From Sphingopyxis sp. 113P3 (GTDB taxonomy: Bacteria > Pseudomonadota > Alphaproteobacteria > Sphingomonadales > Sphingomonadaceae): a stretch of DNA of 64,000 bases. A program made the position numbers and the translations under genes. Positions 1 through 64,000 of this stretch are shown here, one piece after another (positions within the stretch are counted from its first letter, which is position 1; every line of letters begins with the position of its first letter). Where the stretch lies: the NCBI RefSeq assembly GCF_001278035.1, contig NZ_CP009453.1:124001-188000 (forward strand). The letters are read 5' to 3'. A model generated the notes under the pieces. The model had not been told where the DNA came from. It ran no database searches and was given only the letters and a program-made list of their open reading frames with translations.

Positions 1-110
1 AACAGACCGATGGCATCAGACGCCGGCAGCATGAGACGAGTCTCGTTTGGAAATTGCGGAGGTGTCTCTTTTCGAAGTTGCGCTTACCTATTTCAGATTG
101 ATAATACTTC

Positions 111-923
111 TTATGTTAAATCAGAATGGAGTTCGGTCTCACCGTAGGTTTTCCATGCGCGCTTTACGCGCTCTGTCCACCGAAGCTTAAAAAAGGTCTC
201 AACTGTGTCACTTGCTACGTCAAGTGTATCGAACGCGATATTGGCGATCTCGTCTTTCCTGAGGCGCAAGATCGCGATCACATCTTTCGCCGCTGGTGCT
301 TGCCGATGCACTCCTTTAGCATCAACCGTGACCAAGAAGCGGTCCACCTTCGACATCGTGATCATGCCGACGCACTGATCCTCGTCGAGGCTGATGGCCT
401 CGACCACGCCCTCGTAGGCCACGAAATTCCCCTCGTGCTCGGCTTTTGTCATCACGTAGGCGAGAGCGACCTTGTCCGATGCAGCGGACGCATCGACAAC
501 GCGCTGAAGCCATCCAGCCGCAGAAGGCTTCACGAGGTTCTGAAGCGCTCCTTTGCGACCGAGCCAATAGCAAAGCGCACCCGTTACGAAGCTGGTCCAC
601 AACAGGCCTGAAAGCGCCGTCCAGATGTCGTGGGCGTTACGCGCTTCGGTAGTCGGGCTCAGGATCACCCGGTAGAAGTCGGGATCATATGACAGCAACG
701 TCCAGGTGGCGGCGACCCGACTGTTGAGGTCGATGGCCATGGCCGCCAACAGATGCCCGAGGCATGCGAAGAGCACGATCGCAGCCAATGTGGTGGTTGA
801 GCCTTGCCGGTCGGGCATGGGGCTCAGGAGGTCATCGGTTGAACCGGCTCGAACGCATACCCACCCGACGATGCCGGGCAGGAGAAGCAACAGAGCAATA
901 AATAGCTGGTAGCCGAGCGTCAT
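111..923 (-). CDS. Membrane protein of unknown function (DUF6338-like)
   Basis: Predicted 270-residue protein. The N-terminus is a long hydrophobic segment beginning TLGYQLFIALLLLLPGIVGW. Further hydrophobic stretches follow near residues 50-70 and 110-130, and the C-terminal half is soluble and beta-rich. This layout (membrane anchor plus cytosolic domain) resembles DUF6338 proteins, but I recognise it only loosely. I chose the ATG at 923 because the longer frame adds Arg-rich sequence ahead of the hydrophobic segment, and that DNA is a vapC remnant in another frame. No function can be assigned. It has no same-strand neighbour close enough to suggest an operon. Confidence 0.6.
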   Translation of the reverse strand: MTLGYQLFIALLLLLPGIVGWVCVRAGSTDDLLSPMPDRQGSTTTLAAIVLFACLGHLLAAMAIDLNSRVAATWTLLSYDPDFYRVILSPTTEARNAHDIWTALSGLLWTSFVTGALCYWLGRKGALQNLVKPSAAGWLQRVVDASAASDKVALAYVMTKAEHEGNFVAYEGVVEAISLDEDQCVGMITMSKVDRFLVTVDAKGVHRQAPAAKDVIAILRLRKDEIANIAFDTLDVASDTVETFFKLRWTERVKRAWKTYGETELHSDLT

Positions 924-1078
924 GCCGGCTGCGGGCGTCGACCGCCAGCCTCGGGCTGTCGCTCGGCGATCGGGCGTGCCTCGCGCAGGCACGGGAGCTG
1001 GAGCGCCCTGCCCTCACCGCCGATAAGTCGTGGCGGGCTGTGAAGGTGAAAGGGCTGAAGGTCGAGGTGTTGCGATAG
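923..1078 (+). pseudogene. vapC PIN-domain toxin, 3' remnant
   Basis: Reading the plus strand from 923 to the TAG at 1076-1078 gives about 51 codons. They include LGLSLGDRACLA and later LTADKSW and VEVLR at the end, the C-terminal signature of VapC-type PIN ribonucleases (the acidic GD.AC and TAD.W motifs). The N-terminal half with the first catalytic Asp is absent, and no antitoxin lies upstream. The fragment begins exactly where the divergent membrane-protein gene starts, so it is likely a recombination scar. It is too short and truncated to be active. Confidence 0.55.
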
Positions 1079-1521
1079 CCGGCGACGACCGCTTTGCGCC
1101 CCAATATCGGTCATTCCGAACCCTTCGGATTTAAACCGAAAGCCGCCATTCGTTCGCGCATCAAAACGAGGCGGCGCGGTTCATAGCTTGCTTGCCGACT
1201 GTCTGCGCGTTCCATCGATTAGCTCAATCAGCCACACTTTCTGGCGGGCCAACATGGCATCGTTGCGCGCCGCAATCAGCCGTTCGTGTTTCTGGCCCAC
1301 AGACGGCCTTATTCACGCGAAAAAACCTGTAGGAATGCCGCACTATAATAAGCATAGGGCAGTATGCGCACACCTGTCACGAATTTTCGTGCAATTAAAT
1401 GGCCCTTATCCTTTTCAGGCCTAAGCTCTTACTGCAAGATTTATTGAATTTTTCGTTGACAGGTAAGCCGGCTAGTTTTTCAATCGATGGAGCCAGCTTT
1501 CTACATAGCACACCAAGGCAA
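1079..1521. other. Intergenic region without a supported gene
   Basis: This region lies between the vapC remnant and the stop of the FAD-binding protein. A short CCGAA/TTCGG dyad sits near 1116. The part from about 1310 to 1500 is noticeably more A+T-rich than its surroundings. I see no convincing gene, RNA or repeat. Confidence 0.5.
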
Positions 1522-3267
1522 CTAACTGCGCGGCGCTTCGAGGACAGCTTGGCCTTGGCTTGCGAACAGGTAAACCACATGCCCGCCAAGCGATGCCAGG
1601 GCCCCTTCGATATCAATCGGCAGGCCCCGCTCGCTGTTCGCGGCGAGCGCGCTCAGGATGGCATGCGCAGCCGCGGTTCCCAGCTCCTCTGCAGCGGTCA
1701 GCCCCTGTACGAAGGGGTTGCGCCCCAGCAGAAATGGCAACGACAGGCAATGCACGCGTTCCAGCGGGTTGCCGGGTTGCCCGAGCTTGAAGCCCTTCCC
1801 GGTGACGATTTCATCGAGGCTTGCCGACCGCGCGATGGCCAGGGCGCGGATCTGCATGCGCAGCGTTGGAAAGGGAAATTCCTCCTGCCCCAGAACGGCC
1901 TGCCCGCGTGCGTCGACGATGGAATCGAAGTGGTGCGTCACTCCGCGCGCAGCGATGTGCCAGCCGGCGCCTTTGTCGTCCCGCTCCATCGTATAGTCGG
2001 AACCGAGCGCATGGATTGCAAGGATACCGGCATCGTGCAACGCGATCAGCCGTTCGATCGAGAGCGGCGGAACAGCCGCATAATTGTCCACGAACACGCG
2101 CTTCAGCGAGCGGTTGAAGCGGGCGCGGTCGCCGTCCGACAAGTCCTTCACAATGGCGCCGAACGGCTCGTGCATGCGCAGCAGCGCATAACGCCAAGGC
2201 ACGGTGCGGTGATGCCGCGCGTTGTAGTGCACTTCCAGCAGATTGCCGCGCGCCCATTCCAACGGATCGAAGTCGCTGCGGCGCTGCGCATAGCACTTGG
2301 AAAAGCCCTCCGGCGTCGTGCATCCCGGCCCGAGCGATCGTAGGAACGCCGGGTCGAGCCGCTCGAGCTGGTCGAGGAAGAGGCCGAATGCCCGGTCCAG
2401 ATCGCCATCCTTGCCCATGACGATTGCAGCCAGCCGGTCGTCGGTAAACAGATCCAGCGGCTGATAGGGGATCGGGCAGAAGAAATCGGCTTCGGGCAGC
2501 AGCCCGCCGCGCGACATCATGGTGATGAGCGGACCCTGCGCCCGGTCGCATTGGTCGGTCGGCGCAAAGGTCAGGCGCCCGTCCACGGACTTGAAACGGC
2601 CGATCCGCATTGCATGATCGATCGCCACGTCGATTCCGCTCAGAGAGGTGCCAAGGATACCGAGCCGAATCGCGTCCGCCGAAAGATTTGGCTCGACGCT
2701 GCGCCCCAGGGCCGCCGGGTCGGCCCCGTGTGTCTTGGGCACCGAGTGCCCGGTGGCCAGAATCGCATGATCGAACGCGAGCGCGGCCTGCTGAGTGACA
2801 GCATCGCTCGTCACCCAGACCCCGCCCTCATGCGCGACAATATCGCTGACGCGGGTGCGCGTGTGCAGCGTGATGCGGTGGCCGCGCGCCGCGCCTTCAT
2901 TCACCAGCGCGCCAAACTGGTCGGCGTAATAATCGCCCAGAACCACGCGCGGAAAAAAGTGTCGTTCGTGCAGGTCGGCATCCCCGATGCCCCAGCCATG
3001 GCGGGTTTCGGGCGGGATCCGCTGCAACCAGTCGAGCAGGGTCTCGCACACCGGCGGCAGTTCGATGCTGGCGATGTTGGACAGCATGGCCGGTGAGTTC
3101 TGCTGGCGATCGTAGGGCGTACCCACACCGGGCCGCGCCCCGGATTCAAAGATCAATATCGCCAGCGGTGCCTCTGACGTGATCAACCGCTTCAGGGCAT
3201 AGACCGCGCTCGGCCCGGCCCCGATGATCGCCACGCGCGGCCGCGTTGGCTTGTTCGTATTCCTCAA
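1522..3267 (-). CDS. FAD/NAD(P)-binding protein
   Basis: Protein of 581 residues. It opens with a Rossmann dinucleotide motif (VAIIGAGPSAVYALKRL, about residues 13-29), followed by an acidic residue (FESG) at the end of beta2 that fits FAD binding. A second nucleotide-binding stretch (ILATGHSVPKTHG) lies near residue 170. The layout matches the FAD-NAD(P)-binding family with an N-terminal nucleotide-binding domain and unknown substrate. The start is a TTG at 3265-3267 that overlaps the TGA stop of the BLUF gene by two bases, so translation is probably coupled. It is the third gene of a katE-BLUF operon, so a redox or oxidative-stress role is likely; the substrate is unknown. Confidence 0.75.
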   Translation of the reverse strand: MRNTNKPTRPRVAIIGAGPSAVYALKRLITSEAPLAILIFESGARPGVGTPYDRQQNSPAMLSNIASIELPPVCETLLDWLQRIPPETRHGWGIGDADLHERHFFPRVVLGDYYADQFGALVNEGAARGHRITLHTRTRVSDIVAHEGGVWVTSDAVTQQAALAFDHAILATGHSVPKTHGADPAALGRSVEPNLSADAIRLGILGTSLSGIDVAIDHAMRIGRFKSVDGRLTFAPTDQCDRAQGPLITMMSRGGLLPEADFFCPIPYQPLDLFTDDRLAAIVMGKDGDLDRAFGLFLDQLERLDPAFLRSLGPGCTTPEGFSKCYAQRRSDFDPLEWARGNLLEVHYNARHHRTVPWRYALLRMHEPFGAIVKDLSDGDRARFNRSLKRVFVDNYAAVPPLSIERLIALHDAGILAIHALGSDYTMERDDKGAGWHIAARGVTHHFDSIVDARGQAVLGQEEFPFPTLRMQIRALAIARSASLDEIVTGKGFKLGQPGNPLERVHCLSLPFLLGRNPFVQGLTAAEELGTAAAHAILSALAANSERGLPIDIEGALASLGGHVVYLFASQGQAVLEAPRS

Positions 3268-3725
3268 TCGAACACGCTGAAGGCGAGCAGCTTTTCGCGC
3301 ACATCGCGATCCGCCCCGGCCGGGATCAGCGCCTCGATCGCGGCGCGGCGGTCCAGCGGGCTGGCGTCGAGATCGAGCCCGAGCATGGCGGTGTCGGGGA
3401 ATGTCCGCTCCGTCGCAGGTTGATCAAGCACGACATCGAGCGCGCGGTGACGCGGATCGCGGTTGACCGTGGCAAACATCTGGCCAACCGCCTCCGGGCT
3501 GCCTTCGAGCACCTGCATGTAGCTATTGCCGTTGCCCAGCAGCAGGCCGGTGAGGCCCTTGCGCCGATTGCCCGCCTGCACTTCGTGAGCGAGCGCAAGC
3601 GCGGTGTCGGCCTGCGCGTTTTCCTGCGCGCCGGCGGTGCTGAGATAGATCAGCACGCGCAGCGGTGCCTCGGACAGCGTGCAGACATCGGCGGTGCCGG
3701 CCATGACGGGATCGTTGTCCTCCAT
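3264..3725 (-). CDS. BLUF-domain blue-light photoreceptor
   Basis: Protein of 153 residues consisting of a single BLUF domain (sensor of blue light using FAD). Visible hallmarks are LIYLS with the redox-active Tyr27, NRRKGLTGLLL with the flavin-contacting Asn53, and YMQVLEG with the key Gln71. The later DPRH motif is also typical. The region that usually reads F.DWSMG is FPDTAMLG, so the semi-conserved Trp is absent. No output domain is fused. The gene lies 20 bp after katE and overlaps the next gene by four bases, so the light sensor is cotranscribed with a catalase. ATG at 3725 is used; the internal Met8 is an alternative start. Confidence 0.88.
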   Translation of the reverse strand: MEDNDPVMAGTADVCTLSEAPLRVLIYLSTAGAQENAQADTALALAHEVQAGNRRKGLTGLLLGNGNSYMQVLEGSPEAVGQMFATVNRDPRHRALDVVLDQPATERTFPDTAMLGLDLDASPLDRRAAIEALIPAGADRDVREKLLAFSVFD

Positions 3726-3745
3726 GATCCGGCACCGCGCGTGGG

Positions 3746-6010
3746 TCAGGCCAGGTCGCGGACTTTGGGTTCGCGATCCCAGTGGCGCTTGGTGCCGACC
3801 TTGAGGAAGTCCTCCGGCTTGGGCACGCCCGCGTCAGGCTCGATATTCGCCTTGGGCAGGATATGCTCGCGCGTGCCGCCACAGGCGCCGATGGTCTTGC
3901 AGTGATACCAGGCGTCGGCAAACCAGGCGACCGCGCCCACATCCTTGGCCAGTTCCTGCGCCTGGTCGGGCATCAGGATGGCGACCACCGCATCGAACAC
4001 CACCGAAGGCGTGCCCGCGAGCTGGCCATCGGCCTTGAGTGTGCCGCCCTTGACCTTGATCTCGCCCACCTTGGGCGCGACCAGCTTAACCGTACCGCCG
4101 TCCTTTTCGACGCCCGCCTTGATCTCGTCGATCATCGCCTTGTCCGAACCCTCGGCGTAGAGAATGCCCACGCAGCGGCCCTCGAACACGGGCTTTTCCT
4201 GCTTCTGGATCGACAGTGCATCGGACAGCGCCATATCGATCGGTTCCTTCGCGGCCTTGGCCTTTTCCGGGAGGTCCATCGCCAGACCGGCGGCCACGCG
4301 CTTGGCCAGATCCTCGTCGATATTGCGAAGACGGCTCATCACCCGGTTGCGGACATGCTCCAGCGTCACCTTCGACAGCTCGAACACGATAGCCGAGCAG
4401 ATGTGCGCCTGTTCGTTATCGGTCTGCGAACGATAGAACAGCCGTGCCTGGCTGTAGTGGTCGGCGAAGGTTTCCGCACGGATGCGCAGCTTCTCGCCGC
4501 CATCGTTGCGTTCGTCATTGGCGGCAAAGCTGGTGAAGCCGGTTTCCGGGCATTCGCGCGGGCCGCCGTCCTCGCCCGCTTCGGCAAGGCTGTTGGGCTC
4601 GTAATTGGCGCGGCCCGTGGGCACCAGCGTCTGCATCATCCCGTCGCGCTGGAAATTGTGGAACGGGCACTTGGGCGCGTTGATCGGGATCTGGTGGAAA
4701 TTGGTCGTGCCCAGCCGCGATTTCTGCGTGTCGAGATAGCTGAACAGCCGCCCTTGCAGCAGCGGATCGTTCGAGAAATCGATCCCCGGCACCACATTGG
4801 TGGGCAGGAAGGCGACCTGCTCGGTCTCGGCAAAGAAATTGTCGACATTACGGTTCAGCGTCATGCGCCCGATGATGTCGACCGGGATTTCCTCTTCGGG
4901 AATCAGCTTGGTCGCATCGAGCACGTCATAGGGCTGCTTGGCGGCCCACGCCTCGTCGAACACCTGGATGCCCAGGTCCCATGCCGGATAGTGCCCGCCA
5001 TCGATCGCTTCGTGGAGATCGCGGCGGTGGAAATCGGGGTCGGCCCCGGCCAGCTTCACTGCCTCATCCCAAGTGGTGGAGGCAAGGCCCAGCACCGGCT
5101 TCCAGTGGAACTTGACGAAGCTGCCCTTGCCCTCGGCATTGACGAGCCGGAAGGTGTGGACGCCGAACCCTTCCATGTTGCGCAGCGTGCGCGGGATCGC
5201 GCGGTCGGACATCGCCCACATGATCATGTGCATGGACTCGGGCATCAGGCTGATGAAATCCCAGAACGTGTCATGCGCGCTGGCCGCTTGCGGATAGCCG
5301 CGATCGGCCTCCATCTTCACCGAATGGACGAGGTCGGGGAACTTGATCGCGTCCTGGATGAAGAACACCGGGATGTTGTTGCCGACCAGGTCCCAGTTGC
5401 CGTCTTCGGTGTAGAGCTTGACCGCAAAGCCGCGCACGTCGCGCGGGGTGTCGACCGATCCAGCGCCGCCCGCGACGGTGGAGAAACGGGTGAACACGGG
5501 GCAGCTGTTGCCGGCCTTGGAGAATAGCTTGGCCTTGGTCAGTTCGGGGATCGCCTTGGTGACTTCGAACACGCCGTGCGCGCCGGAACCGCGGGCGTGG
5601 ACGATACGCTCGGGGATACGTTCGTGATCGAAGTGAAAGATCTTCTCGCGCAGAACGAAGTCTTCCAGCAGTGTCGGCCCGCGCGCGCCGGCTTTGAGGC
5701 TGTTCTGGTTGTCCGCAATGCGATGGCCGTGGTTGTCGGTGAGATGCGCCACCGTATCGCTATGATCGCCGCTATCGGGCACCTGCTGATGCACTTCGCC
5801 AGCATTGCCCAGCTCGGTGTCGAAATCGGTCTCGCCCAGACCCGGGTTGTGGTGGTGCAGCGAATTGTCGCCCGCCGGGCCGCGTGGCCGCTCCCCCTTG
5901 TCGATCGCGCGGCCACCGAAAGGACCGGTTTTGTCCACGTTGGGAACTGGCTTCACGATGATCGGGTCGGGGTTGATGTCATGGGCGGTCGTCTGAACTT
6001 TTTTAGCCAT
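3746..6010 (-). CDS. katE: Large-subunit catalase (HPII type)
   Basis: Protein of 754 residues that decomposes hydrogen peroxide to water and oxygen in the cytoplasm. The length and C-terminal extension mark the large-subunit clade 2 catalases. The distal heme-side signature [15 protein letters not shown] carries the catalytic His138. The proximal heme signature [14 protein letters not shown] carries the axial Tyr425. Residues from about 610 to the end form the glutamine-amidotransferase-like (DJ-1/PfpI-like) C-terminal domain. It is the first gene of a katE-BLUF-FAD protein operon on the minus strand. The AGAGGA just upstream of ATG 6010 is a plausible ribosome binding site. Confidence 0.93.
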
Positions 6011-6027
6011 CGTTCATCCTCTAATTT

Positions 6028-6046
6028 TTGCCCCGGGTCGGGGCAA
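6028..6046. promoter_or_regulatory. Dyad in the katE leader
   Basis: TTGCCCCG and CGGGGCAA form a perfect 8-bp inverted repeat with a 3-base gap, 18 bp upstream of the katE start and just ahead of its ribosome binding site. It could be an operator or an RNA hairpin affecting initiation. No regulator is identified. Confidence 0.35.
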
Positions 6047-6397
6047 CATCGATAAAGTGCCCGCAGGGGTCCCGATATCCAGCGATCGTCGATCAAGATA
6101 CGCTAGCTGCAAAGATCTTAGCGGCCTTCGCACATGGAGCGACTCATCTTTTCGGCCATAACGGAAAAAAGGAGTGCGATGCCATACCGCCCGCCGATCA
6201 GAACGCTCCCGCTCCATGCGGTGACGCCAAACTTGCCATCGCGAGGGAATTGGAATGTCGCATTGTAGAAGGCCTTCCCGGCTCCTTGCTATTCGGTTTC
6301 CTAGCGACCGATCTCGAGCCTTTGCTTTCGGCGGATAGGAAAAGGTGCCGCAGTCGGAATTATCTGTTAGTTAGCGCTGTCAATTGTCTGGCAGTTC
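6047..6397. other. Upstream region of the katE operon
   Basis: Noncoding stretch between katE and the IS3 end. It should hold the katE promoter, but I could not find a convincing GGAAC/CGTT general-stress-response promoter. No gene is supported. Confidence 0.4.
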
Positions 6398-6440
6398 GTG
6401 ACGTGACCCCCGGCTTTCCCCCAACTGGGATTAGAGCCGC
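6398..6440 (+). repeat. IS3 terminal inverted repeat, left end
   Basis: Begins GTGACGTGACCCCCGGC and continues through GGGATTAGAGCCGC. It is an imperfect inverted match of 12428-12471. It lies just past the orfB stop, so it is the downstream end of the element. Confidence 0.7.
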
Positions 6441-6793
6441 GCGGTTGTTTTGCGCTTGAGCGCGGTTGAAGCAATGGGCTGCGTAGCGGAGCCCGGAGGG
6501 CGTAGCGAATCAGTCCATTGCTTATCCAGTTCGGCGGCGAACGCCGCCGGTGTTGCGTATCCAAGGGATGAGTGTGGTCTCTCCCGATTGTAGTCCTCGA
6601 CCCAGGCGGCGATCTCGACCCGGGCGTGGGCAAGGCTGAGGAACAGCGTCTCGTTGAGCAGTTCGTCGCGCATGCGGCCGTTGAAGCTCTCGACGTAGCC
6701 GTTCTGCATCGGCTTGCCCGGCGCGATGTAGTGCCGCTCAACGCCGATCTCCCCGCACCATGCCAGCACCGCATTGCTCGTGAGTTCGGTCCC
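6431..6793 (-). pseudogene. IS3-family transposase OrfB, C-terminal part
   Basis: From the break at 6793 the minus-strand frame reads GTELTSNAVLAWC, then IGVERHYIAPGKP, NGYVESFNGRMRDELLNE and YNRERPHSSLGY. This is the second half of the IS3 DDE integrase core (rve fold), including the catalytic Glu in VESFNGRMRDE. The preceding residues MIVSDN lie at 8453 onward, on the far side of the IS110 insertion. The piece has no start of its own, so the gene is inactivated. Confidence 0.85.
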
Positions 6794-6795
6794 GT

Positions 6796-6946
6796 AGCAC
6801 ATTGGGAAGCGGCCCCTCGAAGGGCCGCGTTGCCTTGATGAAGACAAGGGCGCGTAGCGCCCGCCGGCTTCATCAAGGCGGCCATGACCGGCCAGCAGGT
6901 CTCTAAAGTGAAGTTGTCGACTCAACACTTTGGAGACGGACCGACC
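6796..6946 (+). ncRNA. Candidate bridge RNA of the IS110 element
   Basis: The 150 nt between the element's left edge and the transposase start fold strongly. GCGGCCC (6809-6815) pairs with GGGCCGC (6822-6828). GCCTTGATGAAG (6832-6843) pairs perfectly with CTTCATCAAGGC (6868-6879) and encloses GGGCGC-GTA-GCGCCC (6848-6862). A third weaker hairpin spans about 6905-6930. IS110-family elements are known to express a structured guide (bridge) RNA from a noncoding end. The position and size here fit; function is inferred from the structure. Confidence 0.5.
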
Positions 6947-8239
6947 ATGACCAAGCGCAGTTCTACTCCCGCCGACGCCGTGCTGGTAGCCATCGATATG
7001 TCGAAGCACCGGCAGGAGGTGCTGATCGAACGCCCTGAAGGCGGCCGCCGCCGGCGCATGACAATCATGTGCACCAAGGCGGACTACGATCGCCTCGCCC
7101 GTGAGCTCGGCAGTATAGGGCGCCCGATCGTCGTCGGCTTTGAGGCCACTGGCAACTACCATCGCACCCTGGCGCATCGGTTGCTGACCGCAGGCTTCGA
7201 GCTGCGCCTGATTTCGTCAGTCGCGCTGGCTCGCACTCGCGAGGCGTTGCACAATGGCTGGGACAAGAACGATTCCAAGGATGCGCAGGTGATCCTGCAC
7301 ATGCTGCGGATCGGCGCCACCCAGCGTTACGTCGATCCGCTCGTCGCCGGGATCAACGACCTGCAGGAGATGTCGAAGACGCACGAAGCTATCTCGAAGG
7401 CCAAGACCCAGACCTGGCACCGGATCCTGACGCACTACCTGCCGCTGTATTTTCCTGAGATCGAGCGCTTCGCCGGTAACAGCCGGTCAGATTGGTTCCT
7501 CGCGCTGCTCGAGCGGTTCCCGACGCCGACCAGCATCACAGCGCTCGGTCAGGAGGGCTTTACGCGCGAAGCCTGGTCCCTCGTCGGTCGCAAGGTGTCC
7601 AAGGCACGGTTGATCAACGACATTTACGAGACGGCCTCCGCCTCTGTGGCACTGCCGATCGACGAGGACTCCGTCGCGATCGCCATGTTCCGCATGGTCA
7701 TAGCTCAAGCACGCAGCCTGATCCGGCAGCGCGACGAGATCGAGCGAACTGCCCACGCCATGCTGGCCGAGAACCGCGATTACCAGCTCCTGCGCATGAT
7801 CCCCGGGATCGGGCCGATCAACGCGCTCACCATCCTTGCCGAAGCCGGCGATCTTCGCCGCTTCGCCCACCATCGCCAGTTCCTCAAGTTCTGCGGGCTC
7901 GACCTGGCGACCTGTCAGTCAGGCACCTTCCGTGGCCGGACCAAGCTCTCGAAGTACGGCAATGCCCGGCTACGCCGCACCTTCTGGATGGCGACCCAGG
8001 TCGCCGTTCGCCAACGCGACAACAGTTTTCGCGACAAGCTTGGTCGCTATGTGGCCGGCCACGGCAACGACCCTGATCGCCGCCGCAAGGCGATGACTGC
8101 ACTCACCGCTAAGATGGCGCGCGTTGCGCACGCCGTCATCAAGACGGGAGCCGAGTACCGTCCGTTCGTCGAACGGGCGGACACCAGATGGAAGGACCCC
8201 TCTCTGCTGTGCCGTGAGGGCGCTACGGCGACCCTGTAG
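6947..8239 (+). CDS. IS110-family transposase
   Basis: Protein of 430 residues. The N-terminal DEDD (RuvC-like) domain begins VAIDMSKHRQEV and contains FEATGNYHR and the later KNDSKDAQVI. The C-terminal Transposase_20 domain holds the helix-hairpin-helix stretch MIPGIGPINALTILAEAGD and the QSGTFRGRTKLSKYGNARLR block with the conserved catalytic serine. I chose ATG 6947, preceded by GGAGA, over an upstream in-frame ATG at 6884 that would read through the structured noncoding end. The protein catalyses RNA-guided recombination in studied relatives. It appears intact. Confidence 0.9.
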   Translation: MTKRSSTPADAVLVAIDMSKHRQEVLIERPEGGRRRRMTIMCTKADYDRLARELGSIGRPIVVGFEATGNYHRTLAHRLLTAGFELRLISSVALARTREALHNGWDKNDSKDAQVILHMLRIGATQRYVDPLVAGINDLQEMSKTHEAISKAKTQTWHRILTHYLPLYFPEIERFAGNSRSDWFLALLERFPTPTSITALGQEGFTREAWSLVGRKVSKARLINDIYETASASVALPIDEDSVAIAMFRMVIAQARSLIRQRDEIERTAHAMLAENRDYQLLRMIPGIGPINALTILAEAGDLRRFAHHRQFLKFCGLDLATCQSGTFRGRTKLSKYGNARLRRTFWMATQVAVRQRDNSFRDKLGRYVAGHGNDPDRRRKAMTALTAKMARVAHAVIKTGAEYRPFVERADTRWKDPSLLCREGATATL

Positions 8240-8263
8240 ATAATGTTCGGGCCTTCCATCTGG
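8184..8263 (+). repeat. Inverted repeat across the IS110 transposase stop
   Basis: CCAGATGGAAGG (8184-8195) and CCTTCCATCTGG (8252-8263) form a perfect 12-bp inverted repeat. The first arm is inside the 3' end of the transposase gene and the second is after its stop. It could act as an mRNA 3' structure or as a recognition feature of the right end. Confidence 0.5.
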
Positions 8264-8452
8264 CATCCGCATCTCATTTTAAGGACGGTGAGGACCACGA
8301 CCCGCGCGGCCGCTGGATCCTGTGTTTGCTATGGCCGAGAGCGCATTCCTTGACGATGGAAGCCATCTGGATCAGAACGCAACCAGCGCCGATCATGATC
8401 GGCGCAACGAGACCTGCTGGCCGTTTCCCGCCGCTGCTTCCCGACCTAGGAC
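8240..8452. other. IS110 right noncoding end
   Basis: About 210 nt with no gene. It contains a perfect 20-bp palindrome at 8386-8405 centred on GATCATGATC, and a small GATGG/CCATC hairpin near 8356. The IS1111 branch of this family places its guide RNA in this end, so a second candidate location for the guide is here. Confidence 0.4.
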
Positions 8453-9005
8453 GTTGTCGCTGACGATCATCCCCGGTTTGCCGCGCTGTGCGATCAGCTC
8501 CGTCAACTCGCGCACGACACGGCCGCCTGAGATCGATGTGTCGGGCACCGCCGCAAGGCACTCCCGGGTCACGTCATCGACCACGTTCAGCACGCGGAAC
8601 CGTCGTCCTGACGCCATTTGGTCGTGCACGAAGTCGAGGCTCCAGCGCTGGTTCGGTAGGGCCAGCACCGGAGCAGGCGCCCGTGTTCCAACAGCACGCT
8701 TGCGGCTCCGGCGTCGCCTGACCGCCAATCCCTCCTCACGGTAAAGACGCTGGGTTTTCTTGCGGTTGATCATCACCCCCTCCCGGCGCAGCAGGATATG
8801 CAGGCGACGATAGCCGAACCGGCGTCGCTGGTTCGCCAGCTCGCGCAGCTTCTCGCGAAGCTCGGCATCGTCAGCCCGCTGGGAGCGATATCGCACGCTC
8901 TTACGGTCGGCTCCGATCACATGACACGCCCGCCGCTCGCTCATCCCGTGACAATCCTGGAGATGAGCAACAGCTTCCCGCTTCGCGGCGGGCGTCAGAA
9001 CTTTT
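8453..9005 (-). pseudogene. IS3-family transposase OrfB, N-terminal part
   Basis: The minus-strand frame reads AHLQDCHGMSERRAC, FGYRRLHILLRREG, NQRWSLDFVHDQM and DVTRECLA, and breaks after GMIVSDN. This covers the HTH_21 region and the first two acidic residues of the DDE core. The frame opens around the A6G motif shared with orfA, so the product would normally be an OrfAB fusion made by -1 frameshifting. It is cut by the IS110 element at 8453. Confidence 0.85.
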
Positions 9006-9261
9006 TTGTCAGAAGATCCTTCAGCGCAGCGTTGTTCAGCATCGCATCGGCCAACAAGCGCTTGAGCCTGCCGTTCTCATCCTCGAGCGAGCGCAGCCGC
9101 TTTGCCTCGGACACCTCCAGTCCGCCGTACTTCGCCTTCCAGTTGTAGATCGTCGCTTCCGACACACCGTGTCGGCGGGCCAGGTCCGCGGTCTTCGCCC
9201 CCGCCTCCGCTTCCTTCAGCACGCCAATGATCTGCTCTTCAGAAAACCTCGTTCGCTTCAT
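8995..9261 (-). CDS. IS3-family transposase OrfA
   Basis: Protein of 88 residues starting MKRTRFSEEQIIGVLKEAEA. It has a helix-turn-helix (HGVSEATIYNWKAKYGG), then a leucine-zipper-like segment (RLRSLEDENGRLKRLLADAM), the standard layout of IS3/IS911 OrfA proteins that bind the terminal repeats. It ends DLLTKKF at the A6G slippery site. ATG at 9261 is preceded by a weak GGACGG. The frame is complete, but its partner OrfB is broken. Confidence 0.9.
   Translation of the reverse strand: MKRTRFSEEQIIGVLKEAEAGAKTADLARRHGVSEATIYNWKAKYGGLEVSEAKRLRSLEDENGRLKRLLADAMLNNAALKDLLTKKF
9001..9008 (-). promoter_or_regulatory. Programmed -1 frameshift site (A6G)
   Basis: The minus strand reads C-AAAAAA-G at the end of orfA, codons ACA AAA AAG TTC TGA. 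Slipping back one base continues into VLTPAAKREAVAHLQD and the OrfB frame. A6G is the standard IS3-family slippery motif. Confidence 0.7.
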
Positions 9262-9280
9262 CTCGTCCGTCCTTCTCTCA

Positions 9281-10235
9281 GAGTCTGACTCGAAACTATC
9301 GGCTGTATTTTCATAGACGTACGATGCGTCGAGTGAGGAGCTGGACGGAAGCGGTGAACAGCCAGCAGCGGGCCGATGCGAGGGTCTGTTCGAAGTCCTT
9401 TGCAAGGCGACGGTTGCGGCCGAGCCAGGCGAATGTCCGCTCGACCACCCAGCGTCGCGGCAGGATTTCGAAGCCCTTTGCCCTGTCGGACCGTTTGATG
9501 ATCTCGATGGTCCACTGCCCGAGCCGGGCGAGGCTACCCCTGAGCTTCTTCCCGGCATAGCCGCCATCGGCGAAGACGTGCCGCAGCCATGGGAACGAGC
9601 GGACGATCTCGGCCAGCAGCAGCGGAGCACCGTCACGGTCCTGGATATCGGCGGTGTGGACCACGGCATGAACCAGATTACCTTCGGTATCGGTCACGAT
9701 ATGACGCTTGCGCCCCTTGATCTTTTTACCTGCATCATAGCCCTGCGGACCTCCGCTTTCGGTCGTCTTGACGCTTTGGCTGTCGATTACACCGGCACTG
9801 GGCGAAGCCTCACGGCCCTGGGCGGTGCGTAGGTCTTGCAGCAGATAATGGTTGATCCGTTCCCACAGGCCCGCATCGCGCCATAAGTAGAACCAGCGCT
9901 GCACGGTCGAGGCCGGCGGAAAACAGGGGGGCAGCATCCGCCAGGGCAACCCGCCGCGAAGCAGGTAAAGGATCGCCTCGACAATGCGCCGGACTGGCCA
10001 TTTGCGAGGCCGCCCAGTCTGCGATGGCGGCGGGAAAAAGGGCTCCAGAACGGCCCACTCACCATCGGTCAAATCGCTTGGCAGGGCGAGGCCTTTGCGC
10101 GAATGATGCGCGCGGGTGGTATCGGTCCACATCGCTGATCTCCGGAAGTTCTTCGCAAAACCTCCTGAATCAACGGCAAGGCACGGCGTCAAGCTAACCT
10201 GCTGATATCACCCACCTTAGTTTCGGGTCAGACAC
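9281..10235 (-). mobile_element. IS5-family element, copy 1
   Basis: 955 bp, identical as far as I compared with 11467-12421 at a constant offset of 2186. The terminal repeats are GAGTCTGACTCGAAACTA at the low end and, inverted at the high end, GTGTCTGACCCGAAACTA (16 of 18 match). The flanks are TCA (9278-9280) on the left and TAA (10236-10238) on the right, so this copy has no matching target duplication of its own. Confidence 0.9.
9311..10132 (-). CDS. IS5-family transposase (copy 1)
   Basis: Protein of 273 residues starting MWTDTTRAHHSRKGLALPSD, an IS5/IS427-group DDE transposase. The N-terminal DUF4096-type domain (LTDGEWAVLEPFFPPP, GLPWRMLP) is followed by the catalytic Asp in VIDSQSVKTTE, Asp in FADGGYAGKKL and Glu in ERTFAWLGRNRRL. 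I preferred ATG 10132 to the ATG at 10192 because the family starts with this motif. It appears intact and identical to the second copy. Confidence 0.9.
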   Translation of the reverse strand: MWTDTTRAHHSRKGLALPSDLTDGEWAVLEPFFPPPSQTGRPRKWPVRRIVEAILYLLRGGLPWRMLPPCFPPASTVQRWFYLWRDAGLWERINHYLLQDLRTAQGREASPSAGVIDSQSVKTTESGGPQGYDAGKKIKGRKRHIVTDTEGNLVHAVVHTADIQDRDGAPLLLAEIVRSFPWLRHVFADGGYAGKKLRGSLARLGQWTIEIIKRSDRAKGFEILPRRWVVERTFAWLGRNRRLAKDFEQTLASARCWLFTASVQLLTRRIVRL

Positions 10236-11312
10236 TAAGGCTGTTTCGCGTCGGCGCCACGCTCGACACCTTCACGCTTAGCGCTTCTGCGATGTCACCC
10301 GATCGGTGGGGCCCAGCGCCAAGCTCGGCCATTGCGCGCAGATATCGCTTCTCCGCCGGTGTCAGACGATCGAACCGCACACGAAAGAAGCTGGCGTCCA
10401 GTTCGGCAAGAGCGCTGCGCGTTGCAGCCGCGACATCGTCACCAGTAATCGGGGAGGCTATGGCAGCATCCCAACTATGCTTTCCCCATTCCTGCAGGAA
10501 GTAAGGATAGCCTTGGGTCTGCTGGAGAATTGCATCCAGAGCCGCATCATTGACGGTTTCTTCTTCCCGCTTGATTGGAAGCCGAATGGCATCGCGGGCG
10601 GCCGCATCATCGAGTGGGCCCACGGCGGCAAACTCGAAAAGCCGTTCCGCATAGGACTTGGCCCGGCCCAGCTGCCCGACAAGTTGCGGCAGGCCGGCGG
10701 CGATCATTGTGACGGAAGCTGCTTCTGACTGGCGCGATGGAGGGCACTGATCAAAGCGGCCAATTGCTCTTCCGGGACATATTGGAGTTCGTCGATCACG
10801 AGTACGACGGCCGATCCCTTCTCTCGCGCCGCCTCACCGATCGCCACCATCAGATCGGCGAGATCGGCTTCCAGGTCGCCGCTGTCGGCTAGGCCTGGCT
10901 CAACGTCGAAATCGAGCCCGACTTCGAGATCATCATATTTGACTTTGAGCTTCGCGAATCCCGCCAGCGCCCGAAGCGCCCGCCTGACGCCCTCCGAAGC
11001 CTGCTTCATGCGATCAAGCCTCAGCAGCGTGGCCCGAAGGGCGGGCACCAGAATGCCAGGAAGGGACCGGTTTTCCGGTGCCTCGATCGCGACGATCGCC
11101 ATGCCCTCCCCTTCCGCAGCGTCCCGCATCGCCGTCAGCAGAACGGTCTTGCCCACGCCGCGCAGGCCGTAGAGAACGCTGGGGCGCGCGGCGCGGCCCA
11201 TGCGGATCCGGTCTAGGGCAACCGCATTGCGTTCGAGCAGTGCGTCTCGACCGGCGAGCTCGGGAGGACGCGTGCCGGCACCGGGCGCGAAGGGGTTGCG
11301 GCGTGGATCCAT
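10236..11312 (-). pseudogene. AAA ATPase, frameshifted and 3'-truncated
   Basis: The N-terminal frame starts at ATG 11312 (MDPRRNPFAPGAG), with Walker A GLRGVGKTVLL and Walker B VVLVIDELQYV. It shifts frame at about 10708, after QKQLPS. The sequence CCGTCACAATG looks like CCGGTCACAATG with one G lost, after which the next frame continues MIAAGLPQLVGQLGRAKSYAERLFEF. The C-terminus stops after VAPTRNSL where IS5 copy 1 begins, losing the end of the winged-helix region. This matches the ORC/Cdc6-like AAA ATPases common on mobile DNA. It is inactivated twice. Confidence 0.8.
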
Positions 11313-11463
11313 AGCGAGGTTATGGCAGTTTATCGTTTTTCTGTAAACTTGCTAATCTCTCTATAACTTCTCTCCTTGGGTTGAGATTGACGTACAAAAA
11401 GGCTATTCTTCGTGTCCAGGAGATGATCATGCGTTTCCAGAAATTCGACCTCCATACCTACAA
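11313..11463. other. Short A+T-rich segment upstream of the ATPase
   Basis: 151 bp with a pyrimidine-rich stretch. An AGGAG-preceded start near 11427 opens a plus-strand frame (MIMRFQKFDLHTYN) that is cut after about 14 codons by IS5 copy 2. It may be the 5' scrap of a lost gene. Confidence 0.35.
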
Positions 11464-11466
11464 TCA

Positions 11467-12421
11467 GAGTCTGACTCGAAACTATCGGCTGTATTTTCAT
11501 AGACGTACGATGCGTCGAGTGAGGAGCTGGACGGAAGCGGTGAACAGCCAGCAGCGGGCCGATGCGAGGGTCTGTTCGAAGTCCTTTGCAAGGCGACGGT
11601 TGCGGCCGAGCCAGGCGAATGTCCGCTCGACCACCCAGCGTCGCGGCAGGATTTCGAAGCCCTTTGCCCTGTCGGACCGTTTGATGATCTCGATGGTCCA
11701 CTGCCCGAGCCGGGCGAGGCTACCCCTGAGCTTCTTCCCGGCATAGCCGCCATCGGCGAAGACGTGCCGCAGCCATGGGAACGAGCGGACGATCTCGGCC
11801 AGCAGCAGCGGAGCACCGTCACGGTCCTGGATATCGGCGGTGTGGACCACGGCATGAACCAGATTACCTTCGGTATCGGTCACGATATGACGCTTGCGCC
11901 CCTTGATCTTTTTACCTGCATCATAGCCCTGCGGACCTCCGCTTTCGGTCGTCTTGACGCTTTGGCTGTCGATTACACCGGCACTGGGCGAAGCCTCACG
12001 GCCCTGGGCGGTGCGTAGGTCTTGCAGCAGATAATGGTTGATCCGTTCCCACAGGCCCGCATCGCGCCATAAGTAGAACCAGCGCTGCACGGTCGAGGCC
12101 GGCGGAAAACAGGGGGGCAGCATCCGCCAGGGCAACCCGCCGCGAAGCAGGTAAAGGATCGCCTCGACAATGCGCCGGACTGGCCATTTGCGAGGCCGCC
12201 CAGTCTGCGATGGCGGCGGGAAAAAGGGCTCCAGAACGGCCCACTCACCATCGGTCAAATCGCTTGGCAGGGCGAGGCCTTTGCGCGAATGATGCGCGCG
12301 GGTGGTATCGGTCCACATCGCTGATCTCCGGAAGTTCTTCGCAAAACCTCCTGAATCAACGGCAAGGCACGGCGTCAAGCTAACCTGCTGATATCACCCA
12401 CCTTAGTTTCGGGTCAGACAC
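11467..12421 (-). mobile_element. IS5-family element, copy 2
   Basis: Same 955-bp unit as 9281-10235, in the same orientation. It is flanked by TCA on both sides (11464-11466 and 12422-12424), a TNA-type 3-bp duplication usual for this IS5 group. The right-hand TCA belongs to the interrupted IS3 sequence that also ends in TCA at 9278-9280. Confidence 0.9.
11497..12318 (-). CDS. IS5-family transposase (copy 2)
   Basis: Same 273-residue product as 9311-10132, with the same Asp (VIDSQ), Asp (FADGGY) and Glu (ERTFAW) catalytic motifs. Two identical copies 2.2 kb apart provide direct repeats for homologous recombination, which would delete the ATPase pseudogene and leave one copy. Confidence 0.9.
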   Translation of the reverse strand: MWTDTTRAHHSRKGLALPSDLTDGEWAVLEPFFPPPSQTGRPRKWPVRRIVEAILYLLRGGLPWRMLPPCFPPASTVQRWFYLWRDAGLWERINHYLLQDLRTAQGREASPSAGVIDSQSVKTTESGGPQGYDAGKKIKGRKRHIVTDTEGNLVHAVVHTADIQDRDGAPLLLAEIVRSFPWLRHVFADGGYAGKKLRGSLARLGQWTIEIIKRSDRAKGFEILPRRWVVERTFAWLGRNRRLAKDFEQTLASARCWLFTASVQLLTRRIVRL

Positions 12422-12427
12422 TCAGGG

Positions 12428-12471
12428 GCGGACTCTAATCCAGCGTGGAGGAAAATCGGGGGTCACGTCAC
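12428..12471 (-). repeat. IS3 terminal inverted repeat, right end
   Basis: Read on the minus strand it begins GTGACGTGACCCCCGAT and continues through GGATTAGAGTCCGC, matching 6398-6440. It is the upstream (orfA-proximal) end of the IS3 element, now separated from orfA by about 3.1 kb of inserted DNA. Confidence 0.7.
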
Positions 12472-12618
12472 TATTCCAAGGGCGGCACACAGCGATCTGA
12501 TCACGGCTCGGCATCCAGAGGCTCGATACAATCGCGACGCTCATCAAAAAGGTGCAAACTGACGCTACATGCCATTAGAGACTGAGGAAGAGGTTGCTTC
12601 GAATTATCGTCCGCCGTT

Positions 12619-16100
<3,482 letters not shown>

Positions 16101-16101
<1 letters not shown>

Positions 16102-16955
16102 TGCGCACCAGAATGACGGACGCCGGTGCTGCGAACGAGAGCATCGAGGACATCGAGATCCAGCTTCTGCTGGACGCACTCTATCGGCATTATCACTACG
16201 ATTTTCGGCACTATGCCCGCGCCTCAATCAAGCGGCGGCTGCTGCAGGCGCGGACACAGTTGGGCTACGACAGCATTTCCGACATCCAGTCGGCCGTCCT
16301 GCACGACGAGACGATCCTGCCGCGTTTGCTAAACTTCCTCACCGTTCAGGTGAGCGAGATGTTTCGCGACCCTTCGTATTTTCGCGCCCTGCGCGAAAGC
16401 GTCGTGCCTCACCTCAGGACCTACCCCTCGCTCAAGGTATGGGTCGCGGGATGCAGCCATGGCGAGGAGCTTTATTCGCTGGCGATCCTCTTCGCCGAGG
16501 AAGGGCTGGCCGACCGTACCATCTTCTACGCAACGGACATCAACCCGGCGGCGCTGCGCGCGGCGCAGGCGGGCATTTATCCGCTGGACCGGATCCGCCA
16601 GTTCACGGAAAACCATCGCCAGTCCGGCGGACATTCATCTTTATCTGAATACTATACCGCGGACTACGACAGGGCCGTGTTTGACAAGGCCCTGCGCGAA
16701 CGAGCCGTTTTCTCCGATCATAGCCTGGTGACCGACGCCGCGTTCGGCGAGATGCACCTCGTTTCATGCCGCAACGTGCTGATCTACTTCGACCGCGAAT
16801 TGCAGGACCGGGTCGTGGGACTGTTCGGCGAATCGCTCGCGCGCGGCGGATTCCTAGGCGTCGGGTCGAAGGAAAGCCTGCGCTTCTCGGCCCACGCCGA
16901 CATGTTCTCGGAGTTCGTGCGCGAGGAAAAGATCTATCGAAGGAACACTCGGTGA
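16101..16955 (+). CDS. cheR: CheR-type protein-glutamate methyltransferase
   Basis: Protein of 284 residues. The N-terminal CheR helical domain (YHYDFRHYARASIKRRL) precedes the SAM-binding Rossmann domain with VWVAGCSHGEELYSLAI, the aspartate of FYATDINPAAL, and FHLVSCRNVLIYF-like HLVSCRNVLIYF. Such enzymes methylate receptor glutamates using S-adenosylmethionine. The start overlaps the kinase stop (TGATG). ATGs at 16086 and 16113 are alternatives. No chemoreceptor gene is nearby, so the substrate may be the membrane kinase's own coiled coil or an unlinked receptor. Confidence 0.9.
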
Positions 16956-17518
16956 GCCTTCAGGCAGTCGTCATCGGCGCGTCGGCGGGCGGCGTGCAGG
17001 CCCTTTCGCAGGTGCTGCCGGCCTTGCCCGTGGACTTTCCCATTCCCGTCATCGTCGTCGTCCATATCCCGCCACGGCGCGATAACGCCTTGGTCGATCT
17101 GTTCGCCGACAAATGCCGCATCCCTGTAAAGGAAGCGGAGGATAAGGAGCCGCTGGAACCGGGAACGATCTATTTCGCGCCGTCCGATTATCATCTTCTC
17201 GTCGAGGCGGGCGGCTCGCTCGCTCTATCCTCGGACGAGCCGGTCAATCACTCGCGACCCGCAATCGACGTGCTGTTCGAAAGCGCGGCAGACGCGTTCG
17301 GAAGCGAGCTGGCCGGGATTGTCCTGACGGGAGCGAACAGCGATGGCGCAGCGGGATTGCGCGCTATATGTGCGGCAGGCGGGAAAGGTATCGTACAGGA
17401 TCCGGCCTCGGCGGAAGTGGCGACAATGCCCCACGCTGCGCTTGCCGCGGCCCCGGGTTCGCAAGCGATGCGGTTGGAAGACATCCACCCTGCGCTGGAG
17501 GCCATGATCGCGCTATGA
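16952..17518 (+). CDS. cheB: CheB-type methylesterase, catalytic domain only
   Basis: Protein of 188 residues starting from a GTG that overlaps the cheR stop (GTGA). It is the CheB catalytic domain with triad Ser11 (GASAGG), His38 (VVHIPP) and Asp131 (LTGANSDGAAGL). It hydrolyses glutamyl methyl esters, or deamidates glutamine, on signalling proteins. The usual N-terminal receiver is missing, as in CheB domains of stress-signalling CheB/CheR systems rather than flagellar chemotaxis. Regulation would have to come from partner receivers encoded in the same operon. Confidence 0.9.
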   Translation: MSLQAVVIGASAGGVQALSQVLPALPVDFPIPVIVVVHIPPRRDNALVDLFADKCRIPVKEAEDKEPLEPGTIYFAPSDYHLLVEAGGSLALSSDEPVNHSRPAIDVLFESAADAFGSELAGIVLTGANSDGAAGLRAICAAGGKGIVQDPASAEVATMPHAALAAAPGSQAMRLEDIHPALEAMIAL

Positions 17519-18648
17519 CCAACAACGTCAAATTCCTGTTGGTCGACGATCTCGAGGAAAACCTCGTCGCGCTCGAAGCCTTGCTTGCGCGCGAAGGGCT
17601 GGAGCTGCATTTGGCGCGCAGCGGCGAAGATGCGCTCGAACTGATGCTGGCGAACGATTATGCGCTGGCGCTGCTCGACGTGCAGATGCCCGGCATGGAC
17701 GGGTTCGAACTGGCCGAGATAATGCGCGCGAACGAGCGATCGCGGCATATCCCGATCATTTTCGTGACGGCGGGAAGCGGCGATGCCGCACGCCGCTTTC
17801 GAGGTTACGAGGCGGGAGCGGTCGATTTCATCCAAAAGCCGATCGAAGCCGACATCCTGCGCTCCAAATCGAATGTCTTCCTGGACCTGTATGCCCAGCG
17901 GCAGCAGATCACCGCCCAGCGCGACGAACTCGCAACGCTCAGCGCTGCGCTACAGGCTGCCGATCAGCAGAAAAACCGGTTTCTCGCGGTGCTGGCGCAC
18001 GAGTTGCGCAATCCGTTGGCGGTCCTTGCCGCCGGTCTCAGCATTCTGGAGAGGAAAAGGGATCCGGAGGTCATTGGAAACGTCCGCACGTCGATGCGGC
18101 AGCATCTCGGGCACATGACCCGTCTCGTCGACGACCTGCTCGACATCAACCGCATCGAGCACGGAAAAATCTCGCTGCGCCGGGAGAAAGTGCTGCTGGC
18201 CGACATCCTTCCCTCCGCGCTGGAAGTCGCGGTTCCGGCAATCGAGTCAGGGAATCACACGCTCGCAGTGAACGTTCCGGAACAGCCGATACTACTCGAC
18301 GTCGACAAGGCGCGCTTCATTCAGATGGTCAGCAATGTCGTTGGCAATGCGGCACGGTACACGCCGAAGGGCGGGCGCATCGAGGTCACCGCAAGTGGCA
18401 GCGGAAACAGCGCCAGCATTGTCGTTTCCGACAACGGTGTCGGCATCCCAGCCGACCAGCAGTCGCGCATTTTCGAGCTCTTCGAGCAATCCAATGCAGG
18501 AATGGTCGTGATAGGCGACGGGCTGGGAATCGGGCTGGCCCTCGTCAAGCAACTTGCCGAACTGCATGGCGGGACAATCCGGCTGGTAAGCAGCGTACCT
18601 GGCGAAGGAAGTACTTTCGAGATCCAGCTTCCGACCGGAAACCACTAG
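17515..18648 (+). CDS. Receiver-histidine kinase
   Basis: Protein of 377 residues with an N-terminal receiver (FLLVDDLEENL, phospho-Asp in LALLDVQMPGMDG, KP in DFIQKPI), a short coiled linker, HisKA (FLAVLAHELRNPL) and HATPase (NVVGNAARYTPKGG, DNGVGIPADQ, GLGIGLALVKQL). There is no membrane segment, so it is cytoplasmic. Its ATG overlaps the cheB stop (ATGA), completing the tight operon. Such fused proteins usually relay phosphate between a large hybrid kinase and a downstream regulator, but no DNA-binding output is encoded here. Confidence 0.9.
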   Translation: MTNNVKFLLVDDLEENLVALEALLAREGLELHLARSGEDALELMLANDYALALLDVQMPGMDGFELAEIMRANERSRHIPIIFVTAGSGDAARRFRGYEAGAVDFIQKPIEADILRSKSNVFLDLYAQRQQITAQRDELATLSAALQAADQQKNRFLAVLAHELRNPLAVLAAGLSILERKRDPEVIGNVRTSMRQHLGHMTRLVDDLLDINRIEHGKISLRREKVLLADILPSALEVAVPAIESGNHTLAVNVPEQPILLDVDKARFIQMVSNVVGNAARYTPKGGRIEVTASGSGNSASIVVSDNGVGIPADQQSRIFELFEQSNAGMVVIGDGLGIGLALVKQLAELHGGTIRLVSSVPGEGSTFEIQLPTGNH

Positions 18649-18855
18649 CGCGATTAAGCTTACCGCTGAACTTTCGTACTTGAAGCTCGCAACACCAATC
18701 CAGGAACCCAAATAGTCAGGAGGGATCCCGTCGGATGGCAGTTGATTGTCGGATTTCAAGGTCGCAGCGCCTATAAGCCGCCAGTCCGCTTGCGGCCCAA
18801 AAGCCTCCTCTTTCAGCGTTCCCCGCTTGGCCAATGACGGCCGAGGAGATGAACC

Positions 18856-19488
18856 ATGGGATACTCTCGATTTGACCCCGCAATACAAGCCCGTGCAGCC
18901 TGGAACGCCGGCAAGACCGTTGGCACCAAGCGACCTCTGACGCAGAAGCAAATCTGGGCGATACGCTTCCACCTAGATCGCGAAGGCCGTCTCCGGGACA
19001 AGGCTCTCTTCGATCTCGCGATCGACAGCAAACTGCGTGGCTGTGATCTCGTCAAGGTCAAGATTGGCGATGTCGTTGCTGGCGCGGACATTCGCAATCG
19101 CGCCATTGTCATCCAGCAAAAGACCAACCGTCCCGTCCAATTCGAACTGACAGCGGATGTTCGCGCGACTCTGATCGCCTGGCTAGAGCGACGCGGCGGT
19201 TCGGCTCACGATTATCTATTTCCGAGCCGCGTCGATCTCCATGGCCATATGAGCACACGCCAGTATGCCCGCCTCGTCGATGAGTGGGTGACCGCCATCG
19301 GTTTGCGTAAGGCTGAGTACGGCACTCACTCGCTGCGGCGAACGAAAGCTGCGATGATCTACCGTGCCACCGGCAATATCCGAGCTATCCAAATTCTGCT
19401 CGGCCACACCAAGATCGAAAACACGGTTCGGTACCTTGGTGTCGACCTCGAGGATGCCTTACTGTTGGCGGAGCGCACCGAAATCTGA
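18856..19488 (+). CDS. Tyrosine recombinase (phage-type integrase), short form
   Basis: Protein of 210 residues with the catalytic domain of tyrosine recombinases. The Arg/Lys region is RDKALFDLAIDSKLRGCDLV and VIQQKTNRPV. The HxxR box is GTHSLRRTKAAMIY, the following His is in LLGHTKIENTVRY, and the nucleophile Tyr is in VRYLGVD. The usual N-terminal SAM-like core-binding domain is reduced to about 35 residues. It lies left of the catabolic block, so it is a candidate for the enzyme that moved it, but no att site was proven. Confidence 0.88.
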   Translation: MGYSRFDPAIQARAAWNAGKTVGTKRPLTQKQIWAIRFHLDREGRLRDKALFDLAIDSKLRGCDLVKVKIGDVVAGADIRNRAIVIQQKTNRPVQFELTADVRATLIAWLERRGGSAHDYLFPSRVDLHGHMSTRQYARLVDEWVTAIGLRKAEYGTHSLRRTKAAMIYRATGNIRAIQILLGHTKIENTVRYLGVDLEDALLLAERTEI

Positions 19489-19495
19489 CACAGCA

Positions 19496-19526
19496 AGCGG
19501 TCGACCGACCTATTCGGTCGGCCGCT
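19496..19526 (+). terminator. Hairpin after the integrase gene
   Basis: AGCGGTCGACCGA and TCGGTCGGCCGCT form a 13-bp stem with one mismatch and a CCTAT loop, 8 bp after the integrase stop. There is no long T run, so it is a likely but not typical terminator. Confidence 0.5.
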
Positions 19527-19666
19527 TTGAGGCGGCGTTAGAATGGCGTGATCGACCGAAATTGGGTGGAGAGCGGAATGGCACCTTTATCAACCGAATG
19601 AGATCGAAGATCTACCGTTACGCACTGGGGCGACGTAAAGAAAGGTAGCCGCAAATCGATGGAGTC

Positions 19667-20212
19667 CTATTTCTCGATGGGAGGTGGCGGATAATCCGTG
19701 GTCATCTGTCCAGAAAGCCGTCGATTTTCTAAGATAAGCACTCTGCTAATGGCTGAAGATCCTTCAAGCCCGACAAACACGTTGAGTACCGGATCCATCA
19801 GGCCGCCTTGGCAATTATTTATGGTGAGTTGCGGAACCTCGCCTTTGACCATGTCGCTGCATAGCCATGGACCCATGCTCGCCCAATAAAATCCACCTAC
19901 TGCGTTATCTTGAGTGTCGCCGATCATTGAAAAACCTTCAACGTTCAATAGTCTATGAACCGCTTCAGCAACTTCGTAGGGTCCCTTGAACAATTGCGCA
20001 CCTTCGCTCGTAACGAGGGAGAGAGTGACAGTCGTTGTAAGCTCGGCCTTAGCTTCAACGAGGCGACCGACAGCGACTTTCGCAAAGAATTTCGCGGGTA
20101 ACTGGGTAACGGCGGTGTCCGCAGGCGAGCAGGCAGATGCTGCTCCAGTCGACACTATGACAGAAACGATGCCAGCAGTTACTAGTAGCCCTCGTCGGTC
20201 TAAATCAGTCAT
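19667..20212 (-). CDS. Exported protein of unknown function
   Basis: Protein of 181 residues with an N-terminal RRGLLVTAGIVSVIVS segment, an arginine pair followed by a hydrophobic core and ASACS. This suggests Sec or Tat export, possibly as a lipoprotein. The mature part contains no motif I recognise and ends in a Pro-rich tail (YPPPPIEK). Base composition is more A+T-rich than the neighbours, which hints at separate acquisition. It stands alone, facing the integrase. Confidence 0.6.
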   Translation of the reverse strand: MTDLDRRGLLVTAGIVSVIVSTGAASACSPADTAVTQLPAKFFAKVAVGRLVEAKAELTTTVTLSLVTSEGAQLFKGPYEVAEAVHRLLNVEGFSMIGDTQDNAVGGFYWASMGPWLCSDMVKGEVPQLTINNCQGGLMDPVLNVFVGLEGSSAISRVLILENRRLSGQMTTDYPPPPIEK

Positions 20213-20337
20213 TTAGCACCTCCACCAGCCCAGACCGAGCTTCCCTTGAAACAGGCACACCCGTGGCACTCTTGCGCCTGAGTTCGCCCCCTATGTCAGG
20301 TTCGACGTCTCGACCTGAGATAGGCAGATTTCAAGCC

Positions 20338-21450
20338 TTACTCGCTCACCGCCAAATGTCTGAAGAGGGCGAGAAAGGTGTTGAAGCCGGGGTTGGACGA
20401 GGGAACGATGAACGAGGTGCCCGGTCCGGTGGGGCCGTTGCTTGCCAAATAGCCCGAGGTGACACGGTAGTCGGGCAGCTTGGTGCTTGCGTATAAAGCC
20501 TCGACGCGAAAATCGATGCTGTCCGAGAGTGCCACGGTCACTTCGCCATAGAACTGGTACTGATCGGTGTTTTCGACCAGGTTGTCGAAGGGCATATACT
20601 GATAGTAGCAAACGGGTGCGGTGCCCGCGAAGCCCGAGAACCCGCCCACCGCCGTGCAATTCGCATCGATGTTGTAGCCGAAGCTGGTCCCGGTGCCGCC
20701 GGGACCGCTGTAAGCTGTGTAGGCGCCGGGGTTGCCCGTACCCGACCATCCTGCGGGGCTCGTGAGATAGGGCTGCAGAACCCAGTCTCGCTCCAACACG
20801 CTGAGTTCGGCTCGGTGCTGATAGGCGCCGCTGAGGAGAACCCTCACTCCGTCGCCTTCGTAGCCGTAGAGCAGGCTGCCCGAGTAGTCCCCGCCATCGG
20901 ATCCGGGCACATAACGATAGTCTACCGACCCCTCGAGACCATCGACGTTGGTGCGCGTGATGAAGTTCGCGACACCGGCGATGGCATCGGACCCGTAGGT
21001 GGCAGCCGCGCCGTCCTTGAGCACTTCCACACGGCCGATCGCGGCGATGGGAAGAAGGTTCGTATCGGCCGTGCCGGCGGCGAACCGGCGTCCGTTGAGC
21101 AGCACAAGCGTTCGCTGCGCCCCCAAGGAACGGATATTGATCGTGCCTCCGCCGTTCCGGACGTTGGCCGCGGCGTTGAACTGGTTTGTGTCGCCAAGCA
21201 CCGGCCCAGCGATCGGAAGGGTCTTGATGAGATCGAGCACCGAAGGCGAACCGCGCTTCTCGATATCTTCCTGGCTAACCACCGAGAGGGGGATAGCCGT
21301 GTCCTTGGCCGTGCCCTGAATATAGGTGCCGGTGACGACGATCTCGTTCTCGACCTCGGGAGGGGTGTCTTGCACGCTCTGACCAAAGGCGGGAGCTGCG
21401 ATCGCTAGCGCGAGCGCAGACGCGGCAAATTTCCAACGCGATTTCACCAT
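20338..21450 (-). pseudogene. TonB-dependent receptor, N-terminal part
   Basis: About 370 residues: signal peptide (KFAASALALAIAAPAFGQ), TonB-box region (EIVVTGTYI), plug domain (VLDLIKTLP, NIRSLGAQRTLVLLNGRR, VEVLKDGAAATYGSDAIAGVANFIT) and the first barrel strands. It stops at SNPGFNTFLALF followed by an unrelated RHLAVSE and a stop. A full receptor of this class has over 900 residues, so about 60% is missing. The matching C-terminal part lies at 30630-32426 on the same strand. Start chosen at ATG 21450, with AGGAGG five bases ahead. Confidence 0.85.
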
Positions 21451-22064
21451 CATTTCCTCCTCCACATTGGACCTGTTGCCGGCCCTCTTCGATGCGTGTC
21501 GTCGAAATCGTCAGGTGCCGGCGCGCGAATGCGCTTCGTTCGCGCGGCATTTACCCGTGGGGAGGAGGGGGCCGACTTGAGCGGTCAGTAGCCCGCACAA
21601 CAAATTGAAGTCAATCGCATTGAGAAATTATGCATGTCATCATATGCATAATGCCGTTACGGCCTTGGTGACTTTGATCCTTTTTTCAGAATCTCGCAAT
21701 GCTCCGAGGTCTCATGATCTGCCGTTTGCTCGGAGGACGCGCAACCGAGGCCAGACCGATGGCCCCGGCGAGGTGCTGCCCGAGGGCAAGTCTGAGCGCG
21801 TACTCAAACCGCTCTTTGTCCGTCTGCGGTCTGGCCATGTGCACCGAGCGCGCCATCGATCGAGGCGGTGCACTTTCGCGGACACGGCCATCTTGTCACC
21901 GAAGCGCCGATGGTGACCGCGAATAAAGCATCAACGGCGCGCTTGCTTTCCTTTGCTCCAAGAACGAGAAGACGGGTCCGCTATTATGTGCCGCGAAAAA
22001 AGGCCTGCTGGACAGGATTAAGAAAATCGGTATGTCTCGTCGCTTCAAGTCCGGAGAGGCTGAC
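21451..22064. promoter_or_regulatory. Divergent promoter region of receptor and PVA genes
   Basis: About 600 bp between the receptor fragment and the hydrolase. It should carry both promoters, but no -35/-10 pair stands out. A minus-strand frame at 21686-21838 (MARPQTDKERFEYALRL) has an acceptable look but no recognised family, and I do not call it a gene. The part around 21600-21690 is A+T-rich. Confidence 0.35.
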
Positions 22065-23138
22065 ATGGTCGAGTTTACGCCGAATGGTCTCGTCGCCGCA
22101 GCGCTTGCGTTCTGCATAGCAACTGCGACGCCTGCTAGCGCCGCCGAGAAGGAATGGCACTGTCCCGAGGGCTTTACGCCGAAGGCCGGCCTCAACACCG
22201 ATTTTCCGTCCGATGGCGAGAAGCGCGCCTTCGTGATCGTGCCGCCCAAGGGCGAGAGCCGCGGACCCGCGCCGGTGTGGGTGCCGATGGTCGGCACGGT
22301 CGAAGCGACCAATTGGAACCTCAATGTGCCGCGCAGCGGCAACAACGCCAAGCTCGCCGAAGCCGGGTTCATGGTCATTGCGCCTATTCGGGAATGCGCC
22401 AAGCAGGATCCCGACCTGGCCGCGGGTGCCTGCAATGGGCCGGGCCGCAACGGATGGACTTGGAATCCTTGGCGGGACGGCCGAGCGGGCGGCGTTTCCG
22501 GAGACGTCTTCAAAACCGATGCCGGCCCGGATGTGCGCTTCTTTCAAAGAATGGTTCGCTGTGTCGGCACCAAATGGAAGCTGGATCGCAAGCGGCTCTA
22601 TCTCGGCGGCATTTCGGCCGGCGGTACCATGACCAACCGCGCGCTGACGTTCGATTCCGGATTTTGGGCCGGCGGCCTGCCGATTTCCGGTGAGTGGTAC
22701 GTCACTCAGGACGACGGTTCGTCGAGATCCTTTATGGACACCCGGGCGATGGTGGCGGCCGAGCCGAACAAGATCTGGCAGGGGCGCGTCGGACCCTATC
22801 CGTTGCCGCACCGGCTCGAGCCGATGATCGTCGTCACCGTGTGGGGCGGCGAAAAGGATCTGTGGGACTGCGGCCCGCCAATCGGGCTCTGCTCCGACTA
22901 TCGCCCATCGACCCAGGCGGGGGCGAACTACTTTAGCTCCATTCCGGGAGTGGTCCATGTCGCCTGCACCGGGCAGTACGGGCACCGCTGGCCGCAGCCC
23001 AAAACCGACGAATTCAACCTGTGGGCGCTGACCACGCTCGCGTCGCACCCCAAGGGCAGCAAGCCGAGCCGCTTCAAGCTGACCACGCCTCCCGAAGGCT
23101 TCGACTGCCGCGTCGGGCGCTACACGGATCACTATTGA
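22065..23138 (+). CDS. oph: Oxidized polyvinyl alcohol hydrolase-like alpha/beta hydrolase
   Basis: Secreted protein of 357 residues. The signal peptide is GLVAAALAFCIATATPASA. The mature part begins CPEGFTPKAGLNTDFP. The nucleophile elbow is GGISAGGTM with Ser184, and the likely partners are Asp265 (GGEKDLWDC) and His307 (GQYGHRW). Several Cys residues could form disulfides. Oxidized-PVA hydrolases cleave the beta-diketone made by PVA dehydrogenase. The match is from memory of the family and from linkage to a PQQ/heme dehydrogenase whose start overlaps its stop (TGATG). ATG 22065 follows GGAGAGG; the ATG at 22032 is an alternative. Confidence 0.75.
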   Translation: MVEFTPNGLVAAALAFCIATATPASAAEKEWHCPEGFTPKAGLNTDFPSDGEKRAFVIVPPKGESRGPAPVWVPMVGTVEATNWNLNVPRSGNNAKLAEAGFMVIAPIRECAKQDPDLAAGACNGPGRNGWTWNPWRDGRAGGVSGDVFKTDAGPDVRFFQRMVRCVGTKWKLDRKRLYLGGISAGGTMTNRALTFDSGFWAGGLPISGEWYVTQDDGSSRSFMDTRAMVAAEPNKIWQGRVGPYPLPHRLEPMIVVTVWGGEKDLWDCGPPIGLCSDYRPSTQAGANYFSSIPGVVHVACTGQYGHRWPQPKTDEFNLWALTTLASHPKGSKPSRFKLTTPPEGFDCRVGRYTDHY

Positions 23139-25153
23139 TGGCCTGGACGACTCACCGCACCGGCATAACCGCAGCGGCCTCGGCGGGGCTCGCGCTGATC
23201 GCCTCCATCACCTATGCCCAAACATCGGGCACCTCGGCGGCCGCGCAGTCAGCGCCGAGGAGCCCGGCCACTACGCAGGACATGCCGGCGGCTCACGCGA
23301 CGGCCGCGGCCGCTGACGGCGCGGCGCTTTACCAAGCGCGATGCGCTGCGTGCCACGAGAACGCGGTCGAGCGCACGCCCAGCCGCGAGGTCCTTTCGAA
23401 GAACCCTGTCAGCTTCATCCTGGCTTCGATGCGCACAGGCGCGATGGCCCCGATGGCGGAAGGGCTCAGCTTGGCGGAGATGACCGCGATCGCCCGTCAC
23501 GTGAGCAAAGCGCCCGAGGCCGCCGCGGCGGATCAGGACGTCGACGTCAAGGCGATCTGGGGCGACGGGGTCGAGGGCACGCCACTCGACGCACCGAAAT
23601 GCAAATCCGCCCCCCCACCGATCGACCTCGCGGCGCGCGACCAATGGAACGGCTGGAGCATCAGCAAGACCAACAACCGCTATCAGCCCAATCCCGGCCT
23701 CAAGGCTGGCGACGTCCCCAAGCTAAAGCTCAAATGGGCGTTCCAGTATCCGGGGGCCAAAAATGGACAAGCAACCGTCATCGGCGACCGCTTGTTCGTC
23801 ACCTCGATGTCGGGCGCAGTCTATGCGCTCAATGCCAAAACGGGCTGTGTCTACTGGCGCCATGCCGCGGGCGCGGCCACCCGTACCAGTGTGGCCATCG
23901 CGGCATTGCCGCCCGGTTCCGGCGCGCGGACGGCGCTGTTCTTTTCCGATTGGACCAAGTCCGCAGTCGCGCTCGACGCCGACACCGGCAAGCAGCTGTG
24001 GAAGACCGTTGTCGACGACCAGCCTGGCCTGCAAATGACCGGATCGCTGACTTACTGGGACGGCAAGATCTTCGTGCCGATCTCGTCAGGCAACGAGGCC
24101 TTCGCACAATCGCCCAACTGGGTGTGCTGCAAGTTCAGGGGCGCGCTCGTCGCGCTGGATGCGCGAACAGGGAAGGTGCTGTGGAAGCGCTTCACCACGG
24201 AGGAAGAGCCAAAGCCGTTCAAGAAGAACCGGCTCGGAAAGGACATGTGGGGGCCATCGGGCGGAGCCATCTGGGTCGCGCCGACGATCGATGCCAAGCG
24301 CCGCATCGTCTACGTCGGCACCTCCAATTCGTACACCGAGAAGACCTACGACAATGCCGATTCGGTGATGGCGTTGAACGCCGACAGCGGCGCGGTGCTC
24401 TGGTCGCGCCAGCTGACCCCCGACGACAACTATATCGACGGCTGCTACCGGCCCGCCGCGCAGCGGCCCGCCAACTGTCCATCCCCTCTCGGACCCGACT
24501 TCTCGATCGGCGCGTCGCCAATCCTCCACGACCTACCCGACGGTAGGCAGCTGCTCCTCGTCGGCCAGAAATCGGGCATGATCTATGGGCTCGATCCAGC
24601 TCGCAAAGGCGCCACCGTCTGGGAGAGGCAGCTCTCGGCCGGGAGCGCGCTGGGCGGCATCGAGTTCGGCACCGCTTCCGACGGCGCGCGCGTCTACGCT
24701 GGCGTCTCGGACATCGCCTCCCCCGATCCCGATCGTGGCAAGCCGGGCCTGTGGGCGCTCGACGCCGCCACCGGCGCCGTGGTCTGGAATCAGCCCACCA
24801 GTTCCAAGCCTACCTGCCGATGGAAGAACTGGTGGTGTCATGGGGCGATCAGCCAGGCGATCAGCGTCATGCCCGGCGTGGTGTTTGCGGGCAGCTATGA
24901 TGGCCACTTCCGCGCCTATGACGCCGTCACGGGGAAGATCGTTTGGGATTTCGATACCGGAACCAAGCCGGTCAAGGCTTTGAACGGCGCAATGGTCTAC
25001 GGCGGCGTAATGGACGGGGCCGGTCCGACGATCGCGGGCGGCATGGTCTATGTCCACGCGGGCTATGCCGGGCGTTCCGGTAGCACCGGCGGTCGCGACA
25101 TGCGCAATGCCGACGGCAACGTGCTGATGGCATTCTCGGTCGGCGGCCGCTAG
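23138..25153 (+). CDS. pvadh: PQQ- and heme c-containing polyvinyl alcohol dehydrogenase
   Basis: Periplasmic quinohemoprotein of 671 residues. A signal peptide is followed by an N-terminal cytochrome c domain with CAACH (Cys69, Cys72, His73) and a Met-containing stretch (MRTGAMAPMAEGLS). An eight-bladed PQQ propeller follows, with W-motif repeats such as VYALNAKTGCVYWRH, ALDADTGKQLWK and ALDARTGKVLWKR, and a vicinal Cys pair in NWVCCKF. The heme-first, propeller-second order is that of PVA dehydrogenase, which oxidises secondary alcohols of PVA to ketones. It is coupled to oph; the small cytochrome c downstream is the likely electron acceptor. Confidence 0.8.
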   Translation: MAWTTHRTGITAAASAGLALIASITYAQTSGTSAAAQSAPRSPATTQDMPAAHATAAAADGAALYQARCAACHENAVERTPSREVLSKNPVSFILASMRTGAMAPMAEGLSLAEMTAIARHVSKAPEAAAADQDVDVKAIWGDGVEGTPLDAPKCKSAPPPIDLAARDQWNGWSISKTNNRYQPNPGLKAGDVPKLKLKWAFQYPGAKNGQATVIGDRLFVTSMSGAVYALNAKTGCVYWRHAAGAATRTSVAIAALPPGSGARTALFFSDWTKSAVALDADTGKQLWKTVVDDQPGLQMTGSLTYWDGKIFVPISSGNEAFAQSPNWVCCKFRGALVALDARTGKVLWKRFTTEEEPKPFKKNRLGKDMWGPSGGAIWVAPTIDAKRRIVYVGTSNSYTEKTYDNADSVMALNADSGAVLWSRQLTPDDNYIDGCYRPAAQRPANCPSPLGPDFSIGASPILHDLPDGRQLLLVGQKSGMIYGLDPARKGATVWERQLSAGSALGGIEFGTASDGARVYAGVSDIASPDPDRGKPGLWALDAATGAVVWNQPTSSKPTCRWKNWWCHGAISQAISVMPGVVFAGSYDGHFRAYDAVTGKIVWDFDTGTKPVKALNGAMVYGGVMDGAGPTIAGGMVYVHAGYAGRSGSTGGRDMRNADGNVLMAFSVGGR

Positions 25154-25171
25154 CCGCCGACCACGCATTGT

Positions 25172-26419
25172 ATGGGCGGCGCGATCGACCCGTCGCTCGA
25201 ACCGCCGGGCCAGCGCGACGCAAGTGGGCGTGCGAGCTGGCGCCCCCTGGCCTATCCGCTCTTCGCGGCAGTCTGGCTAGCCAACACCGTGTCGAACTTC
25301 GGCGGCCAGGCTCAGGGCGTCGGCGCTGCCTGGCTGATGACCTCGCTGACCAGCGACCCCCTGACCGTCTCGTTGGTCACTACCGCCGCCCTCGCGCCCA
25401 TGCTGCTATTTTCGCTCCTGGCGGGTGCGGTCGCGGACGCATACGATCGGCGGCTGGTGCTTCTGATCGCGCAGGGCGCCATGTTCGGACTGTCCATCGC
25501 GCTGGCCTGGGCGGCGGGGGCCGGCGCGCTGACGCCAGCCGGGCTGGTCCTTCTCACTTTCGGTATCGGTTGCGGTTTCGCCTTCAACGCGCCCGCGTGG
25601 CAGGCGGCGGTGTGGGAGTTGGTGTCGCACGAGGACGTGCCCGCGGCGGTGTCACTGAACGTGGTTGGCTTCAACCTCTCGCGCACCGCGGGTCCAGCGC
25701 TGGGGGGCCTCATCGTCGGCTGGGGCGGGCCATCGGCGTCCTTCTGGTTCAATGCCGCCAGCTACCTCGGCTTGCTGGCGGTCCTGGCGATATGGCTCCG
25801 CCGCCCGACCAAGGCGTCGATCACTTCCGCTCAGCCGATCTGGCCAGCCATCCGCGCCGGGGTCGGCCACGCCGCCACATCCGCCCCGTTGCGCAGGGTG
25901 CTGATCCGGATCGGGCTGTTCGGACTACCCCTTGGGGCCTTGCTCGCGCTTCTGCCGATCGTAGTCCGGCAGCTCGGCGCCGGTCCGGATGGCCTGGGGA
26001 TCGTGCTCGCCTGCTCGGGCGGCGGTGCTGTGCTGGGCGCGCTGGTGGCCAATCGATGGCGCGCACGGCTCGGCCTCGAGCACCTGCTCCGCCTGTGCAT
26101 CGCGGCGACCGCGGCTGGGATGACGATCGTCGCGGCGAGCGATCACCTGGCGATCGTGGCGATGGCGGAAGTGGTGACGGGCTGCGCCGCGACAATCTTC
26201 TACACCGTCGCGAACATCACTCTCCAGATCGCCGCCCCGCGCCCGATGCTGGGACGCATCATGTCGCTGCAAGCGATGGTCGCCTTGGGCGCGTTGGGGC
26301 TGGGGAGCTGGCTGTGGGGCGGTGTCGCGGTCGTGCTCGGGGTCGAGATCGCGCTCGGGTGCGCGGCCACCGTCATGGCGCTGATGCTCGCCCTTCCGGG
26401 TTCCCCAGGGCATGGCTAG
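25172..26419 (+). CDS. MFS transporter
   Basis: Protein of 415 residues with 10-12 hydrophobic segments. The MFS signature after TM2, GAVADAYDRRLVLL, is visible, as is FRLSRTAGPALGG-like SRTAGPALGGLIVGW in the fourth-fifth helix region. It resembles the MFS_3 (enterobactin-exporter-like) group. It follows the dehydrogenase by 18 bp and precedes the cytochrome gene, so it may export or import intermediates of the pathway. Substrate unknown; not a known core part of PVA operons as I recall them. Confidence 0.75.
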   Translation: MGGAIDPSLEPPGQRDASGRASWRPLAYPLFAAVWLANTVSNFGGQAQGVGAAWLMTSLTSDPLTVSLVTTAALAPMLLFSLLAGAVADAYDRRLVLLIAQGAMFGLSIALAWAAGAGALTPAGLVLLTFGIGCGFAFNAPAWQAAVWELVSHEDVPAAVSLNVVGFNLSRTAGPALGGLIVGWGGPSASFWFNAASYLGLLAVLAIWLRRPTKASITSAQPIWPAIRAGVGHAATSAPLRRVLIRIGLFGLPLGALLALLPIVVRQLGAGPDGLGIVLACSGGGAVLGALVANRWRARLGLEHLLRLCIAATAAGMTIVAASDHLAIVAMAEVVTGCAATIFYTVANITLQIAAPRPMLGRIMSLQAMVALGALGLGSWLWGGVAVVLGVEIALGCAATVMALMLALPGSPGHG

Positions 26420-26546
26420 GAGCAAACCATCTTTCTCAAAACTTGCGAAACGAGACTCGCGCTGATAGGCCAAGCCACAGCAGTTACGAGACGGTTCAGA
26501 AAAGTGCTGTCATACCAGGTGTCTCGTTTTATTCTGCGGAGAGATC

Positions 26547-26915
26547 ATGAAGGGCCTTCTGCTCACATCGGCCGTGCTTTCGGCGACGCTCGTATCGACC
26601 ACCGCTGCGCAGGCGCAGACAGTAGTCAGGCCGCCCGCCTATGCGCGCTGCGCCGCTTGCCATAGCGTGGTCAAGGGTGGGCCCAACGGGGCCGGCCCCA
26701 ATCTCTTCGGGGTGGTCGGTCGCAAAGCCGCAGCGGCGCCCGGCTACAGCTATTCGCCGGCGCTCAAGAAGAAGGGCGGCGTGTGGACCCGCGCGGCGCT
26801 CGAGCGCTACATCACCGATCCGACGGCTTTCGCCCCCGGAGGCAAGATGATGAAGGTGCCGACGACGCCGGCCGATCGGGCGGCGATCCTCGCTTATCTG
26901 ACCGCGCTGAAGTGA
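26547..26915 (+). CDS. Small class I cytochrome c
   Basis: Secreted protein of 122 residues. Signal peptide ends TAAQAQ. Heme site CAACH (Cys35, Cys38, His39) and probable axial Met in GGKMMKVP. The fold resembles mitochondrial-type cytochrome c (GPNLFGVVGRKA, YSPALKKKG, LERYITDPTAF). In PVA-degrading sphingomonads a cytochrome c encoded near the dehydrogenase accepts its electrons, and the context fits. Its stop overlaps the GTG start of the acyl-CoA synthetase. A 127-bp gap before it may hold a promoter. Confidence 0.85.
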   Translation: MKGLLLTSAVLSATLVSTTAAQAQTVVRPPAYARCAACHSVVKGGPNGAGPNLFGVVGRKAAAAPGYSYSPALKKKGGVWTRAALERYITDPTAFAPGGKMMKVPTTPADRAAILAYLTALK

Positions 26916-28474
26916 GCGAAACCCGCGCCGCGATCGCCGACTACATGGCGCAGCCGTTCGGCACCTTTGCCGATCTGGTCGCCCTGCAGGCAGCCGCGCA
27001 GCCCGATGCGACAGCCATCGTCTGCGAGGGACGGACCATTTCCTATGGCGAGCTCGACGATCTGGCGAACCGGGTCGCGGCCGCGCTTCAACGCGACGGC
27101 GTGCAACCTCGCGGGGTGGCGGCGATCTGCGCCCACAGCAGCATCGCGTATGCCGCGGTATTCATCGGGACGCTGCGCGCGGGCGCGGCGATCTCGCCTC
27201 TAGCGCCATCGGCGACGCCCGCGCAGCTTCGGGCAATGGTCGCGGACAGCGCCGCCAGCCATCTCTTCACCGATGTCGCCACCTCCAGCGATCTCGCACC
27301 TGTCGCGGCTTCGATCGAGGCGCGGCGGGTGGCTCTGGAAAAAGGCGCTGCAGGCGTCTTACTCGAAGAGTGGCTCCCGCCCCCCCAGACACGGCCGGCG
27401 CCGGTGGCAGTCGATCCCGATCAGGCGTTCAACATCATCTACTCTTCCGGCACCACCGGCACGCCGAAGGGCATCGTCCAGCCGTTCAGCATGCGCTGGA
27501 ACCATGTCGGGCGCTGGGGTGGCTATGGCCCGGGATCGGTGACCATGATCTCGACCGGGCTTTATTCGAACACCACCTTGGTGTGCTTTCTGCCCGCTCT
27601 CGCGACAGGTGGGACCGTGGTCCTGATGCCCAAGTTCGACGCTCACCGCTTTCTCGAACTGAGCGAGCAACATCGCGCGAACTACGCGATGCTGGTGCCG
27701 GTGCAGTACCGACGGATCATGGACCTGCCCGACTTCGATAGCTTCGATCTGTCAAGCTATATCATGAAGTTCGCGACATCTGCGCCGTTCGCGGCCGAGC
27801 TCAAGGCGGATGTTCTACGCCGTTGGCCGGGCGGCCTCACCGAGTGGTATGGCATGACCGAAGGCGGCGGTTCGTGCCAATTGCTCGCGCACGAGCATCC
27901 CGACAAGCTTCACACGGTCGGCCAGCCCATGGATGGGCACGAGATGTTCGTGATCGACGAGGCCGGCAATCGTCTTCCTCCCGATCAGGTGGGCGAGGTG
28001 GTCGGCCGCTCGACCTCGATGATGAACGGCTATCATAATCAACCCGGAAAGACTGCCGAAGCCGAGTGGTGGAGCCCGGCGGGCGAGCGCTACATTCGCA
28101 CCGGCGACCTCGCGAGTGTCGACGCCGACGGCTTCTTCACCCTCGTCGGCCGCAAGAAGGACATGATCATCTCGGGGGGGATCAATATCTACCCTGTCGA
28201 TCTGGAAGCGGCGCTGCTCAATGATCCGGCGGTCAAGGAAGCGGCGGTGGTCGGCGCGCCAAGTCGGGAATGGGGCGAGACCCCGGTCGGCTTCGTGACT
28301 CTCCACCCGGGCGCGGAGGCCGACGGAGAAGCTCTGCGCGCGGCCGCCAACGCGCACCTGGGCAAAATGCAGCGCCTATCTGCCGTTCACGTCGTCGACG
28401 AGCTGCCGCGCAGCGCCATCGGAAAGATACTCAAACGAGAACTGCAAGATCGGCTCGCCAGAGCAACCGCCTAA
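26912..28474 (+). CDS. Acyl-CoA synthetase (AMP-forming ligase)
   Basis: Protein of 520 residues of the ANL superfamily. P-loop-like motif A3 IIYSSGTTGTPKGIV, A5 WYGMTEGGG, A7 YIRTGDLASVDADGFF, hinge VGRKKDMIISGGINIYP, and A10 catalytic lysine in PRSAIGKILKREL. It activates a carboxylic acid with ATP and CoA; the substrate is not readable. GTG start at 26912 overlaps the cytochrome stop (GTGA). The context suggests activation of short carboxylic acids released by polymer or side-chain cleavage. Confidence 0.9.
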   Translation: MSETRAAIADYMAQPFGTFADLVALQAAAQPDATAIVCEGRTISYGELDDLANRVAAALQRDGVQPRGVAAICAHSSIAYAAVFIGTLRAGAAISPLAPSATPAQLRAMVADSAASHLFTDVATSSDLAPVAASIEARRVALEKGAAGVLLEEWLPPPQTRPAPVAVDPDQAFNIIYSSGTTGTPKGIVQPFSMRWNHVGRWGGYGPGSVTMISTGLYSNTTLVCFLPALATGGTVVLMPKFDAHRFLELSEQHRANYAMLVPVQYRRIMDLPDFDSFDLSSYIMKFATSAPFAAELKADVLRRWPGGLTEWYGMTEGGGSCQLLAHEHPDKLHTVGQPMDGHEMFVIDEAGNRLPPDQVGEVVGRSTSMMNGYHNQPGKTAEAEWWSPAGERYIRTGDLASVDADGFFTLVGRKKDMIISGGINIYPVDLEAALLNDPAVKEAAVVGAPSREWGETPVGFVTLHPGAEADGEALRAAANAHLGKMQRLSAVHVVDELPRSAIGKILKRELQDRLARATA

Positions 28475-28497
28475 AGCGCGAAACAGGAGGACCACGG

Positions 28498-29325
28498 ATG
28501 ACAGGCAGGCTCGACGGCAAGGTCGCCGTCATCACCGGGGGTACGAGCGGGATCGGGGAGGCGACCGTCGAGCTGTTCGTCGAGCACGGTGCAAGGGTGG
28601 TGTTCACCGGCCGCAACGAGGCCAGGGGCGGCGAGATAGCGAGCAAGCTCGGAGAGGCAGCGCTGTTCGTCGCCGGCGACGTCCGTCGCGAAGAGGACAT
28701 CGCTTCCGCGATCCAGGCCGCACGCGACACGTTCGGTCGTCTCGATTGCCTGTTCAACAATGCCGGCGGCGGCACCAGCGGCTCCGTAGAGACGGTGACG
28801 ACCGACGATTTTCGCTACGCCATGGACTTGCTGGTCGGCAGCGTCGTGTTCGGGATGAAGCATGCCGCGCCGATAATGAAGGCTCAGGGCTCCGGCGCGA
28901 TCATCAACAACACCAGCGTCGCAGCCCTCAGGACCAATTACGGCGGATTGCTCTACGCCGGTGCCAAGGCGGCGGTGCGTCAGATGACCAAGGTCGCGGG
29001 CATGGAGCTTGCTCCGTGGGGCATCACGGTCAATTCGATCGCGCCCGGTGGGATCGCGACACCGATATTCTTCGGCGGATCCGAGCGCGCCAAGGGCATG
29101 GAGGAAGGCCACGTGGCTGCTTCGATGGCCAAGCTCGAGCGGAGCCTGGCCGCCGCGACGCCGCTCCAGCGCTCGGGTCACCCGATCGATATCGCCTATG
29201 GCGCGCTTTACCTGGCGAGCGACGAGGGACGTTTCGTCACCTGCCACGACCTGGTCATCGACGCGGGCATGACCGCTGGCGGTAAGACGAACTTCGAGGG
29301 CAGGCCGCCCGAGACGAGCTGGTAG
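28498..29325 (+). CDS. Short-chain dehydrogenase/reductase
   Basis: Protein of 275 residues, classical SDR. Cofactor motif TGGTSGIGEA, NNAGGG, catalytic Ser in INNTSVAAL and YAGAK with the Tyr-x-x-x-Lys pair. After the cofactor loop, FTGRNEARG carries an Arg, favouring NADP(H) or a relaxed preference. AGGAGG lies eight bases before the ATG. It is 23 bp after the ligase and closes the plus-strand operon. It likely oxidises or reduces a hydroxyacyl or hydroxy-ketone intermediate; substrate unknown. Confidence 0.9.
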   Translation: MTGRLDGKVAVITGGTSGIGEATVELFVEHGARVVFTGRNEARGGEIASKLGEAALFVAGDVRREEDIASAIQAARDTFGRLDCLFNNAGGGTSGSVETVTTDDFRYAMDLLVGSVVFGMKHAAPIMKAQGSGAIINNTSVAALRTNYGGLLYAGAKAAVRQMTKVAGMELAPWGITVNSIAPGGIATPIFFGGSERAKGMEEGHVAASMAKLERSLAAATPLQRSGHPIDIAYGALYLASDEGRFVTCHDLVIDAGMTAGGKTNFEGRPPETSW

Positions 29326-29347
29326 TAGGACGCGACGCCGAGCGGCT

Positions 29348-30166
29348 TCACATGGGGTCGCGCCGCCCTGCAATTCCGGCGTGAATGCGCGCACGCACTT
29401 CAGGCAGGATCGCGCGCATAGGGTGGCGGCCGTCGACCCAGCCGACGAACTGACAGATGTCGTAGCCCAGCAGCTTCTGCACCTCTTCGGGCAGGCTGGC
29501 CACCGTCGCGGGATCGAGCCCGAGGTATTGGTTTTCCTGCTGACGCAGCCAGCCGCGGCAGTAGTTGAGCGAAAGTCCGAAGCGAGCCTCCCCGGTGGTG
29601 TTGGCTCCGCCACCATGCCAGACGGCGCCGTTCCAGAGCAGCACGGACCCACGCGGCATCTCGGCCGCGATCCATGCCGCTGCCGGATCGACCGGCTCGC
29701 TGCAGAGGTGCGAGCCCGGGACGAGGCGGGTCGCTCCATTGGCCAGGCTGAAGTCGGTCAGAGCCCAGATTGTGTTGATCACGAGCGGCGGATGTGCCGC
29801 GTCTGGAAAGTATGCGTCGTCGCGGTGCAGAGCCTGGAAGGTCTCCCCGCCGTGGATCTCCATTGTCGAAGCGATCGAAAGCTGGGCTTCAGGACCGAGA
29901 GCAGAGCGGACGATCGTAAGCACGTCGGGCTGGACCAGCAGGGAATCGAGGACGCGGGTTTTGGCGAACAGATTGAACACTCGCTTGGTGCGGGTCCCGG
30001 CGAAGTCGTTGTCGCCGAACGGCTGGTCCGCATGAAGGCGATCGAGCTCGGACTTGATCCTCCGGCACCCTTCGTCTTCGAGCAGGCCGGGGATGATGGT
30101 GTACCCGGCCTCGGCGAGCTGTTCGGCATGCTCGGACAGCGCGTCCGGGGCGTATGGCCGGAACAT
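29348..30166 (-). CDS. Phytanoyl-CoA dioxygenase (PhyH) family protein
   Basis: Protein of 272 residues, an Fe(II)/2-oxoglutarate oxygenase. The facial triad is visible: HRDDAYF gives HxD, and the distal His is in NGAVWHGGGAN. The start MFRPYAPDALSEHAEQLAEA fits the family N-terminus (EAGYTIIPGLLEDE); a longer frame upstream is not supported. It hydroxylates an aliphatic substrate in known members. It converges on the SDR gene and lies downstream of the receptor C-terminal fragment, in the same orientation. Confidence 0.85.
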   Translation of the reverse strand: MFRPYAPDALSEHAEQLAEAGYTIIPGLLEDEGCRRIKSELDRLHADQPFGDNDFAGTRTKRVFNLFAKTRVLDSLLVQPDVLTIVRSALGPEAQLSIASTMEIHGGETFQALHRDDAYFPDAAHPPLVINTIWALTDFSLANGATRLVPGSHLCSEPVDPAAAWIAAEMPRGSVLLWNGAVWHGGGANTTGEARFGLSLNYCRGWLRQQENQYLGLDPATVASLPEEVQKLLGYDICQFVGWVDGRHPMRAILPEVRARIHAGIAGRRDPM

Positions 30167-30629
30167 CAAACCGTATCCGACACGGCCTGCCAGGGGGGCG
30201 CAACTCGCGCATCGTCGGGACGATTGTCTTCGCCCCAGAAGAGGACTGCGGGCACGTGTGCAACCAACTGCTTCGAAACAATAATCTACAGCTGACAAAT
30301 CGCCGAGAGCACCAATAGCAGCACCGCATCGCGAAGCAAGTTTGACGGGCGAACCTAGAGCCAACCAAATACAGAGCGAGGAGGACACAATTGTGCTCTC
30401 TAAACGAGCGGGGCGATGGTCGGTGGGCTGCGCGCAAACCCTGACGACTGGCCGACCGCACTGCTGTGGGATTTTTGGGCGTACCTCAGGCAATAGTCCG
30501 CGCATTTGTGGTGGCGGGGATACGGTATCTCTTCCGTTTAGGGCGGACGGTCCTGCAGCCTTGCAGTTAGCGAACGGCGGCGACGCGCTTCCGAAGCGCG
30601 TCGCCGCAAACGGTCGCCCACGCGATCGC
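30167..30629. other. Noncoding region between receptor fragment and PhyH gene
   Basis: About 460 bp that should contain the PhyH promoter and leader. I see no gene, hairpin terminator or repeat that I can support. Confidence 0.4.
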
Positions 30630-32426
30630 TCAGAACTTCTTCCTCAGGCCGAGTTTGAACGTCCGTCCAATCGGATTCCCAATGAACGGATCGTAGCTGT
30701 ATTCCAGACGTGCGCGAGGTGGATCACGGTCGAACACGTTCAAGACCGAAGCCGACAACGTAACGTCCAATGGTAGGTCTACGCGGTAGGTGAAATCGTG
30801 CATCATGAAGGAGTTCACGCGCAGACCGAAATCGACCAGTTGGCAATTGGTGGCCGAGCCGGCGTTGACGTTGGCCACGCTGCAGTTCGTCGAGGGGCCG
30901 GTCTGCACGACAGTCGGCCCTCGATTGTCGTCGACTCCCTCGATGAAGGTCGTCGTCCAGTTGAAGCGATGCGGCCCTGTTTCGAAGTCCAAATAGGCGG
31001 CTACCCGCAATTTCGACACGGTGCCCGGTGCTCGATCGTAGTTGGTGAATCCGGCCGCATCGAAAGCCGGCGAGACGAAGATACCGTTGTAGACGAACTC
31101 GTACTGCTTGTAATGAAACAGGTAGCTACCCGTCGCACCGATATCGAGCGTTCCGCCGATAAGCTGGTCGAAGCGATAATTGACGTCGAAATCCACTCCG
31201 TTGAGGCGGATCGTGGGACCATTGGTCACGTCGGATCGGACCCGCTCGATGTCGTTGCCCGTCGTCACGCCCTGCGTGCAGGCATTGGCGTTGTTGAAGG
31301 TGACGAACGAGCGCAGTGGGCTCGAGCAGTTGACGAACTGGCTGCCGTTTCCAGTACCCGCAACTGCGGTCGCGACGACATTGGCCGGAACCGCGAGGAT
31401 CTGGTCGTCGACCTTGTAGCTCCAATAATCTATCGTCGCCGTAAGCCCGCCTGTCTGTAAGATCGCGCCGACGCTGTAGCTGAGCGCCTTTTCTGGCCCG
31501 ACGGCGGGGTTGCCGAATGTGTCGATCGACTTGAAGACATTGCCCGAGGCGGCGATGCCTTGAAGGAGGGTGACACCCGTCGGCGCCGAATCCAGCACCG
31601 TAGGGCCACGAAAGGATGTCCCTACCGAACCTCTGATCGCCAGCCAGTCGGTTAGGTCCCATTTCGCGCGCAATTGCGGATTTGTGGTCGAGCCGGTCAA
31701 GCCGCCATAATCTTCGTGTCGTAACGACAGCTGGGCGTCGAACCCTTCGAACAGCGGCAGGCTCAACTCGCCGAACACCGCCTTCACCTTTAGGGAGAGA
31801 TCGAGCGGAATGTTCTGTCCGAGGAAGATGTAGGGGCCGGTGCGTAAGGCGCAGGTCGTCTGGCCTAGCACCGGGCATGGGTTGAGGTTGGCGTTGTAGA
31901 TGTCGGAGACACGCTGTTCGAAATCGACGTGCCGGTACTGCGCGCCGACCGCAAATCCCACCTCTCCGCCCGGGAGAATGACCGGCAAGGCGCCGCTTAC
32001 CACCGTATCGGCGACCCAGGTTTGGGTCTTGGCGGTGTAGCGCTGCGTGTCGAATAGCCAGGCGACAAGCTCGGTAGAATTGGCGTTCGCCGGCACATAG
32101 CCGGGGTTGGTCAACTCGAGCGGGCGATTGCCGGCATACCCATTCGAGAAGGGATTGAAGTATTGGCAGCCGTTGGCCCCGGGCACGGTGCCCCCGCAGT
32201 TGGGGCCACCCAAGCCGTCGAGTGCCCGCTGCAGGCGGTCGATCAAGACGTCGGGGGTCTGCTGGACCTGGTCCTCGATGATGTATGTCGCCGCAATGTC
32301 GAAGGCCAGGCCGTCCGTGAGGTCCCCTTTCACGCCCGCAGACCATCGCAACTGCTCGTAGTCGCGCTTGAGAATCTGTCCTCCTTTGCCGTCTGTCGTC
32401 GGATTGCCGCCCACTGCGATCGGACG
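30630..32426 (-). pseudogene. TonB-dependent receptor, C-terminal beta-barrel part
   Basis: About 600 residues from RPIAVGGNPTTDGKGGQI to the terminal FKLGLRKKF, which ends in the aromatic Phe used for outer-membrane insertion. Barrel motifs of large sphingomonad receptors are visible: GPNCGG, GCQYFNPFSN, WDLTDWLAIRGSVGTSFRGPT, VNYRFDQLIGGTLDIGATGSYL. There is no signal peptide, TonB box or plug, and no real start: upstream the frame stays open to 32553 without a receptor-like sequence. It appears to be the missing C-terminal part of the receptor at 20338-21450. Confidence 0.85.
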
Positions 32427-32631
32427 AAGCCGATTGGTCCTAATGCTCTGCGCTACGCCGATCAGAGCGCCTTGTCCGGTCTGGGGTCGATTCCTGAACG
32501 GCAGGAATTTTTCGCGAGCGGGGCAAAGCCGCCATGCGGCTTTCCGGATCGCGGATCAGCCCTGCTCATGGCCGCTTGTGGGTGGAAAGGCGAATGGCAG
32601 CTTTGGCAGCAAAACCTTGCAAGCTTGGTCG

Positions 32632-33087
32632 CTAGCTCGGAGTAGGCCCGACAAGCGCTATCCACTCGGCTTGTGTCCGCGGTTGTTCGGCAAGTGCGGG
32701 CACCCCATCAGGAAGCGTCACCCAGGCTTGCTTGCTGCTCACCCAAAGATGAGCGGCAGGCACGACCTCGTGGCTTTGATCGAGGGTTCCGCAGCGCAAC
32801 GATGCAAAGCCCGGGCGCTTGTCATTCTCGGCGAAGATGCGGACTTTGCAGGTTGGACACCCCCAGATCGATGATAGGGCACCACTCGGCTGTTCATAGG
32901 AGCCGATGTCCAGATCGCCCTCAATGTCGAGATCCTGCTTGGCGAACAGCATGTGCTCGCTGAAGGCTCCACCAGTTCGCGTCTGACAGTCGGTGCAATG
33001 GCATGCATAAGGTCGAAATCGAAATCCATCGCGAAGAGTGTAGCGCACGGCACCGCACAGACATCCACCCGTCAAATCGCCTTTCAT
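32632..33087 (-). CDS. GFA/CENP-V family zinc-binding protein
   Basis: Protein of 151 residues of the glutathione-dependent formaldehyde-activating-like family (Mss4-like fold). The zinc ligands are CLCG (near residue 9), CHCTDC (near 30) and CPTC (near 76). True formaldehyde activity is rarely shown for this family, so the role is open. Its ATG overlaps the stop of the preceding small gene (ATGA), and that gene in turn overlaps the lipoprotein gene, making a three-gene unit. Confidence 0.85.
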   Translation of the reverse strand: MKGDLTGGCLCGAVRYTLRDGFRFRPYACHCTDCQTRTGGAFSEHMLFAKQDLDIEGDLDIGSYEQPSGALSSIWGCPTCKVRIFAENDKRPGFASLRCGTLDQSHEVVPAAHLWVSSKQAWVTLPDGVPALAEQPRTQAEWIALVGPTPS

Positions 33088-33287
33088 CGGTTAGCCCTCA
33101 CGTCGTAACCTTCCGGCAGTCTAGCGAAGGCTGGAACGGCGACAATGGGGTCGTGAGCTGCCTGGCGGCTTTTGGCCCATAGGCCCAGGATAGCGGACAA
33201 TGCGTCCGGCGCCGGCTCGGTGTCTGCTTTCCTACCCCGGCGATCTGGAAGCTGCCGATCGGCTTCCGACCCCTTAGCAGTCATCAC
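33084..33287 (-). CDS. Small protein of unknown function
   Basis: Protein of 67 residues, Arg/Ala-rich, with no hydrophobic segment or known motif (SAILGLWAKSRQAAHDPIV in the middle). I accept it as a gene because both its start and its stop overlap neighbours by four bases, and no other frame is plausible there. Function unknown. Confidence 0.5.
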   Translation of the reverse strand: MMTAKGSEADRQLPDRRGRKADTEPAPDALSAILGLWAKSRQAAHDPIVAVPAFARLPEGYDVRANR

Positions 33288-34657
33288 TCCAGTTGCAGGG
33301 ATTGGTTTGCCATCTGTCCCAACGCGCCGAGCGCTTCGAGCGCGTCTCTGGAATTGCCGTCAGCAAGCGTCATGATCCGCGCCGTCACAGACGGCGAGGC
33401 CCCCAGCTCGCGGGTGAGCCTGAAGAAGATCGCCTCGCTCCACGGTTCTCCCTTGCGCACAGCAACGAACAGCGCGCGGTTGAGATCGGCAAGGCCGGCC
33501 TTGCCAGCGCGCCGTTCGTCTTGATCGATCGCCAGCCACATGATCAGCCCGCACTGATAGTGCAGATCGAATTTGCCCTCGGCCGAGGCTTTGCTCAAAG
33601 GTGTCGCGGCAAGCCCGGCGGCACAGGCCTGTTGGGCCTCTTCCTTGCGGCTCAGCACATAGGCCCGCTCTGCCGGACCGCGCCCGACCATCGCTAGCGC
33701 GGCCATGGCCTCGGCACCGCCCTCGTGAATCCACGCAAAACGATCGTCGCCGAACAGTTTGCCGGCCTTGTCCTGCTGGAACAGATGCGCGGCTTCGTGG
33801 GCGAAGAACCAATCCAGCCACAGCGGATTATCCGCAGCGACCCTTTCAATCGCGCCCTCGCCGTCAAAGTGCATGAAAATCTGACGCGGGAGGGTGCCGC
33901 CCTGGCTAGAAACTCGGCCATTCTTCTCCGGCTCGTCGTCGATGGAGACATAGAGTTCCGGTTTGAAGGACAGCGGGCCGTAGATCGTGGCAAGATCCTG
34001 AATGGCTTGGGGCAGGGAGCGATCGAGATGCTGGCGCACCGCCGGCGGAAGACCGGGATCAATGATCGCCACGAAATCATCGGCATCCACGGGCTTGAGC
34101 GTGCCGATGAAGATGCTGGTGCCATCGTCCCGGCTGATGAAGCTCTCGCGGTCCGGGGTCCGGCGACCCTCGACACCGACAATCTCGCCGGGCGCCGTGA
34201 TGCGGATCGGCAGGGGGCCGGTCTGCTCGCATGGCGCGCTCGGGCAGGCGTGGAACTGGCCGGAATGAACGAGAGCGCCGCCCTGGCTGAACGGCGAGAA
34301 GGGCGCGTAGCTCTTCGGCAGGGCGCGATAGTCGATCGGAATCGTGAACGCGACTTGCCGGAACGCTTGCCCGTCGGTGCGCTCGATCCGCTCGCCTTGG
34401 CCTTCCTTGACCCAGCGGAAGGCACCGTCGGCGGGCTTCCAGACTTCAGCGCGATAGCCGCCGAGCTCTTGCGGGAAGTGGAGCGCCGTGGTCGCCTCGC
34501 TTAGGCGATAGTCTGCCGTGACCTGCCGGTCTGCAGAGTGGGTCAGATCCAGCGCCAGCGTCTGAGGCGCGCCCGGCACGCCCACTCCGGCAGCGCAGCC
34601 TGCTAAAGCGAGGGCTGCGGGCAGCACTATGGCAAGCGTGCGAAATGACAATGGCAT
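33284..34657 (-). CDS. Lipoprotein with a zinc-metallopeptidase motif
   Basis: Protein of 457 residues. Signal peptide with a lipobox (ALALAGC), so the mature protein is anchored by a lipidated Cys. The catalytic motif HEAAHLFQQ (HExxH) is followed by WIHEGGAEAMA, the third ligand Glu of gluzincins. The N-terminal half is beta-rich, as in M1/M61-like aminopeptidases, though I cannot name the family. ATG 34657 is preferred to 34690 because it gives a clean signal peptide. It is the first gene of the unit with the small protein and the GFA protein. Confidence 0.75.
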   Translation of the reverse strand: MPLSFRTLAIVLPAALALAGCAAGVGVPGAPQTLALDLTHSADRQVTADYRLSEATTALHFPQELGGYRAEVWKPADGAFRWVKEGQGERIERTDGQAFRQVAFTIPIDYRALPKSYAPFSPFSQGGALVHSGQFHACPSAPCEQTGPLPIRITAPGEIVGVEGRRTPDRESFISRDDGTSIFIGTLKPVDADDFVAIIDPGLPPAVRQHLDRSLPQAIQDLATIYGPLSFKPELYVSIDDEPEKNGRVSSQGGTLPRQIFMHFDGEGAIERVAADNPLWLDWFFAHEAAHLFQQDKAGKLFGDDRFAWIHEGGAEAMAALAMVGRGPAERAYVLSRKEEAQQACAAGLAATPLSKASAEGKFDLHYQCGLIMWLAIDQDERRAGKAGLADLNRALFVAVRKGEPWSEAIFFRLTRELGASPSVTARIMTLADGNSRDALEALGALGQMANQSLQLE

Positions 34658-34831
34658 ATCGATTCCCTGAACGACCGGTTGAGGCGACATCTACAGCTCT
34701 GGCACGGCGTCGAAAAGCCGCCCTTCGCTTTCCCACCCTCGACCTCGCCATTAGATCGGCTCTGGGCAAAACTTGGAAGCGGTCATTGAACGTGGGGGCG
34801 GCGGTGGTGGCGGTGCCCGGACGCATACGGC

Positions 34832-35284
34832 TTAGCGTACGTTTACGCACAGATTCTGCGATGCCCCCGTCTTGGCAGCCTCCTGTGCGACGTCGGCGAG
34901 CGGCTCGAAACGGTAAGGGGCGAAGTCCGCCACCATCCGCTTCGACAGCGTCTTGCGGCTGTAGGCGCCGCCCTCGGTCCAGCTCGCGCTTTGCGTGAAG
35001 CCATAGCCCTCCGCGTGCCGAACCATCTCGTCGTGCGGCGCGACGTACCAGCGGCCGGCGTCGTGGAACGCGATCCAGATGTCGCGACCGAGGTACTTCC
35101 GGTCGATCATCCAGCGCCCCTTGAGCTGGACGAGCTTCGTGTCGCCGGTCGTCTCATTGGCGAGGATGAAGTCGATGCCGCCGTCGTAGACCGGCAGGAA
35201 GGCGTTGTAGCCGTTGGCGAGCGCGAGGCTCACCAGCGCGTTGCGGTTGATGACCTCTCGGATCTGGCTGCGGTATCGGCTCAT
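34832..35284 (-). CDS. PDDEXK nuclease-like protein next to the type ISP enzyme
   Basis: Protein of 150 residues. A restriction-endonuclease-like core is suggested by DGGIDFIL followed by KLVQLKGRW, that is D-x(n)-QxK, after an N-terminal helix (INRNALVSLALANGYN). ATG 35284 comes 10 bp after the type ISP stop, so the two are cotranscribed. It may be an accessory or orphan nuclease, or a small protein modulating the restriction enzyme. I know of no standard partner of this kind for type ISP systems. Confidence 0.6.
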   Translation of the reverse strand: MSRYRSQIREVINRNALVSLALANGYNAFLPVYDGGIDFILANETTGDTKLVQLKGRWMIDRKYLGRDIWIAFHDAGRWYVAPHDEMVRHAEGYGFTQSASWTEGGAYSRKTLSKRMVADFAPYRFEPLADVAQEAAKTGASQNLCVNVR

Positions 35285-35294
35285 GGGCGCGGCC

Positions 35295-38200
35295 TCAGCC
35301 CTGCCAGCTTGGCAGCGCGGCAACGATTTCGCGCGTGCGCAGGCTCATGGCGATGACGCGTGCGAGGAGGTCGAAGGGGTAGCGGGGATCGCCCTTCTCC
35401 TCGCGCGCGTAGGCGTTGGCGTCCTTGGTGATGCCCGACGCGGTGTCGGTCCGGACCCCCTGCCACTCCATCACCCATTCGATCGCCGACTTGCCGTTGA
35501 CGACGTAATCGTACGCCTCGAGCGGCACGCCGGTCAGGGTGAGGTTGTGGTTGTAGTGGATGACGCTGCGATCATACGCGCCCTGCTTGCCGCCGAAGCG
35601 CATCTTCTCGACCCGCCAGAAGACGACGGGGTCGGGGATGTTGATCAGCCGCAGGTCGCCCTGGGCGAGCGTCACGGGGAACGGCTCTACACTCTCGAAA
35701 CCGCAGTGCAGCTCGGCAAGCTCCCGGCCCGCCCGCTCGAATGCGTCGAAGATGGCGCGATCGGTCGGAACCGGCAGACGCGGCAGTTCCTTGGCGAGCG
35801 TGTCGGCAAAGCGCAGACGATAGTCGGGTGCGTGGAGCAAGCCGTACGAATAATAGAACATTGCCTCGTGGCTGAGCGCGGCATCGCCGAGCGCGCTGCG
35901 ATAGGCGTCGAGCGCGCCAGGCGTGATCCCGGGGCGGCGCCGGTACTGGCGCTCTCCCTCCCCGAACAATTCGCCAGCGGCGAGATCGGCATCCGGGCCG
36001 ACAGGCTCGTAAATCCAGAGCGGGAAACACTGCGAGCCGCCCATATCGGCGAAGTGCAGGCTGGGAACGGCGTCGGCCATGATCGCGCCAAACGCGACCT
36101 TGCCACCGACCCCGGAGATGCTGATCACCCTGTTGTCGCAGCCCGCCGCCGGAAAGATCGACGGCATCTTGTAGACCATCTCGTTGAGGTCGCGGGCGAA
36201 ATACAGCATCTGAGGGGTGAAGGGCCGATATAGGGACCGCGTGATGGCCGCCCCTTCGTACGCGAGGGGCCGGCGTTTGACCGCCATATCCTTCAGTGCA
36301 CGGGTCCAACTGATCTTTCGGCTGTCGGTGTCGACGAACGCGTCGATGAGCGCCTCCCGCTCTTTGCGGGTGGCCTTTGGATGCGCTGCGTCGAACCGTT
36401 TCAGCTCGGAATTGTAAGTGTCGATCATGCGGCCGATGTTCGCGGCAAGTGCGGCGCGCGACGGGTTGTAAGCCCACCAATCACGCTGCGTCTTCACGCC
36501 GGCAGAATAGCTTGCAAAAAGCTTGATCCGCTCCTTCCCGTCCTTGTCGCCCATCGCCATCAGATCGGCGAAGCTGCCGTCGCGCTGACCCAGCCAGTCG
36601 CCGTGCGCGTCGGGCTCGATCAAACGCCAGCCCTTGCGCGCACCTACGCCCTTCATGCTGCCGAGGCGCATGACCTCCGCCAGCTTCCGCTCACGGGTCA
36701 GGTAGTCGTCGACGGCGTGGAAATGGATGCGGCCATGGTGGGCGGCGTCGGGGTTCTTGACGAACAGCCACACTGCGATCGGCGCGCGCGAACCGGCATC
36801 GAAGATCTTGCCGCCCTCGCGCCGCGACCGCTCACCCGAGGTGCGCTGGTTGCCCTTGAGGTGGAAGATGTAGAGGTCGGCGAACTCCTCCTGCAGGCAT
36901 CGCCGGATGCCATCGGTGGAATTGCCGTCGACCCAGCCCCCGTTCGTGACGAACGACACGATGCCGCGGTCGCCGATCCGGTCGGAGGCCCAGCGCATCG
37001 CGCGGATGTAGCTGTTGTAGAGCCCATTCTTGTTCCGCGCGGCCGAGCGCGCGGCGTAGGTGTCGCGCACCCGCTGATCGAGGTGCGGATAGTCGACGTT
37101 GGCGGCATTGTCGTTCGCCGTGTCCTGCCCGTCCGAATAGGGCGGGTTGCCGATGATGACGCGGATGTCGAGCGCCTTCTGCCGCGTCCGCCGCCCGCTG
37201 TTGTCGCGCAGGGTCTCCGCGACGAGGTCATCCTTCTCGTAGAGCTGGAAGGTGTCGGTCAGGCAGATGCCGGGGAAGGGCTGATAGGCGCCGCCCGACA
37301 GCTCGTGGAACGTCGCCTCGATGTTGATCGCGGCGATGTAGTAGGCGAGCAGCACGATCTCGTTGGCGTGGATCTCGTGCGCGTATTTGCGCGCCAGCTG
37401 GTCGGCGGGGATCAGCCCCGACTGCAGCAGCCGGGTGACGAAGGTGCCGGTCCCGGTGAAGGGGTCGATGATGTGCACCCCCTCGGACGCCAGCGTCTGC
37501 CCGAAGCTGTCGCGCAGCGCCTCGTCGACCGAGCGGATGATGAAGTCGACGATCTCGACCGGCGTGTAGACGATGCCGAGCTTCTTCGAGAGCGTCGGGA
37601 AGGCGGTCTTGAAGAACTTGTCGTAAAGCTCGAGCACGATGCGCTGCTTGGCGGCGGCGCTGTCGATCCCGGCGGCGCGCATCCGCACGCTCGCGTAGAA
37701 GCGTTCCAGCCCCTGCGCCTCGCGGTCGAGGTTGTGACGGTCGAGGACGGCAAGCACGCCTTCGAGCGCGCGGCTGACGGGGTTGGAGGCGGCGAAGTCG
37801 TAGCCCTCGAACAGCGCCTCGAACACGGGCCGGGTGATGAGGTGCTGGGCCAGCGTCTCGATGGCCTCGGCCTCGGTGATGCTGTCGTTAAGGTCGTCGC
37901 GGATCTCGGTGAGGAAGCGCTCGAACGCGGCGCGCTCCTCGCTGCCCGGCGTCGCCACGATCGCGGCGATGCGCGTCACTTGCGCCTCGGCGATGCCGGC
38001 GACGTCCTTCGCCCACTCCTCCCAATAGGTGCGCGTGCCGCACTTCCGGACGATGCGCGCCATGATCGCGCGGCTGATCTCGTCGAACTGAAAGGCGAGG
38101 CTGCCTTGCGCCGGTCCTGGCGCGGCGGGGCGATCGTCGCCGGGGTCGGTGTCGCCCGCCCCGCCCTCGCCGCCGATGCCGATGCCGCCGCCGCCCTTCT

Positions 38201-40208
38201 GCGGCCGCGTCGGCAGTTCGTTGGCGACGGCGATGATCTCGATGCGATCGCCCGGATCGACGCCGAGGTCGATCTTGTTGATCGTCGCGTCGAGCCGCTC
38301 GTCGTGGCTCCGGAGCGCGTTCAGGATCTGCCAGACGACGCGGTACTTCTCGTTGTTGTTGAGCGCGTCCTCGGCTGCGACCCCGGCGGGGATGCCGACC
38401 GGCAGGATCACGTAGCCGAGCTCCTTGCCCGGCGCGCGCCGCATGACCCGCCCGACGGCCTGCACGACGTCGATCTGACTCTTGCGCGGATGGAGGAACA
38501 TGACGGCGTCGAGCGCGGGCACGTCGACGCCCTCCGACAGGCAGCGCGCGTTGGTGAGGACGCGGCACTCGTCGTCGCGGCCCGTGTCGGCCTTCAGCCA
38601 GCCGAGCAGATGATCGCGCGCCTTGGCGTTGAACCCGCCGTCCACATGCTCGACCGTGACCTCGAGCGGTGGCATCTGTTCCGCAAGCTTGGGTGCCGCC
38701 GCCTCGAGCGAGGCACGCCAGTCGGCGGCGACCCGTCCGAACTCGGCCGCGACGGTCTTGGAGGCGGCGATGCTCTTGGCGAACGCGATCGCGCGCCGCA
38801 TCGGTCGTGGGTGGCCCGCCTCACCTGCGAAGTCCACCTTGGTCAGCGCTTTGTAGCAGCCCACCAACTTCGTTGCATCGTCGAGCACCAGTGCGCTGTC
38901 GTCGTCAGCAAGCCGCGCCTGCAGGCCGGCGGCCACATCCGCTTCGTTGATGGCGAGGACGATGACCTTGTAGTCGGTGAGGAGGTCGTTCTGAACTGCC
39001 CACCCGAAGCTGCGTGTGAAAAGTGTTTCGCCATAGAGAGCAGGGTCGTCCATTGAGACGAGCGCGGCATTCTCATCGCGCGCGACATCGCGCACCGCTT
39101 CACCATACACGCGCGGCGTCGCGGTCATGTAGAGACGCTTGGCGGCGCGGATGTAGGTTGCGTCATGGACGCGCACGAAGTTGCTCTCATCCTCGCCAGA
39201 CAGCGTCACGCCGGTGGTTCGGTGGGCCTCGTCGCAAATGATCAGGTCGAACGCCGGTAACCCGAACTTTTCCTGCGCTACTGCAATCGTTGGCAATGAC
39301 TGGTAGGTCGAGAAGATCACCGTCATCCGCTCGGGAACGTCGATGGTCGCCTTTGCTGCGAGCACAGAAGCGTTGGTTGTCGCCGGAATCTCGAGGTCGT
39401 GCGCGTCGATGTCGGTTGTATCATCGCGGCCGCGCCGGACACCGACCTGCGCGTCCGAGCAAACCGCGAACGAGCGAAGCGGCGCTTCGCTATCGATCGA
39501 CCACTCACGCACGGTCTGCTGCATCAAAGCCAGGCTTGGCACCAGGAACAGCACCCGACCCCCTCGCCCCGCCATCGCTTCCGCGATCTTAAGCCCGGTA
39601 AAAGTCTTGCCGGTACCGCACGCCATGATGAGCTTTCCGCGGTCGGCCGTCGCTAGCTTGTCGGTGACGCAATCAATCGCTTCGATCTGGTCGGGACGTG
39701 GCCGCTTTTTGTCAGTCAGCCGCACTGTGCCGTCGGCAGCAAATGCGGACCAGTCGATCCCGCTCTCCTCGAGCTCGGTGAGACCGACGCGCTGCGTTTC
39801 GATTGCCTGATCTCGAAAGGTCGTCTCGGCATGATCGGTCCAGTTGACACCCGTCGTGTCGACGAACATCCGGCGCGCGAAAGGTGCGCGCGCGGACGCG
39901 GCCAGGAACCCATCAATGTCGGATCGCTGAAGCCGATAGCCCTCCGCGTAGAATTTGCACTGTATCGCGCACCAGCGACCCGGATCGTCCGCCAGCTCGG
40001 CGACGAGATCGATGCCCGTGTCAGTCCCGCTTTCTCCGCGTTCCCGCCCGAAGTCCGTATAGGTCAGCACGCGCGCATAACGGCCCGCTTGGGTCGGTGC
40101 GTGCTCAAGCCAAATTTTGGTCAGTCGCTCAAAGTAGGTGCCCTTCTCGCGCTGCGACCGCGCACTCGAACGATAGTGGTCTAACAGGGCACGAAGGGGT
40201 GTCGGCAC
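35295..40208 (-). CDS. Single-chain type ISP restriction-modification enzyme
   Basis: Protein of 1637 residues combining nuclease, translocase and methyltransferase. Residues 40-100: Mrr-like nuclease (GTDTGIDLVAE, CAIQCKFY). Residues about 165-620: superfamily 2 helicase with MACGTGKTF (Walker A), ICDEAHR, TATPR, and QAVGRVMRR (motif VI). Residues about 860-1250: N6-adenine methyltransferase with DPFTGTGTF (motif I) and VIIGNPPYSDG (motif IV). The C-terminal part is the target-recognition region. The layout is that of LlaBIII-type ISP enzymes, which translocate along DNA and need no separate subunits. GTG start at 40208; complete by length. Confidence 0.92.
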   Translation of the reverse strand: MPTPLRALLDHYRSSARSQREKGTYFERLTKIWLEHAPTQAGRYARVLTYTDFGRERGESGTDTGIDLVAELADDPGRWCAIQCKFYAEGYRLQRSDIDGFLAASARAPFARRMFVDTTGVNWTDHAETTFRDQAIETQRVGLTELEESGIDWSAFAADGTVRLTDKKRPRPDQIEAIDCVTDKLATADRGKLIMACGTGKTFTGLKIAEAMAGRGGRVLFLVPSLALMQQTVREWSIDSEAPLRSFAVCSDAQVGVRRGRDDTTDIDAHDLEIPATTNASVLAAKATIDVPERMTVIFSTYQSLPTIAVAQEKFGLPAFDLIICDEAHRTTGVTLSGEDESNFVRVHDATYIRAAKRLYMTATPRVYGEAVRDVARDENAALVSMDDPALYGETLFTRSFGWAVQNDLLTDYKVIVLAINEADVAAGLQARLADDDSALVLDDATKLVGCYKALTKVDFAGEAGHPRPMRRAIAFAKSIAASKTVAAEFGRVAADWRASLEAAAPKLAEQMPPLEVTVEHVDGGFNAKARDHLLGWLKADTGRDDECRVLTNARCLSEGVDVPALDAVMFLHPRKSQIDVVQAVGRVMRRAPGKELGYVILPVGIPAGVAAEDALNNNEKYRVVWQILNALRSHDERLDATINKIDLGVDPGDRIEIIAVANELPTRPQKGGGGIGIGGEGGAGDTDPGDDRPAAPGPAQGSLAFQFDEISRAIMARIVRKCGTRTYWEEWAKDVAGIAEAQVTRIAAIVATPGSEERAAFERFLTEIRDDLNDSITEAEAIETLAQHLITRPVFEALFEGYDFAASNPVSRALEGVLAVLDRHNLDREAQGLERFYASVRMRAAGIDSAAAKQRIVLELYDKFFKTAFPTLSKKLGIVYTPVEIVDFIIRSVDEALRDSFGQTLASEGVHIIDPFTGTGTFVTRLLQSGLIPADQLARKYAHEIHANEIVLLAYYIAAINIEATFHELSGGAYQPFPGICLTDTFQLYEKDDLVAETLRDNSGRRTRQKALDIRVIIGNPPYSDGQDTANDNAANVDYPHLDQRVRDTYAARSAARNKNGLYNSYIRAMRWASDRIGDRGIVSFVTNGGWVDGNSTDGIRRCLQEEFADLYIFHLKGNQRTSGERSRREGGKIFDAGSRAPIAVWLFVKNPDAAHHGRIHFHAVDDYLTRERKLAEVMRLGSMKGVGARKGWRLIEPDAHGDWLGQRDGSFADLMAMGDKDGKERIKLFASYSAGVKTQRDWWAYNPSRAALAANIGRMIDTYNSELKRFDAAHPKATRKEREALIDAFVDTDSRKISWTRALKDMAVKRRPLAYEGAAITRSLYRPFTPQMLYFARDLNEMVYKMPSIFPAAGCDNRVISISGVGGKVAFGAIMADAVPSLHFADMGGSQCFPLWIYEPVGPDADLAAGELFGEGERQYRRRPGITPGALDAYRSALGDAALSHEAMFYYSYGLLHAPDYRLRFADTLAKELPRLPVPTDRAIFDAFERAGRELAELHCGFESVEPFPVTLAQGDLRLINIPDPVVFWRVEKMRFGGKQGAYDRSVIHYNHNLTLTGVPLEAYDYVVNGKSAIEWVMEWQGVRTDTASGITKDANAYAREEKGDPRYPFDLLARVIAMSLRTREIVAALPSWQG

Positions 40209-40392
40209 AAATGGGCTTTCGTGAAAATCTCGAAGGTCGAGCGTCTACAAGTTTTCGTCTCAATGAGTCTGCTGGTATTGCGGAGACCTAATATGGGGCA
40301 GCGAAATGTTGCTCGTTCAATGTGCCAATTCACCGTGCCGAAAGTGGCCTCAAGCGGGCATTTGCCAAGTCCTATCCTCTCAGGATTCTCCA

Positions 40393-40779
40393 TTAGCGAA
40401 GGTGCTTGAGCTGTAGCCCCCTCACCTTCACCTTCTTCCATTCGCGGTCAGCGGTGAGGACCGGCAAGCCTAGCTGAAGCCCGAGTGCCATGCACGAACG
40501 GTCACCCAGCCCTCGCCCATATTCCTGGGTCTTCTCCCACAGCTCGGCAGCGGCATAGGCAGCCTCGGTATCATGTGCACGGACGTCGAGCGCGAGCTCG
40601 CCGAGGATCGCGCGCACGTCCGCACAGGATGCGCCTTCACGAAACATCTCCTTTGCCACTTCCTGCAGATTGACAGCGGAGATTGCAGCATTGCCCATGT
40701 GGCCGGCAACGATGTCCGCCCCCGGCTCGTCACGCAGAAGCGCCAGCACGGCCGATGCATCCAGCACCACCTCGCTCAT
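40393..40779 (-). CDS. vapC: VapC-type PIN-domain toxin
   Basis: Protein of 128 residues, a PIN ribonuclease. Acidic active site residues are Asp7 (LDASAVLALL), Glu in NLQEVAKEM, Asp in GLGDRSCMALG and Asp in LTADREW. It should cleave RNA, often initiator tRNA, when its antitoxin is lost. Its ATG overlaps the antitoxin stop (ATGA). Its C-terminal motifs are of the same type as the truncated vapC at 923-1078. Confidence 0.9.
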   Translation of the reverse strand: MSEVVLDASAVLALLRDEPGADIVAGHMGNAAISAVNLQEVAKEMFREGASCADVRAILGELALDVRAHDTEAAYAAAELWEKTQEYGRGLGDRSCMALGLQLGLPVLTADREWKKVKVRGLQLKHLR

Positions 40780-41048
40780 GGGGCAGGATCGCTAATGCTC
40801 GCTTCGTCGTGCCCGGCCTCTTCACGCCTGTCGCGTAGGAAGTCTTCGGTGGTGCGCGGCGACTTGACCGCCTGCAGGTACAGCTCGCGTGCGCGCATCA
40901 CACGATGGCCGATGGGCACAAGTCGGACGCCACCCGCTTCTACGATCGCGGTCACCTTCGTATCGCCCGACAAGCCCATTGCTTCGCGCACGGACTTCGG
41001 AAGAACCATTCGCCCATTGGCAGCCACCTTCAGATCAATAGCCGTCAT
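40776..41048 (-). CDS. vapB: AbrB/MazE-fold antitoxin
   Basis: Protein of 90 residues. The N-terminal SpoVT/AbrB swapped-hairpin DNA-binding domain (LKVAANGRMVLPKSVREAMGL) is followed by an acidic, flexible C-terminus (RREEAGHDEASISDPAP) that would bind the toxin. ATG 41048 is chosen because the family begins just there. Together with VapC it forms an autoregulated module that probably stabilises the surrounding mobile DNA. Confidence 0.88.
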   Translation of the reverse strand: MTAIDLKVAANGRMVLPKSVREAMGLSGDTKVTAIVEAGGVRLVPIGHRVMRARELYLQAVKSPRTTEDFLRDRREEAGHDEASISDPAP

Positions 41049-41285
41049 CACACGTTGAACCTTAGACCAAATATGCCACGGTTTAAAAAGTGGCACACAA
41101 TCAGATAGGACGCAACGCCATAAGAAATTTGGTTGTACGATAGGGGGTCGCTCAACGGACACAAAATTTGGCCCGATCGCCAATCAATAGAATTTGGCTT
41201 TCGTCCTCCAAAATCGGGGTCGACCAGTCCGTCTCATTAAGGTAGTACGACTAGATTCTCATTGATGGGGCGCTAAGCGTTACAG
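41049..41285. promoter_or_regulatory. Intergenic region with a small hairpin
   Basis: 237 bp between the antitoxin and the divergent recombinase gene. TGCCAC (41074-41079) and GTGGCA (41090-41095) form a dyad 26 bp upstream of the antitoxin start, a plausible autoregulatory operator. The rest is A+T-rich and should hold both promoters; the phrase AAATTTGG recurs in it. Confidence 0.4.
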
Positions 41286-41879
41286 ATGACCGGGACTTTG
41301 ATCGGATACGCACGGTGTTCAACCGACAAGCAGGATTTGACGGCCCAACGCCATGCTCTCGCCGAGCTCGGTGTGTCGGCCGACCGGATCTATACCGATC
41401 ACGGCCTCACCGGCACTTCGCGCGATCGGCCAGGGCTTGCGCAGGCACTCGCCGCCGTCCGTGCCGGCGATACCTTGGTCGCACCGAAGCTCGACCGCCT
41501 AGCCCGATCGGTCCCCGATGCGCGGGCGATCGCCGAGGAGCTCGAGAAGCGCGGTGTTGCCCTCGCCCTCGGCCGACAGATCCACGACCCGAGCGATCCT
41601 ATGGGCAAGATGTTCTTCAACATCCTCGCCACCTTCGCTGAATTCGAAGCTGACCTGATCCGGATGAGGACGCGGGAAGGTATGAAGGTCGCCAAGGCGA
41701 AGGGAAAGTTGAAGGGCAAGCCCCCCAAGCTGACCGACCGCCAGCAGCGCCATCTGCACCAGCTGCATGAAGGAGGCGAGCACTCGATCAGTGAGCTGAG
41801 CGAGTTATTCTCGGTTTCGCGCCCAACAGTCTATCGAACCATCCAGCGCATGGCATCCAAGCTCGCTTCCGGACAGTAG
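41286..41879 (+). CDS. Serine recombinase (resolvase/invertase family)
   Basis: Protein of 197 residues. The catalytic serine is in GYARCSTDKQDL; further active-site residues are in APKLDRLARSV. The C-terminal region has an HTH_7-type helix-turn-helix (SISELSELFSVSRPTVYRTI). It is a Tn3-resolvase/Hin-size enzyme acting on short paired sites, probably for multimer resolution or inversion on the plasmid. No transposase accompanies it, and its sites were not found. Confidence 0.9.
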   Translation: MTGTLIGYARCSTDKQDLTAQRHALAELGVSADRIYTDHGLTGTSRDRPGLAQALAAVRAGDTLVAPKLDRLARSVPDARAIAEELEKRGVALALGRQIHDPSDPMGKMFFNILATFAEFEADLIRMRTREGMKVAKAKGKLKGKPPKLTDRQQRHLHQLHEGGEHSISELSELFSVSRPTVYRTIQRMASKLASGQ

Positions 41880-41885
41880 TGCATT

Positions 41886-42497
41886 CTAGCGGCCCGTCCG
41901 CACCCAGGGCACCGTCGTTCGATCGACTTTGATATCTCTCTGGTATGGCAGCTCGCATAGGGTCAACGCTTCAGCGGCTGAGCCGTGTTCCCATGTCGGA
42001 TATTGGTCGCCTCGCAAAATAACCGGCATCCGGGAATGGACTTCGGCCGCGGCACCAGTGCCATCCTTCATCACCATCGAATAGCAATCACCCCATTCAT
42101 CCGAAGACCGCCATACGCCGGCGACGGCGAACAACTCCGCGTCCGGCAGCGACAGCCAGGTGCGCGTCATGGATCCTCGGGGACCCTCGGCCTCCGCCCA
42201 CGCGGTAAGGGGGATGAGGCAACGTCGCTTCTCGAAGCTGTCCCGCCAGAAGAACTGGCTCAGCTTGTCGGTGCGGGCGTTGTTGACCGGTTTCGGCTTT
42301 AGAGGCTGGCCCGACTTCTTGCTCTTCAGCGACAGCGGAAAGCCCCACACCATCGATCGGATCGATCCTTTGGCCACGACCAACCCGGGATACCCTGGAT
42401 AGATCTCTCCCGGCGCGTTGCTCGCTGCAGCGGGCGCGGCGTTGAACAACCCAGCGACCTCGGCCGAGCTCTTGGTCATGCGATACAGGTTACAAAT
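41886..42497 (-). CDS. SRAP (HMCES/YedK-like) abasic-site protein, AUU start
   Basis: Protein of 203 residues that crosslinks to abasic sites in single-stranded DNA through its N-terminal Cys2. The family begins Met-Cys-Asn. Here the frame reads (ATT)CNLYRMT at 42497, with GGGAGG ending five bases upstream, so ATT is the likely start. The ATG 30 bases further up would bury the Cys at residue 12. Other active-site elements are visible: PVNNARTDKL (Asn), AWAEAEG (Glu) and VHSRMPVIL (His). It lies next to a recombinase and a nuclease-like gene, as is common on mobile DNA. Confidence 0.85.
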   Translation of the reverse strand: MCNLYRMTKSSAEVAGLFNAAPAAASNAPGEIYPGYPGLVVAKGSIRSMVWGFPLSLKSKKSGQPLKPKPVNNARTDKLSQFFWRDSFEKRRCLIPLTAWAEAEGPRGSMTRTWLSLPDAELFAVAGVWRSSDEWGDCYSMVMKDGTGAAAEVHSRMPVILRGDQYPTWEHGSAAEALTLCELPYQRDIKVDRTTVPWVRTGR

Positions 42498-42558
42498 ACA
42501 CGCCTCCCAGCCTTCAGGAATCTTCAACTGTCATCGCAGTATGATAGAAGAAGAGATC

Positions 42559-42942
42559 ATGCCCGCCACCATTCTTGCCGCCGCCGCTGCCTTTGTTTGC
42601 ACCCCGATCGCGGTCTGGGACGGAGACGGGCCAATTTGGTGTGCCGAGGGCCCGAAAATTCGCGTCGGCAATATAGCAGCGCGGGAGAGGGACGAGACCT
42701 GCCGACCAGGGCACCCCTGCCCTGCGGCAAGCGGCGCGGCCGCGCGCGACGCAATGGTCGCTCTCCTCGGTGGACCTCGAGGAACTTTAAGCACCGGCCA
42801 TGTCCGCGTGCGCGCGCCCGCCATGCAGTGTCAGGCTACCGGCAGCAGCTACGAGCGGGTCGTTGCGACCTGTCGCCTGCCCAACGGCCGCGATCTTGGT
42901 GCGGCCATGCTGGCCACCGGCACCGTTGTTCCTTGGCGATAG
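42559..42942 (+). CDS. Thermonuclease (SNase)-like protein
   Basis: Protein of 127 residues. A short hydrophobic N-terminus (ATILAAAAAFVC) precedes VWDGDGPIWC, KIRVGNIAARERDETC and a C-terminal LPNGRDLGAAMLATGTVVPW, the order of an SNase OB-fold (DGD loop, R-I-A-E segment, terminal L...G.A helix). Four Cys residues could form disulfides. The ATG at 42559 follows GAAGAAGAG; an in-frame ATG at 42541 is possible. Nuclease activity is not assured, because the catalytic Arg/Glu cannot be aligned confidently. Confidence 0.6.
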   Translation: MPATILAAAAAFVCTPIAVWDGDGPIWCAEGPKIRVGNIAARERDETCRPGHPCPAASGAAARDAMVALLGGPRGTLSTGHVRVRAPAMQCQATGSSYERVVATCRLPNGRDLGAAMLATGTVVPWR

Positions 42943-43038
42943 ACACAGCCTCGATCCGGCGCGAATCCGAAGAACGGACAGAGAACGCTTGTCCTCGAGC
43001 TTCCGAATGTGATATCCTTTTGCCGGAAGGAAATCACC

Positions 43039-43314
43039 ATGTCGTCGTTCGATAACTGGCCAAGCGCGACCTCGTCGTTCGACGACGCTCCGAGCCGTCG
43101 GTTTGAATCGGCCGCGCCGGAGTTCAGGTCGACCGTATTTAACCAGTCCAACCCCTACGATCTGTCCACCTATATGGGACAGCATCTGATGTCCCACCCA
43201 ATAGGTTCTGGTCTCCCGCTGCCCTCTACAGCTCAAGGGCTGTCATGGAAGCAGTTCGGGTCGATGGTAGCTCTTGGCATTGTCGGTGCGATGATCCTCG
43301 CCCTGATCTTCTGA
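43039..43314 (+). CDS. Small membrane-anchored protein of unknown function
   Basis: Protein of 91 residues starting MSSFDNWPSATSSFDD. It has a polar, Ser/Pro-rich N-terminus and one C-terminal hydrophobic helix (MVALGIVGAMILALIF). An AAGGA motif precedes the ATG. It faces traG across a strong hairpin terminator. Tail-anchored topology is inferred; function unknown. Confidence 0.6.
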   Translation: MSSFDNWPSATSSFDDAPSRRFESAAPEFRSTVFNQSNPYDLSTYMGQHLMSHPIGSGLPLPSTAQGLSWKQFGSMVALGIVGAMILALIF

Positions 43315-43336
43315 AGCTGATTTGTCAGCCGTAACG

Positions 43337-43364
43337 AACGGCGCGGCAGCTATGCCGCGCCGTT
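43337..43364. terminator. Bidirectional hairpin terminator
   Basis: AACGGCGCGGCA and TGCCGCGCCGTT form a perfect 12-bp stem with a 4-base GCTA loop, between two convergent genes. The T-rich end on the plus side is short (TTTGCTT). Confidence 0.8.
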
Positions 43365-43367
43365 TGC

Positions 43368-46156
43368 TTATCCGCGATTACCGAAAGTCAGGTGCAGGTG
43401 GTTGTCGTGTCCCCTGTACGGCTTGGTCAGACCTTCGCGGACGAGGACCGGGTCATTGAAGAGCACCGTCATTCCGGGGTTACGCTCCTTCATGAACTCG
43501 ATGTAGTTGCGCGTCTGTTCGCGATCATAGGACCGGCTCTCCCAGTTGGTGGGCTGGTTCGAACCGTCGTGTCGGAACGGTCGAACGTCGACCTGACGTC
43601 CGACCTCATGCGTGTCATGGCCTGGAAGGTCTCCCCCACCCCGCCGGCTGATGTCGCCAATGTTAACTGGCGAACCGCCGCGAGCGGACCATGCGGCCGA
43701 CGACTGTGCCAGCTCGCTCACGAGCGACGCCGTGCCGTACTGCTGGCTCTGTGGCGAATAGCTCCTGAAACCTGCGCCTGATCGCGGCAAAGCCGTCTGC
43801 ACCGGTCCGGCGCCGACATTGCCCCCGCCCATGCCAAGCTGGTTCTGGACCCAGTCAGAGGCTTCACCAATTCGCTCGCGAGCGCCCTCTATCAGCGGCG
43901 AAACGACAGGCATGGTCTCGATTAGCGATTGATGATTGCGATGGTCGACATGCGCCCCAAGATCTGCGCCGCGGCCGCGTGCGTCGCTCACCCGTCCGTC
44001 CAAGTCGAACCCTTCGCGCATTACACGAGCCGAGCCACCGAGAATCTGGTCCTGCACATCATCGGCAAGTCCCTGATCACGAGAGCTGGCGCGTACATCA
44101 ACATCGGGCCCTTGGCCGCGCACGGCGGCTTGTTGCCGACCACCCCAGCCACGGACACCCTCGGCTGACGTGATCGACGGTCCGGTCAAGCCGGTGTCCA
44201 ACCGATCGGGGATTCGCAGCCCCATCTCTTCGCGGGCATCGTTGATCTGCCTGTTGACGAAGTCGTTCAGCAGAATGTCGCGGACTTGGCGCTGTCCCTC
44301 TGTGCGAGGCATGACCATGCCCGGCGTCCACCCCTGCGAGGACAGGAGGGGATCGGCGCGAAGGCGTTCTTGCGCATACGTGACGAATTCCTGCGTGTCG
44401 TTCTGATTGAGGCTGTACCCGTTCGAGGAAGACTCGCGCAGATCGTCCGACACTCGCTTGAACGTCTCCTCGCTCATGGCCGCCTCTCGCGTGAGACCGC
44501 GCGACTCGGTGACGCCCGCCGACAGCCGTTCCGATAGGGACCGCACGCGGCTGTCCGAGCTGCTGCTGGTCTCCCGTTGGAAGTCGTCCCGCGCAGTGCG
44601 CGCCTGACTCGTATTGGTCTCACGGTAGAGATAATCTTTCAGCTCCGACAAAGCCTCCTCGGATGTGACAGTTCGCCCTGAATCTCTTGAGGCAGTGGTG
44701 GCTAACTTTGCTCCAAGAGCTGCGGAGGCGTTGGCACTCAGGCCGGGGATACTGTTGCCTGTTCCAGTACCGCCTGAGAGACCAACGGTGCCCTCCCCAA
44801 TCATCTGCGAGGCGCGCGCAATCCGCTCCGAATCCGCTTCACTGAGACCAAACCGAGATTGCAGCCCACTCGAGATCCCACGGGACACGTCGTGCATTCG
44901 GCTCAAGCTGTTGTTGAAGCCAGATCCCGTTTCCGTTCCGCTCGATGCGCGCTGCTCGGCCGTCCGCAACAGATCCGTGCCGGTTTGCACCGTCGCCTGC
45001 CAGGATTCGGATGCCGATTGGCGCCGCGAGTCAACGAGCGACTGCCCTTCCGAGAGCGTCCGCGAAACCGCCGCATCGAAGCCGCTGGTCCGCGTCGGGG
45101 TGAACGCAAGGTTGGAGATACCTTGCCGGGTGTCATACGCATAATCCCCGTTCGCGAAGCCATGTTCGACCCCGCCGTCGGCATTGGTGAAGCTGCTGCT
45201 CGCGAACCCGCCCGTGATGTATGGCCGCTCATCCCACTTGTTCGCCTGACGCATGTTCGACGTCAGGTTCTGATAGGACATGTTGCCATAGCTGTAGTTG
45301 CCGGTGGTCCGCTCCGAAGCGGCCGCCTCGGCGGCGCTCTGTGCCGGCGCCAACATCGACGTCGCATGCCCGGCGATCGCCATCGCGCCGCGCGCCATCC
45401 CGGCGGCCAAGAACGGCACGCTCATCATCAGGAACCCGGCGACGGTCGCGATATCGTTGTTCACGGCCGTGATCCCGTCGACCACCAATAGCGTCGGTCC
45501 GGTAGGTGAAATAGCCGCATAGGAGCTGGCCGCCCTGTTCATCACGAACATGTGCAGGATGACGTAGAGCGGGCCCCAGCTGGCGAGATAGAAGAAGCCT
45601 GTCGCGTAGCCCTTCAGCGTCGAGATGCCAGTCCGCGGGAAAAGGAACAGCGGGAAAATCACCGGGAACATCGCGTAGAACACGACCTGCAGGACGATGC
45701 CGAGCAGCGGCACCCACGTCATCGCCTGCTGAGCGATCGACGTGTAGGTATTGCGGGCCTGGGCGTCAGCGCGCTGCGAAGCGTAGGCGTCCCACCCAGC
45801 GTCCGAAAAGCTCTCCCGCGCGGCAAGGAAAGCGTCGATCGTCGAGACCTGCTGCAGATACTGATATGCGTCGCCGCTCGTCCCGTGCATCGCCGCCGCG
45901 ACCTGCGGGATATCGGCTTTCAGGCGCGCGAGAGCCGCAGAGTCGACCATCTTGGGATAGGACACCTTCGCCAGCTTCGTCGCGTCGATGTCGAGCAACG
46001 CGTTCCACTGCGCGGACATGCGACCGTAGGCGTCGTTGCAGGGGATGATGTACGAATCAACCGTACCGCCGGCAGTCTTCTCCAGCCACTTCTGTGCGCG
46101 GGCCGTGCTTCCAGGCCCGATGTCGCTCCACAGGTCCGACGAATTCGTCAGCTTGA
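43368..46156 (-). pseudogene. traG: F-type conjugation protein TraG, 5'-truncated, with endopeptidase-like C-terminus
   Basis: The remaining frame gives about 930 residues, of which 883 follow an internal ATG at 46019. Just downstream of the break it reads LKLTNSSDLWSDIG, KWLEKTAGG and YIIPCNDAYGRM, part of the periplasmic region of TraG. Membrane helices follow (VPLLGIVLQVVFYAMFPVIF, GYATGFFYLASW, ATVAGFLMMSVPFLAAG), then a long Ser/Thr/Gln-rich segment. The last about 90 residues contain VNIGDISRRGGG, GHDTHEVGRQVDVRP and HDNHLHLTFG, the zinc-ligand pattern of MepA-like LAS endopeptidases. A Tn3 element removes its N-terminus. Confidence 0.8.
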
Positions 46157-46237
46157 GGGCATAGCGTGGAAAGTACGCTAAACAACGCTAAGCGAGAACG
46201 CATGGCGAACGCTCGATGCGAACGGACGGGCGCTTAA

Positions 46238-46807
46238 TCAGGCGGGCCGTTCGATTCCCATCCTACGCATTTCGCGATAAATGGTCGATCGGCCGATGCC
46301 GAGTTGCCGCGCTGCTTCGGTAGGCGAGATACGAGCTTCGACCAGCTTGATGGCCGCATCCACTTTGGACATGTCCAGCGGCTGACGGCCAGGCTGTTTG
46401 CCCTTAGCACGGGCGGCGGCAATACCATCTCTGGTTCGCTCAGAAATCAGCCGTCGCTCAAAATGGGCGATGGCCCCAAACACATGGAAGATGAGCTCGC
46501 CGGCAGCTGACGAAGTGTCGATCTTTTCTTCAAGGCTCAGGAGCGCGATGCCCTGACCGCGTAGCGTCTCAACCGTGGTGAGAAGTTCGGCAAGCGAGCG
46601 CCCAAGCCGATCGAGGCGGACCACCGCCAGCGTGTCACCCTTGCGGGCATAGGCGATTAGCTCAGCCAGACCGGGCCGTTCCATGCTCTTACCTGAAATG
46701 ACATCGGTGAAGATTTTGATGGCGCCAGCCTTCTCCAGACGCATGGTCTGGCCCGCAACGTCCTGATCGCCGGTGCTGACGCGGGCATAGCCCAGAATAT
46801 CACCCAT
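46238..46807 (-). CDS. tnpR: Tn3-family resolvase
   Basis: Protein of 189 residues. The catalytic Ser is in GYARVSTGDQD, with conserved RLDRLGRSLAELL and an E-helix region (HFERRLISERTRDGIAAARA). The C-terminal helix-turn-helix is ISPTEAARQLGIGRSTIYREM. It resolves cointegrates at res and probably represses both genes. ATG 46807 is chosen as the family start; the gene is divergent from tnpA. Confidence 0.93.
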   Translation of the reverse strand: MGDILGYARVSTGDQDVAGQTMRLEKAGAIKIFTDVISGKSMERPGLAELIAYARKGDTLAVVRLDRLGRSLAELLTTVETLRGQGIALLSLEEKIDTSSAAGELIFHVFGAIAHFERRLISERTRDGIAAARAKGKQPGRQPLDMSKVDAAIKLVEARISPTEAARQLGIGRSTIYREMRRMGIERPA

Positions 46808-46833
46808 GCCGCACGTCTCCCAAACGGTCGTTC

Positions 46834-46939
46834 TGTGGACGCTATGGAGGGCAGCCGCTGCGCCCCACCCATATCCGTCCACATACTATGTCTCTTTACT
46901 CCTCGCTGTCCATAGGCCCAGATGACCTTTTGTGGACAG
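46834..46939. promoter_or_regulatory. Candidate res site between tnpR and tnpA
   Basis: Repeated half-sites occur: TGTGGAC (46834-46840) and GTCCACA (46877-46883), then CTGTCCA (46906-46912) and TGGACAG (46933-46939) as an inverted pair spanning 34 bp. Paired dyads of this kind between divergent tnpR and tnpA are typical of Tn3 res subsites and also cover the two promoters. Confidence 0.55.
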
Positions 46940-46947
46940 GAAACGGC

Positions 46948-49917
46948 ATGACGAAGCGCAAGCATCAACTCCTGACCGAGAGCGAACGCGATCAGATACT
47001 CGCCATCCCGACCGATCGCGACCATTTGGCCCGGCTCTATACCTTCGAGCCTTCCGATATCGAGATCATCGGCGCGCGACGGGAGCGACGGAACCAGTTG
47101 GGCGTGGCGCTGCAACTCGCGCTCCTGCGGCACCCGGGCATCACGCTTGCGCAGTTGATACAGGACAGGGGAGCAATACCCCATGATCTCGCCGCTTTCG
47201 TCGCGGAGCAACTTGGTCTGCACGTAACCGAGCTGGCCAACTATGCGGCGCGGGATCAGACAATGACGGATCATGCCCGTGAGCTGGCGGCGCGTTTGGG
47301 GCTTCGGGGGCCAACCCGGGCCGATATTCCCTTCATGGTCGAGGCGGCCGCGAGAACGGCATGGGCGACCGACAAGGGGATGACGATTGCGATGGGCGTG
47401 GTCACCGCCCTGCGCGAGGCCCGGATTTTGCTGCCGTCCATCTCCACCATCGAACGCGCCAGCAGCGCGGGACGTGCCCGCGCGCGCAAGCAGGCCGCCC
47501 ACGCCCTGATCGCCGATCTCAGCGCCGAACAGGTCCAGGCCCTCGATCAGCTCTTCGACGCCGCCGGCGGCATGAGCCATCTCGCCTTGCTTAAGACCAT
47601 CCCCGTCGCGGCCAAGCCCGATCACGTCCGCCAGATCCTCGACCGTCTGAGGCAGGTGCGGAAGATCGGCATTTCCCCCGACGTCGCGGGCCGCATCCAC
47701 GCGGACCGATTTCGGCAATATGTCAGGGAAGGCCGTGCGTCGCCTGCCTATATGATCGAGCGCTATATTCCCTCCCGGCGACGCGCCACGCTCGTTGCCT
47801 TCCTGCTCGATCTTGAAGAACGGCTGACGGACAGCGCCCTGGAGATGGCGGACAAGCTGATCGGCGGCATCTTCACCCGCGCGAAGAACGCCCAGGCGCG
47901 CAGCTATGCCGCCACGTCGAAGAACGTGGCCCGGCTGATGCTGATCTTCCGCAGGACGATCGACGCGCTCACCGATGCAGTCGATACTGGCGAAGATCCT
48001 ATGGAGGTCCTGGATGCCTCAGTAGGATGGCACACCCTCCTGAAGGCCAGACCGGAAGTGGCGACGATCGCGGAAACCGCCAATCTTGATCCGCTGAGGG
48101 TCGCGGCCGACCGCTATGCGACGTTGCGCAAGTTCGCCCCTGATCTGCTTGAAGCGCTGCAGTTCAGGGCCGGAAAGGGCAGCGCGAAAACGATTGCCGC
48201 TATCGAGATGCTGCGCGACCTCAATAGGTCGGGCAAGCGCGATCTGCCTGCCGACGCTCCGATGCCCTTCCGCAAGGAATGGCAGAAAATCGTCATGGGC
48301 GATGACGGCAAGATCAATCGGCGGCTCTGGGAAATCGCGACTATCGCGCATCTGCGCAACAAGCTGCGCTCCGGTGATGTCTGGGTGGAACGATCGACGG
48401 GATACCGCCAGTTCGACAGCTACCTGCTAAGCGAACCGAAGGCCAAGCCGATCGTGTCGGCTCTTGGTCTGCCACCCACAGCCGGCGAATGGCTCGAACA
48501 GCGGGGCCGCGAACTGGACTGGCGGCTGAAGAAATTCGCCCGGAGCCTGAAGCGCGACGCTCTGGAGGGTGTGCGATACCGCGACGGCCGCCTCCAGATA
48601 TCCCCCGTTCGCACGATCGCAACGCCCGACGCCGAAGCCCTGGCCGACCGGCTCGATGCGATGATGCCACGCATCCGTATCACCGAACTGCTACATGAGG
48701 TGGCGCAGGAAACTGGCTTTCTTTCGGCGTTCACCAACCTGCGCACCGGCGAGCTATGTCCCAATGAAAATGCGCTGCTCGCCACGATCCTCGCCGACGC
48801 CACCAATCTCGGCCTGTCGCGCATGGCCGCCGCGAGCCAGGGCGTCACGCGCGATCAACTCCTATGGACCCATGACGCCTATATCCGCGACGAGAGCTAC
48901 CGCGCGGCGCTCGCCGTCCTCATCAACGCGCACCACCGCCTGCCATTCTCGCGGGTATGGGGCGACGGCACAACGTCCAGTTCCGATGGTCAGTTCTTCA
49001 GGGGCGCGAAGCGCGGCGCATCGGGCGGCGACATCAACGCCCGCTATGGCGTCGATCATGGCTTCAGCTTCTACACCCATGTTTCCGATCAGCGCGGGCC
49101 CTACCACGTCAATGTGATCTCGGCCGCCACGCATGAAGCGCCCTATGTCCTCGACGGCCTCATCAGCCATGGCACCGATCTCAGGATCGTCGAGCATTAC
49201 ACCGACACCGGCGGAGCGACCGATCATGTCTTCGCCCTGTGCGCGATGCTGGGATTTCGCTTCTGCCCGCGCCTGCGCGACTTTCCGGACAGGCGGCTTG
49301 CGCCGATCGCGCCGGTTTCGGCCTATCCGTCCATCGCCCCGTTGTTGGGCAAGCGTATCCGCACCGACATCATCAATGAACAATGGGACGACGTGCTGCG
49401 CCTCGTGGGGTCGATCAAGGCTGGCCACGTCGCGCCGTCGGTCATGCTGCGAAAGCTCGCCGCCTACGAACGGCAGAACCAGCTCGACGTCGCACTACAG
49501 GAGATCGGCAAGATCGAACGGACCCTGTTCATGCTGGACTGGCTTGAAAATCCCGATCTGCGCCGGCGATGCCATGCCGGCCTTAACAACAGCGAGCAGC
49601 GCCATGCCCTGACGCAAGCGATCTACACCTTCCGCCAGGGCCGCATCATCGACCGCAGCCATGAAGCTCAACAATATCGGGCATCAGGCCTCAACCTAGT
49701 CATCGCGGCGATCGTCTATTGGAACACGATCTACATGGCCGACGCCGCCCAGCATCTGCGATCGGCAGCGGCCCCGGTCCCCGATGATCTGCTTGTCCAT
49801 ACGTCGCCGGTTGGCTGGGAGCATATTGCCTTTTCCGGCGATTTCCTCTGGGATCGAGCCGCCGCTTCCGCTGGCCGCAAGGCCCTCAATCTTCCGCCGG
49901 ACAGCCGCGCCGCCTAA
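46948..49917 (+). CDS. tnpA: Tn3-family transposase
   Basis: Protein of 989 residues, full length for the family. N-terminal DUF4158-type domain (MTKRKHQLLTESERDQILAI, RRERRNQLGVALQLALLRHPG), C-terminal DDE core with Asp in WGDGTTSSSDGQFF, Asp in HYTDTGGATDHVFA and Glu near ...KIERTLFMLDWL..., ending with the conserved SGLNLVIAAIVYWNTIYM block. An in-frame ATG at 46888 would extend it through the res region, so 46948 (GACAGGAAACGGCATG) is used. It appears intact. Confidence 0.93.
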   Translation: MTKRKHQLLTESERDQILAIPTDRDHLARLYTFEPSDIEIIGARRERRNQLGVALQLALLRHPGITLAQLIQDRGAIPHDLAAFVAEQLGLHVTELANYAARDQTMTDHARELAARLGLRGPTRADIPFMVEAAARTAWATDKGMTIAMGVVTALREARILLPSISTIERASSAGRARARKQAAHALIADLSAEQVQALDQLFDAAGGMSHLALLKTIPVAAKPDHVRQILDRLRQVRKIGISPDVAGRIHADRFRQYVREGRASPAYMIERYIPSRRRATLVAFLLDLEERLTDSALEMADKLIGGIFTRAKNAQARSYAATSKNVARLMLIFRRTIDALTDAVDTGEDPMEVLDASVGWHTLLKARPEVATIAETANLDPLRVAADRYATLRKFAPDLLEALQFRAGKGSAKTIAAIEMLRDLNRSGKRDLPADAPMPFRKEWQKIVMGDDGKINRRLWEIATIAHLRNKLRSGDVWVERSTGYRQFDSYLLSEPKAKPIVSALGLPPTAGEWLEQRGRELDWRLKKFARSLKRDALEGVRYRDGRLQISPVRTIATPDAEALADRLDAMMPRIRITELLHEVAQETGFLSAFTNLRTGELCPNENALLATILADATNLGLSRMAAASQGVTRDQLLWTHDAYIRDESYRAALAVLINAHHRLPFSRVWGDGTTSSSDGQFFRGAKRGASGGDINARYGVDHGFSFYTHVSDQRGPYHVNVISAATHEAPYVLDGLISHGTDLRIVEHYTDTGGATDHVFALCAMLGFRFCPRLRDFPDRRLAPIAPVSAYPSIAPLLGKRIRTDIINEQWDDVLRLVGSIKAGHVAPSVMLRKLAAYERQNQLDVALQEIGKIERTLFMLDWLENPDLRRRCHAGLNNSEQRHALTQAIYTFRQGRIIDRSHEAQQYRASGLNLVIAAIVYWNTIYMADAAQHLRSAAAPVPDDLLVHTSPVGWEHIAFSGDFLWDRAAASAGRKALNLPPDSRAA

Positions 49918-49973
49918 GCGTTCCTCGGTTGTTCTCCCTTAGCGTTGTTTAGCGTACCTTCCACGCTATGCCC

Positions 49974-50150
49974 TCCACGAAGGCCCCGCAACAAGCAGCC
50001 TGCTCGACGCCCTGCATGGCAGTTCAGAGTGAAGCGTTGGCGCAGACCGGACCTAACGCTCCGATCCGCATCGCGCTCAAACCACTACCTGTTGCGGGAT
50101 TGATGGGAATGCCCGTTCCGCCTGCAACACCCCCTCCGCGAGCTGTGTGA
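49974..50150 (+). pseudogene. 5'-truncated gene for a small protein
   Basis: An open frame of about 58 codons, reading KAPQQAACSTPCMAVQSEAL to the stop at 50150, enters directly from the Tn3 terminal repeat. An ATG inside the repeat is probably fortuitous. The C..C and Met/Pro-rich tail (GLMGMPVPPATPPP) look like the end of a secreted small protein. It was probably part of the copper-related block next door, but I do not recognise a family. Confidence 0.45.
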
Positions 50151-50190
50151 CGATCCGAACTACCCACACATTCAATCGACGGAGTTACCA

Positions 50191-50388
50191 ATGACCAAGT
50201 TCAAGTTGATCGGCGCTGCCCTGGCGCTGGCGATCCCCGGCGTTGCATTCGCGGCCGATGCCGGCTGCTGCGGCGCGGACAAGACCTGCTGCAAGGACGG
50301 CAGCGACTGCTGCAAGAAGGATTGCTGCGCGGACATGAAGAAGGGCGGCGATCACGCTGGCCACGACATGTCGGGCATGAAGCACTGA
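50191..50388 (+). CDS. Cys/His/Met-rich periplasmic peptide
   Basis: Protein of 65 residues. Signal peptide (LIGAALALAIPGVAFA), then a mature part of about 44 residues with nine Cys in CC or CxxC-like pairs (GCCGADKTCC, SDCCKKDCC) and a tail GDHAGHDMSGMKH rich in His and Met. It is most likely a soft-metal (copper) binding peptide of the periplasm, judging from composition and the adjacent copper cluster. A GGAG motif precedes the ATG. Confidence 0.75.
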   Translation: MTKFKLIGAALALAIPGVAFAADAGCCGADKTCCKDGSDCCKKDCCADMKKGGDHAGHDMSGMKH

Positions 50389-50398
50389 TCTGACGGCG

Positions 50399-50424
50399 GG
50401 CGGGAGCGGTTCATCGCTCCCGCC
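50399..50424. terminator. Hairpin terminator between convergent genes
   Basis: GGCGGGAGCG and CGCTCCCGCC form a perfect 10-bp stem with a 6-base loop between the Cys-rich peptide gene and the convergent DUF411 gene. No T tract follows. Confidence 0.6.
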
Positions 50425-50430
50425 AGCTAC

Positions 50431-50880
50431 CTAACCATGCCGGGCATAGACGCGGCGACCGCCCGGGCCGAACGCGATGACGGAGAAGGGCTGGGCCTTC
50501 ATGCCCGCTACCTCCATGCCGGGCGACCCGAGCGGCATCCCGCCGACTGCCAGCCCACTGACGCCTTTGGGACGCTGCGCCAGAACGCGCTTCATGTCAG
50601 CGATCGGAACATGGCCCTCGAAGGCCATGCCGTCGACGATGGCGGTATGACAGGATAGCTGATCCGCCGGGACGCCGACGCGACGCTGCAAAGCGCCGCG
50701 ATTGGCATCGTCGATGATCCGCACCTTGCGGCCGAACTGCTGGCGGACCTGCTCAGCCCACTTCTCGCAGCAACCACACCCCGGATCGCGGTGCATGGCA
50801 ATGTCGGCTGCGGCCATCGCGGTCGCGGGAAGCCCCATCAACAAGGCGGCTATCGCAGCACGAAAAGGTCGGCTCATCAT
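50431..50880 (-). CDS. DUF411 metal-binding protein
   Basis: Protein of 149 residues. Signal peptide (AAIAALLMGLPATAMAA). The DUF411 core shows DPGCGCCEKWAEQVR, a Cys-x-Cys-Cys metal site, and CHTAIVDGMAFEGHVP. Members are commonly found in copper/silver resistance loci and are thought to bind copper in the periplasm. It is the last gene of the minus-strand copper unit, 49 bp after the DUF305 gene. Confidence 0.85.
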   Translation of the reverse strand: MMSRPFRAAIAALLMGLPATAMAAADIAMHRDPGCGCCEKWAEQVRQQFGRKVRIIDDANRGALQRRVGVPADQLSCHTAIVDGMAFEGHVPIADMKRVLAQRPKGVSGLAVGGMPLGSPGMEVAGMKAQPFSVIAFGPGGRRVYARHG

Positions 50881-50929
50881 CGGCTCTCCAATAGCTGACT
50901 TGTGTCGCCCAAAGGCGAGGGCGGGTCGG

Positions 50930-51307
50930 TTACTGCGGGTTCTTGCCCATTTTGCGAAGCATGGCGTTCAACGTCGCGATCTCACGGTTCTGGCTGTCGA
51001 TCGTCTTCTGCGCCTCACGACGGATTTCATTCCGGGTACTGCGAAGTGCCGTCTGCGACATCGTGATCGCGCCGCGGTGATGCTCGATCATCTGACGAAT
51101 CCACGTCTCGCCGGCGTCGGCACCCTTTGCCGCCATCATCCGCTCGTGCATCTTCATCATGTCGGGGCCGTAGGGATTGGCCGCGCTCGGCTGCATCATG
51201 CCTGCATGGTTCATTCCCTGATGATCCATCCCCTGATGCCCGGTCTGCTGCGCCAATGCCGGGGCGGCGGCGAACAGGGCGGCGGTCATGATCGCGATTG
51301 TCTTCAT
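50930..51307 (-). CDS. DUF305 protein, secreted
   Basis: Protein of 125 residues. Signal peptide (AIMTAALFAAAPALA), a His/Met-rich stretch (QGMDHQGMNHAGMM), then the DUF305 helical core with MMAAKGADAGETWIRQMIEHHRGAITMSQ. The EHH..A..M pattern is the typical metal-site region (ferritin-like). It probably binds copper in the periplasm. A candidate ECF promoter lies 40 bp upstream (51347-51370). Confidence 0.85.
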   Translation of the reverse strand: MKTIAIMTAALFAAAPALAQQTGHQGMDHQGMNHAGMMQPSAANPYGPDMMKMHERMMAAKGADAGETWIRQMIEHHRGAITMSQTALRSTRNEIRREAQKTIDSQNREIATLNAMLRKMGKNPQ

Positions 51308-51346
51308 GTCTGATTTCTCCACGTTACCCCCGCCGATGCGAAAAGG

Positions 51347-51370
51347 TACGTGCACCAGCACGCCACCCCT
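51347..51370 (-). promoter_or_regulatory. Candidate ECF sigma promoter upstream of the DUF305 gene
   Basis: Minus strand: AGGGGTG, 12 bases, ACGTA. It has the same spacing as the sites at 56002, 57329 and 57366. The -10-like end is 39 bases from the ATG at 51307. Confidence 0.5.
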
Positions 51371-51385
51371 CAACCAACGGTAAAT

Positions 51386-51988
51386 CTATCGGACCGGCTG
51401 CAAGGTGTTGATGCCGGTGCTCTGATCCGTCTCGGGGGGCGGGGGCGGCACCTGCCGGTCGCGATAGGAAGGCAGGTCCGGCGCGTTCGGGGGCGTGGGG
51501 TTCGCTTCCAGTCGGGCGATCATCCGCTTCATCTGCGTAATTTCGCGAACCTGGGCGTCGATGATGCCGTCAGCGAGCTTACGCACTTCCGGGTCTTTGA
51601 TGTGTGCCCGTTCGCTCGTCATGATCGCGATCGAGTGGTGCGGGATCATCGCCTTCATGTAGGCAACGTCACCGACTGTGTCCTGGCTGCGGACAAGCCA
51701 CAGCGCGCCGGTGAACACGATGACGGCGCCTGCCACGATGCCGAGATTGGCGCGGCGGTTCGGGTACATGCCCCACATGAAACCGAGCATGATGATCGCC
51801 ATCACGGCACCCATGACGATCGCCATCCACGTCCGGGTCTGACTGTACTCGACGTGGCTCAGGGCATAGGTGTTCAGGTACATCAACCCGAACATCACGA
51901 CGGTCGATGTCGCTATCATGGCGGCGAACCGCCCGTAGCTCATGCCCATCCCGCCACCCTGGCCGGATCGGTGCTGGTCGTGGTCCAT
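51386..51988 (-). CDS. DUF305 protein with membrane segments
   Basis: Protein of 200 residues. Three hydrophobic helices (AAMIATSTVVMFGLMYLN, AIVMGAVMAIIMLGFMWGMY, IVAGAVIVFTGALWLV) are followed by the DUF305 core (MKAMIPHHSIAIMTSERA) and a Pro-rich tail. The core should face the periplasm or outside. ATG 51988 is used; a longer frame upstream only shadows the PepSY gene. Association with copper genes suggests metal handling. Confidence 0.85.
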   Translation of the reverse strand: MDHDQHRSGQGGGMGMSYGRFAAMIATSTVVMFGLMYLNTYALSHVEYSQTRTWMAIVMGAVMAIIMLGFMWGMYPNRRANLGIVAGAVIVFTGALWLVRSQDTVGDVAYMKAMIPHHSIAIMTSERAHIKDPEVRKLADGIIDAQVREITQMKRMIARLEANPTPPNAPDLPSYRDRQVPPPPPETDQSTGINTLQPVR

Positions 51989-52020
51989 CGCTCGTTCTCC
52001 TTTGGCACCCCCCAAAGAAA

Positions 52021-52749
52021 CTACGCGGCGGTTCGGGCTGTCCCTTGCACTTTTCTCCGCCTGCGTCGCGGCCAGCGCATGAACAGGAGGATCGCACCCG
52101 CGACGCCGAACACGAGGCCACCCGCCGCAAAGGCCATCAGCCACGGCGTGTTGAAGCGTTCGTGCTCGGTCCAGTCCATGATATGGAGGCCCCAGAAGAA
52201 GTCGTAGAGCCGCCACGTTCCGGTACGCACCGAGGTCAGCCGGCCGGTTTCCGCCGACACGTAGATGCGCGTCGCATCTTTGTCAGGGAACGATGCGCGC
52301 CATGCGGGAAGGCTGCCGCGATATTCGGTGCTCGGGCGCTCCACCCGCTCCATCGTCGGAACTGCGGGTCCGCCTCGATAGGCCCTGCCGGCGATGGCCG
52401 CCGCGGCCCTCATGTCGATCGGTGGGAGCGGCGCAGCCGTCCGGGCGTCGAGCAACCGGATTTTGCCATCGGCAAGCTGCGCCTCAACGACGGGTCGGCC
52501 GAGCAGCATCCGGTGTTGAAGCTGACGGACAGGCACGCCGGCATTCGCGAGCAGGGCAGGAACGGGTGCAAAGGTTTGGTCGATCGACAGCGCCGGCTCG
52601 GCATTGCGATCGATCCGGTGATCGCCGTGAACCGTGTCGATCGGCAGCAGGCTCATAATGAGTCCGCTGGTGAACCATACGATCACCTGCGCCCCGATCA
52701 GGAGAGCAAGCCAGCGATGGACCTTGCTCGCCCCGATGTGGAGGCGCAA
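52021..52749 (-). CDS. PepSY-domain membrane protein
   Basis: Protein of 242 residues with a first helix (HRWLALLIGAQVIVWFTSGLIM), a periplasmic PepSY-like domain with RIYVSAETGRLTSVRTG, then WRLYDFFWGLHIMDWTEH and a second helix (WLMAFAAGGLVFGVAGAILLFM). PepSY-associated membrane proteins often accompany metal uptake or resistance genes, sometimes as reductases. The most upstream start I can support is TTG at 52749, eight bases after the copB stop. The ribosome binding site is weak, so the start is uncertain. Confidence 0.75.
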   Translation of the reverse strand: MRLHIGASKVHRWLALLIGAQVIVWFTSGLIMSLLPIDTVHGDHRIDRNAEPALSIDQTFAPVPALLANAGVPVRQLQHRMLLGRPVVEAQLADGKIRLLDARTAAPLPPIDMRAAAAIAGRAYRGGPAVPTMERVERPSTEYRGSLPAWRASFPDKDATRIYVSAETGRLTSVRTGTWRLYDFFWGLHIMDWTEHERFNTPWLMAFAAGGLVFGVAGAILLFMRWPRRRRRKVQGTARTAA

Positions 52750-52757
52750 CCGCGGGC

Positions 52758-53969
52758 TCAGAACCAGGTCCTCACGCCAGCGACGAAGCTGAACCCGCCG
52801 GTGTCACCGCCGCGTGCCCGCGTGAAGCGCGCGGTGTCGCCGAACTGCCGTTCCCACGACACGCCGATATACGGCGCCAGCTCGCGCCGGCCTTCATACC
52901 GAAGCCTCAGGCCTGCCTCCAGATCGGTAAGCCCCGACCCGGTGCCTGTCTCCGGCACGTCCTGCGCAGAGAAGTTGGCTTCGACCCTTGGCTGAAGCGT
53001 GAAATAATTGGTGATGCGCTGATCGTAATAGCCCTCAGCACGACCCAGCACCTCGCCCTTGTTCGACAGGAACAGCGCACCTTCTACCTCGAACCAGTAA
53101 GGTGCCAGCCCCTCGATACCCACGGTCGCATAGGTCCGGGAAGGGTTGGGTTTGATGTCGTAGCGGACGCCCGCCTGGAGGTTCCAATAGGGGTCGAGTG
53201 CATGGCTGTAGAGCGCCTGAACCTCGGCGCTGTCGAGCGACTTGCCGAAACTGCCTTCGCCCTCCGACTTCAGCCACAGGCGATCAATGTCGCCTCCGAC
53301 CCACGCCTCGCCATCCCAACGATACCCGTCGCTACCCTTGCGAGCCTGGTACTCGGCCAGATTGAAGAGCACCTGATAGTAGGTCATCCCGCCATGCTCG
53401 CGACGCAGATCGTCCTCGCGGGAGGTCGCCATCGCCTTCGCACCCCAGAAACGATCGGCAAGATGATCGCCGGAGGGAGCGGGTGCGGGCTTATTGCCGG
53501 GGGGCAGGTCGGTCCCGACTTTAGCGCCGCCCTGATCGCCGTTCATCGCCATGCCCGGCATCGCGTTCATGTCGTGGCCGGCGTGTTGGTCCTGCGCCGT
53601 TCCTGCCGGGGCACCCATGCCGGGCATGGCCGACATATCGTGGCCCGCGTGCGGGTTCGAGGCGGGGGCCGACTGCTGGCCGCCCATGTCCATCCCCTGC
53701 ATCCCGCTCATATCGTGACCGGCGTGCGGGTCAGTCGCCGGAGCTTGGGCCTGCGCACGTCGGGACGCCGTCTTTCTGGCAGGTGCCTTGCGCTTGGATG
53801 CCGGCTTCGCGGCGGCTTTCCGCGCGGGTTTCGGGGCGGCCTTGGCGGCAGGCTTGGCCGGCATGGTCATGCCCGGCATGTCGTGCATGGAATGGTCCAT
53901 GCTCTGTGCGAAGGCAGGAACAGCGATGATCGCTGATGCCAAACCGGCAAGGAGGATCGACCGGCTCAT
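52758..53969 (-). CDS. copB: Copper resistance outer-membrane protein CopB
   Basis: Protein of 403 residues. Signal peptide (AGLASAIIAVPAFA), then an Ala/Lys/Pro-rich segment and four or so Met/His copper-binding repeats of the type HAGHDMSGM.GM. The C-terminal about 220 residues are the CopB beta-barrel (FWGAKAMATSRED, LWLKSEGEG, YDQRITNYFTLQPRVE) ending in a terminal Phe. It is thought to sequester or export copper at the outer membrane. Its ATG overlaps the copA stop (ATGA). Confidence 0.92.
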   Translation of the reverse strand: MSRSILLAGLASAIIAVPAFAQSMDHSMHDMPGMTMPAKPAAKAAPKPARKAAAKPASKRKAPARKTASRRAQAQAPATDPHAGHDMSGMQGMDMGGQQSAPASNPHAGHDMSAMPGMGAPAGTAQDQHAGHDMNAMPGMAMNGDQGGAKVGTDLPPGNKPAPAPSGDHLADRFWGAKAMATSREDDLRREHGGMTYYQVLFNLAEYQARKGSDGYRWDGEAWVGGDIDRLWLKSEGEGSFGKSLDSAEVQALYSHALDPYWNLQAGVRYDIKPNPSRTYATVGIEGLAPYWFEVEGALFLSNKGEVLGRAEGYYDQRITNYFTLQPRVEANFSAQDVPETGTGSGLTDLEAGLRLRYEGRRELAPYIGVSWERQFGDTARFTRARGGDTGGFSFVAGVRTWF

Positions 53970-55957
53970 GCTGCGGCCTCCCCGGCCTTGCGGACCTGGA
54001 CGACACGCATCATGCCCGCGTGCATGTGGTAGAGCATGTGGCAGTGGAACGCCCAGTCGCCTTCCTCTCCCGTCACGTCCCAACTGACAGTTCCGCCCGG
54101 TTGGACCAGCACAGTATGCTTTCGGGGCGCATAGGCGCCTTTCCCCGTCACCAGCTCGAAGAAGTGACCGTGAATGTGGATCGGGTGGCCCATCATCGTG
54201 TCGTTGATGAGGGTGACGCGCACCCGCTCGCCATGCAGCAGCGTGATCGGATCGGGGTTCTCTGACAGCTTTTCGCCGTCGAAGCCCCACATGTAGCGTT
54301 CCATGTTGCCGGTGAGGTGAAGCTTGATCTCGCGCTCTGGTGCCCGCGTATCGGGGTTGCGGTCGAGCGCCATCAGATCGCGATAGGTCAGCACGCGGTG
54401 GCCGACATTCTCCAGCCCCTGACCCGGATCGCCGGTGCGGTCCACCGGCATAGCCGAGATGGTCTGAACGCCCGGCCCCTTCTTCACCTCCGGTGCCTTC
54501 GAGAAGTCGCGCATGTTCATGTTGCCCATGTCCATGCCACCCATGTCCATGCCGGCCATCGACTGATCGCCTGCCATGCCGGGCATTGCGCCCGAGCCAT
54601 GATCCATCCCGGCCATCGTGCCGCTTTGACCCTGCGGCATCGCCATTCCGGCCATCCCTCCGGCAGCGGCAGCGGCCGTGCCGTGGTTCATCTGGGAATG
54701 ATTCATCCCCTGCATCGAGCCGGCACCGGCACCATGGTTCATCGCGCTATGGTCCATGCCCGCCATCGAACCGGCCTGCGCGCCCGCCGCACCGTTCCCC
54801 ATGCCTTGCATGGCGCCGTGATCCATGGTGCCCATGTCGTGGCCGCCCATGCCCATGTCCTTCATGGTCGCGAGCGGACGCTTGCGGAGGGGAGGAACCT
54901 CGGCAGCCATGCCCTCACGCGGCGCGAGCGTGGCCCGGGCTTGGCCAGAGCGGTCAACACTTTCGCCGACGAGCGTGTACGCGCGCATGTCGGGAGGCGT
55001 AACGATCGCATCATAGGTTTCGGCGGGACCGAACTGGAACTCATCGATCTGGACCGGCCGCACGTTCAGGCCGTCCGCTGCGACGATCGTCATCGGCAGG
55101 CCCGGAATGCGGACGTTGAAGGTCGTCATGGACGATGCGTTGATGAAGCGGAGCCGGACCCGCTCGCCGGGCTTGAACAGCGCGGTCCAGTTGTCGCGCG
55201 GCCCATGACCGTTGACCAGATAGGTGTAGGTCGATCCGGTCACGTCGGCGACGTCAGCTGGGTCCATCCGCATCTTGCCCCACATCAACCGCTCTTTGAG
55301 CGGCTGATCCTTGCCCGCGAGCAAGCCGGCCAAGGTCTGGCGCTGGCGGTTGAAATAGCCCGACTCCTTCTTGAGCCGGTCGAACAGGTAATGCGAATGC
55401 TGGAAGCTGTGATCGGATAGCACGATGACGTGCTCGCGATCGAACTGCACCGGGTCCGGGTCCTTGGGATCGATCAGGATCGGCCCGTAGTGACCGTCCT
55501 GTTCCTGAAGCCCCGAATGGCTGTGATACCAGTAAGTGCCGCTCTGGATGATCGGAAATTCGTAGGTGAAGGTCGAGCGCGCTGGAATGCCGGGAAAGCT
55601 GATGCCAGGAACACCGTCCATCTGAAACGGCACCAGCAGGCCGTGCCAGTGGATCGAGGTTTCTTCGTCCAGGTCGTTGACGACATGAAGGCGCACATTC
55701 TGGCCTTCGCGCAGGCGGATCAGCGGTGCCGGCACGGTGCCGTTGATGCCAATCGCGTGGCTTTCCCGCCCGTCGATCATCATCTTCTGATGCGCGACCC
55801 TCAGCGTAATGTCCTCGCCCGAGACGGTCGGCAACGGTTTGGCGATACCAGCGGAAACGGATTGCGCCCACGCCGGCATATAGGCCGACAGGGCAAGGCC
55901 GCCTCCCGCCATGGTGGCACCGCGCAGCACTTGGCGGCGATCGAGAACGCGCGACAT
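53966..55957 (-). CDS. copA: Periplasmic multicopper oxidase CopA
   Basis: Protein of 663 residues. Tat signal (DRRQVLRGATMAGGGLALS). Cupredoxin copper sites: IHWHGLLVP and YWYHSHSG near the N-terminus, HPIHIHGHFFEL and WAFHCHMLYHMHAGMM near the C-terminus. Between them is a long Met/His-rich insert (residues about 355-490, repeated GMDHSAMNHG-like units). It oxidises Cu(I) and stores copper in the periplasm. It is preceded by a candidate ECF promoter that overlaps the end of the sigma gene and is translationally coupled to copB. Confidence 0.95.
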   Translation of the reverse strand: MSRVLDRRQVLRGATMAGGGLALSAYMPAWAQSVSAGIAKPLPTVSGEDITLRVAHQKMMIDGRESHAIGINGTVPAPLIRLREGQNVRLHVVNDLDEETSIHWHGLLVPFQMDGVPGISFPGIPARSTFTYEFPIIQSGTYWYHSHSGLQEQDGHYGPILIDPKDPDPVQFDREHVIVLSDHSFQHSHYLFDRLKKESGYFNRQRQTLAGLLAGKDQPLKERLMWGKMRMDPADVADVTGSTYTYLVNGHGPRDNWTALFKPGERVRLRFINASSMTTFNVRIPGLPMTIVAADGLNVRPVQIDEFQFGPAETYDAIVTPPDMRAYTLVGESVDRSGQARATLAPREGMAAEVPPLRKRPLATMKDMGMGGHDMGTMDHGAMQGMGNGAAGAQAGSMAGMDHSAMNHGAGAGSMQGMNHSQMNHGTAAAAAGGMAGMAMPQGQSGTMAGMDHGSGAMPGMAGDQSMAGMDMGGMDMGNMNMRDFSKAPEVKKGPGVQTISAMPVDRTGDPGQGLENVGHRVLTYRDLMALDRNPDTRAPEREIKLHLTGNMERYMWGFDGEKLSENPDPITLLHGERVRVTLINDTMMGHPIHIHGHFFELVTGKGAYAPRKHTVLVQPGGTVSWDVTGEEGDWAFHCHMLYHMHAGMMRVVQVRKAGEAAA

Positions 55958-56001
55958 CGAAGCTCCTCAAGGGTCGGGCCGCGATCGGCCCTCACCCCTT
56001 C

Positions 56002-56025
56002 TACGCGTCTCGCCCGATCATCCCT
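56002..56025 (-). promoter_or_regulatory. Candidate ECF sigma promoter for copA
   Basis: Minus strand: AGGGATG, 12 bases, GCGTA. The -10-like end is 45 bases from the copA ATG, and the -35-like end overlaps the sigma-factor stop codon. Confidence 0.6.
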
Positions 56026-56593
56026 TAGCCGCGTTCAACTTTTCCATGAGCTGCGCCCGCGCGCGATAAAGGCGGGTTTCGACCGCCTTCTGGCTGATAC
56101 CCAACACCTCGGCCGTCTCCGCCTGGCTCAAGCCCTCGATCGTCCGCAGCACCAGCGGCTCCTTCAGATTGACCGGCAACGTCGAGATAGCGCGCGTCAC
56201 CCGATCAAGCTCCTGGCGATCGGCTGCACTGTCATCGATCGGCACGGCGTTGTCGGGAAGGGTGTCAGCCTGATCCTCCGCCGCGAAGCCGAAGGACAGA
56301 AAACGGCGAACGGCGCGCTTCCTCGCCCAATCCCGGCATTTGTTGATCGCGATCGTCGACAGCCATGCCTTCATCGCGCGCTGCGTGTCGTAGCGCGGCA
56401 ACGCCTGATGCGCGGCAACAAAGGTTTCCTGAACCAGATCAAGCGCTTCATCGGTTTCGCCTACAGAGGCACGCGCGAGCCGAAAAACCGGCTGACGGTA
56501 ACGGCGCATGATTTCCGCAAAGGCCGCCTGACGGCCGGCGATACTGAGCGTCGCCAGTTCGCCGTCAGACAATGCGGTCCAGTCGATGCTCAC
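56018..56593 (-). CDS. ECF RNA polymerase sigma factor (CnrH-like)
   Basis: Protein of 191 residues. Sigma region 2 (EIMRRYRQPVFRLARA, EALDLVQETFVAAHQAL) and region 4 with a helix-turn-helix (LSQAETAEVLGISQKAVETRLYRARAQL). GTG start at 56593 overlaps the sensor stop (GTGA). It is placed directly after a metal sensor and a small anti-sigma protein and before copA, so it likely directs copper-responsive transcription, probably at the AGGGRTG-N12-RCGTA sites. Confidence 0.9.
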   Translation of the reverse strand: MSIDWTALSDGELATLSIAGRQAAFAEIMRRYRQPVFRLARASVGETDEALDLVQETFVAAHQALPRYDTQRAMKAWLSTIAINKCRDWARKRAVRRFLSFGFAAEDQADTLPDNAVPIDDSAADRQELDRVTRAISTLPVNLKEPLVLRTIEGLSQAETAEVLGISQKAVETRLYRARAQLMEKLNAAKG

Positions 56594-57030
56594 CCCTGAC
56601 CGTCGGTGAGTGCCTTCACCACCGCGGCATCAAATTGGGAGGTCTGATCGGGTCGCAGCAACTGCCGCATGGCGAAGATATGCGCGAGCGTCGCCTTTTG
56701 CAGCTCGCCCATCGCCGCATGGCTCTGGTCCACCGCGGCTGCGACCTTGAGGCCATTGCCATGTTCGGTTTGGATCGCCTCGGCGAGCCGGGTGTTGGCA
56801 GCGCGCATTTCGAGCTCGAGCGCACGCCGCTGCATCGCGAAGCGATCTTCCAGCACCTTCAACCGTGCCTGCTGGCCGTCGTCGAGCGTCAGCTTGTGGT
56901 GCAATACGTCATGCAGCGCGGCACCTGGCTGCTTGGGCTGCGGCAACAGCGCCCGCCCGACGAACACGCCTCCGATCGCGGCCAGAAAGGCGAGCACGAC
57001 ACCGAGAACGATGCGCGTCGTCGAGGTCAT
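56590..57030 (-). CDS. Periplasmic heavy-metal sensor (CnrX-like)
   Basis: Protein of 146 residues. N-terminal membrane anchor (VLGVVLAFLAAIGGVFVG), then a helical hairpin periplasmic domain. The metal-ligand set of CnrX is visible: His40 and His44 (HDVLH), Glu61 (VLEDRF), His117 and Met121 (HIFAM), with the same spacings. CnrX senses Ni/Co; the surrounding genes here are for copper. It overlaps the anti-sigma gene before it and the sigma gene after it by four bases each. Confidence 0.85.
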   Translation of the reverse strand: MTSTTRIVLGVVLAFLAAIGGVFVGRALLPQPKQPGAALHDVLHHKLTLDDGQQARLKVLEDRFAMQRRALELEMRAANTRLAEAIQTEHGNGLKVAAAVDQSHAAMGELQKATLAHIFAMRQLLRPDQTSQFDAAVVKALTDGQG

Positions 57031-57299
57031 TGCTCACCCAGGAGCAAGGAGGAAGGCGCAAGCGGCGACGCTCCGCCAAGCGGGGCCAGGGAAACGGTCG
57101 GGCGGGCAGCGACGGGCAGCTCGGCTCCGACGATGCCGATCGCAAGCGCCGCTGCCGTCACTACGCCAAGACCGATGCCGGCCTGCCGCACGACGGGCCG
57201 CGAGCCGATCCGTGCAAGTACCCGCGTCTCGATGCCGTCCAGCGCGGCAGGGGCGGGTGCGCCCGCCAGCCTCGCCAATGCTCTGTCCAGTTCGTCCAT
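57027..57299 (-). CDS. Small membrane anti-sigma protein (CnrY-like)
   Basis: Protein of 90 residues. A short cytoplasmic N-terminus (MDELDRALARLAG) that would bind the sigma factor, one membrane helix (IGLGVVTAAALAIGIVGAEL) and a periplasmic tail. The identification rests on size, topology and position ahead of the sensor and sigma genes. ATG 57299 has GGAG eight bases upstream; an in-frame GTG at 57308 is an alternative. First gene of the copper operon. Confidence 0.75.
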   Translation of the reverse strand: MDELDRALARLAGAPAPAALDGIETRVLARIGSRPVVRQAGIGLGVVTAAALAIGIVGAELPVAARPTVSLAPLGGASPLAPSSLLLGEQ

Positions 57300-57328
57300 G
57301 CTTTCCACTCCACCCCACTAGCATTTCA

Positions 57329-57352
57329 TACGCAGGATTGCCCGACATCCCT
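57329..57352 (-). promoter_or_regulatory. Candidate ECF sigma promoter for the regulatory operon
   Basis: Minus strand: AGGGATG, 12 bases, GCGTA, followed by TGA. The -10-like end is 30 bases from the anti-sigma ATG, exactly the distance seen for copC on the other strand. Confidence 0.65.
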
Positions 57353-57365
57353 CATCGGGCGGCTA

Positions 57366-57389
57366 AGGGGTGCGCGACCGGGGCGCGTA
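57366..57389 (+). promoter_or_regulatory. Candidate ECF sigma promoter for copC
   Basis: Plus strand: AGGGGTG, 12 bases, GCGTA, followed by GAT. The -10-like end is 30 bases from the copC ATG. It is divergent from, and 14 bp away from, the site at 57329-57352. Confidence 0.65.
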
Positions 57390-57418
57390 GATAGGGCACG
57401 AACCCACGGAGTAATCTC

Positions 57419-57790
57419 ATGCGTAGCATCTTCCTCCCTACCGCCCTCGCCCTTCTCGGCATCGCCAGCGCAGCGCAGGCTCATCCGAAACTCGTGACAG
57501 CCTCGCCGACCGCGAATGCGACCGTCGACAAGCCTGCCCGTATCGAGCTGCGTTTCAGCGAAAAGCTGATGCCGAAGTTCTCCGGCGCCGATCTCATGAT
57601 GACCGGACATGGCGGGGCAACGCACGCGCCGATGAAGATCACGACGACGGCAGCCGTCGCCGGTGACGGCAGCACGCTTGTCCTTACGCCCAAGGCGCCG
57701 CTCGCTCCGGGCCGCTACACCGTTGCATGGCATGTCGTGTCGAGCGACACCCACCGCGTCGCCGGCAACTACACCTTCGCGGTCAAGTGA
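57419..57790 (+). CDS. copC: Periplasmic copper-binding protein CopC
   Basis: Protein of 123 residues. Signal peptide ends ASAAQA, leaving His as residue 1 of the mature protein (HPKLVTASP), the first Cu(II) ligand of CopC. The cupredoxin-like fold ends VSSDTHRVAGNYTFAVK with the second His. The Met-containing KLMPKFSGADLMM could bind Cu(I). Two bases.. from its stop begins copD, and a candidate ECF promoter lies 30 bp upstream. Confidence 0.93.
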   Translation: MRSIFLPTALALLGIASAAQAHPKLVTASPTANATVDKPARIELRFSEKLMPKFSGADLMMTGHGGATHAPMKITTTAAVAGDGSTLVLTPKAPLAPGRYTVAWHVVSSDTHRVAGNYTFAVK

Positions 57791-57791
57791 C

Positions 57792-58721
57792 GTGGAAACC
57801 GACTGGCCGCTGATCGCTGTACGCTTCGCGCTCTTTCTGGCGCTGGGCGGGCTGTTCGGCCTGTCGGCATTCGGCCTCTACGGCCTCAAGGGACGCGAGC
57901 GCGCCAGCGCGCTCGCGTTGCGCCTCTGGCTCGTCGGTCTCGGTTTGCTGGGCCTTCTGCTCTCCGCCATCGCACTCGCGCTACTCGCTGCGGCGATGGC
58001 GGGCACACCGCCCTGGCCAATCGATCGCGAGGCGATCGGAATGCTGCTTTCCGGGTCGACCATAGGCACGGCATGGGAAGCACGCATGACCGCGCTGGTC
58101 GTGGCGTCGGTCGCCGCCTTGGCGGCGGCCGGACGTGCGCCTCTCCTCGGCGTCGTGGTGATCGCCAGCGCTGTGGCGCTGGCGACACTCGCCTGGACCG
58201 GGCACGGTGCGATGGATGAGGGCGCAAAAGGCTGGGCTCACCTCCTTGCCGATATTCTCCACCTGCTCGCAGCCGGTGCTTGGGTCGGGGCGCTGTTTGG
58301 CCTTGTCCTGCTTGTGGCTCGCCCTACCCGCCGGGCCGACGCGGCTCATCTGACGCTTACGCATCGTGTACTGCACGGGTTCGGCCTGGTCGGTACGATC
58401 GTGGTCGGCACCATTATCGTTACCGGCCTCGTCAATACATGGCTGCTAGTCGGTGTAGGCAACCTTCCAAAGCTCGCCACATCCCTTTACGGCCAGCTCC
58501 TGCTCGCCAAGCTCGTCTTGTTCGGCGCGATGCTGGTGCTGGCATCGCTCAATCGCTTCCGGCTGACGCCCGCATTGGAGCAAGCGCTGCCGGGTAGCGA
58601 TCAACGCGGCGCACTCAGCGCTTTACGGCGCAGCCTCGGGATCGAGGCGGTCAGTGCCATTACGATCCTCGCGCTCGTCGCATGGCTGGGAACGCTCGAA
58701 CCACCCATGTCGGCGATGTGA
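57792..58721 (+). CDS. copD: Inner-membrane copper protein CopD
   Basis: Protein of 309 residues with about eight membrane helices, the CopD/PcoD family. Conserved elements are WTGHGAMDEGAKGWAHLLADILHLLAAGAWVGAL with several His residues for copper or heme, and GQLLLAKLVLFGAMLVLASLNRFRL. It is thought to pass copper from CopC across the inner membrane. GTG start at 57792, one base after the copC stop. Confidence 0.9.
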   Translation: METDWPLIAVRFALFLALGGLFGLSAFGLYGLKGRERASALALRLWLVGLGLLGLLLSAIALALLAAAMAGTPPWPIDREAIGMLLSGSTIGTAWEARMTALVVASVAALAAAGRAPLLGVVVIASAVALATLAWTGHGAMDEGAKGWAHLLADILHLLAAGAWVGALFGLVLLVARPTRRADAAHLTLTHRVLHGFGLVGTIVVGTIIVTGLVNTWLLVGVGNLPKLATSLYGQLLLAKLVLFGAMLVLASLNRFRLTPALEQALPGSDQRGALSALRRSLGIEAVSAITILALVAWLGTLEPPMSAM

Positions 58722-58937
58722 AGAGTAGGGCGACCGATCAAGGTCGCCCGACGCCACTTACGCGACCATCTTCTCGCATTCTTCCGCGCAACCTTTCAGC
58801 CGAAGGGCCGGCAAGGTCATGCAGCCCTTCCCAACTGGGATCGAGTTTTGGGACGCCCTTAGTCCTCCCGAAACCCGTTGCGGGTGAGTGGCGAGACACG
58901 TGATCTACCAACAGGCGCGAGACAATAGCGTTAACCG

Positions 58938-58961
58938 ATATATCTGCTATGCTGGATATAT
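58938..58961. promoter_or_regulatory. Putative ArsR operator
   Basis: ATATATC (58938-58944) and GATATAT (58955-58961) form a perfect 7-bp dyad with a 10-base spacer. Its right arm reaches into the arsR start codon. ArsR/SmtB repressors bind A+T-rich imperfect palindromes of this size. Confidence 0.5.
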
Positions 58962-59292
58962 GGAAATCGATTCGGCAATCGCTGCTCTTGGTGCGCTCGC
59001 ACAGGGAACACGGCTCGATGTGTTTCGCTTGCTGGTTCGCCATGAACCGACCGGACTGGCGGCCGGTGAAATCGCCCGTCAGCTTGACGTGCCGCAAAAC
59101 ACTATGTCGGCGCACCTCGGTATCCTCGCCCGCGCCGGCTTGGTCCGATCCGAACGGCATAGCCGGTCGATCATCTACCGCGCCGATCTGGGCGGCCTGC
59201 GCGCGCTGACCCTGTTTCTCGTCAAGGACTGCTGCGCCGGCTCGCCCGAACTATGTGTGCCGCTCCTCGCCGAACTCGCCCCTTGCTGCTGA
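58960..59292 (+). CDS. arsR: ArsR/SmtB-family transcriptional repressor
   Basis: Protein of 110 residues with a winged helix (GEIARQLDVPQNTMSAHLGILARAGLV, SRSIIYRADL). C-terminal cysteines CC (VKDCCAGSPELC) and a terminal CC could bind As(III), as in the type with C-terminal sensory cysteines; the usual ELCVCDL motif in helix alpha3 is missing. ATG 58960 is favoured over an upstream in-frame ATG because it starts the domain. First gene of the arsRCBH operon. Confidence 0.88.
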   Translation: MEIDSAIAALGALAQGTRLDVFRLLVRHEPTGLAAGEIARQLDVPQNTMSAHLGILARAGLVRSERHSRSIIYRADLGGLRALTLFLVKDCCAGSPELCVPLLAELAPCC

Positions 59293-59303
59293 AAGGACGC
59301 CCC

Positions 59304-59732
59304 TTGGCCATTGATATCGTCATCTATCACAACCCTGCGTGCGGCACGTCACGCAACGCCCTCGCCATGATCCGCAATGCCGGCATCGAACCGCATGTGG
59401 TCGAGTATCTGAAAACCCCGCCCGCACGCGCGCTGCTGGTCGAGCTGATCGACCGCGCCGGCATGACGCCTCGCGAGCTGCTGCGCGAGAAGGGAACCCC
59501 CTATGCGGAGCTGGGCCTAGGCGACACGTTCCTGTCCGACGACGCGCTGGTGGACGCGATGATGGCGCATCCGATCCTCATCAACCGGCCGCTGGTCGTC
59601 TCGCCGCTCGGCGTGAAGCTGTGCCGCCCTTCCGAAGCCGTCCTCGATCTGTTGCCGAGTGGCCAGCTTGCCGCGTTTGCCAAGGAAGACGGCGAACAGG
59701 TGGTTGATGCTTCGGGCCAGCGCGTCGCCTGA
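59304..59732 (+). CDS. arsC: Arsenate reductase (glutaredoxin-coupled type)
   Basis: Protein of 142 residues of the ArsC/Spx family. Catalytic Cys in [15 protein letters not shown], and the Arg-containing regions [20 protein letters not shown]. It reduces arsenate to arsenite with glutathione and glutaredoxin. The start is TTG at 59304, with AAAGGA six to seven bases upstream; no ATG is available near it. The stop overlaps the arsB start (TGATG). Confidence 0.92.
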
Positions 59733-61018
59733 TGCTTCTTGCCGTCCTGATCTTCGTCGCGACGATCGCGCTCGTCATCTGGCAACCCAAAGGCCTCGGC
59801 ATCGGGTGGAGCGCGATAGGCGGGGCCGTCGTGGCGCTGCTCGCAGGCGTCGTCACCTTGTCCGACGTGCCGGTAGTATGGGGCATCGTCTGGAACGCGA
59901 CGGCCGCGTTCGTTGCGATCATCGTCATCAGCCTGTTGCTGGATGAAGCCGGGTTCTTTGAATGGGCGGCGCTGTACGTCGCCCGCTGGGGCGGGGGGCA
60001 TGGTCGTCGGCTGTTCGTCCTGACCGTGCTGCTCGGCGCGGCGGTGTCCGCGCTATTCGCCAATGATGGTGCGGCGCTGATCCTGACACCGATCGTCATC
60101 GCCATGCTGCGGGCGCTGGGGTTCAAGGACAAGGCGACGCTGGCTTTCGTCATGGCGGCCGGGTTCATCGCCGACACCGCAAGCCTGCCGCTGGTCGTGT
60201 CGAACCTCGTTAACATCGTGTCGGCTGACTTCTTCAAGATCGGGTTCGGTGACTATGCAGCCGTGATGGTGCCGGTCGATCTGGTGTCGATTGCCGCCAC
60301 ACTGGGCGCGCTGCTGATCTTCTTTCGACGTGATATACCGCGAAATTACGACGTGGCCGCGCTGCGTGCGCCCGGTGCCGCAATCCGCGACACCACGACC
60401 TTCCGCGCCGGATGGATCGTCCTTGCCCTGCTGCTCGCCGGCTTCTTTCTGCTGGAACCGCTCGGCGTCCCGGTCAGCGCCGTAGCCGTTGCCGGCGCGA
60501 TCTTGCTGCTGGTGACTGCGGGGCGAGGCCATGTCATCCAGACCGGCAAGGTGCTGCGCGGCGCGCCGTGGCAGGTCGTCATATTCTCGCTCGGCATGTA
60601 CCTGGTCGTCTATGGCCTGCGGAACGCGGGCCTGACCGATCATCTGGCGGCGCTGCTCGACCGCCCCGCCCAAGGCGGGGTGTGGGGCGCGGCGCTGGGA
60701 ACGGGCGTGATCGCGGCCGTCTTGTCGTCGATGATGAACAACATGCCGACCGTGCTGTTAGGCGCGCTCTCGATCGACGCGACCCACGCGACGGGCGCGA
60801 TCAGGGAAGCAATGATCTACGCCAACGTGATCGGCTGCGATCTCGGCCCCAAGCTGACGCCGATCGGCTCACTCGCCACGCTGCTGTGGCTGCACGTCTT
60901 GGGGCAGAAGGGCGTGCGGATCGGATGGGGCTATTATTTCCGGGTCGGGGTCACGCTCACCGTGCCCGTCCTGCTCATCACCCTTGCCGCGCTCGCGCTG
61001 CGGATCGGACTTACCTGA
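59732..61018 (+). CDS. arsB: Arsenite efflux permease ArsB
   Basis: Protein of 428 residues with 11-12 membrane helices, ArsB/NhaD superfamily. Motifs [28 protein letters not shown] and [21 protein letters not shown] are characteristic. It extrudes arsenite and antimonite using the proton gradient. It overlaps both arsC and arsH by one base, so the operon is translationally coupled. Confidence 0.94.
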
Positions 61019-61764
61019 TGCCCCTTCGCGACCTTGCCGACCCCGAATATCTGCCGGCACTCGATACCGCCTATGCCATCCAGCGGCCGGCGCTGGGGCT
61101 GGGCGCGATCGATCCGGCGCCGCGTATTCTCCTGCTCTATGGCTCGCTGCGCGAACGATCCTATTCCCGGCTGTGCGTCGAGGAAGCGGCGCGTCTGCTC
61201 CGCTTTTTCGGCTGCGAAACGCGCCTCTTCGATCCGTCCACCCTCCCGCTACCTGATCAGCACGCTGGCGACGATCACCCGGCCGTCCATGAGTTGCGCG
61301 AGCTATCGATGTGGTCGGAAGGGCAGGTATGGTGCAGCCCCGAACGGCACGGACAGATCACCGGCATCATGAAGTTGCAGATCGACCACTTGCCGCTCTC
61401 GATGGGTGGGATGCGTCCGACGCAGGGCCGCACGCTCGCCGTGATGCAGGTGTCGGCCGGGTCGCAGTCGTTCAACAGCGTCAACACGCTGCGCGTGTTG
61501 GGCCGATGGATGCGGATGGTGACGATCCCCAACCAATCGAGCATCGCTAAGGCGTTCAACGAGTTTGACGACGCCGGTCGCATGAAGCCGTCTAGCTATT
61601 ACGATCGGATCGTGGACTTGATGGAGGAACTGGTGCGCTTTACCGTCCTGCTGCGCCCCCACACCGTCCAGCTTATCGATCGCTACTCGGAGCGCAGGGA
61701 GGCCGGGATGCCGATCAATCCGGCCACGGACCTGTCGAACATCGCGACCGCGCCACAGTCCTGA
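61018..61764 (+). CDS. arsH: NADPH-dependent FMN reductase ArsH
   Basis: Protein of 248 residues, flavodoxin-like. The FMN phosphate loop is [15 protein letters not shown], and later [22 protein letters not shown] and [17 protein letters not shown] are typical ArsH motifs. ArsH oxidises trivalent organoarsenicals and helps against oxidative stress. ATG overlaps the arsB stop (TGATG). Last gene of the operon. Confidence 0.93.
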
Positions 61765-62074
61765 CGCCTTTCTCGATTGGGAACCCGTAGCGAGACAGCC
61801 GGGGAGTTTGCGCTGATCGCGCGCGTCGCGACTGCACGGTTTTCCCAAGTCTGTTCCCCAATGGGTTTTCCCAACATGGCCAGTTGAAGATGGAGAAACG
61901 GGACGATCCGCAAACGTGCGTATGTGTGACGGAGCGCCTGTCCGGCTCGATCGGCATCGAGCGGTGTCACCTAACCCGTCACGCAATCTATGCACCTCAA
62001 TCGGTTCCGGCTCGGGGCGGAATGACACGCTAAGGACCGATCCTTAGACCCCGTGCCGGCTGCGCCCCCTCCAG
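61765..62074. other. Intergenic region with a perfect dyad
   Basis: 310 bp between arsH and the convergent HEPN-like gene. CTAAGGA (62030-62036, preceded by CG) and TCCTTAG (62041-62047) form a perfect 7-bp dyad with a 4-base CCGA spacer, just past the stop of the convergent gene. It may be a terminator stem or a protein-binding site. No gene is supported. Confidence 0.45.
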
Positions 62075-62734
62075 TCAGGTCGGCGTCGCGTCGGGAGGGG
62101 GGCCTTGCGCGATCGACCATTCTCTACCGGTCCTGGCCTGAAGCCGCTCGACGATCTTTTGACCTCGCTCGGCGAATATCTCGTCGAGCGCATCGACGAG
62201 CTTCGTCCAGTCGTTCGACCCTCCGATATAGAACCCGAAGCGGAAGCCTAGATTGACGATGAAGCGCCCTTCATCCTCCTGGATCTCCATTTCATCGTTG
62301 ACGGAATCGTGTTCTGCAACATGGGCATATCGCTTGTTCCGCATATCGATGATTTCGTCATGGGCGCTGCGCAACGCCTCGGGCAGCGCGTCGCGAGCGA
62401 AGCCGCTGCCGCTCCCTCCGGTGTGAAGCCGGACATAGGTGGCGACGAAGGCGGTCGTTAGCATGTCCAATTCGAGGAACGCGGCCATATCCGCCTTGAA
62501 ACGATAGACGGCCAGCTTGTCCCTGATGTGCTTCAGGACCGTCACGTGGTAGAAGGACAGCGATAGTCGCGAGAGCTGTTTCAGCTCCTTGTCGGCGGCT
62601 TCCAAGACTTTGCGACCGTCCTCGGCACGCGCGTAGATCGCTTCTTGCCATTCTCGCGGCAGATACTGGATCGCCTCTTCGGGTACGACATAATAGGCGC
62701 CATCGTCGTCGTCATCTGCGTCCGTGTCACTCAT
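62075..62734 (-). CDS. HEPN-like protein of unknown function
   Basis: Protein of 219 residues, mostly helical. An acidic start (DTDADDDDDG) is followed by a helical domain with MRNKRYAHVAEHD, which fits the R-x(4-6)-H motif of HEPN ribonuclease folds. The region before it (HDEIIDMRNKRYAH) resembles AbiU/AbiV-type and Cthe-type HEPN proteins. No partner nucleotidyltransferase is adjacent. It could be a defence or toxin-like RNase; activity is unproven. Confidence 0.5.
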   Translation of the reverse strand: MSDTDADDDDDGAYYVVPEEAIQYLPREWQEAIYARAEDGRKVLEAADKELKQLSRLSLSFYHVTVLKHIRDKLAVYRFKADMAAFLELDMLTTAFVATYVRLHTGGSGSGFARDALPEALRSAHDEIIDMRNKRYAHVAEHDSVNDEMEIQEDEGRFIVNLGFRFGFYIGGSNDWTKLVDALDEIFAERGQKIVERLQARTGREWSIAQGPPPDATPT

Positions 62735-62743
62735 GCTCGTCTC

Positions 62744-62944
62744 TCAATTCGCGTCGCCCACGGTAAGGGCCGCGCTGCTGCCGTCGACCTTTCCGGCAAG
62801 TCCGGGCACTTCCTCCAGTTGGCGCAAATCGCTGAAGCCGCCGCGCTCCTCGCGGTAGCGCACGATCTCCGGGCCATGCCCATTGAGACCCGGAACAGCG
62901 TCGAGTTCTGCGGCGCTGGCGGTATTGACGTTGGTGGCGGGCAT
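62744..62944 (-). CDS. Helix-hairpin-helix protein
   Basis: Protein of 66 residues with a ComEA-like helix-hairpin-helix: VNTASAAELDAVPGLNGHGPEIVRYR then GGFSDLRQLEEVPGLAGK. Such domains bind DNA nonspecifically through the backbone. AAGGAG precedes the ATG. It ends 9 bp before the HEPN-like gene, so the two are likely cotranscribed. No signal peptide, so it acts in the cytoplasm. Confidence 0.8.
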   Translation of the reverse strand: MPATNVNTASAAELDAVPGLNGHGPEIVRYREERGGFSDLRQLEEVPGLAGKVDGSSAALTVGDAN

Positions 62945-63087
62945 CGTGATCTCCTTGAACGCGCATCGTGCCATCTGTCGCGACGGTCGCAAGAGGAACC
63001 GTCCCCCGCGTTGCGGCGAATGGTTCAACTCTCCTGTTCCCCTTTCGTTCGCGCGAGTGTTACAATGGAGGGTGAAGGGAATCTCTG

Positions 63088-63519
63088 ATGCTGCCTCTGA
63101 TGCAGCCGGTCCCGCTTGCCGACGTGCCGCAGGGGACCATTCTCCGGATCGTTGGTGCAGCAGGAGCCGGCTTTCCAAGCCCTGCCCAAGACTGGCAGGA
63201 CGACGCCATAAGCCTGATCGAGTTGCTGCGGCTCGATCGGGCGGCAAGTTTCGTCTTCCGCATCAGCGGATCGAGCATGATCGACGCTGGCATCCACGAC
63301 AACGACGTCGTGGTGGTCGATCGCGACACGCGCCCCGTCGAGGGGCATATCGTTATTGCGATCGTGGATGGCGGCTTCGTGTGCCGTCAGCTCTGCCGGA
63401 GACGCGGCGACCTCCTCCTGGAAGCGCGGAACGCGCAGCAAATCTACGAGCCGACACCCGTGGAAGGGGTGGAGATATGGGGTGTCGTGCGGACCGGCGT
63501 CCGCGACTATCGACGCTAG
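63088..63519 (+). CDS. umuD: UmuD-like S24 peptidase-fold protein
   Basis: Protein of 143 residues, UmuD/LexA fold. Likely self-cleavage site AG in GAAGAGFPSPAQDW, nucleophile Ser in ISGSSMIDAGI, strand DNDVVVVDRDTRPVEGHIVIAIVDG. Where the general-base Lys is expected (FTVKRL in UmuD), this protein reads GGFVCRQL, with Arg in the aligned position. If so, self-cleavage may be impaired or different. It is five bases before umuC, the normal arrangement of a mutagenic polymerase V operon. Confidence 0.85.
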   Translation: MLPLMQPVPLADVPQGTILRIVGAAGAGFPSPAQDWQDDAISLIELLRLDRAASFVFRISGSSMIDAGIHDNDVVVVDRDTRPVEGHIVIAIVDGGFVCRQLCRRRGDLLLEARNAQQIYEPTPVEGVEIWGVVRTGVRDYRR

Positions 63520-63523
63520 CGCC

Positions 63524-64000
63524 GTGTCATGGGCAATCGTCGACATAGCCAATTTCTACGTCAGCGCGGAGCGATTGTTCGATCCGGCCCTGCGCGATGT
63601 GCCCGTCATCGTCTTGTCCAACAACGATGGCTGCGCGATCGCGCGCAGTGAAGAGGCGAAGGCGCTGCACGTCCGTATGGGCGACCCGGTCTTCAAGATG
63701 CGCGATCGGATCAAACGCCACGGAATCCAGCTCCGATCGAGCAATTATGAACTGTATGCCGACCTCAATCGACGCTTCAACGCGGTCATCGCCGATCACT
63801 CCGATATGGTGGAGATCTACTCGATCGACGAAAGCTTTTTCCGGCTGCCGGTGCTGCCGGACGGCCTCGGCAACGTCGTGGCCGCGCACGCGGTCCGCGA
63901 GGATATAGCGCGATCGGTCGGCCTGCCGACCCGGATCGGCTTGGGTCCGACCCGCACGTTATCCAAGGTGGCAAACGCCTTGGCGAAGGCGACCGAGAAG
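63524..64000 (+). CDS. umuC: DNA polymerase V subunit UmuC, partial (runs off window)
   Basis: At least 159 residues of a Y-family translesion polymerase. GTG start at 63524. Catalytic motif I AIVDIANFYVSAERLF, then VIVLSNNDGCAIARSEEAKALHV, and YSIDESFFRLP with the catalytic Asp-Glu. The helix-hairpin-helix region (GLPTRIGLGPTRTLSKVANALAK) begins just before the window end. The rest of the gene lies beyond 64000. Confidence 0.92.
   Translation, partial: MSWAIVDIANFYVSAERLFDPALRDVPVIVLSNNDGCAIARSEEAKALHVRMGDPVFKMRDRIKRHGIQLRSSNYELYADLNRRFNAVIADHSDMVEIYSIDESFFRLPVLPDGLGNVVAAHAVREDIARSVGLPTRIGLGPTRTLSKVANALAKATEK

Follow-up and report, generated by a model that had tools for sequence, protein, structure and literature searches.

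Introduction

The closest described systems are CnrYXH of Cupriavidus metallidurans, which is encoded on pMOL28 and serves nickel and cobalt, and the related Ncc system. In the sections of PMC7689651 drawn on here, CnrX is described as responding to Ni and Co, and metal binding as loosening the hold of CnrY on CnrH. Three further ECF sigma factors have been linked to copper. CorE of Myxococcus xanthus is copper-dependent (PMC3107203, PMC10141476). Like the sigma factor of the locus reported here, it is tied to a copper oxidase, and it is also tied to copper ATPase genes. However, the portions of these papers used here describe for CorE a Cys-rich C-terminal extension and no anti-sigma factor found, whereas our locus encodes a 191-aa sigma factor without such an extension together with a putative anti-sigma factor and a periplasmic sensor. 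In the alphaproteobacterium Caulobacter crescentus, the copper-induced ECF sigma factor SigF is paired with a different anti-sigma factor, NrsF, and its regulon comes without a cop cluster as far as it is described in the cited portions of PMC8224329 and PMC3511200. SigAb of Acinetobacter answers copper and controls itself, but the cited part of PMC12153292 gives it a -35 element of GTCAAC and a -10 element of CGTT, with the metal genes under indirect control. A literature search of titles and abstract openings returned no CnrYXH-type copper system in sphingomonads; an earlier prediction of the motif described below is possible.

Results

Organization of the copper cluster

The window, i.e., the whole 64-kb stretch of DNA that was analysed, sits on a 243-kb contig of a genome of two contigs and 4.66 Mb. 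The genes of its copper cluster and the predicted promoter sites are as follows; each distance gives how far the first base of the start codon lies beyond the final A of CGTA.

50930..51307, minus strand: DUF305 secreted protein (Pfam DUF305)
51347..51370, minus strand: predicted promoter of the DUF305 gene 51307-50930, AGGGGTG-N12-ACGTA, ATG 40 bases on
51386..51988, minus strand: second DUF305 gene, DUF305 membrane protein (Pfam DUF305; frame 51386-51991)
52021..52749, minus strand: PepSY membrane protein (Pfam PepSY_TM)
52022..52045, minus strand: fifth, weaker site, for the second DUF305 gene, AGGGACA-N12-GCGTA, ATG 51988 34 bases on
52758..53969, minus strand: copB (Pfam CopB)
53966..55957, minus strand: copA, multicopper oxidase (TIGR01480 copper_res_A, above cut-off)
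56002..56025, minus strand: predicted promoter of copA(-copB), AGGGATG-N12-GCGTA, ATG 55957 45 bases on
56018..56593, minus strand: ECF sigma factor, CnrH-like, 191 aa (Pfam Sigma70_r2 and r4_2)
56590..57030, minus strand: periplasmic metal sensor, CnrX-like, 146 aa (Pfam Metal_resist)
57027..57299, minus strand: small putative membrane anti-sigma factor in the CnrY position, 90 aa (position, size and a hydrophobic stretch seen by reading)
57329..57352, minus strand: predicted promoter of the regulatory operon (anti-sigma, sensor, sigma), AGGGATG-N12-GCGTA, ATG 57299 30 bases on
57366..57389, plus strand: predicted divergent promoter of copC-copD, AGGGGTG-N12-GCGTA, ATG 57419 30 bases on
57419..57790, plus strand: copC (Pfam CopC)
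57792..58721, plus strand: copD (Pfam CopD)

The sigma factor carries only regions 2 and 4 (Sigma70_r2 at residues 29-94 and r4_2 at 130-182 of 191), and the solved structure closest to it is CnrH (4cxf, E 9.5e-28). An assignment to the CorE type was rejected: region 4 extends as far as residue 182 of 191, and only a single cysteine is present. Among solved structures, the sensor comes closest to NccX and CnrX (E about 1e-19). The gene order of anti-sigma factor, sensor and sigma factor is that of CnrYXH and Ncc, the anti-sigma factor of the window being assigned by position and size. This candidate had no Pfam or NCBIfam match and is 26% identical to CnrY over the alignment. It lies outside the CnrY/NccY model NF033790 (no match at E 0.01), whereas CnrY itself lies inside with 139 bits; even so, the candidate may work like CnrY. 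The gene behind the sigma gene is copA and not one of the cnrCBA efflux pump genes; the effectors are thus copA, copB, copC, copD and the DUF305 genes here, but the CnrCBA pump in Cnr.

A two-block motif precedes the genes of the cluster

The preliminary description had reported four AGGGRTG-N12-RCGTA sites of identical spacing, before the regulatory genes, copC, copA and one DUF305 gene. All four were recovered at the positions and strands listed above, and no further exact match occurred on either strand of the 64-kb window. Their distances to the start codons likewise agreed with the 30-45 bases described (30, 30, 45 and 40, with 30 for both divergent sites). The mean count in 100 dinucleotide shuffles of the window was 0.02, against four observed, a statistic that is biased when taken alone because the motif was defined from the same four sites; the out-of-sample tests of the motif are the whole genome and the relatives. 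When two mismatches were allowed, there was no excess in the window (15 matches versus 12.3 expected). The core AGGG-N15-RCGTA matched five times in the window, with 0.44 expected, and all five matches lie upstream of copper-cluster genes. The copA site overlaps the 3' end of the sigma gene, and the fifth site overlaps the end of the PepSY gene. Spacer and flank sequences are unlike between the four exact sites.

Relatives provided 68 distinct exact sites. In these, the two positions directly 5' of AGGG, which lie outside the search pattern, were T/C and G/A, and the base 5' of RCGTA was C/T; the conserved core was therefore refined to [TC][GA]AGGG...[CT]RCGTA. RTG, part of the motif as first described, was dropped as an essential part because the paralogous and family sites differ there.

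Matches elsewhere in the genome

A genome scan for the motif, as the preliminary description had suggested, gave six exact matches, all of them in two copper regions (the window with four, a single chromosomal region with two), and the backward control gave none. The refined pattern YRAGGG-N14-YRCGTA matched 15 times, compared with seven for the backward pattern. Twelve of the 15 sites fell in the two copper regions, five in the window cluster and seven in the chromosomal region (4017994-4042345). The latter holds a paralogous copper cluster organized in the same way, with genes for DUF305, CopB, CopA, sigma factor, sensor and divergent CopC-CopD and with a small gene at the anti-sigma position; the two sigma factors are 47% identical. 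Its sites lie upstream of the anti-sigma-like gene, copC and copA. At further sites, a heavy-metal P-type ATPase gene (119 bases) and a cytochrome c gene (70 bases) follow downstream, and two sites precede TonB-receptor genes, by 128 bases (by reading) and by about 182 bases. The remaining three of the 15 sites have no visible copper link and stand before frames whose translations read as MFS-like, methyltransferase-like and transposase-like; these three were taken as chance matches.

Spacing and gene specificity in relatives

Sensor alignment found 295 loci, of which the best 80 were used; since the loci are related by descent, motif counts among them are not independent events. In these best 80 of 295 loci, AGGGRTG-Nk-RCGTA occurred 176 times at k=12, in 74 of the 80, and never at k=4-11 or 13-23. 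The backward control on the same loci gave 14 matches at k=19 and one at k=9; the former shows that common ancestry by itself can make matches accumulate.

Most of the 176 sites (141) stand before Y, copC, copA or DUF305 genes, and in 62 of 65 relatives 29 bases lie between the site and the start of the Y gene. When gene starts were scanned for an exact or relaxed (NGGG-N15-NCGWA) site within 100 bases upstream, one was found for Y in 77 of 78 cases, copC in 75 of 75, copA in 70 of 72, DUF305a in 66 of 69 and DUF305b in 25 of 41. The same scan gave none for copB (0/76), copD (0/74), X (0/79) or H (0/78), and one for PepSY (1/69). Of the 35 sites elsewhere, those in three loci were read. Two in L079 precede a DUF4396 protein gene and a gene for a Cys/His-rich 110-aa protein without a Pfam match; L064 has one upstream of a gene that reads as acyltransferase-like and one antisense to PepSY; and in L062, one is antisense to DUF305b.

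In 29 further loci of the family, collected via the chromosomal sigma factor, the core occurred at N15 68 times, in all 29 loci, and no other spacing between 8 and 24 gave more than one match. Among 23 loci from searches of the phylum and class, N15 was found 45 times in 18 loci and N16 nine times in five. One of these N16 loci, L150, is from the same family as the window and has three N16 matches and no N15 match. An invariant N15 in the family was accordingly rejected, and the spacing is called dominant. The 35 loci from another family of the same class, 11 of which also came from the phylum and class searches so that the locus sets overlap partly, held 60 N15 sites in 26 loci and 11 N16 sites in seven, with 0-3 matches at other spacings; three of the 35 had neither N15 nor N16. 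Taxon labels of the relatives' genomes (Sphingomonadaceae, Alphaproteobacteria) were assigned from near relatives.

The motif follows the sigma and sensor genes

As a control, copA was searched in 80 of the 88 family genomes that have no match to the chromosomal sigma factor (E 1e-30). A copA match was found in 56 of the 80, and 30 loci were returned, six of which carry a more distant sigma factor and a sensor beside copA. AGGG-N15-RCGTA lay at most 300 bases upstream of copA in five of these six, as against none of the 24 copA loci without a sigma or sensor gene in the fetched stretch. The stretch of the sixth locus, L188, contains AGGG-N15-CCGTA. This evidence indicates that the motif follows the sigma and sensor genes rather than copA.

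Comparison with the CnrH promoters

In CnrYXH, promoters lie in front of the regulatory genes and of the first effector gene that follows the sigma gene, and the predicted promoters of the window are placed likewise; YRAGGG and CGTA boxes are common to both. The CnrH promoters cnrYp and cnrCp read AGGG-N16-CCGTA, with CCGTAT as the -10 box, whereas the window sites have an N15 spacer and a -10 box, RCGTA, that begins with R. CGTA lies 33-34 bases from the starts of cnrY and cnrC and 30-45 bases from the start codons in the window. The cited text of PMC9045368 places the transcription starts of cnrYp and cnrCp 23-25 bases upstream of the genes, which by our own count is 9-10 bases after CGTA. 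By analogy with CnrH, transcription of the regulatory operon in the window is predicted to start at about 57319-57320, 9-10 bases past the site. The pMOL28 start at 53286 fits the CnrH-dependent cnrYp in the text of PMC9045368, but is labelled RpoD in the portion of PMC11647585 used here.

An alignment of the pMOL28 CnrH promoters on GGG at equal spacing was rejected, since one Cupriavidus site, AGGGT..., permits the longer spacer only. The one AGGG-N15-GCGTA of pMOL28 lies inside cnrB. Two N16 sites each were found on a second Cupriavidus plasmid (L162) and in the CnrX-type locus L138, and the nickel-type locus L156 has one N15 match and no AGGG-N16 match. N16 also occurs at some copper-type loci, so that spacer length does not go with the metal.

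Metal-ligand positions of the sensor

The metal ligands of CnrX include H42, H46, E63 and H119. The cited part of PMC7689651 adds Met123. In a three-way alignment of the window sensor, its chromosomal copy and CnrX, the positions H40, H44, E61, H117 and M121 were invariant, and all five CnrX ligand positions were kept in 134 of 137 aligned rows (134 loci and three references, some with identical sequences). Since these are the ligands of a Ni/Co sensor, the proposal of copper as the signal rests on the neighbouring genes.

The window sensor differs from CnrX in having H104xxM107 and H90. Positions 104 and 107 were H and M in 132 of the 137 rows, H and L in one, and E and A in four, namely CnrX (entered twice), L138 and L156, which have cnrC directly behind the sigma gene. 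L162, with TolC/RND genes behind the sigma gene, is also E/A. Of the 35 loci from the other family (24 of them new), 34 were H/M and one, L156, was E/A. There are only four distinct E/A loci, of which two belong to Cupriavidus and one shares 84% identity with CnrX, so that ancestry may explain the split between H/M and E/A. At several H/M loci, no cop gene lies within the short fetched stretch, and the H/M locus L164 adjoins a TonB receptor gene, with no cop gene annotated.

Discussion

We consider it highly probable that the motif represents the -35 and -10 elements of promoters read by the ECF sigma factor of the cluster, which would form an autoregulated, CnrYXH-type and probably copper-responsive regulon. 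The motif, its dominant spacing, its orientation to the genes, its co-occurrence with sigma and sensor genes and the homology to CnrX and CnrH were computed directly. The preliminary description had read the sites as promoters of the local sigma factor, autoregulation included, and this reading gains in silico support from the spacing, the distance to the genes, the sigma/sensor co-occurrence and the likeness to CnrH promoters. We infer that RNA polymerase carrying the sigma factor (56018-56593) would contact and read the core AGGG-N15-RCGTA. The small anti-sigma factor (57027-57299), in turn coupled to the periplasmic sensor (56590-57030), would tether the sigma factor to the membrane, on the model of CnrYXH. 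Binding of a periplasmic metal, most likely copper, to the sensor would lead the anti-sigma factor to release the sigma factor, and the free sigma factor would then activate the operon that encodes it, together with the divergent copCD, copA(B) and the DUF305 genes. There is probably cross-talk with the paralogous chromosomal system, whose cluster has the same core motif.

Copper genes are often under CopRS or CueR control, and cueR lies near two homologous plasmid clusters, so that the motif could be the operator of a CopR- or CueR-type repressor or activator. This is very unlikely for an asymmetric two-block element that is aimed at genes at a fixed distance with one dominant spacing, resembles the CnrH promoters and is missing at the 24 copA copies without sigma or sensor nearby. 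That the four sites arose by chance or by the copying of a repeat is a negligible prospect: the motif was picked after the four sites had been seen, but their spacers and flanks differ and the motif is conserved out of sample.

Two other readings accept sigma promoters. The sites might be read mainly by the paralogous chromosomal sigma factor, or equally by both, in a shared regulon; the common core motif and the 47% identity of the two sigma factors speak for this, whereas the full AGGGRTG form occurs at four of five plasmid sites against two of seven sites in the chromosomal copper region. We regard a regulon of this kind as doubtful but a serious possibility; it may be partly true, as the plasmid and chromosomal motifs are not clearly separable. 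It is unlikely that the system senses nickel or cobalt with the copper genes as mere passengers. All five CnrX ligand positions are kept, and CnrX answers both metals (PMC7689651, in the part cited), but the neighbours are mostly cop genes with the sites in front of them, and in the nickel-type systems the sigma gene is followed by cnrC, and positions 104 and 107 carry other residues. Overall, the window system is best explained as a copper-linked variant of the CnrYXH kind, with a motif that is real and conserved.

More tentatively, and with somewhat less than even confidence, we propose that the CnrYXH family has a widespread branch for copper, in which a Ni/Co sensor was re-tuned via H104xxM107, usually with H90, while its five-ligand site stayed unchanged, and which drives a dedicated copper regulon through the AGGG-RCGTA promoter. 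The loci concerned come from two families of the class of the window, and their spacer is mostly one base shorter than that of CnrH. Such a regulon would comprise cop genes and DUF305 genes, joined in some genomes by genes for DUF4396, P-type ATPase, cytochrome c and TonB receptors.

The analysis defines, precisely enough for testing, a copper-resistance promoter and regulon that recur in many relatives, on chromosomes and plasmids. With few residue positions separating the two sets of sensors, the choice of a single sensor fold between copper and nickel/cobalt also becomes directly testable.

Motif sites on the chromosome and in relatives

A second copper cluster, its genes arranged as in the window cluster, was found on the chromosome of Sphingopyxis sp. 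113P3, where further motif sites precede TonB-receptor genes. These features and two exact motif sites in relatives are as follows.

L007 (own chromosome), 6008-12442: paralogous copper cluster with identical core motif
L122 (own chromosome), 4017994: motif site ~128 bases before a TonB-receptor gene (receptor assigned by reading)
L128 (own chromosome), 4042320: motif site ~182 bases before a TonB-receptor gene
L062, 13562-13585: exact motif, antisense to DUF305b
L064, 13150-13173: exact motif, antisense to PepSY

The sigma factor of the chromosomal cluster is 47% identical to the window sigma, and cross-talk between the two systems is likely. Since TonB receptors of this kind are importers, their genes are odd targets for a copper-induced sigma factor. 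Antisense transcripts may arise from the L062 and L064 sites. In L079, of a Sphingomonas clade, the motif (3583 and 4547) also precedes genes for a DUF4396 protein and a small Cys/His-rich protein, which has no Pfam match but resembles copper-storage proteins in appearance. In L150, a locus from the family of the window genome, each of the three sites is spaced by N16, the longer spacer that CnrH promoters also show.

Transposition genes and plasmid-borne regulator sets

Near the window cluster lies a transposase gene.

Window 46888-49917: Tn3-family transposase (Pfam DDE_Tnp_Tn3)

On Sphingobium xenophagum plasmid p4 (L165), the regulators and copCD are near-identical, no gene downstream of the sigma gene is annotated as cop, and a Tn3 transposase lies further along; the cluster seems to be mobile, and shortened there. 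One Sphingobium cloacae plasmid (L161) holds two sigma-sensor sets ~3.5 kb apart, separated by transposition genes. On a Sphingobium yanoikuyae plasmid (L164), a sigma-sensor set adjoins a TonB receptor, with the core motif at 4605-4628 and no cop annotation in the fetched stretch.

Sensor residues

H104xxM107, usually alongside H90, is present in nearly all aligned CnrX-like sensors, including that of the window (56590-57030), and E/A occupies 104/107 in the four distinct nickel-type loci (L138, L156 and L162 among them). Residues 104 and 107 (H/M versus E/A) are candidate positions for metal specificity.
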